NCBI GenBank assembly: GCA_937934135.1
Contig: CALHAW010000029.1
Span: 1 to 36,025, forward strand
Reading direction: 5' to 3'
DNA: 36,025 bases
Origin: an uncultured Alphaproteobacteria bacterium
Lineage (GTDB): Bacteria; Pseudomonadota; Alphaproteobacteria; Micavibrionales; Micavibrionaceae
Part shown: positions 1 to 36,025 of the stretch, in pieces
Numbering within the stretch: the first letter of the stretch is position 1
Layout: each line of letters begins with the position of its first letter
Made by a program: the position numbers and the translations under genes
The notes under the pieces: model-generated
What the model was told of the DNA's origin: nothing
What the model saw: only the letters and a program-made list of their open reading frames with translations
Databases searched by the model: none

Positions 1-141
1 CCATGATCATGCCCCCCGCTTTGGGTTGCAATAATAGCCTTGTGCGCATAAACGTTCGGCACGCCATTGTTGTTCTTTTTCGTATTGATCCAGCGCAAAC
101 GGCAAACCAAACACGATCATTAAAAACATAATCACCAGCGC
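1..141. repeat. Left copy of 141-bp terminal direct repeat
   Basis: The first 141 bases recur without mismatch as the last 141 bases of the window. The sequence on either side is one continuous gene set: the small membrane gene at 7-201 ends at the start of the gene at 35625-35894 when the ends are joined. The simplest reading is a circular assembly graph path whose overlap equals a k-mer length, not a biological terminal repeat. The unique genome is then 35,884 bp. Confidence 0.95.
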
Positions 142-201
142 AAAAAACCATGCGATGATGTTGATTTTTGGGGGATTGCCCCGTTTTTGTATATATTCCA
201 T
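7..201 (-). CDS. Small single-span membrane protein
   Basis: A 64-residue protein starting MEYIQKRG with one strongly hydrophobic segment (about residues 13-34), then a charged tail with two cysteines (LCAQGYYC). I chose the start at 201 because the sequence GGGTAAGGA lies 7 nt upstream. A longer reading would translate that ribosome binding site as MGKEKS. It is the first gene after promoter P1, and its stop overlaps the start of the next gene across the circle junction (TGA within ATGATCATG). No family is recognised. A role at the inner membrane in the early phase is inferred from position and the membrane span only. Confidence 0.75.
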   Translation of the reverse strand: MEYIQKRGNPPKINIIAWFFALVIMFLMIVFGLPFALDQYEKEQQWRAERLCAQGYYCNPKRGA

Positions 202-219
202 TGATTTTTCCTTACCCAT
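198..219 (-). repeat. 22-bp repeat carrying an extended ribosome binding site (copy 1)
   Basis: Bases 198-219 are identical to 2140-2161. Both copies hold GGGTAAGGA, a 7-nt AT-rich spacer and the ATG of the following gene (7-201 and the DUF1064 gene). It is the most conserved example of a leader used before at least eight genes in this genome. Confidence 0.8.
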
Positions 220-281
220 TTAATGAAACGCGGGGGTTATCGGTTCAGCGTTTCGCATTCTCTATCCCCGCGATGTTTTAA

Positions 282-333
282 TTTATACGCACATATTGCG
301 TGTTTGTCAAACCTTATAATGCACATATTGCAC
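282..333 (-). promoter_or_regulatory. Promoter P1 with two palindromic operators
   Basis: On the minus strand this reads TTGACA (305-310), a 17-nt spacer, then TATAAA (282-287), a near-perfect sigma70 promoter. The spacer is occupied by the palindrome ACGCAATATGTGCGT (287-301). A second, related palindrome, GTGCAATATGTGCAT, lies upstream at 319-333. It sits in the 136-bp gap between the MT-A70 gene (ends 338) and the gene at 7-201, so it should drive the early operon that crosses the contig ends down to 32208. The same layout recurs at P2 and, on the other strand, at P3. Confidence 0.8.
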
Positions 334-337
334 TTTT

Positions 338-955
338 TTAAAATTTATCGGTTTCATTGCCCCACACTTCCCAGCCTTCGCGCTTTGTCCGGGCAAATAA
401 TTCCAAATATGGCCCATCAAAACAGGCTTCAATCACACCAATCATTTCATCCGGCTTGCGGCTATGTTCGCGCATTTTGGCATCCAATATGATGGAATTA
501 AGCATTTCAATATCATCGGCTTCACCTTCCATGATGATGTTGCGCGTGTTTGAACACCCTTTGATGTTGCGTTTGGAATCACCTTTTTTCAATTTGGGTT
601 CACCAACGGTTCCGATTAAAAATATTTCCGCGGATGATCTGACAATATACCCGGTGCCAAATTGGTTTTTACCGTGGCGCGTGCGTTTGATCCACGGCCC
701 GCCCGTTTTATATCTAAACCCCCAATGCGCCATCAATTCCATCGCTTGATCCAAATGCGGGAATGTGGACCACATCACGCACACCGCATCGTTTTCCGTG
801 GCCCATAAAACATCATCGCGCATGGCCTTTAATTCATCCAGCGTCATGCAATCATAATGGGCTTGCGGGCTTTTTAATTCGCCTTTTTCGCTTCGCATTT
901 CATGCAACCACGGCGGATCGGCGTATATCACCCCATGTTTCATCATCGGAATCAT
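338..955 (-). CDS. MT-A70 family adenine-N6 DNA methyltransferase
   Basis: A 205-residue protein of the MT-A70 family, which transfers a methyl group from SAM to N6 of adenine. The catalytic DPPW motif is at residues 13-16 (IYADPPW). The SAM-binding part is circularly permuted in this family, so DPPW near the N terminus is normal. Later motifs fit the fold (VMWSTFPHL, a GTGYIVRSSAE strand, and ELFART near the C terminus). The start at 955 has AAGGGTGG 6 nt upstream and overlaps the stop of the preceding gene (ATGA), so the two are translationally coupled. It ends the leftward set next to the putative origin. It probably modifies phage DNA, for example against host restriction; the target site cannot be read from the sequence. 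Confidence 0.88.
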   Translation of the reverse strand: MIPMMKHGVIYADPPWLHEMRSEKGELKSPQAHYDCMTLDELKAMRDDVLWATENDAVCVMWSTFPHLDQAMELMAHWGFRYKTGGPWIKRTRHGKNQFGTGYIVRSSAEIFLIGTVGEPKLKKGDSKRNIKGCSNTRNIIMEGEADDIEMLNSIILDAKMREHSRKPDEMIGVIEACFDGPYLELFARTKREGWEVWGNETDKF

Positions 956-1137
956 CTTGTTCCACCCTTCCAGCGCGGATCATGCTTTATTCCTAATTTT
1001 CTTTTTTTGTTAATTGCATCGGCTCTATCGTCACATTTTTTACAAACCTTTACCGCATGAATGCATGAATGCATCAAAGGCGTTTCGGCGGCTTCTTTTA
1101 ATTCAAAATCTTCATTGCACAATCTACATTCAATCAT
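952..1137 (-). CDS. Small zinc-binding protein
   Basis: A 61-residue protein with two cysteine pairs, CRLC (residues 4-7) and CKKC (32-35), plus histidines between them (MHSCIHAV), followed by a basic C terminus. This spacing suggests one structural zinc site. Its start overlaps the stop of the DUF1643 gene (ATGA) and its stop overlaps the start of the MT-A70 gene, so all three are probably translated as a coupled unit. No named family is recognised; nucleic-acid or protein binding is an inference. Confidence 0.75.
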   Translation of the reverse strand: MIECRLCNEDFELKEAAETPLMHSCIHAVKVCKKCDDRADAINKKRKLGIKHDPRWKGGTR

Positions 1138-1706
1138 TGTGTGGGCCTTGGCTTTGGTTTTTCATTGTAAGATAAATATAACGGGTGTTGCGGGTGCCCG
1201 GCCTTGGTCCAGCGGAATGCCATGGGTTTTGTGTTGTATTCTTTAAATAACTGCCATATATGCGTTTCGCGGGCTTGAAATGTGCCGTGTGTTCCCCATC
1301 CGCAAATGATTTGATATTTACCGGGATCATGCGCCGCGGCTAAATCAAGATATTGTTTTATAAAACCATCGTTATATGGCCCCACCGGATCCCCAGCGGC
1401 CCGCATATCGTTTGGATCGGTTGCCCGGAATGCAAATATGTTCAATATTACTAATCCGCCATAATCGTTATTACGGGCGCGGGTTTCGCATCTTTGCACG
1501 GTTGGATCATTTTGGCGTTCCGTGGCGGTTGATGGGTTCAACATGATCATCACCAAAACGGGTTTCGTCATATCCCAATACCGGGCCAAAAAATATCGGT
1601 ATTTTTCACATTTGGAATAAACTGCAAAATTTTTGGTGCCATCCAGCGCGGCAAATTCGCGGCGGATATATCTGTTTTTTCTCTTTTGGCGCGTGCGTTC
1701 TGTCAT
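1134..1706 (-). CDS. DUF1643 domain protein
   Basis: A 190-residue protein with the hallmark features of DUF1643: a VMIMLNPSTA strand, DPTVQRC, GGLVILNIFAFRATDP, a GWGTHG loop and a C-terminal GHPQHPLYLS. The family is common in phages and near restriction or nucleotide-modification loci, and its biochemical role is not established. I chose the start at 1706 (MTERTRQ) because it forms an ATGA overlap with the stop of the upstream DUF1064 gene. A start at 1757 is also open but would overlap that gene by over 50 bp. Confidence 0.85.
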   Translation of the reverse strand: MTERTRQKRKNRYIRREFAALDGTKNFAVYSKCEKYRYFLARYWDMTKPVLVMIMLNPSTATERQNDPTVQRCETRARNNDYGGLVILNIFAFRATDPNDMRAAGDPVGPYNDGFIKQYLDLAAAHDPGKYQIICGWGTHGTFQARETHIWQLFKEYNTKPMAFRWTKAGHPQHPLYLSYNEKPKPRPTQ

Positions 1707-2143
1707 GGCATTGTTTTCCAATTCTTGCCATCCTTCATCACAATTTGCACACGGCACGCATAAAGGCTTTCAAATACACGGATGCGGAATTTACTGCCTT
1801 CATCCCTATATCCTTTGCAATCTTCAATAATTTCATCGCCTGTTTTAACATCGGTATAAACAAAATCGGCGGTATAAACTGCGGTTTTATCGCGTTTTTT
1901 ACCAACCATAATTGGTGTTTTTTTATCACCGTTTAACGCTTCACCGATGCCCCCGGTGCCAACGGCGTATAATTCAAACTTCACTTGGCGGCGTATATCG
2001 CGCAATTCACCAGCGCGTTCCAATAATTTCAAATAATAATAACGGTCCATTTCCGTTTTGCTGTCATACACAAAACCATCATGCCCGGTGCGGGCGGGTT
2101 TTGGTGCAACTTTGGAATATTGGTGCCAACTGTTTTTTGCCAT
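1703..2143 (-). CDS. DUF1064 family nuclease-like protein
   Basis: A 146-residue protein of the phage DUF1064 family, which resembles small PD-(D/E)XK / VRR-type nucleases and is often proposed as a resolvase-like enzyme. Visible landmarks are FVYDSKTEMDRYYYLKLLE (about residues 24-42), a VKFEL strand, TADFVYTD and IIEDCKG, where the acidic and lysine residues would form the active site. The start at 2143 follows GGGTAAGGA with a 7-nt spacer; a longer in-frame extension to 2245 exists but would translate that site. It is the first gene left of the DnaA-box cluster, which suits a role in recombination or replication-intermediate processing. That role is inferred. Confidence 0.8.
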   Translation of the reverse strand: MAKNSWHQYSKVAPKPARTGHDGFVYDSKTEMDRYYYLKLLERAGELRDIRRQVKFELYAVGTGGIGEALNGDKKTPIMVGKKRDKTAVYTADFVYTDVKTGDEIIEDCKGYRDEGSKFRIRVFESLYACRVQIVMKDGKNWKTMP

Positions 2144-2161
2144 TGATTTTTCCTTACCCAT
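2140..2161 (-). repeat. 22-bp repeat carrying an extended ribosome binding site (copy 2)
   Basis: Identical to 198-219, and it precedes the DUF1064 start codon at 2143. Identity beyond the ribosome binding site itself suggests recent duplication of the leader or selection on the whole element. Confidence 0.8.
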
Positions 2162-2265
2162 GAATTGGTTGTTTCGGTCTATCACCGCAACATCAATTTC
2201 AATCACCATAATCGCAATCATCACACCTTGGCAAGCCCTTTTCAAATTTGTCCAGCGCCGCGGCC

Positions 2266-2529
2266 TATCTAATATAATATTAAGAATATATTAAAAGGTT
2301 GTTGATAGTAGTAGTGCGCGGGATAACTTTTTTGAACAAATCGTGAATCACACAACATTTTGTGTGCCGGCATTTCATCACAACCACTACATGTTGTTTT
2401 TTTGGGGTGTGAATAAGTGGTGTATAACGGTGTATAAACTGTGAATAAATGGTGGACTTTTCCACAACACCGTTTCCCACATTTTAATCAACAGGGTTTT
2501 ACACATGCTTATTCACAGGGTTATGCACA
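2266..2529. other. Putative replication origin with DnaA-box cluster
   Basis: Four exact matches to TTATNCACA lie within 122 bp: TTATTCACA on the minus strand at 2408-2416 and 2440-2448, and on the plus strand TTATTCACA at 2509-2517 and TTATGCACA at 2521-2529. Four more one-mismatch boxes lie among them: two TTATACACC at about 2419-2427 and 2429-2437 on the minus strand, TTTTCCACA at about 2458, and TTTTACACA at about 2497. The flank holds perfect inverted repeats (CACACAA-CATT-TTGTGTG near 2349-2366; GTGGA-CTTT-TCCAC near 2453-2466). A very AT-rich stretch at 2266-2297 is a candidate unwinding element. The region lies between leftward and rightward transcription units. A host-DnaA-dependent origin is inferred; no phage initiator gene is adjacent. 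Confidence 0.7.
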
Positions 2530-2678
2530 AGCGGGCATGCTTTTGGCGTGTCAACGCAAATGGCTTTTATGCCTTCATTGATTAAGCATTCCAGCGCAAC
2601 CATAAAATCAATGTTTTCGCGGCTTGCGTAAGTTATTACGGCGCGGCGGGTGGTTGGTGATATGGTGTTAATGTCCAT
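2499..2678 (-). CDS. Small hypothetical protein beside the origin
   Basis: An open frame of 59 codons (starts MDINTISPTTRRA; contains YASRENIDFMVALECLINEG) reading left from near promoter P3. Its predicted helical composition and the presence of the genome-wide CGCTGG motif inside it (ALE codons) support coding. However, I see no good ribosome binding site, and its 3' end overlaps two of the four exact DnaA boxes. The central helix pair could suit a small DNA-binding protein such as a ribbon-helix-helix type, but that is speculative. It may equally be non-coding origin sequence. Confidence 0.45.
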   Translation of the reverse strand: MDINTISPTTRRAVITYASRENIDFMVALECLINEGIKAICVDTPKACPLVHNPVNKHV

Positions 2679-2733
2679 CGGATTGGCTCAATAAAAAAAT
2701 AATTAAAAAAAATGTGCGCAAATACTTTTAGTG

Positions 2734-2762
2734 TTTACTTTTACGCAATATGTGCGTATATA
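2734..2762 (+). promoter_or_regulatory. Promoter P3 with palindromic operator
   Basis: The plus strand reads TTTACT (2734-2739), a 17-nt spacer and TATATA (2757-2762). The palindrome ACGCAATATGTGCGT (2743-2757) fills the spacer and touches the -10 box exactly as in P1 and P2. A partial upstream site (AATGTGCGCA, 2711-2720) may be a weak second operator. It would drive the two rightward genes at 2801-3215. Confidence 0.75.
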
Positions 2763-2800
2763 TTACATCATTAGTAATCAAAAACCTTGGGAAAATCAAA

Positions 2801-3052
2801 ATGAATACACAAGAAAATGCCCTTTTGCGGGGGGCGATTCGTTCTATGGATCATGCCGCGGAAATGCTTAATAAATTAGGTTTAACAGGCATGGCGGGCC
2901 ATGTTCAATTTTGCGCCGATGATGCCGCCATATTGCTTGATGATCATGCAAATGATGATACGGCACCGCCTGTTTATGTGGATGCCCCTGTGGTGGTCCA
3001 GCGCGTGCCGGGCAATTGTGTTGGTGTTTGGCAAGGGGGATGCAATGTATAA
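2801..3052 (+). CDS. Hypothetical protein, first rightward gene
   Basis: An 83-residue protein (MNTQENALLRG...). The first half looks helical (SMDHAAEMLNKLGLTGMAGHVQFCADDAAILLDDH), and the second half is rich in proline and valine and ends GVWQGGCNV. The start at 2801 is preceded by TTGGGAAAATC, a weak ribosome binding site; an upstream in-frame start would lie inside the P3 -10 region. It is one of only two rightward genes and lies directly after P3. I do not recognise a family. Its position, opposite the early leftward genes and under the shared operator, suggests an early regulatory or host-takeover role, as inference only. Confidence 0.65.
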   Translation: MNTQENALLRGAIRSMDHAAEMLNKLGLTGMAGHVQFCADDAAILLDDHANDDTAPPVYVDAPVVVQRVPGNCVGVWQGGCNV

Positions 3053-3215
3053 TAAAATAACAATCCAGCGCGGCAAACACATGAAAATATGGTCTTTTAA
3101 ACCGTCCGGTGGCGTGGCGCATGTTACACAATTAAATTGCGCGAATCCTGTAATGAAATGGTTGTTTCATAACAAGCCGATTCCATCACATGAAAATGGG
3201 ATTATCCCAAAATAA
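3045..3215 (+). CDS. Hypothetical protein, second rightward gene
   Basis: A 56-residue basic protein (MYNKITIQRGKHMKIWSFKP...). The ATG at 3045 overlaps the end of the preceding gene and has AAGGGGG 5 nt upstream, so coupled translation is likely. It ends about 95 bp before a rightward terminator. No family is recognised. Both rightward genes contain CCAGCG on the given strand, i.e. the genome-wide motif keeps its orientation although the genes are reversed. Confidence 0.65.
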   Translation: MYNKITIQRGKHMKIWSFKPSGGVAHVTQLNCANPVMKWLFHNKPIPSHENGIIPK

Positions 3216-3309
3216 TATATTGCATCCAGCGGGCCGGGCGTGCATATTGTCGTTAGTTCGATAGTTCTCGTCCTTACCCAAGGTTTGTAACCTTATTGAA
3301 CGGCATTAA
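3216..3309 (+). other. Non-coding 3' region with hairpin
   Basis: No credible gene on either strand. A perfect hairpin AAGGTT-TGT-AACCTT lies at about 3280-3294, and the leader sequence GGGTAAGGA appears on the minus strand at 3273-3281 without a gene after it. With the terminator at 3310-3340, this may be a structured 3' UTR or a small RNA; nothing identifies a known RNA family. Confidence 0.3.
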
Positions 3310-3340
3310 CCCCATGTGCTTGCACATCGGGGTTTTTGTT
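3310..3340 (+). terminator. Intrinsic terminator for the rightward genes
   Basis: A stem CCCCATGTGC / GCACATCGGGG (one-base bulge, 2-nt loop) is followed by TTTTTGTT. The T run is only on the plus strand, so this ends the transcript from P3 after the gene at 3045-3215. Confidence 0.85.
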
Positions 3341-3536
3341 TGTCTAAAATCTGCTATCATCACATTTGGTTAATGGTTCCCGCATCTCCTTTCGTGTGCT
3401 GTCATTCTATCAGTTCATAAATGTTTGCAAATCATTCCCCCTTAATGCGTGCCATGGGTTATACGGCGCAAAGGGCTATTGATAAACCCGGCGGGATTAA
3501 ATCATAAACGGGAATTTGTTGAAATATAGATAAAAG
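3341..3536. other. Gap without a recognised feature
   Basis: About 200 bp between the rightward terminator and the bidirectional terminator. I see no gene of convincing length, no tRNA and no promoter of good quality. A 20-codon open frame on the plus strand (from 3443) has no ribosome binding site. Confidence 0.5.
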
Positions 3537-3568
3537 AAAACCCGCATGGCTTATCACCAGCGGGTTTT
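3537..3568. terminator. Bidirectional terminator after the lysis operon
   Basis: A perfect 9-bp stem AAAACCCGC / GCGGGTTTT with a 14-nt loop. The A and T runs are part of the stem, so it can work on both strands. It lies 34 nt past the stop at 3602 and closes the late leftward operon. The loop side holds one CGCTGG motif. Confidence 0.88.
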
Positions 3569-3601
3569 CAACTTTATGGGCATTGCGTGCCCTGCGCATT
3601 C

Positions 3602-3856
3602 TTATTCGCCGGGCACGGGCGATATATCAATAAAATATTTTTTACCAACTTCAAAAAATCCATGGCATTTGGGGTTTGTTATTGCCATTACAAATTCACC
3701 GGATGGCGTATATTTGGCAAATTCATTATCTGAATTTTCACCATCGGGGCCAAGTTCTGTATCTGTTACGGCTTCCAATCGAATATTTTCTTGTTCAAAA
3801 TCTTCGGGCTTGTCCACGCCTACACATTTAAATTTACATCTTACTTTATTAATCAT
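3602..3856 (-). CDS. Hypothetical protein at the end of the lysis operon
   Basis: An 84-residue protein (MINKVRCKFKCVGV...) with many acidic residues in the middle and a predicted beta-rich pattern (EFVMAITNPKCHGFFEVGKKYFIDISPV). The C-terminal GxxYxxDxxPV pattern is seen in many short phage proteins of unknown function. It begins 4 bp inside the end of the methyltransferase gene and is the last gene before the bidirectional terminator. Confidence 0.75.
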   Translation of the reverse strand: MINKVRCKFKCVGVDKPEDFEQENIRLEAVTDTELGPDGENSDNEFAKYTPSGEFVMAITNPKCHGFFEVGKKYFIDISPVPGE

Positions 3857-4413
3857 TTTTTATTGCTCCTTTTTGTTGCCTTTACGATTAAATCACCACT
3901 TGATGGCCCCCATATTATATCATATTTGCCGGGCAAACCATCCACCAGCGCGTTAATTTTTTTAATCCACCAATTGGGGCGTTCTACAATCAAATGCGCA
4001 TTCCTGCCATCGGGCAATATGTGTTGTGCCTTATAACACGCGATTGCCAAATATACGCCTTTTTGGGCCAATTCAAATATGCTTAACAAAACCGCATCAA
4101 TGCAATCGTGTTCGACATGCTCCAAAACATCGGTGCAAACCACTAAATCGGCTTTTAAAGGCCGTGTGCTGTGTTCTTTTAATGCCGGGTCATAATTCTG
4201 CCATTGAACATCAACGGGCGGTGTGTGGTTAACCAGCGCGTGCCACAACGTGCATTTGCCGCATCCATAATCCAATATTGATGATATATGCCCCGCGGCC
4301 AAAAATGATTTGTAAATATCCGGGGCGTATAGATGCCCGCTATCACCCCAATCGGGGTGATCTTTGTGCATGTTTACCAGCGTTTTTATATATTCGGGGG
4401 TGGCGGCTATCAT
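3853..4413 (-). CDS. Class I SAM-dependent methyltransferase
   Basis: A 186-residue Rossmann-type methyltransferase. Motif I is ILDYGCGKCT (about residues 46-55), where the glycine loop binds SAM. NYDPALKEHS follows at the motif II position, and ADLVVCTDVLEHVE (about 88-101) has the typical post-strand-4 DVLEH of small-molecule or protein methyltransferases. There is no DPPY or NPPF motif, so it is not a DNA-adenine type. It is overlapped with the o-spanin gene upstream (ATG within the stop region) and sits inside the lysis operon, which is an unusual place. The substrate is unknown; modification of a cell-surface or phage component is possible. Confidence 0.8.
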   Translation of the reverse strand: MIAATPEYIKTLVNMHKDHPDWGDSGHLYAPDIYKSFLAAGHISSILDYGCGKCTLWHALVNHTPPVDVQWQNYDPALKEHSTRPLKADLVVCTDVLEHVEHDCIDAVLLSIFELAQKGVYLAIACYKAQHILPDGRNAHLIVERPNWWIKKINALVDGLPGKYDIIWGPSSGDLIVKATKRSNKK

Positions 4414-4616
4414 TTTGATTGCGCCAATTCATCGGTTTTTGCCAACGCTTTGTTGTTTTGAAGGTTTTGCCGCAATGTTTCGGTGCTATCCTGCACAATA
4501 TCGACATACACCACATCGCATGCCTGTTCAGTTTGTGCATTGATCCGGGTTGCGCACCCAGCCATTGGCACACAAATCGCGCACAATATCGCGGCGTTCA
4601 AAAGATTGTGTTTCAT
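4410..4616 (-). CDS. Outer-membrane spanin lipoprotein (Rz1-like)
   Basis: A 68-residue protein with a signal sequence and a lipobox, VPMAGC, with the lipidated cysteine at residue 21. After processing this leaves a 48-residue periplasmic lipoprotein rich in N, Q and K. Its start lies inside the i-spanin gene in another frame (89-bp overlap), the usual overlapping Rz/Rz1 layout. With the i-spanin it would span the periplasm and fuse inner and outer membranes in the last step of lysis, which also indicates a Gram-negative host. Confidence 0.85.
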   Translation of the reverse strand: MKHNLLNAAILCAICVPMAGCATRINAQTEQACDVVYVDIVQDSTETLRQNLQNNKALAKTDELAQSK

Positions 4617-4797
4617 GTTTAATCACCTTTTTAATTTTGCGGATTTTTTGGTTGGTTTCTTGTGTTTCCGCTTGCACTTCAACAATAACGGCATCCCCGC
4701 CCGCCTTACGTTCACGCGCACCATAAACATATAATGCACCCAGCGCGGCGGCTATCACCGCGGCATATATTATAAATTTAACAGGTATTCCAAACAT
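4528..4797 (-). CDS. Inner-membrane spanin (Rz-like)
   Basis: An 89-residue protein with one N-terminal membrane span (about residues 6-26, FIIYAAVIAAALGALYVYGA) and a charged, coiled-coil-like periplasmic part (VQAETQETNQKIRKIKKVIKHE). The C terminus ends WVRNPDQCTN. The length, topology, place directly after the endolysin, and the overlapping lipoprotein gene all fit an i-spanin. Its ATG overlaps the endolysin stop. Confidence 0.82.
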   Translation of the reverse strand: MFGIPVKFIIYAAVIAAALGALYVYGARERKAGGDAVIVEVQAETQETNQKIRKIKKVIKHETQSFERRDIVRDLCANGWVRNPDQCTN

Positions 4798-5657
4798 TAT
4801 GCCCCCGCATGTCGCACGATCTTAATGCGCCCCGTAAAGTATAAAAACGCCCCCAGCGCAATAACGGCGAATGCCGCGAATGCCCATGGGGAATCTATTG
4901 ATGATAATACACCAAATGCACCGGATCCGGCAACGGCTGACACGGCACCAATGGTGGTGTTGTCTTTCAATAGGCTTGGTTTATCGGGTGTGCCCAATTC
5001 ATCCGCATCATAATATGGTTTTTCGTCTTTTGCGGCGTGCTGTAGCGCGTCTAAAAAGGTTTTGTGATATGTGGCAATCAAATTTGCTTTATCGGTGCCA
5101 TTAACGATCCTACGCGCCCCCACGGGATCATCCTTATGATCATTAAAATAATCTTCAAGGGCTTTCCCGGTAAAATCACCGCGGTTTGATTTGCCGCGCA
5201 TCATGCCTTCAACCAATATGCGGGCGGAATAATCGGGATCCAATGCCAAATCCGGGTTTTGTAATAACGGAATGCCTAATATATCGCCCATGCGTTTGTA
5301 ATTATCGGCCCATGTTAATTGCACATGGCCCCGCCCATAATATACATGCCCATATTGATCATTTAATGGCTTGCCGTTGCTTGTGGCATCGGGCATCGCA
5401 TAGCGGCGTTTGCGGATGATGTGGCGGGCGCGGGCATCTGTTTTGGCAAATCCTTCCCGCACCGGAATCATTTTGCCGCCCGTTTCATGGAATGCGGTTG
5501 CAAGAATATATGCCAGTTTGCGCATATCTGCATCACCAGCGCGTTCAAATTCATTTATGATGGCTTCGGTGCCTTCAACTTGTGTGGCGGTTAAACGGCC
5601 CCCAAATGGCGCATTGCGCATAAATGAAAACATTTTTTTGTTATTAAATGATGTCAT
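4797..5657 (-). CDS. Endolysin, GH19 chitinase-like, with C-terminal membrane span
   Basis: A 286-residue muralytic enzyme. The GH19-type catalytic region has AFHETGG with the likely acid Glu at residue 58, and YYGRGHVQLTWADNY at about 106-120, the second family signature. It would cut peptidoglycan glycan strands at the end of infection. Unlike most such enzymes, it carries a C-terminal extension with a hydrophobic segment at about residues 256-276 (AFAAFAVIALGAFLYFTG) and a basic end, so it may be membrane-anchored. There is no N-terminal signal peptide. It lies between the holin candidate and the spanins. Confidence 0.87.
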   Translation of the reverse strand: MTSFNNKKMFSFMRNAPFGGRLTATQVEGTEAIINEFERAGDADMRKLAYILATAFHETGGKMIPVREGFAKTDARARHIIRKRRYAMPDATSNGKPLNDQYGHVYYGRGHVQLTWADNYKRMGDILGIPLLQNPDLALDPDYSARILVEGMMRGKSNRGDFTGKALEDYFNDHKDDPVGARRIVNGTDKANLIATYHKTFLDALQHAAKDEKPYYDADELGTPDKPSLLKDNTTIGAVSAVAGSGAFGVLSSIDSPWAFAAFAVIALGAFLYFTGRIKIVRHAGA

Positions 5658-5672
5658 ATTATAGCCCTTTTA

Positions 5673-6020
5673 TTAGTTGCTTTCACGGCGCATTTCTGCG
5701 TCTTCTAATTTTCTTATACGCCCCGTTAGATTATCAATTCGCCCATCTTGTCTTTTTAACCATTGATCGTGTGCATCATCCGTTGCGCGGTAAATTCTAA
5801 TTTCTGCATCAAAATCTTTTTGAGTAAACCGCGGCATTTTTGTAAAATTTTCCACCTCATGTTGTAATCCGTTCACGCTGTGTTGTAATACCGCAATTTC
5901 CGCCCTTTGTGTTGAAACGGATGTGCCCACCCATGCGATAAGTGCGGTTATAATAAAAGTTAATATAGTTTGCATATGGCGTTCCCAAATCGCTTGTGTT
6001 TTTTTTGGCTCTTGTGCCAT
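5673..6020 (-). CDS. Membrane protein with coiled coil, holin candidate
   Basis: A 115-residue protein. The N-terminal cytoplasmic part (MAQEPKKTQAIWERHMQ) is followed by one membrane span (about 18-37, ILTFIITALIAWVGTSV) and a long charged helix with heptad-like spacing (IAVLQHSVNGLQHEVENF...). I chose the start at 6020 because AAGGGA lies 7 nt upstream; a TTG at 6035 is open but less likely. Proteins of this shape sit just before endolysins in many alphaproteobacterial phages. A holin or lysis-timing role is inferred from position and topology. Confidence 0.7.
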   Translation of the reverse strand: MAQEPKKTQAIWERHMQTILTFIITALIAWVGTSVSTQRAEIAVLQHSVNGLQHEVENFTKMPRFTQKDFDAEIRIYRATDDAHDQWLKRQDGRIDNLTGRIRKLEDAEMRRESN

Positions 6021-6048
6021 ATGTTTTCCCTTCAAAAATAACTTATTT

Positions 6049-6084
6049 TATAAAAATAACCAATAAATGGTTGTTATTTTTTGC
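6049..6084. terminator. AT-rich hairpin, possible weak terminator
   Basis: AAAAATAACCA pairs with TGGTTGTTATTTTT (one bulged base) across a 5-nt loop, ending in a T run on both strands. It lies in the 107-bp gap between the small membrane gene at 6128 and the holin candidate, and may separate tail and lysis transcripts. Confidence 0.4.
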
Positions 6085-6127
6085 ACTATACTTTTTATTT
6101 AAATCAGTTCTATAGGCCATATTTTTT

Positions 6128-6295
6128 TTAAAACTTGCGTGATCCTATGTGTTGTCCGCCATAAAATAAACGCGGCAACGGTGTAACATCCAATGTTGAA
6201 AGGGCCAAAACAATTGTTGCAATGCCTAAAACGCTATAAACCGAAACATCGGAATATAACATCACATCGTTTAAATCGGGCCAAACTTCCATCAT
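6128..6295 (-). CDS. Small membrane protein
   Basis: A 55-residue open frame (starts MMEVWPDLNDVMLYSDVSVYS). It has one hydrophobic segment, VLGIATIVLALSTL (about 22-35), and ends with a basic tail GSRKF. The ribosome binding site is weak. It fills the gap between the tail-fibre chaperone-like gene and the holin candidate, so a second lysis membrane protein (holin or antiholin) is possible. No family is recognised. Confidence 0.55.
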   Translation of the reverse strand: MMEVWPDLNDVMLYSDVSVYSVLGIATIVLALSTLDVTPLPRLFYGGQHIGSRKF

Positions 6296-6340
6296 GTAAT
6301 CATTCAAATCATCGTATTATTCTGATATATTCGCCCTTTA

Positions 6341-6628
6341 TTATTTTTTCTTTGGCTTTGGGTAATCTTCTTTAATTTGCAAAATCACACCAAGCATGTT
6401 GCGGGCTTCCTCTGTTTGTAATCTTTCACCTTTGGTTTGCCTATAGTTCAACTCTTTCCAAATGGCATCTAATTGATCACCAACACGGGGATATGATTCC
6501 AACCTTTGTTCGGCATATGATTTTTCATCACCGCTTTGCGCCGCAATTTCATTGTGGGTTTTTTCTTCTTTTTTTGTCCACTTGCGGGTTTTTGTTTTTT
6601 TTGTTTTTACATCAATTTCATGTATCAT
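6341..6628 (-). CDS. Tail-fibre-associated hypothetical protein
   Basis: A 95-residue protein with a lysine/threonine-rich N terminus (VKTKKTKTRKWTKKEE), then EQRLESYPRVGDQLDAIWKEL. The YPxxGDQLDAIWK motif is common in short phage proteins encoded directly after tail fibre genes, some of which act as fibre assembly factors. It follows the fibre gene at 6638 by 9 bp. Chaperone function is inferred from the motif and position. Confidence 0.65.
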   Translation of the reverse strand: MIHEIDVKTKKTKTRKWTKKEEKTHNEIAAQSGDEKSYAEQRLESYPRVGDQLDAIWKELNYRQTKGERLQTEEARNMLGVILQIKEDYPKPKKK

Positions 6629-6637
6629 TTTTAAATC

Positions 6638-7927
6638 CTATTCATAAATAATATTGATTGCGCCATTATCAAACGTATTGGTTGCGCTTCTTGTAATTCT
6701 AAGCATATCCAATTCACCGGATAATGTGACAACGCCCGTGCTTATTCCGGCTTTTGCGTTGTCCTCAACAACGCCCGCACAATTCCATTTATTGCCCGCC
6801 ATTCTTGTGATAACAAATTGCCCGGTGTGCAAATAACTGGCATTGGCGTTTCGTGCAACAAAACCCGCGGTTGATGTTATTGTTGTTCCGTTTGTATCAG
6901 TAAAGCGGGAATCATAACCACTTGTTTGTGGTGATCCACCATCACCAATTTGGATTAAAAAATCATTCGTTCCGTTTAATGAAACGCGATCAAATAAAAC
7001 CGTTATGCGGTTTGTGCCCGCGGGAATTGATGTAAAATCAAAGGCGGTGCCCGATGTGGTTGCAACTTCTGTGCCCAATTCAATGCCGCCGCCGCCAACA
7101 ATGGCGGTGCCATCCGCCCGCATGTAATTAACCAAACGCACCACGCCCGATGCTTCACCGCGCACAATAAACACATCCCCCGCGGCGGTTGTAATATCGG
7201 CACCACTTGGCAAAATTAATGATGCGCTATTCACCAAATCAAATACGCCGGATGCACGGCATGTGCGTTCTTGCCCTTCAACCAGCGTTATTGCGGAAAC
7301 ATTTGTTGTGCCTGTCAATGTTACATAATCGCCCGTGGCGGCATTTAAATTTAACGTGGCGGCGGTTGCAATGCTTGTGGCTATATTATGCGGGCGGGGA
7401 TTCATTAAAACAAAATCCGTGCCATCCCATAAAATACGCACGGCGGTTCCGGCAACCAATGATCCTTTTGGTGCCCCCACCTTGCCCGCACCAAGGTTTG
7501 TTTTGATTGTTTCGGGATCAAGGCCGGATATTGCCATTGTTGGTGATGCATTTGTGTTTGTGCTGTTTACAATAAAATCAAATACCATCCCAGCAGTTAG
7601 CGCGGCAATGGCGGGTGTTGGTGTCAATGTCAATGCATTGGCGGATCCGGCGGCGGTTCCTGCCCAATCACCAACATTTTCAGGAATAAAAAGGTTGTTT
7701 GTTGTGTCTATGGTTCCAATTTTTATATCTTCGGATCCATCAAATACATTCAAATCCCAATTCGCATTGGTGTTATCAATCCACATCATGCCCGCAACGG
7801 CGTATGATGGGCGTTCATCGCCGGAATGCAATGAATGCAATGCATCGCGCCATGGCTCAATATTGCTATTGATTAACGTGGTGCCCGGTAAAGGGCTTTC
7901 AAGATTTCCAAAATCAAATTGTGACAT
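6638..7927 (-). CDS. Tail fibre / receptor-binding protein
   Basis: A 429-residue, glycine-, alanine- and threonine-rich protein with very few charged or cysteine residues, typical of trimeric beta-structured fibres. The N terminus (FGNLESPLPGTTLINSNIEPWRDALHSLHSG) resembles the attachment region of many phage tail fibres. The centre has VGDWAGTAAGSANALTLTPTPAIAALTAG, a repeat-like segment. The C terminus (TRMAGNKWNCAGVVEDN...) would be the receptor-binding tip. Its ATG overlaps the stop of the tail-tip gene. It has only one CGCTGG motif. Confidence 0.8.
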   Translation of the reverse strand: MSQFDFGNLESPLPGTTLINSNIEPWRDALHSLHSGDERPSYAVAGMMWIDNTNANWDLNVFDGSEDIKIGTIDTTNNLFIPENVGDWAGTAAGSANALTLTPTPAIAALTAGMVFDFIVNSTNTNASPTMAISGLDPETIKTNLGAGKVGAPKGSLVAGTAVRILWDGTDFVLMNPRPHNIATSIATAATLNLNAATGDYVTLTGTTNVSAITLVEGQERTCRASGVFDLVNSASLILPSGADITTAAGDVFIVRGEASGVVRLVNYMRADGTAIVGGGGIELGTEVATTSGTAFDFTSIPAGTNRITVLFDRVSLNGTNDFLIQIGDGGSPQTSGYDSRFTDTNGTTITSTAGFVARNANASYLHTGQFVITRMAGNKWNCAGVVEDNAKAGISTGVVTLSGELDMLRITRSATNTFDNGAINIIYE

Positions 7928-10900
7928 TACCCGTTTTTCCTTCCAAATCCTGATGCAATATAATCGAATGTACGTGAAACATAACCACCCGCGGTTTCAT
8001 TATATACTTTGAATGAAAAACCACCACTATTTTTTGTGATGTATTCAACCTTATCATCAACCGCGCCATCCTGAATTGTAATGGCAATGGCGGGCGTTTG
8101 CTTAAACATTGGATCAAATGTAATATCCGCACCCTCAATCGGCACATGTAAATCTTCGCCGCGCTCTATTCGGTCCGGCATATCAACTTTTACGGATAAT
8201 TCTGTAATTTGCGGGCTTACGTTTTCTTGCAATGACTGTAATTTAATGCGGAATTGAATGCCCCAAAACGTTATGGTTCCGGCTTCTAGCGGTGTCCAAT
8301 CACTCCAAACGGGTGATGCGGTTGGATCGGTTTGTGTTGTTCTATATTCTAAACCAACGGCCCATCCATCAACGCCGATTCCAAAAACATCATCAACGGC
8401 AAACACATCATCCATCGCAAATATATCGTTTTGCCCCTGCCCAAACACATCATCCATCGCAAATATATCATCAACGGCAAATATATTATTAATAAACACA
8501 CCATTGGCAACCACCGTGGCGGAAACAAATGAAGGGAATACCGCGGTTAAATCTAAATCATTATCAAAATAATAATAACCAACATCAATTTCGGGATCCG
8601 ATAAAAGCACGGTGTTATTATCAACAAATGTGTTTTCGGTTGCTCCGGCAAATTCCGGGGATTCCTGCAATACGGCAACGGCATTGGCAACCACACCGGG
8701 ATCATACGTTATAATTGCCGTGGCGGTATCTGATTCATTGCCTGTTAAATCAACGGCCTTAATCAAATATGTACCGCCCAAAAATGGCGCCGTATATTTG
8801 GTTTCATATATGCGTTCATCCAGCGTTTGCGCCGTGGCCCATGATGCGCCCGTGTAAACATTTGAATATTTGATATGATAATGTGAAAAATCAATATCAT
8901 CGTTTTTATCCCATTTGAAAAATGAAATATTATCAACCACATTGATGTTAAATCCTGTGACTTGATCGGGCGCACCGGATGCACCGATGAATAGGTAACT
9001 ATTTAATTCCAGCGGTTTTGAATATGTGTTTGTTCCAATGCGGCGATAACGGATATGAATATCATAACGCACGGCATCATCAAGGCCCGTGATCACAAGC
9101 CGTTCCGGTGTTGCTTCCAATACATTGGCATTGGTGAATGCATCGGTGCCCGCAACGCGCACTTTAACTTTGGTTTCAATCAAACCATCATTTTGATTTT
9201 CCAGCGTAAACACGGCCCGTGGCGTAAATGATCCATCTGAATTAACCAACATCACGGATTCATTACTTTGTTCATCCAACAATAGCGGCGGCACCGGGCG
9301 TATAAATTCCAGCGGGGTTGTTATATTGCTATTAAATGCCGGAATGGGTGAATTTTCTGCATCAAATATTTCGGGGGCATAATCAACGGCGGTAATCCGT
9401 GCGGTCAAATCATCTTGTGGTTCTATCCGGGTAATTACCAAATCCAATTCCCCCCCGGCTTCAACCACATAACACAAATCCCCAGCGGCGGGGGCATCAA
9501 TCACATCAAATGGTTGTGCAAAATTAAACGTCTTTGTTGACAACCCCGCGTTTGTTTGGATTTCTTTATATAATTGTGTTCCATCGCCAAGGCGGATCCG
9601 TACATAATACATTCCACCATTTGGAATTGTGATTGTATCATCCAGCGTTATGCCTGTGACGGTGTTTGGTGAATCGCCGGATGTAATAACCTCTTTTATT
9701 CGTCCATCGCCAACACCAACGATTGGCGCATCATGCTCAAACTTTACGCGATCACCGCGCAACGCCACAAGGTGTTCAACATCTTGCATGAATGAATGTG
9801 TTTCCGGGCGCAATTTTATTGATGCCAAATGGCGGCGGGCGGTTTTAAAGGCCAAATCCGCATTGGTGCAACTTTGTAATTCCAGCACTTCAAACAATGT
9901 GGCGTTGCTTTCATCATAGCCATCATCATAAACAATCAATTCATCTTGAATAAATCCTTTATCTTTATTACGGAATTGCACACGCAAGGCATGCGGCGTT
10001 TCCGGGTAAAGCATTTCGCCCGAATATCCCCATGAATTGCGGGGCGTTATAACGGTTGTTATATCGTCTTTGATTTTATCTATAACAACGGTGCGTTTAC
10101 CGTCTACAATCGCCGGGGATGCGGCACCAGCGGCGCAAATGTCACGGATAATATCATCAACGGATGTTTCATAATCTATCACGCGGTTATATGTGTAACC
10201 CTGCTCTACGCAATGAATGCTCCACGCTTCCAAATCTTCAATGTTTAATTGTTCATCGGTTAACGGCTTATCATTGGCTTCGCCTTGATAAACATAGCGG
10301 TAAAGGGCCGCGGGGTTCGATGTGATGCGGTCCACCCATTCATCCAAATTGGGGTCATAATCAGGGATAACGGTGCTTGCAATCACATTAAATTGTTCTA
10401 ATGCACTATTTAATTGATCGGTTGCCTTGATGCGCATTGCGGTTCCGGTCAATCCAACCAAATTAACAGGCGATTCATACCGTACAGATTTAACCGCGGT
10501 CCATGCGCTTTCATCTAAAACTTGATCGGATGTTGAATTGGTTGTTAAACGGCGGATCCGAATATCATATTGCGCCCGTTCCGGGAATACTACGCGCAAC
10601 GATTTTCGCAACGCTTCGGATTGATTTGCAAATATATCCAAATCATTAATTAAAATTGCACCATCGGAAATTGTGAATTGTGTTGAATTTATTTTTGAGG
10701 GCACAAAAGATGCCGAATTTTCCAGCGTTGATCCAAATAATGATGATTGGCGCACATCGGAAATTGTGAATGATGTTACCAATGCCCCGGTTGGTTGCCC
10801 AAATGCGTTTTCTTCTTTTGCGATTGTTACAACAACATTTGCAAGCCGGATGGATCCCGATGGAATAGGTTGTGCGGTTTGAAAACCGTTTTGCCCCTGC

Positions 10901-12021
10901 ACAATGGATATGCGCCCGCTATATTTATTTACAACAACAACATCCGTGCGGGTTCCCCCGCCGCCGCGGTTGTTATAACCCCGCGCCACAACCGGTGTGA
11001 TGTTATATGTGCCGCCGCTAAAATCTTTATATGCCGCCGCGCCCGGACTCCAATTTTGCGGGCTTTCGCCTGTCTTTGCGTATTGCATTTCCAGCGTAAC
11101 ACGCCGCCCGTTGCGGCCCCCTTGATCGTTGAATTGCGCAAGTCCGCGGGGGAATGTAATATCAACCACCGCTTCATCAACATTGGGTGCCGTGGTGCGC
11201 GTTGTAAATCCATCATCTTTATTTAAAACAATGCTTAAATCTTCTTGAAAAACATCGTTCACATATAGTTCGGATCCCTCATGTAAATCACCATCCAATT
11301 TATGTTCAATATCAAAATTATCAAATTCATCCAGCGCGGTTTCACCAATGCGCAAGTTTTCAATAACTGTTTTGTTTGCAAAACCATATGTGAATAATTG
11401 GCGCACGTATTGATCATTATTTTCGGCTTCGGTAAAGGGCCGCGCCGCCTGTAATGGAAACATGCGGTTGGTGCCCAAATTAATTGGCACCACGCCATAT
11501 GGGTTTAATGAATTGCGAGCACCTTCAATAAATTGTGTTGGTGATGATGTTGGATTGTCTACCCGATTCACACCAGCGTTTGAAGGTTTTGGGGGCGGGG
11601 CCAATGCTGATATTGCCAATCTACCCAGCGCACCAATTCCGGCACCGATTAATTGGATGCCAATTGTGCTTGTAACGCCAACCGCGGCACCAATAATGGG
11701 GGCCAAATAAGGGGCCGCAATCAACACCGCAATTGATAAAAGACTTGCAATGGGGTTTTTACCGCCGCCGCCTTGCGGCACTACACGCACGTTAACCAGC
11801 GTGTTTGCTTTTGGCTTAACCTTATCCCAATGTTCAACCGGGATTATTTCACCATTGATCATAACAACGGCACCAAGGCCCGCCGCCTTATATCTTTCCG
11901 GCACCACATTATCAACGATTTGTTGCAATGATGATCCTGGCAATTGAAACGCTTGCGTTTGCAAATTGCTAAATGGCAACGGTGCCGATACTACATTGAT
12001 TTTATTTTGGGCATTCTGCAT
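7927..12021 (-). CDS. Tail tip / host-specificity protein (J-like)
   Basis: A 1364-residue central tail-tip protein. The N terminus resembles lambda I/K-associated tail proteins (MINGEIIPVEHWDKVKPKANTLV), then comes a hydrophobic stretch (about 110-150, LLSIAVLIAAPYLAPIIGAAVGV). The large J-type region follows, with putative fibronectin-like modules (for example VTGFNINVVDNISFFKWDKNDDIDFSHYHIKYS). Near residue 1200 is a tandem repeat of the type (I/V)FA(M/V)DD(V/I)F. I chose ATG at 12021, 20 bp inside the NlpC gene, with AGGA upstream; the TTG at 12030 is too close to that site. It would bind the receptor and trigger DNA release. Confidence 0.88.
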   Translation of the reverse strand: MQNAQNKINVVSAPLPFSNLQTQAFQLPGSSLQQIVDNVVPERYKAAGLGAVVMINGEIIPVEHWDKVKPKANTLVNVRVVPQGGGGKNPIASLLSIAVLIAAPYLAPIIGAAVGVTSTIGIQLIGAGIGALGRLAISALAPPPKPSNAGVNRVDNPTSSPTQFIEGARNSLNPYGVVPINLGTNRMFPLQAARPFTEAENNDQYVRQLFTYGFANKTVIENLRIGETALDEFDNFDIEHKLDGDLHEGSELYVNDVFQEDLSIVLNKDDGFTTRTTAPNVDEAVVDITFPRGLAQFNDQGGRNGRRVTLEMQYAKTGESPQNWSPGAAAYKDFSGGTYNITPVVARGYNNRGGGGTRTDVVVVNKYSGRISIVQGQNGFQTAQPIPSGSIRLANVVVTIAKEENAFGQPTGALVTSFTISDVRQSSLFGSTLENSASFVPSKINSTQFTISDGAILINDLDIFANQSEALRKSLRVVFPERAQYDIRIRRLTTNSTSDQVLDESAWTAVKSVRYESPVNLVGLTGTAMRIKATDQLNSALEQFNVIASTVIPDYDPNLDEWVDRITSNPAALYRYVYQGEANDKPLTDEQLNIEDLEAWSIHCVEQGYTYNRVIDYETSVDDIIRDICAAGAASPAIVDGKRTVVIDKIKDDITTVITPRNSWGYSGEMLYPETPHALRVQFRNKDKGFIQDELIVYDDGYDESNATLFEVLELQSCTNADLAFKTARRHLASIKLRPETHSFMQDVEHLVALRGDRVKFEHDAPIVGVGDGRIKEVITSGDSPNTVTGITLDDTITIPNGGMYYVRIRLGDGTQLYKEIQTNAGLSTKTFNFAQPFDVIDAPAAGDLCYVVEAGGELDLVITRIEPQDDLTARITAVDYAPEIFDAENSPIPAFNSNITTPLEFIRPVPPLLLDEQSNESVMLVNSDGSFTPRAVFTLENQNDGLIETKVKVRVAGTDAFTNANVLEATPERLVITGLDDAVRYDIHIRYRRIGTNTYSKPLELNSYLFIGASGAPDQVTGFNINVVDNISFFKWDKNDDIDFSHYHIKYSNVYTGASWATAQTLDERIYETKYTAPFLGGTYLIKAVDLTGNESDTATAIITYDPGVVANAVAVLQESPEFAGATENTFVDNNTVLLSDPEIDVGYYYFDNDLDLTAVFPSFVSATVVANGVFINNIFAVDDIFAMDDVFGQGQNDIFAMDDVFAVDDVFGIGVDGWAVGLEYRTTQTDPTASPVWSDWTPLEAGTITFWGIQFRIKLQSLQENVSPQITELSVKVDMPDRIERGEDLHVPIEGADITFDPMFKQTPAIAITIQDGAVDDKVEYITKNSGGFSFKVYNETAGGYVSRTFDYIASGFGRKNG
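8386..8500 (-). repeat. Tandem repeat within the tail-tip gene
   Basis: A 27-bp unit at 8401-8427 recurs exactly at 8443-8469 (42-bp offset), with shorter related units on both sides. In protein these give five or six copies of a seven-residue unit like FAMDDVF / FAVDDVF around residue 1200, broken once by GQGQND. Confidence 0.85.
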
Positions 12022-12403
12022 GGCGGGCAAATCCTATAACCTTATTTTTCCAGCGCAATTGATTAAATTTTTCATGCGCGGTTCCTACATCTTTTGCACA
12101 ATGTATCATATGCCCCTTATGTGTGACTATACCAACATGCATTGGCATCCCCGCCATATTTAAAATAATAACATCAAATGGTTGTGGTTTATCAGGATGC
12201 ATCCAGCGGGAATCCCGTTCATTTTTTATTGTGGCGGCTAAAATCTCACGGTCATTGGTTGTTTCATAAACTTCTTCATAGCCCGGCAATTCAATCCCTA
12301 ATTGCTCTTTATAAATTAATTTTACTAATCCCCAGCAATCACACCCATCGTGCCCGCGGCCTTTTTCTTTAAACGGTGTTTTTATATATTCATTCCACCA
12401 CAT
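12002..12403 (-). CDS. NlpC/P60 peptidase of the tail tip
   Basis: A 133-residue protein with the NlpC/P60 papain-like layout: nucleophile Cys23 in DCWGLV, His89 in MHVGIV, and a third polar residue in GHMIHC (about 98-102). Such proteins sit in the tail tip of lambda-like phages (K-like) and may cut murein cross-links during DNA entry. It lies between the DUF1833 protein and the tail-tip protein, the standard order. Its 3' end overlaps the tail-tip start. Confidence 0.9.
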   Translation of the reverse strand: MWWNEYIKTPFKEKGRGHDGCDCWGLVKLIYKEQLGIELPGYEEVYETTNDREILAATIKNERDSRWMHPDKPQPFDVIILNMAGMPMHVGIVTHKGHMIHCAKDVGTAHEKFNQLRWKNKVIGFARHAECPK

Positions 12404-12903
12404 TAGAACACCCCCGGAAAATCACTTGGCGTGAAACGCCGGGCCGGGAATGGTTCTAAATCATAATATTCAACCGATATATCACCCGCCACGGTCAATG
12501 CATCATATGTGACACGCTCCAATCTAAAATCAGGAATAGACACTTCCAGCGTGTCCACATCGGATGCCAACACCACTTCAATTGTGATTGATAATGCGGA
12601 TGTTGCTTGTCGCACCGCGGCAACAATTTCACGGGATATATTATCAATTGATATGGATGCACGCGCCACGCCGGAATCATCTTGCATTGGCAAATTGATT
12701 GTAAAGGGTAAAAACACAAATTCATTGCCGCGTGAAACAACGCCGCGCACCCCGGCATCGGGCAATACTTCTTTTGGATCACTGGCAACACGAATAGGGG
12801 TTGTAAAATTTTCATGCTCAATCGTGACAAGCATTATAAAAACTTCATCCGTTTGTTGCGCATATAACGCTTGTTTGGCGGCGTTTGATAGATTTCTAGG
12901 CAT
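12403..12903 (-). CDS. DUF1833 minor tail protein
   Basis: A 166-residue protein that fits DUF1833: LSNAAKQALYAQQTDEVFIMLVTIEHENFTTPIRVASDP at the N terminus, a central IDNISREIVAAVR, and a C-terminal VERVTYDALTVAGDISVEYYDLEPFPARRFTPSDFPGVF. In phages of this type it is a tail-tip component placed between the distal tail protein and NlpC. The stop overlaps the next start. Confidence 0.85.
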   Translation of the reverse strand: MPRNLSNAAKQALYAQQTDEVFIMLVTIEHENFTTPIRVASDPKEVLPDAGVRGVVSRGNEFVFLPFTINLPMQDDSGVARASISIDNISREIVAAVRQATSALSITIEVVLASDVDTLEVSIPDFRLERVTYDALTVAGDISVEYYDLEPFPARRFTPSDFPGVF

Positions 12904-13256
12904 TACGGTAAAATTTCCAATTCAATGGTTGCGTTGTATAATACACCTTCTTGTTCATCCCATGTTGGCGGGGTTTCGGGCTTAAACCGTGCGGTAACTG
13001 CCGCCCCGGTGCGCGGGTGCGTATAATCAAAATCAACGCTTCCCGAAAATGTGGTGTTATCATAAAAATCATCCAGCGTGGCAATTTGATCCGGGGTGCA
13101 TTTCATTATAAATGATATGGGGCGCACATTTGCCGTGGTGCGGCGGCGCACTTTTGCCGGGCCTTTATCCATTTGCGATGCAATTGAATTGTTTGGCGGG
13201 GTTTCACGCAAGGTGTTTAATGCGGGTGCGGGTAATGATGCGGGCCATTGTGCCAT
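12903..13256 (-). CDS. Minor tail protein (distal tail candidate)
   Basis: A 117-residue protein (MAQWPASLPAPALN...) placed between the tape measure and DUF1833. Features are KVRRRTTANVRPISFIMKCTPDQIATLDDFYD and FDYTHPRTGAAVTARFKPE, seen in short minor tail proteins of lambda-M type position. It starts 6 bp past the tape measure stop. Function in joining tube and tip is inferred from synteny. Confidence 0.75.
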   Translation of the reverse strand: MAQWPASLPAPALNTLRETPPNNSIASQMDKGPAKVRRRTTANVRPISFIMKCTPDQIATLDDFYDNTTFSGSVDFDYTHPRTGAAVTARFKPETPPTWDEQEGVLYNATIELEILP

Positions 13257-13262
13257 GATTTG

Positions 13263-15086
13263 TTATCTCCGAATCCGTGATTGGTTTTGAAATGATGATA
13301 GTGCCGCATTGGTGCGGGATCCTTTTTTGGCGATGTTTCCGGCAACTGCTTCATCAATCAAAATGTTCAATTCCGTTCCGTTGCCATTATCACGCGCCGT
13401 GGCTTCAACATTTGCCCCAGCGTTATTGTTGATAATTACATTTACATTTCCACCCATTCCGCCATTGCGCATCTTTGCGGCATCGTATGCGGGCACAATC
13501 ATTTCCCCGCGGTGAATCTGCGCGATCATATCTTTTGGCACTTCATTGGTGCCACGGGCAAATGGTGTAATGCCGCCAAATAATCCCCCAATGGCATCCC
13601 CTATGCCGCCAAATAATCCATCCCATTCCCCGGCAACAATGTTTGATCCACCACCACCGCCGCCGCCTAAACTTCCAATGGCACCCGTTAAAAAATCATC
13701 CAATGGTTCGGTAACAACCCGGCGCAATAAAATTCGTTGTATATCATCGGCAAGGCTTTGCAAAACATCGCTAAATTTCTTGCCTTCAATTACCGCATCT
13801 TCAAATGCGGATGTGAACGTGCGGCCCAATTCCTTAGCGTTATCAACGGCTTCTTTTTGCGCATCCGTCATTTTTTCGGTTTCTTTTGTAACCTTTTTTG
13901 TTTTTTCCGCCTTATCATCAAGAATATCATTTAAATCCAGCGCATCACGGTTTTCATCCCCTGCGCCGCGGGCTTCGGCACGCGCATTGGCTTCTGCTTG
14001 TATCTTCTCAATCTTTTTCGCCATCGTTTCAAATTTGGATGCTTCGGCATTTAAATCTTTTAATTTTTGAATGTTTGATGATGCCGACATTTGCGCCGCT
14101 TCATTCAACGTCAACATGCCTTCTTTTAATGAATCCCCCATTTCCTTAAAGCCGGGCACACGGGCAACGATTTCACCAAATTTAAACAGGCTTGTGGATG
14201 CGTCCAAAATAGCCAAATCAACCGCCAATGAAAATTCAGTCATTAACGCCTTTAATCCCAACACCGCCATGCGCACAATATCAATGGCCTTGCCCGCCAC
14301 ACTCATTGCGGATTTAATCGCATTGCCAAATGTTTCCGCATCAAAACCGCCTTCCAAAAACAGGTTTGAAACGTGTGTAACCAGCGGGGCCAAATATACG
14401 GCGATTTGATTGCCTAATCCCGCCACGGCTTGCCCTACACGCGCAAATGTATCATTGGCTTCCTCAACCTTTGATGCATCAATACGGGATAGGCTTATGC
14501 CCCATTTATCATTAAATTCGCGGGCCGCTTGCACGTTTTCAACATAGCCATCTAACATGTTAATCACTTGCCGCCCGGATCGGCCAAAAATTTCCAGCGC
14601 GGTTGCGGTGCGCAATGTTGGTGATTCAATTTCACTCAATGCCACGGCAATGGCATCAAATTGTTGATCGGGGCGCATGCTCATTAATTCATTCACATCC
14701 AATCCCAGCGTTTTAAATGATCGTGCGTAGGTTTCTAGCCCGCGTGATGCTTCCACAATGGATCGTTGTGATTTTGTGATCATGTTGCCTAATTGATCTT
14801 GCGTTATGCCCGCTTCGGATCCGGCAAGGGCCAAGGCTTGAAATTCACGAATGTTCACACCCAGCGCATTGGATAATTTCGCGGTTTCATCAATTACCCC
14901 GGCTTGCCGCTTTGCAAGGGCACCCAGCGCAACACCTACACCCGCCACGGCAACACCAGCGGCGGCGGTGCCTAATTTAACGGCCTTACCAAACGATTTC
15001 ATTGATTTTCCGGCCCGCTTCATGCCCTTATCAAATTTCGTGGTATCGGCGTTCAAAAATGCGGTTAATGTGGTTGCGGTTGCCAT
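13263..15086 (-). CDS. Tape measure protein
   Basis: A 607-residue protein that sets tail length and is ejected with DNA. The N terminus (FLNADTTKFDKGMKRAGKSMKSFGKAVK) is the classical tape measure start. An alanine/glycine/valine hydrophobic stretch follows at 37-55, then long helices (INIREFQALALAG, a KKIEKIQAEANARAEA coiled coil at about 355-375). The end is glycine-rich (GSLGGGGGGGSN, then GGIGDAIGGLFGG), with FARGTNEVPKDMIAQIHRGEMIVPA near the C terminus, a motif common in tape measures. It is on the short side for a siphovirus, predicting a tail near 90 nm by the usual 0.15 nm per residue rule. Confidence 0.9.
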   Translation of the reverse strand: MATATTLTAFLNADTTKFDKGMKRAGKSMKSFGKAVKLGTAAAGVAVAGVGVALGALAKRQAGVIDETAKLSNALGVNIREFQALALAGSEAGITQDQLGNMITKSQRSIVEASRGLETYARSFKTLGLDVNELMSMRPDQQFDAIAVALSEIESPTLRTATALEIFGRSGRQVINMLDGYVENVQAAREFNDKWGISLSRIDASKVEEANDTFARVGQAVAGLGNQIAVYLAPLVTHVSNLFLEGGFDAETFGNAIKSAMSVAGKAIDIVRMAVLGLKALMTEFSLAVDLAILDASTSLFKFGEIVARVPGFKEMGDSLKEGMLTLNEAAQMSASSNIQKLKDLNAEASKFETMAKKIEKIQAEANARAEARGAGDENRDALDLNDILDDKAEKTKKVTKETEKMTDAQKEAVDNAKELGRTFTSAFEDAVIEGKKFSDVLQSLADDIQRILLRRVVTEPLDDFLTGAIGSLGGGGGGGSNIVAGEWDGLFGGIGDAIGGLFGGITPFARGTNEVPKDMIAQIHRGEMIVPAYDAAKMRNGGMGGNVNVIINNNAGANVEATARDNGNGTELNILIDEAVAGNIAKKGSRTNAALSSFQNQSRIRR

Positions 15087-15087
15087 G

Positions 15088-15351
15088 CTATTGATTCCTT
15101 TGTTGGTATCGGCTGAAAATGCCTTTTATTTCATCTTCATCAATGCGTTTATCTTGGCTTTCATTATAGCCGAATAGGAATTTTTTTAAAGGCGGGAATT
15201 TTTTGCCGCTAACACCTGTTAACATTGCGTTGGTCCACATGCCCCATGCGGTCATATTATGATCATATTGGGTTTTCTCATTATGTGCGGCGGCGCATAA
15301 ATTGAATTGATACGGTGTTAAGGTCCAAAATATATCGGGGGATAAACCCAT
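15088..15351 (-). CDS. Tail assembly chaperone, frameshift part (T-like)
   Basis: An 87-residue stretch from the first ATG (MGLSPDIFWTLTPYQFNLCAAAHNE...). The L/M-G-L-S-P-x-x-F-W-x-L-T-P pattern is typical of the second tail chaperone in gene-transfer-agent-like tails. The same frame is open upstream without a stop through VKPNDEIADALKSAFY back to the A8 run at 15400-15407 inside the end of the previous gene. It is therefore probably expressed mainly as a -1 frameshift fusion with the gene at 15396-15755, as for lambda G-GT, and binds the tape measure during tail assembly. Confidence 0.78.
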   Translation of the reverse strand: MGLSPDIFWTLTPYQFNLCAAAHNEKTQYDHNMTAWGMWTNAMLTGVSGKKFPPLKKFLFGYNESQDKRIDEDEIKGIFSRYQQRNQ

Positions 15352-15395
15352 ATAAAACGCGGATTTTAATGCATCCGCAATTTCATCATTGGGTT

Positions 15396-15755
15396 TTACT
15401 TTTTTTTCTTGCCGCTTGCCGCTTTTTTTTTCGGTGCGGCCTTTGCGGATTCGGCGGGATCTTCACCACCAAAATATGCAAATGTGATTGCGTTTTTCAA
15501 GGCTTCCACGGTCAATGCAAATGGCGGGGATGCTTCCACAATCTTTTCAACGGTAAATTCCGGGTTGTGCTTTTGAAGGCCAATGGATAACACCACCGCA
15601 ATTTTGCTTAAATCACGCCCGTTAACAACGGCATCAATTTCCGTGCCGCTTAATTCGGTTTGTAGTTTACCCAGCGCATTCCAATCAAAAACAATCGTAG
15701 CATCAACGCCGCCGATTTTTAATTTTTCTTCGCCCTTATATTTATTTGCTGTCAT
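15396..15755 (-). CDS. Tail assembly chaperone (G-like, TAC family)
   Basis: A 119-residue protein matching the gene-transfer-agent type tail chaperone family (Phage_TAC_11-like): GGVDATIVFDWNALGKLQTELSG at the start, then AVVLSIGLQKHNPEFTVEKIVE and ALTVEALKNAITFAYFGGE. The end is lysine-rich (AAPKKKAASGKKKK) and encoded by two A runs (A9 near 15421-15430, A8 at 15400-15407), both possible -1 slip sites. The start at 15755 has GGGTAAGGA 7 nt upstream. Confidence 0.82.
   Translation of the reverse strand: MTANKYKGEEKLKIGGVDATIVFDWNALGKLQTELSGTEIDAVVNGRDLSKIAVVLSIGLQKHNPEFTVEKIVEASPPFALTVEALKNAITFAYFGGEDPAESAKAAPKKKAASGKKKK
15400..15407 (-). promoter_or_regulatory. Probable -1 ribosomal frameshift site
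   Basis: On the minus strand the gene ends GGC AAG AAA AAA AAG TAA. Slipping back one base on A8 reads AAA GTA AAA CCC and continues without a stop into the T-like frame at 15088-15351. This is the standard position and frame for tail chaperone frameshifts. The A9 run about 20 bp upstream could serve the same frame. Confidence 0.75.
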
Positions 15756-15932
15756 GGTTTTTTCCTTACCCTTTCAAATTAAAATATGGCTTTTGCGGTG
15801 TGGTGCCATTAACCACTATTTTTAAATGCGGGCATTTATCAAGTCTTAAAAAACGCGGGCCATAAATGAAATTCAAATATGGCTTGCCTCTTGCCTTACC
15901 GCCACCCGCGGGATGTATTACACAATATATTA
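15756..15932 (-). other. 177-bp gap with a 36-50 codon open frame
   Basis: Between the tail tube and chaperone genes, one minus-strand frame is open from inside the end of the tail tube gene to a stop just before the chaperone ribosome binding site. It would encode HPAGGKARGKPYLNFIYG... and end QKPYFNLKG. No ATG is present in frame; a TTG near the middle follows AAGAGG. KPYLNF and KPYFNL look like an internal duplication. It could be a -1 extension of the tube protein, a TTG-started small gene, or chance. Confidence 0.3.
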
Positions 15933-16352
15933 TTATGCTTCGGTGATTGTCAATGCGCCTGTAATTTCCAGCGCAAATGATCCATCAACTTTGGAATCAA
16001 CACCACCGCTTTGCGGGTTGCTCATAACAAACGCTTCAAATTGAACGGTTGATGTGTCCGAATATGTAAGTAAAAACAATTTTTTACCCCCGGCGGCTTT
16101 CGCGGCGCGACATTCTTTTTGCCCGGCATCGGATGGCAAATGGTTTACATCCAGCGAAAATCCGCCGTTGTCCTGTAAACCCTGCAATTTTTCTTTTGCG
16201 GTTGATTGCAAATGTGTCACATCAATAATTGCGGCTTGTCCATCAAATCCGCTAAAATTGGTGATCTCGCTAATCTCTGTTAGGGCCGCGGGGGAATCAC
16301 CAACATCCCCAACTTCTAATTTAAATCCCTGTGTCGGTAATGCATCTGACAT
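15933..16352 (-). CDS. Major tail tube protein
   Basis: A 139-residue protein with the features of short siphovirus tube proteins: a LEVGDVGDSPAALTEISEITNFSGFDG start, IDVTHLQSTAKEKLQGL, then FVMSNPQSGGVDSKVDGSFALEITGALTITEA at the end. It would form the hexameric tail tube. Its place between the DUF3168 completion protein and the chaperones is the usual one. Confidence 0.88.
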   Translation of the reverse strand: MSDALPTQGFKLEVGDVGDSPAALTEISEITNFSGFDGQAAIIDVTHLQSTAKEKLQGLQDNGGFSLDVNHLPSDAGQKECRAAKAAGGKKLFLLTYSDTSTVQFEAFVMSNPQSGGVDSKVDGSFALEITGALTITEA

Positions 16353-16363
16353 GGTGTGTTCCT

Positions 16364-16768
16364 TTATTGTTTAAATGTTACGATGTAATTGCCCAAACTT
16401 CTAAATAAATAAGGTTCTTCGGTTTGATCAAATGTATCAAATTCATTTTGCAACGAAACGCCAGCAATTTCAACAAACTTTTGTGGGCTATCATCACCAT
16501 ATTGCACGGTTCCGGCATAACCGTCCATAATTTCTTCAATTTCCGCCCCCAATTCCTTTGCCGCATAATATTCATCGGCATATGCATCAACCTGAATTGT
16601 GCATTGTGCATAGCCGGATGGCCCATTAATGGCCCGCCAGCGTTCGGAATCCACACGTTGAAAAACAATAAACGGCCCCTTTGCGTTGTCCGGGGCGCGG
16701 GCCGCATAAACCTTTTCATCCGCAAGGCTTTTTAATAATTCATATATGGCATGTTCCACTAATTTCAT
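16364..16768 (-). CDS. Tail completion protein (DUF3168)
   Basis: A 134-residue protein of the DUF3168 type: AIYELLKSLADEKVYAARAPDNAKGPFIVFQRVDSER at the N terminus, a VDAYADEYYAAKELGAEIEEIMDG helix and a C-terminal EEPYLFRSLGNYIVTFKQ. Family members cap the tail tube at the head-proximal end. Its ATG overlaps the stop of the gene upstream. Confidence 0.87.
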   Translation of the reverse strand: MKLVEHAIYELLKSLADEKVYAARAPDNAKGPFIVFQRVDSERWRAINGPSGYAQCTIQVDAYADEYYAAKELGAEIEEIMDGYAGTVQYGDDSPQKFVEIAGVSLQNEFDTFDQTEEPYLFRSLGNYIVTFKQ

Positions 16769-17190
16769 TTTTTCACCATCTTGTTAAATTCTTTGTCAAT
16801 GCCCTTGCGCAAAACCTCTTTTAATTGATCCATCATTGGACCTTGTGAACGCTCAAATGCGGGCACAAACCACGGTTGCGCGGGAATAAACCGGGTGCCA
16901 TATTCTAAAAAATAACCCCAAAATGCCTTGCCCGTTGAAACAAATGCGGCTTTGCGTGAACGCTTTGTGCGGGCTTTACCAACTTTGATGTTTTTATATA
17001 ATTGCCCATATTCTTCCGATGCTTGTGAAGGCACGGCACCACGCGGCGCGGATGATTTAATTTCTTTCCGGGCCTTGCGTACCGCGGATGTTACGGCCTT
17101 TTGCAACACACGATTATGTACCTTGTCCGGCAATTGGTTTAATGCCTTGTCCAGTTCTTTCAATCCATCAACTTTTGTTGTGACTTGCAT
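16765..17190 (-). CDS. HK97 gp10-like tail-joining protein
   Basis: A 141-residue basic protein. GLKELDKALNQLPDKVHNRVLQKAVTSAVRKARKEIKSSAPRG is the typical start of the HK97 gp10 family, and GYFLEYGTRFIPAQPWFVPAFERS is its conserved C-terminal half. It acts in joining head and tail. Its start overlaps the stop of the head closure gene. Confidence 0.9.
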   Translation of the reverse strand: MQVTTKVDGLKELDKALNQLPDKVHNRVLQKAVTSAVRKARKEIKSSAPRGAVPSQASEEYGQLYKNIKVGKARTKRSRKAAFVSTGKAFWGYFLEYGTRFIPAQPWFVPAFERSQGPMMDQLKEVLRKGIDKEFNKMVKK

Positions 17191-17528
17191 TATTCAACCC
17201 CCACGCCTTCGGCGGTTAACCACAAATAACCCATGCGGCGGGCCGTATGATCAACATAAATAACATTGTAATAATTGCCCATATATTGGATCCGGTCCGT
17301 GTTTTTTACATCATCACGATAACGGATGCGCACGCGGATTGTTTCTTGCGCGTTGTTGCGGGCGGATTCAAATGTTTCGGCACCCTTTTGGCTTATGACT
17401 TCGGCCCAAAATGGCGTTGGCGGTGAATTGCCGGATAAATCGGTATATGTTACGCGCAACGATCCCGAAACATTTGTTTCGGTTCGGCTTTCAATATAAA
17501 TGTTTTTATCTAATTTTCCTGCGCTCAT
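17190..17528 (-). CDS. Head closure / head-tail joining protein
   Basis: A 112-residue protein of the phage head-tail joining family (SPP1 gp16-like): AGKLDKNIYIESRTETNVSGS, FWAEVISQKGAETFESARNNAQETIRVRIRYRDDV and DRIQYMGNYYNVIYVDHTARRMGYLWLTAEG. The RYRxxVxxxDRI(x)Y core is diagnostic. It acts as the stopper under the connector. In this genome it is separated from the connector gene (20430) by a 2.3-kb fibre cassette. Confidence 0.88.
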   Translation of the reverse strand: MSAGKLDKNIYIESRTETNVSGSLRVTYTDLSGNSPPTPFWAEVISQKGAETFESARNNAQETIRVRIRYRDDVKNTDRIQYMGNYYNVIYVDHTARRMGYLWLTAEGVGVE

Positions 17529-17540
17529 GGCACCATCCTA

Positions 17541-18107
17541 TCATATAATTTCGCGTAAATTTACTTTTTTAAAGCAATTAAGGTTTGATGATGGGGATGC
17601 ATTAAAAACGGGCACCGGGATCAATGGTGCGGCCTTTTCAAAATGCTTGATCCATTTATCATACTGACTTGATCGGACCACCAGCGGGGGCATATCATCA
17701 TCAAAACAATGTTTTGGCCCGGCGGGTTCATGGCCCATATCGTAACCCAATAAAACAACCTTCTTTGCACCCATCATAACGGCCAAATTTAAGATTTGAA
17801 AACCTGAATTTCCACCCGTTGCCAACACGCCATTTTCGCCCCAAATTAAATCATGGTCAACCGGGATGTGTGTTAAACCCCATTTGGCGCATGTGCGCTC
17901 ACATGGGCAAAATTTTGGGCCATGATACTGCGGGCATCCTCTATAGGCATCCCACCAGTTAAAATCTGCGGCATAATGCACATGCGCCCATGGTGCCATA
18001 AACACCATTTCGTTGACCACATAAACGCGGCCTTTGCCTTTGCAATAATCAATATCGGATTGTGTAACGGATGGGCCGGATGCAATGCAAATCGCTATAT
18101 CATCCAT
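17541..18107 (-). CDS. MptE/DUF115-like protein
   Basis: A 188-residue Rossmann-like protein: DIAICIASGPSVTQSDIDYCKG at the start, a WGENGVLATGGNSGFQILNLAVMMGAKKVVLLGYDM core (about 96-130), and several cysteines and histidines in the middle (CPCERTC). This pattern resembles the DUF115 / 6-hydroxymethylpterin diphosphokinase MptE-like group, which includes phage proteins and sialyltransferase-like sugar enzymes. The start at 18107 follows AAAGGAATTAAA. It ends the fibre cassette, so modification of fibres or a surface sugar is possible. The substrate is not predictable here. Confidence 0.68.
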   Translation of the reverse strand: MDDIAICIASGPSVTQSDIDYCKGKGRVYVVNEMVFMAPWAHVHYAADFNWWDAYRGCPQYHGPKFCPCERTCAKWGLTHIPVDHDLIWGENGVLATGGNSGFQILNLAVMMGAKKVVLLGYDMGHEPAGPKHCFDDDMPPLVVRSSQYDKWIKHFEKAAPLIPVPVFNASPSSNLNCFKKVNLREII

Positions 18108-18118
18108 TTTAATTCCTT

Positions 18119-18661
18119 TTAAAAAAGTACGATTGCCCAAAAACTTGCGGTTCCTGAAACAATTCTATGTTCAAATGATGTGCTATTTGATCCCATTTGC
18201 ATTTTGAATGTATCACCGCTTGTGACTGCAACGGGCCTTTGAAAATCTAATTCTTCTCTATCCCCTAACCCGGTTTGCCGAGTATATCCTTCGGACCTCA
18301 TGCCATTAATTTGCGTGGTTCCTTTTACCATTCTTAAACGAGGTTGCGCCCGATTGTTGCCTGTTGTTTGTTCTAATGTTGCTCCGCCGCCAATAAAAAT
18401 AATCCCGGTATGATTTACGGTTAAAACGCCCGTTAATGCATTAAAAGAAAAAATTGAATCACCATCATCATTTGGTTCTTCGGTCCATCCTATTATATCG
18501 TCAAAACTTGTTGATGCGGATGTTTGTTGGCTATTGTTATAGGCGGCAAATGAAAATCCAATATTGGGATTTACACCAATATTTGCAATTTGATCTTCAA
18601 TGGATTTGATTTTTTGCCCTACACGGGTAAATCCAGCATCAATATCTTCTTTTAAACCCAT
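18119..18661 (-). CDS. Fibre protein with C1q-like C-terminal domain
   Basis: A 180-residue protein. The N terminus MGLKEDIDAGFTRVGQKIKSIEDQI is a short coiled-coil stem shared with the gene upstream. The rest (GFSFAAYNNSQQTSASTSFDDIIGW ... FSFNALTGVLTVNHTGIIFIGGG ... GTASFWAIVLF) has the strand pattern of C1q/TNF-like jelly-roll trimers used as phage fibre tips. No clear ribosome binding site is seen; it begins 4 bp past the previous stop, so coupling is likely. It probably binds host surfaces or decorates the head. Confidence 0.72.
   Translation of the reverse strand: MGLKEDIDAGFTRVGQKIKSIEDQIANIGVNPNIGFSFAAYNNSQQTSASTSFDDIIGWTEEPNDDGDSIFSFNALTGVLTVNHTGIIFIGGGATLEQTTGNNRAQPRLRMVKGTTQINGMRSEGYTRQTGLGDREELDFQRPVAVTSGDTFKMQMGSNSTSFEHRIVSGTASFWAIVLF
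18636..18661 (-). repeat. 26-bp direct repeat, copy 1 (fibre gene start)
   Basis: Identical to 19137-19162. Both encode MGLKEDIDA at the start of a fibre gene, evidence of duplication of a stem-and-start module. Confidence 0.9.
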
Positions 18662-18664
18662 GCA

Positions 18665-19162
18665 TTACACCAATGCCGCTTCAAATACCGCTACAAAATC
18701 GGCATTCAAAACATCACCCATTTCGGATTGTGAAAATACTGATATGTTGGCACGCGCATTGTCTTGTTGTGTTACCGTCAAGCCCTGTGATGCTGTATCA
18801 ACGCGCAAACGCGCCGCAAGCGCGGTTAATATGCCCGTAATGTCGGCATCATTGGCATTGATCAAGTTATTTAACTCATTTAATGTGTCGGCGGCTCCGG
18901 GGGCACTATCAATCAAATCGGTTACGGCTTGCGAAATTTCTGAATTAATTTTTGTGCTGGACCATGTACTTGTTAATGCTGTTACCGCATCATTTATTGA
19001 TGCACCCGCGGTGATTGATAAATTAACTTCATTAATTGCGGCAACCAAACTTGTTTTTATTGTTGTGTTTAACCCCGTTAAATCGCCTTGCTTGTCGCGC
19101 AAATCCTTAACTTCTTGCCCCGTGCGTGTAAACCCGGCATCAATATCTTCTTTTAAACCCAT
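18665..19162 (-). CDS. Fibre cassette protein with duplicated N terminus
   Basis: A 165-residue protein starting MGLKEDIDAGFTRTGQEVKDLRDKQG, nearly the same stem as the next gene. The body (LNTTIKTSLVAAINEVNLSITAGASINDAVTALTSTWSSTKINSEISQAV) is a typical phage-fibre helical linker (the KTSLVAAINEV and STWSSTKI motifs). It ends GDVLNADFVAVFEAALV, a motif shared with the gene at 19176. The start at 19162 follows AAAGGA; longer readings to 19237 are less likely. Confidence 0.72.
   Translation of the reverse strand: MGLKEDIDAGFTRTGQEVKDLRDKQGDLTGLNTTIKTSLVAAINEVNLSITAGASINDAVTALTSTWSSTKINSEISQAVTDLIDSAPGAADTLNELNNLINANDADITGILTALAARLRVDTASQGLTVTQQDNARANISVFSQSEMGDVLNADFVAVFEAALV
19137..19162 (-). 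repeat. 26-bp direct repeat, copy 2 (fibre gene start)
   Basis: The partner of 18636-18661, 501 bp apart. It spans the first codons of the gene at 18665-19162. Confidence 0.9.
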
Positions 19163-19175
19163 AATTATATCCTTT

Positions 19176-19475
19176 CTATAATAAAGCCTGTTCAAATGTT
19201 GCCACAAAATCGGCGGATTCAATATCTTGTAAATCATCGCCTTTTGAAAATTCTTGCGTCAAATATTGTCGCACACTTTCAATATCGTTAAAACCATTTC
19301 CATTATAATTTTGAATATTTTGCCAGCGGATTTTTACAATTTGTGTTTGTTGGTTTGCAATCCATATGCTTATTTTTTCGCCATCATCCATGTGTGTTAG
19401 GCTTCGCGCCGGGTAAACTTCCCGTGTGCCATTAATGAATAAACACCGTCTATCGTTATCAAAAAATATTCTCAT
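19176..19475 (-). CDS. Small fibre cassette protein
   Basis: A 99-residue protein (MRIFFDNDRRCLFINGTREVYPARSLTHMDDGEKISIWIANQ...) whose first part looks like a small beta domain. The last 15 or so residues, DIESADFVATFEQALL, match the end of the gene at 18665 (NADFVAVFEAALV). The shared C-terminal tag suggests a docking or trimer-assembly element common to cassette members. No family is recognised. Confidence 0.62.
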   Translation of the reverse strand: MRIFFDNDRRCLFINGTREVYPARSLTHMDDGEKISIWIANQQTQIVKIRWQNIQNYNGNGFNDIESVRQYLTQEFSKGDDLQDIESADFVATFEQALL

Positions 19476-20080
19476 GCCGCGCTCAATGGTATAAATAATA
19501 AATTAAAATCCCATAATTCGGAGTCTTGACTTGCTGTTATATATATTTGTCCTTCATTTTGTTCAAATGTATCTTTTGCAAATACTGTAAATTGCATTGA
19601 AAAATCAAGGCTAATTCCAACATCCTTATCAAATTTTACACGTTGATTTTCAATGTTTTTTTGCGTGCCGCCTATATCTATTTGTCCTAAAAGGCTTGTG
19701 TTTACAACACTTGTTTCACCTTTAAAATTCATACGGATTGAATATACGTCATCCAATGCCAATGGATCAATTTTGTTATCGGAAATAAAATTGTGTCCGG
19801 TGAAGGGATCTTGCAATTCATCAATTTGTGATGTGATGTTAAAATTTACTGCGGTGCGCACACCTGCCAATAAAACCAATGGTGATCCCTGTGAATATGA
19901 ATCGCTATTTAATAATTGATAACCATAGGCACCTGATTCACCTTTTATCCCGCGTGGGCCTTTTTCGGCCAATTCTATAATTGAATTTTGCGGGTGTGGT
20001 TTTACAACTTTTGTATTGCATGCCCTTATAATTTCGGTTTCTTGTTTTGGCCTTGCAACCTCTATGCACACATTCATCAT
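19472..20080 (-). CDS. Fibre protein with collagen-like linker
   Basis: A 202-residue protein. A short N-terminal region (MMNVCIEVARPKQETEIIRACNTKVV) is followed by a collagen-like GPRGIKGESGAYG (about 41-53) and a beta-rich domain with aromatic and small residues (VLLAGVRTAVNFNITSQIDEL ... FDKDVGISLDFSMQFTVFAKD ... YITASQDSELWDFNLLFIPLSAA). The strand pattern resembles jelly-roll receptor-binding or head-fibre heads. It overlaps its neighbours at both ends. Confidence 0.68.
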   Translation of the reverse strand: MMNVCIEVARPKQETEIIRACNTKVVKPHPQNSIIELAEKGPRGIKGESGAYGYQLLNSDSYSQGSPLVLLAGVRTAVNFNITSQIDELQDPFTGHNFISDNKIDPLALDDVYSIRMNFKGETSVVNTSLLGQIDIGGTQKNIENQRVKFDKDVGISLDFSMQFTVFAKDTFEQNEGQIYITASQDSELWDFNLLFIPLSAA

Positions 20081-20433
20081 AAAGATTCCACTAATTCAAT
20101 TATACCTACCATGCGGGCATTCATTTCATTGCCATCAGTTGTTTCTTTTAACTGATAATATAATTGCCCGGTTTCGGTGATGGCTTCGGTTTCAGTGCCC
20201 GGCACTTCCATCGTAATTAAATAATTATCATCGGCATCAATGGTGAACGGGGTTGGATCATCATTTGTGTTTTTTTCAATCGCGTTTGATGCGGCACCAA
20301 GTTTTGATGCGGCCTTAAAATCAAAAACATAATTTTCGGGGTCTATATATGCGCCATCAATTTTAATGCGGAATTGGATTTTAAAATCCGTGCCCTTGTA
20401 TAGCGTAAAATTTTCATTAATTGGCTCTATCAT
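20077..20433 (-). CDS. Fibre-base protein, BppU N-domain-like
   Basis: A 118-residue beta-rich protein (NFTLYKGTDFKIQFRIKIDGAYIDPENYVFDFKAASKLGA ... ITMEVPGTETEAITETGQLYYQLKETTDGNEMNARMVGIIELVESL). The pattern of a gripping strand pair, 'gTdfkiqFrik-g-yidpenyvfdfka', and a closing 'g-lyyqLketd-gn--rm-gi-el' resembles N-terminal attachment domains of BppU-type baseplate or fibre proteins. It is first in the cassette, next to the connector gene, so it may anchor the fibres to the virion. Confidence 0.6.
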   Translation of the reverse strand: MIEPINENFTLYKGTDFKIQFRIKIDGAYIDPENYVFDFKAASKLGAASNAIEKNTNDDPTPFTIDADDNYLITMEVPGTETEAITETGQLYYQLKETTDGNEMNARMVGIIELVESL

Positions 20434-20708
20434 ATTCCTATGCTTTCACGATACGGATATAAAAGGGCTTCAACGGCATCGTTTTTATAAACTTGGCTAT
20501 CCAATTGCGCGGCCCGGTGTTCATATAAATCGCCAACAATCAACAATGCCGCGGCTTTTACGGCGGCATTCGTTGGCGGTGTGGCAACGTTCAAAAATTT
20601 GGCAATATGTTCCCTAGCGGCATCAATATAAATTTGGATTGTTGAATCCTCAATATCTTGATCAACGCGTAAATGTGCTTTGGCTTCCGCTAGGGTAACA
20701 AGTGACAT
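20430..20708 (-). CDS. Head-tail connector protein (gp6-like)
   Basis: A 92-residue helical protein: LVTLAEAKAHLRVDQDIEDSTIQIYIDAAREHIAKFLN is the hallmark of the HK97 gp6 / phage connector family, followed by NAAVKAAALLIVGDLYEHR. It forms the adaptor ring below the portal. Confidence 0.9.
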   Translation of the reverse strand: MSLVTLAEAKAHLRVDQDIEDSTIQIYIDAAREHIAKFLNVATPPTNAAVKAAALLIVGDLYEHRAAQLDSQVYKNDAVEALLYPYRESIGI

Positions 20709-20719
20709 ATTTTTTTACC

Positions 20720-21259
20720 TTATTCAGTTTCTTCTTGAATAGCGGCAACATATGCCGCTTCATCCGCATCATCGGCAAGTTCAATATCTAATTGGCCCGC
20801 TAACTCTTTTAATTCATCCAATGATAATTCGCTTAAATCACCTTTGAGTTTATCATCAAGTGTCAATTGTGCCGCCAAATCTTCAACGGTATCATCATCA
20901 CTAAATTCAATTTCACGTTCGGTCATTTCGGCTTGTAATTCTTCAATTGTCATATCAGAATATTCTTTATCATCGCCGCTTTCATCCGCATCATCGGCTT
21001 CAAGTAATGCAATCAAACCACCTTTGTTTTCACGCGCATATTCAATTTCACGCGCATCAAGTTCGGCTTTAAGTTCTTTTACGGTCAACGCTTCATAGCC
21101 TTCATCCGCATCTTCATCGGTTGGATCTTGTGCAAGGCCGTTGGCAATCAATTTTTTTGCCTTGTCTGCGGGCACATCACGGGCAATTTTGCCGGGATAG
21201 CAATTGCCAAATGTTGTGTCTGTGAAGTGTTGTGTAAATTCAATGTCTTGTGTTTTCAT
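20720..21259 (-). CDS. Acidic virion-region protein with three HeH/SAP-like repeats
   Basis: A 179-residue, very acidic protein. The first 50 residues (MKTQDIEFTQHFTDTTFGNCYPGKIARDVPADKAKKLIANGLA) form a small domain common in proteins encoded after capsid genes. Then three helix-extension-helix-like units occur: LTVKELKAELDAREIEYARENKGGLIALLE, MTIEELQAEMTEREIEFSDDDTVEDLAAQL, and LSLDELKELAGQLDIELADDADEAAYVAAI. Single units of this kind are frequent in phage proteins; three in a row are less so. It lies after the capsid terminator. A role in connector or head assembly is inferred. Confidence 0.7.
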   Translation of the reverse strand: MKTQDIEFTQHFTDTTFGNCYPGKIARDVPADKAKKLIANGLAQDPTDEDADEGYEALTVKELKAELDAREIEYARENKGGLIALLEADDADESGDDKEYSDMTIEELQAEMTEREIEFSDDDTVEDLAAQLTLDDKLKGDLSELSLDELKELAGQLDIELADDADEAAYVAAIQEETE

Positions 21260-21287
21260 GGGATTTCTCTTTCCAAGGTTTGTTTAA

Positions 21288-21318
21288 CAAAAAAGGGGCA
21301 CCGCGTGGATGCCCCTTT
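21288..21318 (-). terminator. Terminator after the capsid gene
   Basis: On the minus strand, GGGGCA-TCCACGCGG-TGCCCC is followed by TTTTTTG. It lies 36 nt past the capsid stop and before the next gene, so it probably lowers expression of connector genes relative to the abundant capsid protein. Confidence 0.85.
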
Positions 21319-21353
21319 AATATAAATTTTATTGTGCTTTGTCGCAAGCCCTA

Positions 21354-22541
21354 TTAGGCGGCAACTAACAATCCAGCAAATGCGGATGCAGGGCGGTAAA
21401 TCGCAAGGGCTTTCCGGCCTTCGGCGCGGATCGTCAAAAGATTTTCTTGAACGTTCTTTTCATCTTGTTCAAAAAATTCAACGGTTGTGCCTTCACGGTT
21501 CCAAACCTGATATGCAACATCAAATGCCGCAACCACGAATGATCCCGCTGTCATGTTATTTGTCAACACAACAGGCAATCCCCAAATGTTTGGCCCCATC
21601 GGATTTGATGGATTACCAATAACATATGCGGCATCGCCGGATCCACGCTTGATGCGCTCAATTGCACCCCAATCCGCCGGGTTCATAATTACCGCGGTTG
21701 GTGCATAATCATTTTCATGCACCTTGTAAATCGCACGGTTGATAGAATCCAACGGATTTTCCGCGGCTGTAGGTGTGAAAACCGTGTGGTTTCCTGACTT
21801 CATAATGCCGCCAATGTTTTGCCCTGTACCATCGCCAACAAGCAATTGCTTATCCATGCGTTCTTCAACGGCATGGCGCATGCGTGTATCAAGAAATGAT
21901 TGCAATTGTGGTGCATCGTCCAAAATTTGTTTGGATGCCTTCATAATTGTTGCAATCGTTTTCACCGGGGCTTGCACAAGTTCAAATCGAATATCGGATT
22001 CAGGCTTTTGCGCACCTTCGGCGGTTTCCGCGGCGTTATTTGTGAAAGATGTTTCACGGGTATATTCAACCAAATTGCCGGAAACAACACCGCTTGGCAA
22101 AATATCTTGCACACGTAACATGCGCATTGATCCACCAATAATGCCGTTCAAACGTTGTGGCGCGGCGATTGTATCAGAATTTGCGGGTGGTGATCCCTCT
22201 TGTCCTGTTACTGTGCTTGCGTGGAATTTGAAAGACTTGCCCGCGGATCCGCTTGCATATGCTTCAAAGCCAGCGGCGGCGGTAACAAGTTCACCCAATG
22301 ATTTTGGTGATGCTTTGCCATCCAACACGTTATCAACTGCGCTTTGCTTGATTTCAACGATTTCGTTTGAAATGCCTTTGATTGTTTCCGCGGCTTCGGC
22401 GGCAACTTTCAACGCTTCGGTTGCATCGGCACCAGTTTTTTCAATTGATGCTTTCAAACCTTCTTCGATTTTTGAATTTGCTTTTGCAAAATCATCAACC
22501 TTATCTTCAATGGCCTTTAATGCCTTTACTGTATCATCCAT
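21354..22541 (-). CDS. Major capsid protein, HK97 fold
   Basis: A 395-residue protein. The first about 100 residues are charged and helical (MDDTVKALKAIEDKVDDFAKANSKIEEGLKAS...), the delta/scaffold domain that the protease removes. The HK97-fold part then has RVQDILPSGVVSGNLVEYTRE, KTIATIMKASKQILDDAPQLQSFLDTRMRHAVEERMDKQLLVGDG and WNREGTTVEFFEQDEKNVQENLLTIRAEGRKALAIYRP, all family signatures. The start at 22541 follows AAGGAACATAAA. It lies 2 bp after the protease gene and is followed by a terminator. Confidence 0.95.
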   Translation of the reverse strand: MDDTVKALKAIEDKVDDFAKANSKIEEGLKASIEKTGADATEALKVAAEAAETIKGISNEIVEIKQSAVDNVLDGKASPKSLGELVTAAAGFEAYASGSAGKSFKFHASTVTGQEGSPPANSDTIAAPQRLNGIIGGSMRMLRVQDILPSGVVSGNLVEYTRETSFTNNAAETAEGAQKPESDIRFELVQAPVKTIATIMKASKQILDDAPQLQSFLDTRMRHAVEERMDKQLLVGDGTGQNIGGIMKSGNHTVFTPTAAENPLDSINRAIYKVHENDYAPTAVIMNPADWGAIERIKRGSGDAAYVIGNPSNPMGPNIWGLPVVLTNNMTAGSFVVAAFDVAYQVWNREGTTVEFFEQDEKNVQENLLTIRAEGRKALAIYRPASAFAGLLVAA

Positions 22542-22542
22542 T

Positions 22543-23430
22543 TTATGTTCCTTTTTCAATGGTTAATTTTTTACTAAGTGATGCGATTGCATCGGTTAAT
22601 GTTTGATCAGCGCACGGCATTTGATCGGGTTTTTGCACAACAGCGCACGGCGTGTTGGTCAAATCTTTTAAGGTTGCCCGGCGTTCGCTTCGCGTCATTC
22701 CGGCTTCCGCCAATGCGGATTCAACCTTTTTCAATGATGAATTATATTTGCTTTTCTCTGATTCATCAACATCAATGTTATCACTATCCAATAAATCCGT
22801 GGCAAAACCCATTTCAATGGCATCCGGCCCGGCAATCCACGTTTCATCGTCACACATTTTTGCAATCGCTTCGCGCTCCATGCCTGTTTTTTTAGCATAA
22901 ACACCAATCATAACATCATCAAATTGAGCCAAAACATCCGCGCATTCGCGCATTTCATTTTGATTTCCAACGCAAATATACCAAGCATTATGGATCATTA
23001 TAAATCCGGCTTCGGCAATTTTGATCACATCACCCGCCATCGCAACAACACTTGCGGCGGATGCCGCCATGCCAATAATGCGAATTGTTATTTCACCGTC
23101 ATGTTCTTTTAAAAGGTTGTAAATTGCCAATCCTTCAAAATAATCACCGCCCGGTGAATTGATATTTACCGTGATTGGGTTGCCTTTATTTTTCCGCAAT
23201 ACTGAATTAACAATTTTCGCGGTCATGCCTTCGCCTGTCCACCAATCTTCACCAACAACGCCATATATGTTTATGGTTGCGGCATCATCGGAATTATCGG
23301 CGGCTTGAATATCAGGTTGCCAACGGCTTTTGATGTTGTCCGGCAAAAAACCGCGCACATCGCCTTCAATACCCGCGGCCCGCGCACGATCAATCAATGC
23401 TTGAAAATTATTGTTTTTCTTCGGATCCAT
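22543..23430 (-). CDS. Prohead protease, ClpP-like (S14)
   Basis: A 295-residue head maturation protease of the ClpP superfamily. INSPGGDYFEGLAIYNLL (about 90-107) is the oxyanion strand, Ser124 in GMAASAASVVAMAG is the nucleophile, and His147 in MIHNAW is the base, with an acidic residue in the QFDDVM region. It would remove the capsid delta domain during maturation. The C-terminal 80 residues are charged and probably a scaffold or self-cleaved part (SEKSKYNSSLKKVESALAEAGM). It overlaps the end of the portal gene by 23 bp, as is usual. Confidence 0.92.
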   Translation of the reverse strand: MDPKKNNNFQALIDRARAAGIEGDVRGFLPDNIKSRWQPDIQAADNSDDAATINIYGVVGEDWWTGEGMTAKIVNSVLRKNKGNPITVNINSPGGDYFEGLAIYNLLKEHDGEITIRIIGMAASAASVVAMAGDVIKIAEAGFIMIHNAWYICVGNQNEMRECADVLAQFDDVMIGVYAKKTGMEREAIAKMCDDETWIAGPDAIEMGFATDLLDSDNIDVDESEKSKYNSSLKKVESALAEAGMTRSERRATLKDLTNTPCAVVQKPDQMPCADQTLTDAIASLSKKLTIEKGT

Positions 23431-24646
23431 TGGGTATTCCCTTTCTATCCATTGTTTCTAAAATTGTTATTGGTGCCATTTGTTGTTGCATCATTAGTGT
23501 ATCACCACCCGGCAATGGTTGCCAACCCTCTGATTTACGCGCTTCATTTGGTGTTATAATGCCGCCTTGCACGCCCTCTTTATTGGCTTTAATACGTTCC
23601 GCCAAATCCGGGCGTAACAACGCATTAAAATCAAATTCAATATCCATTGTGTCGCGCTCCGCGGCGGTTAGCAAATTACAACGCATGGATGATTCATAGC
23701 GTTCTAAATATGGGCGCAACCCAAACTTATAAAAACCCTGAATAATTTGCTCAATGCCGGATCCCCATGATGTGGTGGCGTTTGTATCGTTTACTAAAAC
23801 AGATGGCACACCAAAAAATCGGCAAATATCTTCAATTTGAAATTGGCGGGATCTAAGCAATTCAATATCCTGTGGCGATAAAGACACGCTTTTCCAATCC
23901 ATTCCGCCTTCCAGCACAAACAAACGATCATCATTGCCTTCGGTGATTTCACTAAAATTTGTTTTGGCTTGCTTGCGTTGATCCTGCGTTAAAAATTTAT
24001 CAAACATCAAAAGGCCGGATGGCTTGCCGCCGTTCCGGTAAATGTTTGTTGTGGCTTGTTCCGCCGCCTGTCCAACACCAATTGTATTGCGGGCGTGGCC
24101 CAATGGGGATAATCCAATAATCCCGTTGCCATATAGTTTGTTGTGCCAAATTTCCTTTTCGGAATATGTTTTGCGTGAACGGGATGATTGATATTTATAA
24201 TCAATGCTTCCATTTTGGTTCAACTCCACTTGCATTTGTGGTGACATAAGCGGCATCAAACTAACCAAGCGGCCTTTGCTATCACGATCAATTTTTGAAT
24301 AGTCATTTCCTAGCAATGCGAATTGGTAAACAAGGCTTTCAATATATTGTTGGCGGGTTTGATAACGATTGGGCTTGCCGCGCATCAATGTTGCCAATGG
24401 ATGATCATAATATGGGGTGCGCACCCCGCCATCCGATAATTTATAAACGTTTAACGGCAATGATCCTATTGATTCCGTGATGATCCGTGTGCATGCCCAA
24501 ACCGCGGATAATTGCATTGCGGAATCTTGTGTTACGGGTGTTGCGCTTCGTGTGGCGTATGATCCGGGGGATGATGATTGCACACCTTCGTTTCGTGTGG
24601 ATCCGCCGCCCGATAAAACATTAATTACGTTACTGAATATTCCCAT
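23408..24646 (-). CDS. Portal protein (HK97 family)
   Basis: A 412-residue portal. QLSAVWACTRIITESIGSLPLNVYKL is the family's N-terminal signature, followed by YYDHPLATLMRGKPN, IWHNKLYGNGIIGLSPLGHARNTIG and FFGVPSVLVNDTNATTSWGSGIEQIIQGFYKFGLRPYLERYE. It forms the dodecameric ring for packaging and ejection. It lies between the terminase and the protease. The end (PNGSEEKQ) overlaps the protease start. Confidence 0.95.
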   Translation of the reverse strand: MGIFSNVINVLSGGGSTRNEGVQSSSPGSYATRSATPVTQDSAMQLSAVWACTRIITESIGSLPLNVYKLSDGGVRTPYYDHPLATLMRGKPNRYQTRQQYIESLVYQFALLGNDYSKIDRDSKGRLVSLMPLMSPQMQVELNQNGSIDYKYQSSRSRKTYSEKEIWHNKLYGNGIIGLSPLGHARNTIGVGQAAEQATTNIYRNGGKPSGLLMFDKFLTQDQRKQAKTNFSEITEGNDDRLFVLEGGMDWKSVSLSPQDIELLRSRQFQIEDICRFFGVPSVLVNDTNATTSWGSGIEQIIQGFYKFGLRPYLERYESSMRCNLLTAAERDTMDIEFDFNALLRPDLAERIKANKEGVQGGIITPNEARKSEGWQPLPGGDTLMMQQQMAPITILETMDRKGIPNGSEEKQ

Positions 24647-24673
24647 GAAATTTCCTATTGATCCGATGTGCGC

Positions 24674-24688
24674 ACGTAAATATTACGT
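24674..24688. promoter_or_regulatory. Palindrome between terminase and portal genes
   Basis: A perfect inverted repeat, ACGTAA-ATA-TTACGT, is preceded by GTGCGCAC and followed on the plus strand by seven T. It lies in the 67-bp gap between the large terminase stop and the portal start. It could be an RNA processing or weak regulatory site; as a terminator it would act only on antisense transcripts. Confidence 0.35.
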
Positions 24689-24713
24689 TTTTTTGGGGCC
24701 TTGCGCAACCGCA

Positions 24714-26246
24714 TTAAATTGATATTGGATTACTTAAAAATTCATCTAGGCTTCCACCCAATTCATTATCACGTTCCGCAACACCCGCCGCCATTGCCAA
24801 TGCAACCATTCCATCAATTCTGCCAGATGTTTTCGTTTTATCAAGTTTTCTATTGCCGGATGCGTCTTTTGTCACCATGGAATTTGCCATGCACATTGTC
24901 AACACGGGATTATTACCGTGCCGGATTTGTCCATTTAAAATTTTGGATTCAATGGCATCAAGGGCCGGGGCCATATCTTTAAAGCCTTGCCCCCATGCAA
25001 CCAATGGCAAATCAAGGCCAATGCGCTCCAAATCTTTTTTAAAATATTCTATCCGCCAACGGTCAAATGCCAATGCAACCAAATTCACACCATCCACAAT
25101 TTCACCAACTTGCCGGGCAATAAATTCATAATCAATCGTTGCGCCGGGGGTGGTGTGCAATAATCCTTTGCGTACCCATACATCATACGGTGCGCGATCT
25201 TTTTTTGATCTATCAACCAAACCAATTTCAGGTGTCCAAAAATAACAAAACACATACCACATTTTGCCAATGCGCCCGATAAAAACAAGCGCGGTTAAAT
25301 CGGTGCGCATGGATAAATCTAATCCGCCGTAAACTTCTTCACACGCCGCCATTTCAACATCAACGGGTTTGCCGCATGCGGTCCAACTTAATTTATTAAT
25401 AAATGGTGATTTTACCGCCACGCGCATATTTAAAACCAAATTCCGAAACGTGTTTTCAAATGATGGCATGCGCTTTGCTTTTTTCGCCTGTTTTTTTACA
25501 TCCTTTAATGATCTGAATAATCCCAATGCGGGATTGGCTTTTTGCCATGTTTCAGGATCGCCAATATCATCATCCGGTTCCGCACAATACACATGGCAAA
25601 CCGTGTGCAAAGGTTTGTTTTCCAATGCATCATCAATCAATATTGAAAAATAATCCGAGTCATTAGGGGCTTGCGTGCTGATATATATTAAAAGCGGGTT
25701 ATCATATGCGCCTTGTGCGGTTGTGATGGCATCAACAAAATCATCTTGCGGCCCGGTGATTTGCCCCACTTCATCCAAAATGGCCAAAATTGGGGATTTA
25801 CCGTGCGCGGTTTTACCATCTGCGGATATGGCTTGATATTCCACATTCATTGGCAAGCCTATTAACATTTTTTTGGATGGCACGGGTTTAATCAAATCAC
25901 GCAATTGCGGTGATAATTCAACACATTTGGATGCAAGGTTGTAAACTTCGGCGGCTTGTTCCCGGCTTCGGGCACCAGATATGATCCGTGAATTTAAAAC
26001 ACATTCCGGCCCAACGATATGGGCCAATACAATAAACGCGATCAATCCGGTTTTGGCGTTTTTACGGGCAATGGATAATATGGCGGTATCGGTGCCATGC
26101 TTATTATCGTAAACGGCTAAAATAAATCTTTTTTGAAATGGCGCAAGCACTACGGGTTGCCCCACTTTTTCACCTTCGGGGATAACACAAAAATTTTCGA
26201 TAAATGCTATGACACGTTCACCGCGTGTTAACTCCGTTTCACCCAT
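24714..26246 (-). CDS. terL: Terminase large subunit
   Basis: A 510-residue HK97-type terminase (Terminase_1 / LSE family). The N-terminal ATPase has LAPFQKRFILAVYD, a Walker A-like LSIARKNAKTG (about 58-67) and Walker B LAILDEV (154-160). The nuclease domain starts at YGGLDLSMRTDLTALV, with the metal-binding Asp310. It cuts and packages concatemeric DNA into the prohead. It follows the small subunit by 1 bp. It contains no CGCTGG motif. Confidence 0.95.
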   Translation of the reverse strand: MGETELTRGERVIAFIENFCVIPEGEKVGQPVVLAPFQKRFILAVYDNKHGTDTAILSIARKNAKTGLIAFIVLAHIVGPECVLNSRIISGARSREQAAEVYNLASKCVELSPQLRDLIKPVPSKKMLIGLPMNVEYQAISADGKTAHGKSPILAILDEVGQITGPQDDFVDAITTAQGAYDNPLLIYISTQAPNDSDYFSILIDDALENKPLHTVCHVYCAEPDDDIGDPETWQKANPALGLFRSLKDVKKQAKKAKRMPSFENTFRNLVLNMRVAVKSPFINKLSWTACGKPVDVEMAACEEVYGGLDLSMRTDLTALVFIGRIGKMWYVFCYFWTPEIGLVDRSKKDRAPYDVWVRKGLLHTTPGATIDYEFIARQVGEIVDGVNLVALAFDRWRIEYFKKDLERIGLDLPLVAWGQGFKDMAPALDAIESKILNGQIRHGNNPVLTMCMANSMVTKDASGNRKLDKTKTSGRIDGMVALAMAAGVAERDNELGGSLDEFLSNPISI

Positions 26247-26247
26247 T

Positions 26248-26961
26248 TCATTTTACAACTTTTGGAAACGATATAAGGCCCATCTTATCATCCGCATTTT
26301 TTATACCGTTTTCAATTTCCTTTTGTTTGCCCCTGCGCTTTTGAACATCGCGGGTTTCACCTTCGGTGGCGCGGGCGTGCAATGATAAATTGCGGCGCAA
26401 GGCAATTATGTTTTTGGTGTAAGTGTCAATTATTTGTTTGCGCGGATTAATATAGGTTGATGTTACAATCACTTCGGCTTCTTTGATTACTTGCTTTGTT
26501 TCCTTATCTTTTATCGCCGGAATGATTTGTTTGCGTTCCAATATACTTCCTTCTTTGCGCATTTTGCGTTGTTCCAAATCTAAATCATATAAATAGCGCG
26601 TCAAATACGCCGCCATTTCCAATGTGTGGTTTGTCCATTCGGTTAATGCAAATTCATCAATCACGGAATCCCAAAATGGCATTTCTGCTTTACGCAATTT
26701 TACGTGTGCGGGTGGTTCAATCTCTTTGAATGCGCCTTGCGCGGCTTCAACCGCAACCGATACGGAATCAGAACGGGCGCGTTTACTTGATTTTGATGCA
26801 ATTGGTGCCTTTTTCTTGTCTGTTTTTGTTTTTTTAACGGCCTTTTTCGGCACTTTTTGCGCTTTTTTAGGGGTTTTTTGTGCAGTTTTTGCACCTTTTT
26901 TTGGTGCCTTTTTTGTTGACTTTTTGGAGTCTTTCTGCGCCTTTGGGGGGGTGTCTGTCAT
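26248..26961 (-). CDS. terS: Terminase small subunit (P27-like) with lysine-rich tail
   Basis: A 237-residue protein directly before terL. From about residue 75 it fits P27-like small terminases: PPAHVKLRKAEMPFWDSVIDEFALTEWTNHTLEMAAYLTRYLYDLD, then INPRKQIIDTYTKNIIALRRNLSLHARATEGETRDVQKRRG. The first 60 residues are unusual: repeated KK, PKK and AQK units, like a histone H1 tail, perhaps adding non-specific DNA binding. I chose ATG at 26961; AAGAGGA is 10 nt upstream. Confidence 0.85.
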   Translation of the reverse strand: MTDTPPKAQKDSKKSTKKAPKKGAKTAQKTPKKAQKVPKKAVKKTKTDKKKAPIASKSSKRARSDSVSVAVEAAQGAFKEIEPPAHVKLRKAEMPFWDSVIDEFALTEWTNHTLEMAAYLTRYLYDLDLEQRKMRKEGSILERKQIIPAIKDKETKQVIKEAEVIVTSTYINPRKQIIDTYTKNIIALRRNLSLHARATEGETRDVQKRRGKQKEIENGIKNADDKMGLISFPKVVK

Positions 26962-27005
26962 TTTCAAAAATTCCTCTTAAAAAACTGTGTTAGATAAAAA
27001 ATAAA

Positions 27006-27057
27006 GGGGGGAGGGCGGTCTAGTACGGTATCGAACTATAGTTTTTTCACTCCCCCC
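27006..27057 (-). other. Hairpin between HNH and terS, possible cos or terminator region
   Basis: GGGGGGAG (27006-27013) pairs with CTCCCCCC (27050-27057) across 36 nt, and on the minus strand it is followed by TTTATTTTTT. It covers the HNH stop codon. The loop holds CTATAG and a GTACGGTATCG stretch. It may be a terminator lowering read-through into terS. Because HNH and terminase genes side by side often mark cos-packaging phages, it is also a candidate cos region. Neither is proven. Confidence 0.4.
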
Positions 27058-27392
27058 CGGTTCTTTTTGGCCTTTTTATCCCTTTCATTCACCGGGTGGT
27101 TATCATCAATGGGCCATCCGTTTTCATCCACCGCGGTTGAATAACCCTTTTTTTCTTCGCTTTGTTTCGCACCATCATGGCAAGATTTGCATAGGCTTTG
27201 CCAATTGGTTTGATCCCAAAATAATTCATCATTGCCGCGGTGTGGTTCGATGTGATCCACTACCGTTGCCCGCACAACATATCCCGCTTCATCGCAATAA
27301 CGGCACAAGGGATTGTTTAACAACCAAAGGCGGCGGGCCTTCTGCCATTTATAATTATATCCACGTTCGTTTGATGATCCACGCTTTGTCAT
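27036..27392 (-). CDS. HNH endonuclease of the packaging module
   Basis: A 118-residue HNH nuclease. Zinc-binding CRYC (about 35-38) and CKSCH (68-72) flank the active site VVDHIEPHRGNDELFWDQTNWQSLCKSCH. HNH proteins next to terminases in cos-type phages assist the large subunit's cutting. There is no ribosome binding site; a possible promoter places the transcript start almost at its ATG. It begins 32 bp past the XRE regulator gene. Confidence 0.92.
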   Translation of the reverse strand: MTKRGSSNERGYNYKWQKARRLWLLNNPLCRYCDEAGYVVRATVVDHIEPHRGNDELFWDQTNWQSLCKSCHDGAKQSEEKKGYSTAVDENGWPIDDNHPVNERDKKAKKNRGGVKKL

Positions 27393-27398
27393 TTGTAA

Positions 27399-27428
27399 AT
27401 CATATCATGCACGCACTATGTGCATCAA
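27399..27428 (-). promoter_or_regulatory. Promoter-like site P4 with operator copy
   Basis: The 15-mer ACGCACTATGTGCAT (27411-27425) differs by 2 bases from the operator in P1-P3. On the minus strand, TTGATG (27423-27428) and TATGAT (27399-27404) are 18 nt apart. The expected start of transcription would coincide with the HNH ATG (27392), giving a leaderless message. The -10/-35 quality is moderate; the operator match is the stronger part. Confidence 0.5.
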
Positions 27429-27652
27429 TTGCGTTCGCGGTTTTGTTCCCATTGGGCCGCAACCGTTGGCCCATCATATTCACGAATGCCCAATGCATAG
27501 GCGGCGCATGCGAGTCCAACACAAGGCCGGATCTCACCATCACCGGATTCCATCAACTGATATGCACGGATTGAAAACCCTAGAACACCAGCCATTTGCA
27601 CTTGGCTTCGCTTCACCATCTTGCGGAATGCTTTTAATTCATGGGGAGTCAT
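27425..27652 (-). CDS. XRE-like helix-turn-helix regulator
   Basis: A 75-residue protein with one HTH: MTPHELKAFRKMVKRSQVQMAGVLGFSIRAYQLMESGDGEIRP, where SQVQMAGVLGFSIRAYQLMESG is the typical XRE helix 2-3 region. It is small and has no other domain, like Cro-type repressors. It overlaps the gene upstream (ATGA), and an operator copy lies at its own stop codon. It is the best candidate for the protein that binds the ACGCA-N5-TGCGT sites. Confidence 0.85.
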   Translation of the reverse strand: MTPHELKAFRKMVKRSQVQMAGVLGFSIRAYQLMESGDGEIRPCVGLACAAYALGIREYDGPTVAAQWEQNRERN

Positions 27653-28380
27653 ACGGGGGCATCCTGTAATAATTGCAAATATAAATCGGCAACCTTTTTA
27701 AATCGGTTGCCCTTGGTTGTTTTTAACGACACGGCGGATCCATCAACACAATCATGGATGAAATAGTGCCACGCGCCGCGGGGGTTGGTGTCCACATTGC
27801 ATAGGCGTGACATAGCCGAAACAACATAATTGGCGTGGTTGCGCCGCCCTTCCAATTGATGGCGGTGTAACTTGTGGATGTGATCATAATAAAAATTCTT
27901 GATGCGCTTTTCCGGGTTGATGCCTTCGGCACGCAATATATAAAACGCGGTCATTAACCCTATCAGGTGTGATCCTTTATCATCCGCATAATCCAACAAC
28001 CATGATGCGTTTTCCAGCATGTGCAACGCCAATTGATTATTCACATTGGATAAATCGGCACCAATGGGGATGGCAACATATGCGCGTTCGGCCCATCGTG
28101 TGTGCAATTCCTTATCATCACACAATGACAATCCGCCAAATATGGTATCAATCACGCCCGCAACATCAACCGGGATGCCATGCACGGATGGTGGATATGC
28201 GGCGCAATCTTGTTCCACCTCATCATCCTTTAAATATGGATGATACATGGCACCACTCACATTGCCTTTGCCTTCATGCCAGTAATGGCCCCATGCATAA
28301 AAATTTCCGGCATGGCGGTGATCCGCGGCGCGGGCAATGGCGGCGTTCTTATATTCCAATGTGTTGGTAAATGCTTTCAT
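27649..28380 (-). CDS. Hypothetical protein, histidine-rich, 243 residues
   Basis: I do not recognise this protein. It is soluble, rich in His, Tyr and Trp. The N-terminal part has ARAADHRHAGNFYAWGHYWHEGKGN. A helical middle (NQLALHMLENASWLLDYADDKGSHLIGLMTAFYILRAEG) follows, then YYDHIHKLHRHQLEGRRNHANYVVSAMSRL and a C terminus ending KVADLYLQLLQDAPV. The many paired histidines and acidic residues could bind metal, for example in an HD-type or all-alpha hydrolase, but no catalytic motif is clear. It lies between the Dam-like methylase and the XRE gene, coupled to both. Confidence 0.72.
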   Translation of the reverse strand: MKAFTNTLEYKNAAIARAADHRHAGNFYAWGHYWHEGKGNVSGAMYHPYLKDDEVEQDCAAYPPSVHGIPVDVAGVIDTIFGGLSLCDDKELHTRWAERAYVAIPIGADLSNVNNQLALHMLENASWLLDYADDKGSHLIGLMTAFYILRAEGINPEKRIKNFYYDHIHKLHRHQLEGRRNHANYVVSAMSRLCNVDTNPRGAWHYFIHDCVDGSAVSLKTTKGNRFKKVADLYLQLLQDAPV

Positions 28381-29183
28381 TAAAATAAATCTCTTTGATT
28401 AGGGGTGTATGATAGCCATAAAACTTCGGTCCTTTTTCCGGCACCATCGGCGCGGGCGGCGCGTTCAATAACCGTCCATCCATCATATAATTCATCGTAT
28501 AATGGATGGTGATAGCCTGACAAACAAACCTTGCCTTTAAGTGATTTTAATTGTTGTGCCAATTCAATATGTTGTTGATCATCCATTTCATGTCTATATC
28601 CATGTTTTCCCTTGCCTTTTCGGGTATCAAGAACATATGGCGGATCAACATAATGCAATGTGTCCACGCTATCGTGCGCCATCATCACATCAATGGCATC
28701 CCGGTTTTCGATCACTATGCCTTGCATTCTATCAATCAACATTTCAAATGCCGGGCCATAATTTTTCCAATCATGTGCTGGGGTTGATCCTGAACGGTTT
28801 GAATTTGAACGGAATCCGGTTTTATATTTTGATGTAATACCATCGGACCCAAACCCCATAAATGATCGAATAATAGTGCGCCGTGCGCGTTCTAATTGAT
28901 CATCCGTTTCTTCAAACGCTTCATTAAATTCATCACGGGCAAATGGCGTAAAAACTAGCTGCTCTTTCAATTTTTCACCATTATCGCGGGCTTGTTTAAA
29001 TACATTCACAATTTCACTATCCAAATCATTATAAATTTCCGCATATGCACGTTCTTTTCTTAATAAAACGCTTGCGGCACCCCCAAACGGTTCACAATAA
29101 ATTCTATGCTTTGGAAAATTACTTATAATCCATGGTGCTAAAATCCATTTTCCGCCGTGGTATCTCAATATTGGTCTTCTCAT
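28380..29183 (-). CDS. D12-class DNA adenine methylase (Dam-like)
   Basis: A 267-residue N6-adenine methyltransferase of the D12 class. The SAM-binding N terminus is RYHGGKWILAPWIISNFP with CEPFGGAASVLL (about 30-41), a central NDLDSEIVNVF, and the catalytic DPPY at 180-183 (LHYVDPPYVL). The family usually methylates GATC or related sites; the specificity is not readable here. GGGTAAGGA lies only 2 nt before its ATG, unusually close. Together with the MT-A70 enzyme it gives the phage two adenine methylases. Confidence 0.92.
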   Translation of the reverse strand: MRRPILRYHGGKWILAPWIISNFPKHRIYCEPFGGAASVLLRKERAYAEIYNDLDSEIVNVFKQARDNGEKLKEQLVFTPFARDEFNEAFEETDDQLERARRTIIRSFMGFGSDGITSKYKTGFRSNSNRSGSTPAHDWKNYGPAFEMLIDRMQGIVIENRDAIDVMMAHDSVDTLHYVDPPYVLDTRKGKGKHGYRHEMDDQQHIELAQQLKSLKGKVCLSGYHHPLYDELYDGWTVIERAARADGAGKRTEVLWLSYTPNQRDLF

Positions 29184-29204
29184 AGTCCTTACCCAATCTA
29201 AAAT

Positions 29205-29927
29205 TTATACAAATCCAAGCCATGATCCAATGGCGGCGGATGCGGCAAGGCCAATCACACATGATATGCCCGCGCCCGCGCCCGCGCTTCCTTCGCTAAC
29301 CATGTGCAAATCCCATGATGCGCCAACCAAATGGTTTTTGGCGTGGCTTCCTATCTCATATCCCAGCGGCCAAAATCCTGCCAAGGGCACACCACCAACG
29401 GGCAAACCAATCAAGAATCCTTTTACCGCGGCGAATGCCCAAACATATGCTTCGGTGTACTTTCCGCCGGATATATACGTGATCCCGGTGATACGGCACA
29501 AGAAATGCACAACGGGCGTTAATGTGTTATCGCGTGAACGGGTGGTGCGTTTGTCCACCTTATCCCATGGCAATATGGCGGCGTGCCCGGTCTGCATCCA
29601 AATATATGCCCATGCGGATCCTGCAATAAATACCCAATTCCAAACGGGGGCCGTTATTTCCAACACATAAAGGTTCAATGTCCAATCAATGGCATGTAAA
29701 TCCCATGGTGTCAGATTTTGCAATACATTGGCACCACACCAACCAATCACGATTCCAAATAATAATTCCGGCAAAAACGTTAAATTCATCGGCATGATGC
29801 CGCCTTTGTCTTTGCCTTCGCTTGATAACTCACCTTTTTTATTCAATAGGTGTGATCCGGGCAATGATGCGCCGGATGCCATGGATAATATCGCCATGAT
29901 AACGATGATTGATATATATAAAATCAT
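29205..29927 (-). CDS. Multi-span membrane protein
   Basis: A 240-residue protein with about five hydrophobic segments (MILYISIIVIMAILSMASGA; FLPELLFGIVIGWCGANVL; APVWNWVFIAGSAWAYIWM; AFAAVKGFLIGLPVGGVPLAGFWPLGYEI; a glycine/alanine-rich end GAGAGISCVIGLAASAAIGSWLGF). Long loops carry HAIDWTLN and RTTRSRDNTLTPVVHFLC. No family is recognised. It sits before the Dam-like gene in the P2 operon and holds the only CGCTGG motif between 22.3 and 31.1 kb. Confidence 0.75.
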   Translation of the reverse strand: MILYISIIVIMAILSMASGASLPGSHLLNKKGELSSEGKDKGGIMPMNLTFLPELLFGIVIGWCGANVLQNLTPWDLHAIDWTLNLYVLEITAPVWNWVFIAGSAWAYIWMQTGHAAILPWDKVDKRTTRSRDNTLTPVVHFLCRITGITYISGGKYTEAYVWAFAAVKGFLIGLPVGGVPLAGFWPLGYEIGSHAKNHLVGASWDLHMVSEGSAGAGAGISCVIGLAASAAIGSWLGFV

Positions 29928-29940
29928 AATGTGTTTTCCT

Positions 29941-30168
29941 TTATTTTCCGAATGCTTTGATATTGGCCCCGTGGCATTTGGGGCATGTGCAATTATTGCA
30001 TGATTTTATAAATTCATCCATCCCGCATGGTGTTTTAATTAACACCCATTCATGCTTGCAATCTGCGCAATGTGCCCAAAAATCACCATCGTTTTTATTG
30101 GGGGCGTTATCGGCGTTGCCCTGCCCTGCCATTTGTTCCAACGGCGTGTAATTGTCGTTATTATTCAT
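29941..30168 (-). CDS. Zinc-ribbon protein
   Basis: A 75-residue protein with an unstructured N terminus (MNNNDNYTPLEQMAGQGNADN) and a zinc ribbon: CADCKHEW, then CNNCTCPKCHG. Four or more cysteines would hold one zinc ion. Phages often carry such small zinc-ribbon proteins of unknown role. It starts inside the end of the gene at 30161. Confidence 0.75.
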   Translation of the reverse strand: MNNNDNYTPLEQMAGQGNADNAPNKNDGDFWAHCADCKHEWVLIKTPCGMDEFIKSCNNCTCPKCHGANIKAFGK

Positions 30169-30403
30169 TTGGGGTTTTAACCTCTAAACATACGGGCTGT
30201 TGGTTATCACCAGCAACATATAACGTGATTGGCTTGCCAAAAATTAATTTAATTCTTTCTATCAATGTTGGTTTCCAGCACGAAACAACAAAACCATGCG
30301 CACGCGCTATTGGTAAACCTAAGCATTCACCATTTTTTTCTGCATCCCAATTTTTGGGGGCATTTAATATTGTTGTAAATCCTTTAAATTTAATCGGTAA
30401 CAT
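30161..30403 (-). CDS. Hypothetical protein
   Basis: An 80-residue protein (MLPIKFKGFTTILNAPKNWD...). LPIARAHGFVVSCWKPTLIERIKLIFGKPITLYVAGDNQQPVCLEV resembles a family of short phage proteins with a closing 'lwv-g--qPpv-L', of unknown function. It overlaps both neighbours. Confidence 0.75.
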   Translation of the reverse strand: MLPIKFKGFTTILNAPKNWDAEKNGECLGLPIARAHGFVVSCWKPTLIERIKLIFGKPITLYVAGDNQQPVCLEVKTPNE

Positions 30404-30626
30404 TTGGCATTCCTTCTTTTGTTAAATATTTTCCATCATGGCGGGGCCGCAAATGAATGTAATCATCAAGGTTTATGCCATGCACGGCACGTTCGGGCCG
30501 GATTATGATGCAATGCGCCGGATCAACCTGATATAAACGCATTAATTGTTCGGCGGATATGTGATGCCACTGCCCATCGGATCGGCTTTGTACTTTTTGC
30601 GAAAATACTGCATATTTCTTAATCAT
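30390..30626 (-). CDS. Hypothetical protein
   Basis: A 78-residue protein (MIKKYAVFSQKVQSRSDGQWHHISAEQLMRLYQVDPAHCIIIRPERAVHG...). The fold looks alpha/beta and it is probably soluble. A short segment, 'isa--lm-ly-vdp--ciii', recalls phage proteins near replication genes, but I cannot name a family. It overlaps both neighbours by 8-14 bp. Confidence 0.7.
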   Translation of the reverse strand: MIKKYAVFSQKVQSRSDGQWHHISAEQLMRLYQVDPAHCIIIRPERAVHGINLDDYIHLRPRHDGKYLTKEGMPNVTD

Positions 30627-30870
30627 CGGGTTCCCTATCTGTTAAATCGCCCTTTATTTGGCACACTACTTTTGCCGCGGCTTGGCGGGCGGTGTTGCCA
30701 TATTGGGTTGTGCCTTGAAATTGGCCCTTTATTTTTTCACTCCATGCCATGGAATATCGTTGCGCCGGATCCGGGTTGTCTGTCTTTTGCAACGTCCAAT
30801 TGCCCGTGATTGGCAATGTGTCCAATAACGTTTCCAATGGTAATGATATTGTTTCAATTTCTACATCCAT
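30619..30870 (-). CDS. Hypothetical protein
   Basis: An 83-residue acidic protein (MDVEIETISLPLETLLDTLPITGNWTLQKTDNPDPAQRYSMAWSEKIKGQFQGTTQYGNTARQAAAKVVC...). YGNTARQAAAKVV suggests a short helix often seen in phage proteins that act on 'tabulated' input data columns such as 'TAxEAv'. No function is assigned. It overlaps the genes on both sides. Confidence 0.68.
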   Translation of the reverse strand: MDVEIETISLPLETLLDTLPITGNWTLQKTDNPDPAQRYSMAWSEKIKGQFQGTTQYGNTARQAAAKVVCQIKGDLTDREPDD

Positions 30871-30977
30871 ATGATGATCCCCGCGGTTATGATTAAGATT
30901 ATCACCACGATAAACACAATGATGCCATAAAGATATGGCGGTTCTATCGGACTTGCCAATTCATCGTGTTCATTCAT
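30861..30977 (-). CDS. Tiny single-span membrane protein
   Basis: A 38-residue protein: MNEHDELASPIEPPYLYG then a membrane span GIIVFIVVIILIITAGIIIW. Its start overlaps the stop of the Imm-like gene and its stop overlaps the next start, so it is tightly embedded in the operon. Its size and topology suit a small membrane effector; no family is recognised. Confidence 0.65.
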   Translation of the reverse strand: MNEHDELASPIEPPYLYGIIVFIVVIILIITAGIIIWM

Positions 30978-31158
30978 GATCTTTTATATTCCCCGTGGTG
31001 GACCATATCAGGCACCACAACCATCCAAGGCCAGTCCAGCCAAATAACAAGCACACCAAAAATATGGGTGTTGAATTGCGGTGCCCGCGTTTCGCAGCAA
31101 TGATTACGGGCAAAAAATACCCAATCACTACCAGCGCAAGAATTACATATTCATTCAT
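30970..31158 (-). CDS. Imm-like superinfection immunity protein
   Basis: A 62-residue protein with two membrane spans. The core, YFLPVIIAAKRGHRNSTPIFLVCLLFGWTGLGWLWCLIWS, matches the T4 Imm superinfection immunity family (PF14373), with the hallmark RGHRN and FGWTGxGW. Family members block DNA entry of related phages at the inner membrane. The start at 31158 follows AAGGGAAAG; a TTG at 31179 is unlikely. The tiny membrane gene after it may be a partner. Confidence 0.85.
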   Translation of the reverse strand: MNEYVILALVVIGYFLPVIIAAKRGHRNSTPIFLVCLLFGWTGLGWLWCLIWSTTGNIKDHE

Positions 31159-31159
31159 T

Positions 31160-31369
31160 TTAAACTTTCCCTTCATCAATCCAGCGTTTTAATTCTGCCC
31201 GCCGTTGTTGCGCATTATAGCGTTCACATTTCAATCCATCGGCATTTACTGCCTTATATTTTAAATCATGGTCGATGCGTGATAATTGATCATCTAGCGC
31301 GGCAATTTCCTTCATAACATCGTCTAATGTTGTTCCCGGCGGCGGCATATCATCAAATAAATTTTCCAT
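31160..31369 (-). CDS. Hypothetical coiled-coil protein
   Basis: A 69-residue protein: MENLFDDMPPPGTTLDDVMKEIAALDDQLSRIDHDLKYKAVNADGLKCERYNAQQRRAELKRWIDEGKV. Most of it is one long amphipathic helix with heptad-like leucines. The function is unknown. It lies between the peptidase-like gene and the Imm-like gene. Confidence 0.7.
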   Translation of the reverse strand: MENLFDDMPPPGTTLDDVMKEIAALDDQLSRIDHDLKYKAVNADGLKCERYNAQQRRAELKRWIDEGKV

Positions 31370-31372
31370 GAT

Positions 31373-31753
31373 TTATGCCTTTTGAATTATATATAATTCT
31401 GTAACGGCGCGGCGATCACGTTTGCGCGGGGCCGTATCAACAATTGTTTTTCCTTCGGCATCTGCCAATAAAACGTGCCCTTTAATTCCAATTAAAAAAC
31501 CAATGGTGTTTTCATCTGCGATTTGTGCCATTTTTGTACGGGCTTTACCAATTGATTTTGATTTACCTAATTTGCTTAATCGGCTTCGTGTTGTGTATTT
31601 GGTGCGGGCGGCACGCACAATATCATCCATCGTATGTAAATAATTTACATTGTTTGCAACGCCTAGTGCGGTTGCAACGGCTAATCCACAAATGTTTTTA
31701 TTGGCGTTGGCGGTGTTATTGCTTGTGCTTCTATATTTTGCGCGATTTGTCAT
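31373..31753 (-). CDS. Possible papain-like cysteine peptidase
   Basis: A 126-residue protein. NICGLAVATALG (about 20-31) places a cysteine at the start of a helix, and KGHVLLADAEGKTIVDTAPRK (about 91-111) places a histidine at a strand start, followed by an Asp. This Cys-helix, His-strand, Asp order is the layout of small papain-fold phage peptidases. The middle is basic. The start follows GGGTAAGGA by 7 nt. The assignment is from pattern only. Confidence 0.5.
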   Translation of the reverse strand: MTNRAKYRSTSNNTANANKNICGLAVATALGVANNVNYLHTMDDIVRAARTKYTTRSRLSKLGKSKSIGKARTKMAQIADENTIGFLIGIKGHVLLADAEGKTIVDTAPRKRDRRAVTELYIIQKA

Positions 31754-31773
31754 TTTTTGTTCCTTACCCTTAC

Positions 31774-32013
31774 TTAAAAGTTAATATTTACAAAATATTC
31801 TGCCGAATGCTTTGCTTCTGAAAGCCTTTTAAATCCATCTTCAATATTATCGGCTTTACCCAAATGATCTGAATACCATTGTGCAACTGAATATGTTTTA
31901 TCATTGGCAAACTTGGTAATTACTGCCTTGCGCCCTTCGTGATCCCCTGTGACGGTAATTTGATAACTATTATCAATGCTTGATATTGAATGTTTTTTTG
32001 AAAAATTTGTCAT
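31774..32013 (-). CDS. Hypothetical protein, first gene of the P2 operon
   Basis: A 79-residue protein (MTNFSKKHSISSIDNSYQITVTGDHEGRKAVITKFANDKTYSVAQWYSDHLG...). The start at 32013 follows GGGTAAGGC by 7 nt. It shares the opening MTN with the next gene but no other similarity. It is about 35 bp from the -10 box of P2. No family is recognised. Confidence 0.72.
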   Translation of the reverse strand: MTNFSKKHSISSIDNSYQITVTGDHEGRKAVITKFANDKTYSVAQWYSDHLGKADNIEDGFKRLSEAKHSAEYFVNINF

Positions 32014-32047
32014 TTGATTTGCCTTACCCGTTTTGTTTATATCTATT

Positions 32048-32099
32048 TTTATACGCACATATTGCGTGTTTGTCCAGCGTTATAATGCAAATAATGCAC
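32048..32099 (-). promoter_or_regulatory. Promoter P2 with two palindromic operators
   Basis: On the minus strand: TGGACA (32071-32076), a 17-nt spacer and TATAAA (32048-32053). The operator ACGCAATATGTGCGT (32053-32067) fills the spacer and a second site, GTGCATTATTTGCAT (32085-32099), lies upstream. It is nearly the same sequence as P1 over 50 bp. A CGCTGG motif overlaps its -35 box. Confidence 0.8.
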
Positions 32100-32129
32100 C
32101 TTTTTATGAAATAATTTAATCCGGCGCAT

Positions 32130-32158
32130 AAAAAAACCCCGCCGGGGAATGGCGGGGC
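32130..32158 (-). terminator. Strong terminator ending the first early operon
   Basis: On the minus strand, CCCCGCC-ATTCCCC-GGCGGGG is followed by seven T. It lies 50 bp past the stop of the 49-residue gene and just upstream of P2, cleanly separating the two early operons. Confidence 0.92.
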
Positions 32159-32207
32159 GTTAGTTAACAGGGAATATGCACTATCTCATGCATTTATTAA
32201 CATATGG

Positions 32208-32357
32208 TTAATTGGGTTTTGGCTTTTTTGCCGTGGGCACCTCTATGCCGTTAATATAAAGGCGATCCGCATACATTGGCGGTTTTTTAACAATAATTGG
32301 CAACCCAGCGGGAATCACGAAATGTGGTTTTTTGCGTTTAAATGGGTGCGCGGGCAT
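32208..32357 (-). CDS. Small basic hypothetical protein
   Basis: A 49-residue protein: MPAHPFKRKKPHFVIPAGLPIIVKKPPMYADRLYINGIEVPTAKKPKPN. It is rich in proline and lysine. It is the last gene before the terminator and contains a CGCTGG motif. The ribosome binding site is weak (GGTGA). Confidence 0.55.
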   Translation of the reverse strand: MPAHPFKRKKPHFVIPAGLPIIVKKPPMYADRLYINGIEVPTAKKPKPN

Positions 32358-32361
32358 TATG

Positions 32362-32682
32362 TCACCATAAATCCACTAATTGATGTTCTTTAATATCTGA
32401 CTCTACGCCTTGTTCCTTACAAATGCGTAAATGATTGGCCCATGCGGTTGCGGCTTGTTTTTTGCGTATCTTGCGCAATTTTGCACCTGTATATTTGCCT
32501 TGGTTAATATACGTTCCTCCGGATGTTGGAAAATTCCCCTTGCGTTTTTTAACTTTCTTGCGGGTTTCAATGCGAGTTTCCTGCACTGTGGCTTTTGGTT
32601 GTGATTGTAATGGTGCCGGGTTCATCCCCATCATAGCAACGGATGCCAGCGCAAGCCCTAGCCCTTTATTCATTGATTTCAT
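32362..32682 (-). CDS. Hypothetical protein with possible signal peptide
   Basis: A 106-residue protein. The N terminus MKSMNKGLGLALASVAMMGMNPAPLQSQ looks like a signal peptide with possible cleavage after about residue 25. The rest is strongly basic (IETRKKVKKRKGNFPTSGG, KLRKIRKKQAATAWANHLRI). It starts within the end of the DUF3310 gene. No family is recognised. Confidence 0.65.
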   Translation of the reverse strand: MKSMNKGLGLALASVAMMGMNPAPLQSQPKATVQETRIETRKKVKKRKGNFPTSGGTYINQGKYTGAKLRKIRKKQAATAWANHLRICKEQGVESDIKEHQLVDLW

Positions 32683-33004
32683 TTTCTAATCTTTCTATTT
32701 CGTTGTTTAAGTAAAATTGGGCTTTTTTCAAATCTTCAATTTGATTGGCTTTGTGATCTGCCCGCCAAATATATTTCATTACGTTTCCGATGTTAAATGT
32801 CATATGCCGGGCAATGGTGATGCACTCAACGCCGGATGGATGGTTGTTGTAATGCTTTGGGTGGTTAACCGCATCGTTATCCGGCACCACCGCGGCGGAT
32901 TCATCAAAAGGCACCGGGCCGCGTTCCCCGCCAGATGGAATATGCCCGCCTTGTGCGTATGGCTTTAATATTCCGCGGGTTTTCTTGTAATCATCACCGG
33001 GCAT
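32666..33004 (-). CDS. DUF3310 family protein
   Basis: A 112-residue protein with the DUF3310 signature in its C-terminal half: DAVNHPKHYNNHPSGVECITIARHMTFNIGNVMKYIWRADHKANQIEDLKKAQFYLNNEI. This family occurs widely in phages and has been called nucleotide-kinase-like; the reaction is not established. The ATG at 33004 overlaps the preceding stop (TGATG). Confidence 0.88.
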   Translation of the reverse strand: MPGDDYKKTRGILKPYAQGGHIPSGGERGPVPFDESAAVVPDNDAVNHPKHYNNHPSGVECITIARHMTFNIGNVMKYIWRADHKANQIEDLKKAQFYLNNEIERLENEINE

Positions 33005-33387
33005 CAATGCATTCCAATGGCTGTTTTGTATAAATCCAACATTTCATCCGCTTCATTGCGCTTTTCTGCGTCCATCTTTTCCAGCGCGATCAATTTGCGA
33101 ATGGTTTTGGTGCATAGTCCAATGCCCTTGGCTTCGGCGTAAACCTCTTTTATATCAACGCCCAAGGCTTGTTTTTCTTCTTCAAGGCGTTGTATGCGGT
33201 CCATAACGGATCGAATGCGCTTGCCGCCAACACCACCAACATCACGGCATTCACCTTTAATTGCGGCCTTAGTAACGGATGTGTGTGGCGCATCCTTCAT
33301 TTCATCGGCTGTTATATCAACCACATTGTTTTTACTGTTATCGCCCATGCCGCGCACCTCTCTAATTGAATGAATGTTGATTGTCAT
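33004..33387 (-). CDS. GapR-like (DUF2312) DNA-binding protein
   Basis: A 127-residue protein whose second half fits DUF2312/GapR: IRSVMDRIQRLEEEKQALGVDIKEVYAEAKGIGLCTKTIRKLIALEKMDAEKRNEADEMLDLYKTAIGM. Host GapR binds overtwisted, AT-rich DNA ahead of the replication fork in alphaproteobacteria, so this is a host clue and a possible replication or transcription factor. A start at 33348 (MGDNSKNN) with AGAGG upstream is equally plausible. Confidence 0.85.
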   Translation of the reverse strand: MTINIHSIREVRGMGDNSKNNVVDITADEMKDAPHTSVTKAAIKGECRDVGGVGGKRIRSVMDRIQRLEEEKQALGVDIKEVYAEAKGIGLCTKTIRKLIALEKMDAEKRNEADEMLDLYKTAIGMH

Positions 33388-33402
33388 TTTACCCCCAGCG
33401 CG

Positions 33403-33903
33403 TCAATTTTCCAATGCTTTTGTGATTATATCCATCAATGGTTGGTGTTCCGCGCCATATCCGGTGATTGCCAATTGTTGTTTGGCATCCTGCAATGCCT
33501 TTTGATATTTCAATTCATTGGTGCCGCGTTGTGGCTTGGCATGCACATATTCGGGTTCTATCATCCCTTGTGCCGCAAAATGCATGCGGTGTGCCGCCAA
33601 AACATAAACATGGGCTTCTTTCCCGCTATCGGTTTTGCGTTTCAATGATGTTTTGATCACCTTTTTTTGTTTCCACAATTTGGATAAATTTGCATTGGCG
33701 GATCCGTTGTGAAAATTGGGGTGTTTTTCGTTTATCACCTTGCGGCATTCTTCGGCGGTGCCGCCCGCGGTGCCCCAGCGTTCCAAAATGTCTATAAACA
33801 TTTCATCATATTTTTTGGCTTGCCCGGATGCGTCCAGCGCGGCGGCGGATGCCCTTGATGTTGTTGAATGTTTAACGAATCCCGTTGAATGTGGATATGT
33901 CAT
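33403..33903 (-). CDS. Winged-helix protein, possible replication or regulatory factor
   Basis: A 166-residue protein. Residues 15-85 look like a winged helix: SRASAAALDASGQAKKYDEMFIDILERWGTAGGTAEECRKVINEKHPNFHNGSANANLSKLWKQKKVIKTSLKRKTDSGKEAHVYVL, where the S-N-LSKLWKQKKVI helix and the hairpin after it would contact DNA. The C terminus is a long helix. The start follows GGGTAAGGAG. Since no other initiator is visible, it is the best candidate to work at the DnaA-box region; this is inference. Confidence 0.65.
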   Translation of the reverse strand: MTYPHSTGFVKHSTTSRASAAALDASGQAKKYDEMFIDILERWGTAGGTAEECRKVINEKHPNFHNGSANANLSKLWKQKKVIKTSLKRKTDSGKEAHVYVLAAHRMHFAAQGMIEPEYVHAKPQRGTNELKYQKALQDAKQQLAITGYGAEHQPLMDIITKALEN

Positions 33904-33934
33904 GTGTTTTGCTCCTTACCCTATGCAAATAATT

Positions 33935-34132
33935 TTATTTCAATGTTTTCAATATGTTTACCGCCAAATGTTGCGTGAAATTTTGCAACCCTTTTTGTGT
34001 ATCGGTGGCGTTTTTAAACTCTTTTGATTCCGTTCCCATGATGCCCGGTTCAAATGATAAATTAATATCAACATCGGTTGTTGCACCCTCTTCGGCTTCA
34101 ATCGTTATGATTAATTGTTGTTTATGTTTCAT
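33935..34132 (-). CDS. Hypothetical protein
   Basis: A 65-residue protein: MKHKQQLIITIEAEEGATTDVDINLSFEPGIMGTESKEFKNATDTQKGLQNFTQHLAVNILKTLK. A beta hairpin start and helical end are likely. The start follows GGGTAAGGA by 6 nt. Function unknown. Confidence 0.72.
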   Translation of the reverse strand: MKHKQQLIITIEAEEGATTDVDINLSFEPGIMGTESKEFKNATDTQKGLQNFTQHLAVNILKTLK

Positions 34133-34165
34133 GGATTTTCCTTACCCTTTTCAAATGTTTTGGCG

Positions 34166-34570
34166 TTATTGCCGTTTTGGGAATTTAACCACTTTCCCAT
34201 GTGGTTTGGCCTTGTGCTTTACGTTCACATCGTATCGGCCTAATTCATTTTCCATCACAAATGTTAATTCATCGGTTTTGTGGTGATCCCTTATGTTGTC
34301 GCAATGCACTTGTAAACATTGCAATGTTTGTAAAATGCTTGTGCGGGCGTATTCGCGCACCAATTTATCATTATCCTTACGATTAAAAAATGCATCCGAT
34401 ACGTCCGGGATCATAAAGCCAATATAACATCCCAGCGGCAATGAAATTAAATGCACCCATTGCCCAATATAGGGTTCCAACAAATCGTTGATTTGCCAAT
34501 ATGCCAACACCCAAACGCCAAGCAATGCCAATCCCAGCGCAATGCGCTTTAATCTATCATTTTTCGCCAT
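34166..34570 (-). CDS. Two-span membrane protein
   Basis: A 134-residue protein. Two membrane spans (about 9-27, RIALGLALLGVWVLAYW; 38-55, VHLISLPLGCYIGFMIP) are followed by a long soluble, histidine-containing part (ILQTLQCLQVHCDNIRDHHKT) and a basic end (HGKVVKFPKRQ). It overlaps the membrane protein gene upstream by 22 bp. No family is recognised. Confidence 0.72.
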   Translation of the reverse strand: MAKNDRLKRIALGLALLGVWVLAYWQINDLLEPYIGQWVHLISLPLGCYIGFMIPDVSDAFFNRKDNDKLVREYARTSILQTLQCLQVHCDNIRDHHKTDELTFVMENELGRYDVNVKHKAKPHGKVVKFPKRQ

Positions 34571-34797
34571 AACCGGGTTCCCTCGCTATCTTTATCAAAC
34601 ATCAATCCCACGGTTAACACCAGCGCAACCGCGGCCCATAATCTAAACCAAAACAAATCCGGCAACGCAAATTCCCACATCACAAATTGGGCAATACCAA
34701 TGCCAACGGCGGCTATGATCCCGGTGATAATAGCAATGCATAAATACGCAAACACCAGCGCGGCAATAAATTTTAATATTTTGTAAATGGCTTTCAT
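34549..34797 (-). CDS. Two-span membrane protein
   Basis: An 82-residue protein with two spans (ILKFIAALVFAYLCIAIITGIIAAVGIGIAQFVM and FWFRLWAAVALVLTVGLMF) and a charged end. It is paired with the membrane protein at 34166, overlapping its start. Function unknown. Confidence 0.7.
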   Translation of the reverse strand: MKAIYKILKFIAALVFAYLCIAIITGIIAAVGIGIAQFVMWEFALPDLFWFRLWAAVALVLTVGLMFDKDSEGTRLWRKMID

Positions 34798-34799
34798 AT

Positions 34800-35072
34800 C
34801 TATCCCTTCAATGATATTGCAAAAACTTCAACCGGATCCGGGCCAAAATGCGGATGCGTCCGGGTTTCTATTGTGTAGCCCATATATTTAATGATTTTGA
34901 TTTTACTATCATCCCCGCGTTTTGGATAGCCCGATTTATAATGGATCTTATCATAAGATTTACCAACAAGGCGTTTACGCCAATATGGGTTGTTCAAACG
35001 ATATTCAAAATCTTTATCACCAGCGCAATGCGCATCAAAATATTCGGCTTTTACGTTTAAATGTAAATCCAT
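34800..35072 (-). CDS. ASCH-like domain protein
   Basis: A 90-residue protein with a clear pattern: MDLHLNVKAEYFDAHCAGDKDFEYRLNNPYWRKRLVGKSYDKIHYKSGYPKRGDDSKIKIIKYMGY, ending THPHFGPDPVEVFAISL. This layout fits the ASCH/PUA-like family of small RNA- or nucleotide-binding proteins found in phages. I chose the ATG at 35072, with AGGGG 6 nt upstream; a TTG at 35078 overlaps the preceding stop. Confidence 0.78.
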   Translation of the reverse strand: MDLHLNVKAEYFDAHCAGDKDFEYRLNNPYWRKRLVGKSYDKIHYKSGYPKRGDDSKIKIIKYMGYTIETRTHPHFGPDPVEVFAISLKG

Positions 35073-35074
35073 AG

Positions 35075-35635
35075 TCAACCCCTATATTCCGTGCGGTGCT
35101 TGCCCGGTCTCCATGATAATATTGGCTTTTCTTTCAATATTAATTCGTTTAATTCTTCGGCTTTCGCGGCAATATCCGGCGCAACATCTGAAACATATTG
35201 ATCTTCTGGTAATTCATCAGCGTACATATCATCAATTTCAAAACATCGCATGTAGTTTGGTTCACACACCACCAATTCCAGCGCGGCAAAATCAATCTCA
35301 TTATCACGCGCATAATCTTCTATATCTTCTTCACTAAAAAAATATATATCGGATTGAAAAATGCACACGGGTTCCCCGTTATATTCTTGAAACGGCATTG
35401 CACCATAACGTTCTTTTGCTTTTTTGTTGCGGCACGCGGTGCAAATTGTGTAGTGCTTTTCATGCTCATTACCACATTCACATATTTTATGTGTGCAACC
35501 ACCCCAGCGTGCATGATGTTCCGCAAACTTTGGATCATCTTTGTTTGGCCAAAAATGCCCGTCCGCACTTAGCCATCCATCCATTGTCTTTGGTTTTGCG
35601 GCTTCTTTTGAATTGTATAAAATTTTATTTTGCAT
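35075..35635 (-). CDS. Zinc-containing hypothetical protein
   Basis: A 186-residue acidic protein. The first half has MDGWLSADGHFWPNKDDPKFAEHHARWGGCTHKICECGNEHEKHYTICTACRNKKAKERY, with paired cysteines (CTHKICECG, CTACR) that would bind zinc. The second half (YFFSEEDIEDYARDNEIDFAALELVVCEPNYMRCFEIDDMYADELPEDQ) and the closing LSWRPGKHR match a family common in phages of proteobacteria, of unknown function. Confidence 0.78.
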   Translation of the reverse strand: MQNKILYNSKEAAKPKTMDGWLSADGHFWPNKDDPKFAEHHARWGGCTHKICECGNEHEKHYTICTACRNKKAKERYGAMPFQEYNGEPVCIFQSDIYFFSEEDIEDYARDNEIDFAALELVVCEPNYMRCFEIDDMYADELPEDQYVSDVAPDIAAKAEELNELILKEKPILSWRPGKHRTEYRG

Positions 35636-35894
35636 GGTTTTTAATCCTCAATCCAGCGTTATGCGTTTCAACAAATTGTTTGGCCCAATGCGCGGCAATA
35701 TACTTTATGCGTTCATATTCTGCGCGGGTATCGGCTTTGGTAAATAATTTGCAAACATCAAATAATTCGCGCCCGCCGCCTTCACAACGGATTGCAACAA
35801 TGTGTTGCCCATATTTTGAATATGAATACTCGTATAATTCACCAGCGCGTTCATGCGCATTTGTTTCGTGCGGTTCTTCTTTTACCATGATCAT
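35625..35894 (-). CDS. Hypothetical protein spanning the circle junction
   Basis: An 89-residue protein (MIMVKEEPHETNAHERAGELYEYSYSKYGQHIVAIRCEGGGRELFDVCKLFTKADTRAEYERIKYIAAHWAKQFVETH...). The start at 35894 overlaps the stop of the gene at 7-201 once the ends are joined; 35888 is an alternative. It is soluble and mixed alpha/beta. No family is recognised. Confidence 0.72.
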   Translation of the reverse strand: MIMVKEEPHETNAHERAGELYEYSYSKYGQHIVAIRCEGGGRELFDVCKLFTKADTRAEYERIKYIAAHWAKQFVETHNAGLRIKNHAK

Positions 35895-36025
35895 GCCCCC
35901 CGCTTTGGGTTGCAATAATAGCCTTGTGCGCATAAACGTTCGGCACGCCATTGTTGTTCTTTTTCGTATTGATCCAGCGCAAACGGCAAACCAAACACGA
36001 TCATTAAAAACATAATCACCAGCGC
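35885..36025. repeat. Right copy of 141-bp terminal direct repeat
   Basis: Identical to 1-141; see that entry. Features in this stretch, including the truncated second copy of the gene at 7-201, should be counted once. Confidence 0.95.

Follow-up and report, generated by a model that had tools for sequence, protein, structure and literature searches.

Tailed phages are usually expected to bring at least an initiator or a helicase loader of their own to DNA replication, with the O and P proteins of lambda as the model. The window analysed here, a 36,025-base contig from an alphaproteobacterial bin, raises the question of whether a phage might dispense with both. A first-pass annotation made from the letters alone had singled out a cluster of DnaA boxes in a genome in which it recognised no replication enzymes, and had proposed that this phage uses the DnaA protein and the entire replisome of its host. 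The window ends in a 141-bp direct repeat and therefore represents a circular contig of 35,884 bp. Matches of its terminase, portal, protease and capsid proteins identify the phage as HK97-like, and HK97 is among the 25 best named terminase matches listed, all of which lie at about 62%.

The phage is one of 43 contigs (C29) in a bin of 1.72 Mb that is 97% complete. The DnaA protein of this bin is 79% identical, among the matches listed, to DnaA of a Micavibrio-labelled MAG and of another alphaproteobacterial MAG. The bin also holds a second match to GapR, on a contig other than the phage; among 14 control genomes this family was matched only in Caulobacter. Based on these two matches, the host is probably a Micavibrio-like alphaproteobacterium, with the connection between phage and host resting on binning. 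The host oriC was not found: the 20 kb around the dnaA gene of the bin, where the gene order appears by eye to be dnaA-dnaN-recF-gyrB, contain no box cluster, and the bin gave no match to hemE. Two exact DnaA boxes placed head-to-tail within at most 25 bp occur at only two places in the whole bin, both of them inside the phage array.

Over the window, DnaA boxes with up to one mismatch are present in ordinary numbers (49 against a chance mean of 52.3). Eight of them, four exact and four with one mismatch, are packed into the 122 bp from 2408 to 2529 (Table 1). The best 130-bp stretch accordingly contains eight boxes, and 300 dinucleotide shuffles gave a maximum of five, reached once, so that the clustering described in the annotation is confirmed and exceeds anything seen in the shuffles. 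Similar clusters at other places in the genome, named beforehand as evidence against an origin, are absent, the richest 130 bp elsewhere in the window holding two boxes. The reported inverted repeats are equally real and reflect box orientation, the left four boxes all lying on the minus strand and the right four all on the plus strand. Less exact was the placement of the cluster between divergent units. On the side of the AT-rich flank, the nearest gene, encoding the DUF1064 protein, does read away from the array; on the other side, a conserved leftward open reading frame (ORF) of 59 aa overlaps the right arm, which therefore lies partly within the 3' end of a gene whose last codons contain right-arm boxes. 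A promoter scan of 1900-3600 returned promoter-like sites no more often than in shuffles. At 2709-2762, upstream of a rightward ORF at 2801, an operator-like sequence of 16 bp with the core TGTGCG occurs in two copies that are 81% alike.

Table 1. Coordinates of the predicted origin and of phage genes discussed in the text (positions in the window).
Feature	Position	Strand	Remarks
DUF1064 / Holliday-junction-resolvase-like gene	1703-2161	-	phrog_190, 1.4e-25; PF06356; 63% in relative
Putative DNA unwinding element	2266-2300	.	least stable 35-mer of the phage circle
DnaA-trio-like run, TAGTAGTAG	2306-2314	+	three units of 5'-TAG-3'
Weak DnaA-box-like site, TTATCCCGC	2318-2326	-	three mismatches; from alignment with relative
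Exact DnaA boxes, TTATNCACA	2408, 2440, 2509, 2521	-, -, +, +
One-mismatch DnaA boxes	2419, 2429, 2458, 2497	-, -, +, +
Left arm	2408-2448	-	boxes 2408, 2419, 2429, 2440; start-to-start 11/10/11 bp
DnaA box between arms, TTTTCCACA	2458-2466	+	one mismatch; relative has TTATTCACA
Right arm	2497-2529	+	boxes 2497, 2509, 2521; start-to-start 12/12 bp
59-aa ORF	2499-2678	-	conserved beside array; 46% over 52 aa in relative
Terminase small subunit gene	26248-26967		array some 11 kb away round the circle
Superinfection-immunity-like small protein	30970-31179	-	49% identical in relative
DUF3310 protein	32666-33007	-	PF11753; 59% in relative
GapR-like DNA-binding protein	33004-33387	-	PF10073, 6.6e-24; 65% to relative

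The AT-rich flank proved more pronounced than the annotation had claimed. In a nearest-neighbour stability scan, none of the 35,884 windows of the circle was less stable than 2266-2300. A gap of 17 bp separates this segment from the weak box at 2318, and one of 107 bp separates it from the box at 2408, where the array begins.

The annotation had suggested searching for the cluster in related phages. Scanning IMG/VR with the neighbouring DUF1064 protein uncovered one relative, IMGVR_UViG_3300002060_000008, that matches the window at 63% for DUF1064 and 76% for terminase and whose 49-bp end overlap suggests that it, too, is a complete circular genome. It carries, at the corresponding gene junction, ten boxes, five of them exact, at 7387-7595 in two convergent arms, and its best 130 bp contain nine boxes against a maximum of five in 200 shuffles. 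Its least stable 35-mer occupies the orthologous place (7613), and the second least stable (7207) is found on the other side of the array. The cluster is thus present in this one relative with the same place, spacing and orientation, and two convergent arms with box steps of 10-12 bp characterise both genomes. Unlike the window, in which no such gene was found, the relative has a tRNA-Met (CAT) gene at 7740-7816, placed between DUF1064 and its origin region.

The pair of phages also allowed us to ask which positions within the array are kept. Window and relative were aligned with MAFFT blind to the boxes, and boxes were picked from the window alone. Identity amounted to 56/64 at fixed box positions, 30/63 between boxes and 2/8 at the free N, with Fisher p values of 1.4e-6 and 4.3e-4. 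When boxes were placed at random, the fixed and the N values were not attained together in any of 20,000 trials. Across register shifts from -6 to +6, the fixed count was highest, and that of N lowest, in the unshifted register; on the fixed count alone its margin is modest, since neighbouring registers on one side also retain 47-53 of the 64 fixed positions (53 at -5). Because the fixed positions are kept, the free N is not and the spacers are intermediate, this comparison of two genomes points to selection for DnaA recognition at the array. Other searches of IMG/VR, using DUF1064, its alignment, the 59-aa ORF and the origin pattern, led back to the same relative contig and to no further array-bearing relative; they also gave L305-L307, three contigs in which exact boxes do not cluster. 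The 142 genomes searched from the order of the host yielded, for DUF1064, the window and two weak matches without a box cluster in the flanking stretches. The origin segment produced nothing useful against named phages (two matches of 25-27 bp, E 0.3) and no match against plasmids, and the small ORF of the relative had no match in named phages.

Closer to the unwinding element, the two phages differ in detail. The weak box TTATCCCGC aligns with an exact TTATCCACA in the relative. The run TAGTAGTAG is unique in the circle on both strands, with looser runs of three TA[G/A] units at two other places, and the relative has a TTG run in place of the TAG triplets. Strict trio units between box and unwinding element therefore occur in one of the two genomes (three in the window, none at the relative's origin). 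In the basal unwinding system of Bacillus subtilis, the order is understood to be unwinding element, DnaA-trio and DnaA box, and the window resembles it in its sequence of AT-rich element, TAGTAGTAG, short stretch and box. It departs from that system in that its nearest box has three mismatches, whereas the relative has an exact box but TTG triplets. One report describes DnaA-trios as repeats of 3'-[G/A]AT-5' that lie near whichever box is closest to the unwinding element, and names TTATT and TTGT as further motifs, read in single-stranded form by DnaA of E. coli (PMC10797057). The motif TTAA-N7-TTAA marks Caulobacter-type origins controlled by CtrA; a link to CtrA was rejected here, as the occurrence at 2280 is one of two in the circle and the origin region of the relative has none.

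A cumulative GC-skew plot had been suggested as a further check. Raw skew tracks gene strand. After detrending, the minimum falls on the DUF1064 side of the array in both phages, at a distance of 1.3 kb in the window and 1.9 kb in the relative, with an amplitude equalled in 297 of 500 block shuffles for the window and 5 of 500 for the relative. Rightward genes next to the array act as a confounder, as neighbouring genes of opposite direction would be enough to draw the minimum to this side. GC skew does not argue against an origin at this place, gives it no clear support and is at best weakly consistent with one.

Which proteins the phage could contribute was examined with profile searches. 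In total, 60 ORFs, representing 33,029 of 35,884 bp (92% of the circle), were scanned against PHROGs, 20 of them also against Pfam and 10 also against NCBIfam; the larger gaps between them (at least 200 bp) hold only ORFs of up to 70 aa, and small proteins of new type could escape such an HMM screen. Apart from one chance-level NCBIfam match, none of the 60 ORFs matched a helicase, primase, polymerase, initiator, recombinase or integrase family, and no dnaA gene was matched in the phage genome. At the level of HMMs and for these 60 ORFs, the annotation was therefore right that replication enzymes are not visible. Its comparison with plasmids or phage-plasmids was not borne out, as no partition, Rep or integrase family was matched among the same ORFs. 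The chance-level match, between 33403-33903 and DNA polymerase III gamma/tau, was discarded (E 0.046; 11.8 bits, where the cut-off is 1190). A hidden primase was likewise rejected for 35075-35635, whose 186-aa product has a Pfam TOPRIM match (0.046) below cut-off; this protein weakly matches an intron endonuclease in the PDB, and its structure model is unusable (pLDDT 39). Other window genes encode DUF1643, MT-A70 and other methylases, HNH, HTH, endolysin and structural proteins.

The non-structural region of the relative (6665-18069) contains 31 listed ORFs of at least 45 aa, and the ten that were scanned comprise methylases, a pyrophosphatase and unknowns, with no initiator, helicase or replication enzyme among these 10 of 31; DnaB_C had no match in the record. 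A phrog_16 'DNA helicase' assignment on its two methylases was set aside, being outscored by methyltransferase families and located near the far end of the profile. Outside structure, packaging and lysis, the two phages have in common the DUF1064, 59-aa, GapR-like, DUF3310, HTH, HNH and superinfection-immunity-like proteins and a few small ORFs, each of at most 171 aa.

Among these shared proteins, the GapR-like one is a candidate for assisting replication forks. Its profile built with the relative matches solved Caulobacter UPF0335 chains, which are GapR. Phages with GapR are already known, as there are matches in 102 of 50,697 phage records and a 2025 report mentions GapR in an Erythrobacter phage (PMC12185513). 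The product of the 59-aa ORF is possibly a small DNA-binding regulator. Its two-helix model (pLDDT 72) has no significant fold match, and reading it as a ribbon-helix-helix protein is only a guess from that model.

From these data, the array region is very probably a replication origin of one kind or another. More specifically, we consider it likely that 2266-2529 is an oriC-type phage origin that is fired by host DnaA and copied by the host replisome. Direct use of host DnaA, as the annotation had proposed, is the reading best supported by the sequence comparisons, given the stability minimum, the conservation in the relative and the lack of any matched initiator. In such a scenario, host DnaA would bind both arms, which converge and are in helical phase, as well as the weak box close to the unwinding element, and a DnaA filament would form from the arms to the weak box and the triplet run. 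The 35-bp AT-rich element next to this run would then melt, and host DnaB helicase and replisome would be loaded to begin theta replication. The phage would supply helpers only and neither an initiator nor a helicase: the GapR-like protein would probably ease overtwisting ahead of the forks, the DUF1064 resolvase-like nuclease would probably act on branched DNA, and the origin-overlapping 59-aa protein would perhaps modulate DnaA.

The proposed origin shares several features with chromosomal counterparts. E. coli oriC consists of two oppositely oriented DnaA arrays and an unwinding element, a layout reportedly addressed by Rozgaja 2011. The phage region resembles chromosomal oriC in its convergent phased arms, in the least stable, AT-rich segment nearby and in its mixture of exact and weaker sites; it differs in being located on a phage genome without a matched dnaA gene and in being a prediction from sequence. 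Lambda ori is likewise a phage origin at which the host replisome is used in the end. Lambda employs the phage initiators O and P instead of DnaA, according to one report (PMC5043065). No O- or P-like family was found in the 60 ORFs of the window, and the same PHROGs library does detect an O-like initiator in another phage, G148. For Pseudomonas phage vB_PseuGesM_254, the publication presents an Ori-Finder-predicted origin that, like ours, has DnaA boxes and an AT region, and that also has a CtrA motif; unlike our phage, it has a DNA polymerase A gene marked, and its origin is a prediction only (PMC11512268).

We then compared how DnaA arrays are distributed among other phages and genomes. Among control loci chosen as the best 80 of 460 for GapR and the best 80 of 333 for TerL, mostly partial contigs, five sites or three exact sites within 150 bp occurred in none of the 79 other GapR-phage loci (1.24 Mb) and in none of the 79 other TerL loci (0.70 Mb). 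A pattern of three exact phased boxes is nevertheless present in at least 120 IMG/VR stretches; a script recovered 119 of the 120 listed and counted between 3 and 11 exact boxes near each, in both orientations in 21 of the 119. Of 18 other array records longer than 36 kb among 80 listed, nine (records may be fragments) encode a DnaB-family helicase. G148, a phage with a 39-bp end overlap, combines six TTATTCACA boxes with the O-like initiator; the boxes are spaced exactly 11 bp apart at 17944-18007 (L300), upstream of a repressor-like gene. A different circular phage (G053:C65, L337+L338, 77-bp end overlap), from a genome of the same host family, has four exact boxes and one near box at 10719-10801, all in one direction and adjoining an HNH-like gene about 0.55 kb from a terminase-like ORF; some of its ORFs look by eye like initiator and ERF-type genes. 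In view of the DnaB_C matches in nine of 18 records, the O-like initiator of G148 and the initiator-like ORFs of G053:C65, we rejected as a rule the idea that arrays mark phages without replication genes. An array by itself is therefore no proof of dependence on host DnaA, since it also occurs in phages with an initiator or helicase of their own. What distinguishes the present lineage is the full origin layout together with the lack of a recognised initiator or helicase.

G148 bears directly on the alternative that survives best. Here, the region would still be an origin and DnaA an accessory to it, and the true initiator would be a small protein of the phage that has escaped recognition, for instance the HTH protein of 75 aa or the product of the 59-aa ORF. 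In favour of this, G148 has six phased boxes and also an O-like initiator, the 59-aa ORF is conserved and overlaps the array, and the two phages share 75% identity in the HTH protein. RepA is the initiator at plasmid or P1-type origins, and P1 oriR and iteron plasmids unite DnaA boxes, a Rep initiator and iterons. The phage is like them in having DnaA boxes at an extrachromosomal origin and unlike them in that neither a Rep-like match (60 ORFs) nor iterons (2100-2900) were found. No repeat family exceeds two copies in 2100-2900, a count from a tool that can miss diverged repeats, and the conserved small proteins match no initiator family. We regard this alternative as unlikely.

Less probable still is a DnaA-responsive regulatory or decoy region, which would titrate DnaA against host replication or place the adjoining leftward genes under DnaA control. 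The array does lie upstream of the leftward DUF1064 gene, and 38 of the 142 host-order genomes carry phased exact-box pairs (a backward control pattern gave no matches), those viewed being at various gene sites. Regulation or titration, however, needs neither a nearby stability minimum nor a triplet run, both of which are kept in place in the relative, and it would leave the phage with no visible origin. That the boxes belong by chance to another phage signal, such as an injection-stop or packaging site, is highly improbable, since the gene for the terminase small subunit is some 11 kb away round the circle and a packaging signal would leave unexplained why the positions read by DnaA are constrained and N is free, even though the G053:C65 array lies close to a terminase-like ORF and one report describes an injection stop signal with repeats, inverted repeats and DnaA boxes (PMC13250531).

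Returning to an oriC-type origin fired by host DnaA, we somewhat favour a broader interpretation of the lineage as a true minichromosome. Such a phage would have a complete oriC-type origin with host DnaA as sole initiator, would have given up all enzymes of initiation and of the fork, and would have kept only helpers for topology and branched DNA (the GapR-like protein and the resolvase) and a small origin-embedded protein; more widely, phased DnaA arrays would be an overlooked and recurrent feature of uncultivated phages. The literature that we searched on phage and DnaA origins, with most subscription papers lying outside the search, describes no phage with an oriC-type origin and without its own initiator, which is no proof of novelty. 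If the interpretation is true, an oriC-only phage would tie its copying to the DnaA cycle of the host, and one may ask how such a phage reaches a high copy number while the host controls DnaA. It would also offer a natural minimal oriC replicon for asking what alphaproteobacterial DnaA needs. For other uncultivated phages, the survey suggests that DnaA-box arrays could serve as a searchable origin marker.

Two further observations concern the wider occurrence of arrays. In the chromosomes of the host order, one of the four stretches with phased pairs that were viewed is near a gene that looks by eye lexA-like (G141). Among the at least 120 IMG/VR stretches, 10 of the 14 array contigs with at least eight exact boxes fall into one tblastx group (L087, L121, L123, L141, L154, L173, L177, L182, L197 and L199), in which up to 11 exact boxes lie upstream of genes that by eye are packaging-like, and the L121 record of this group encodes a DnaB-family helicase.
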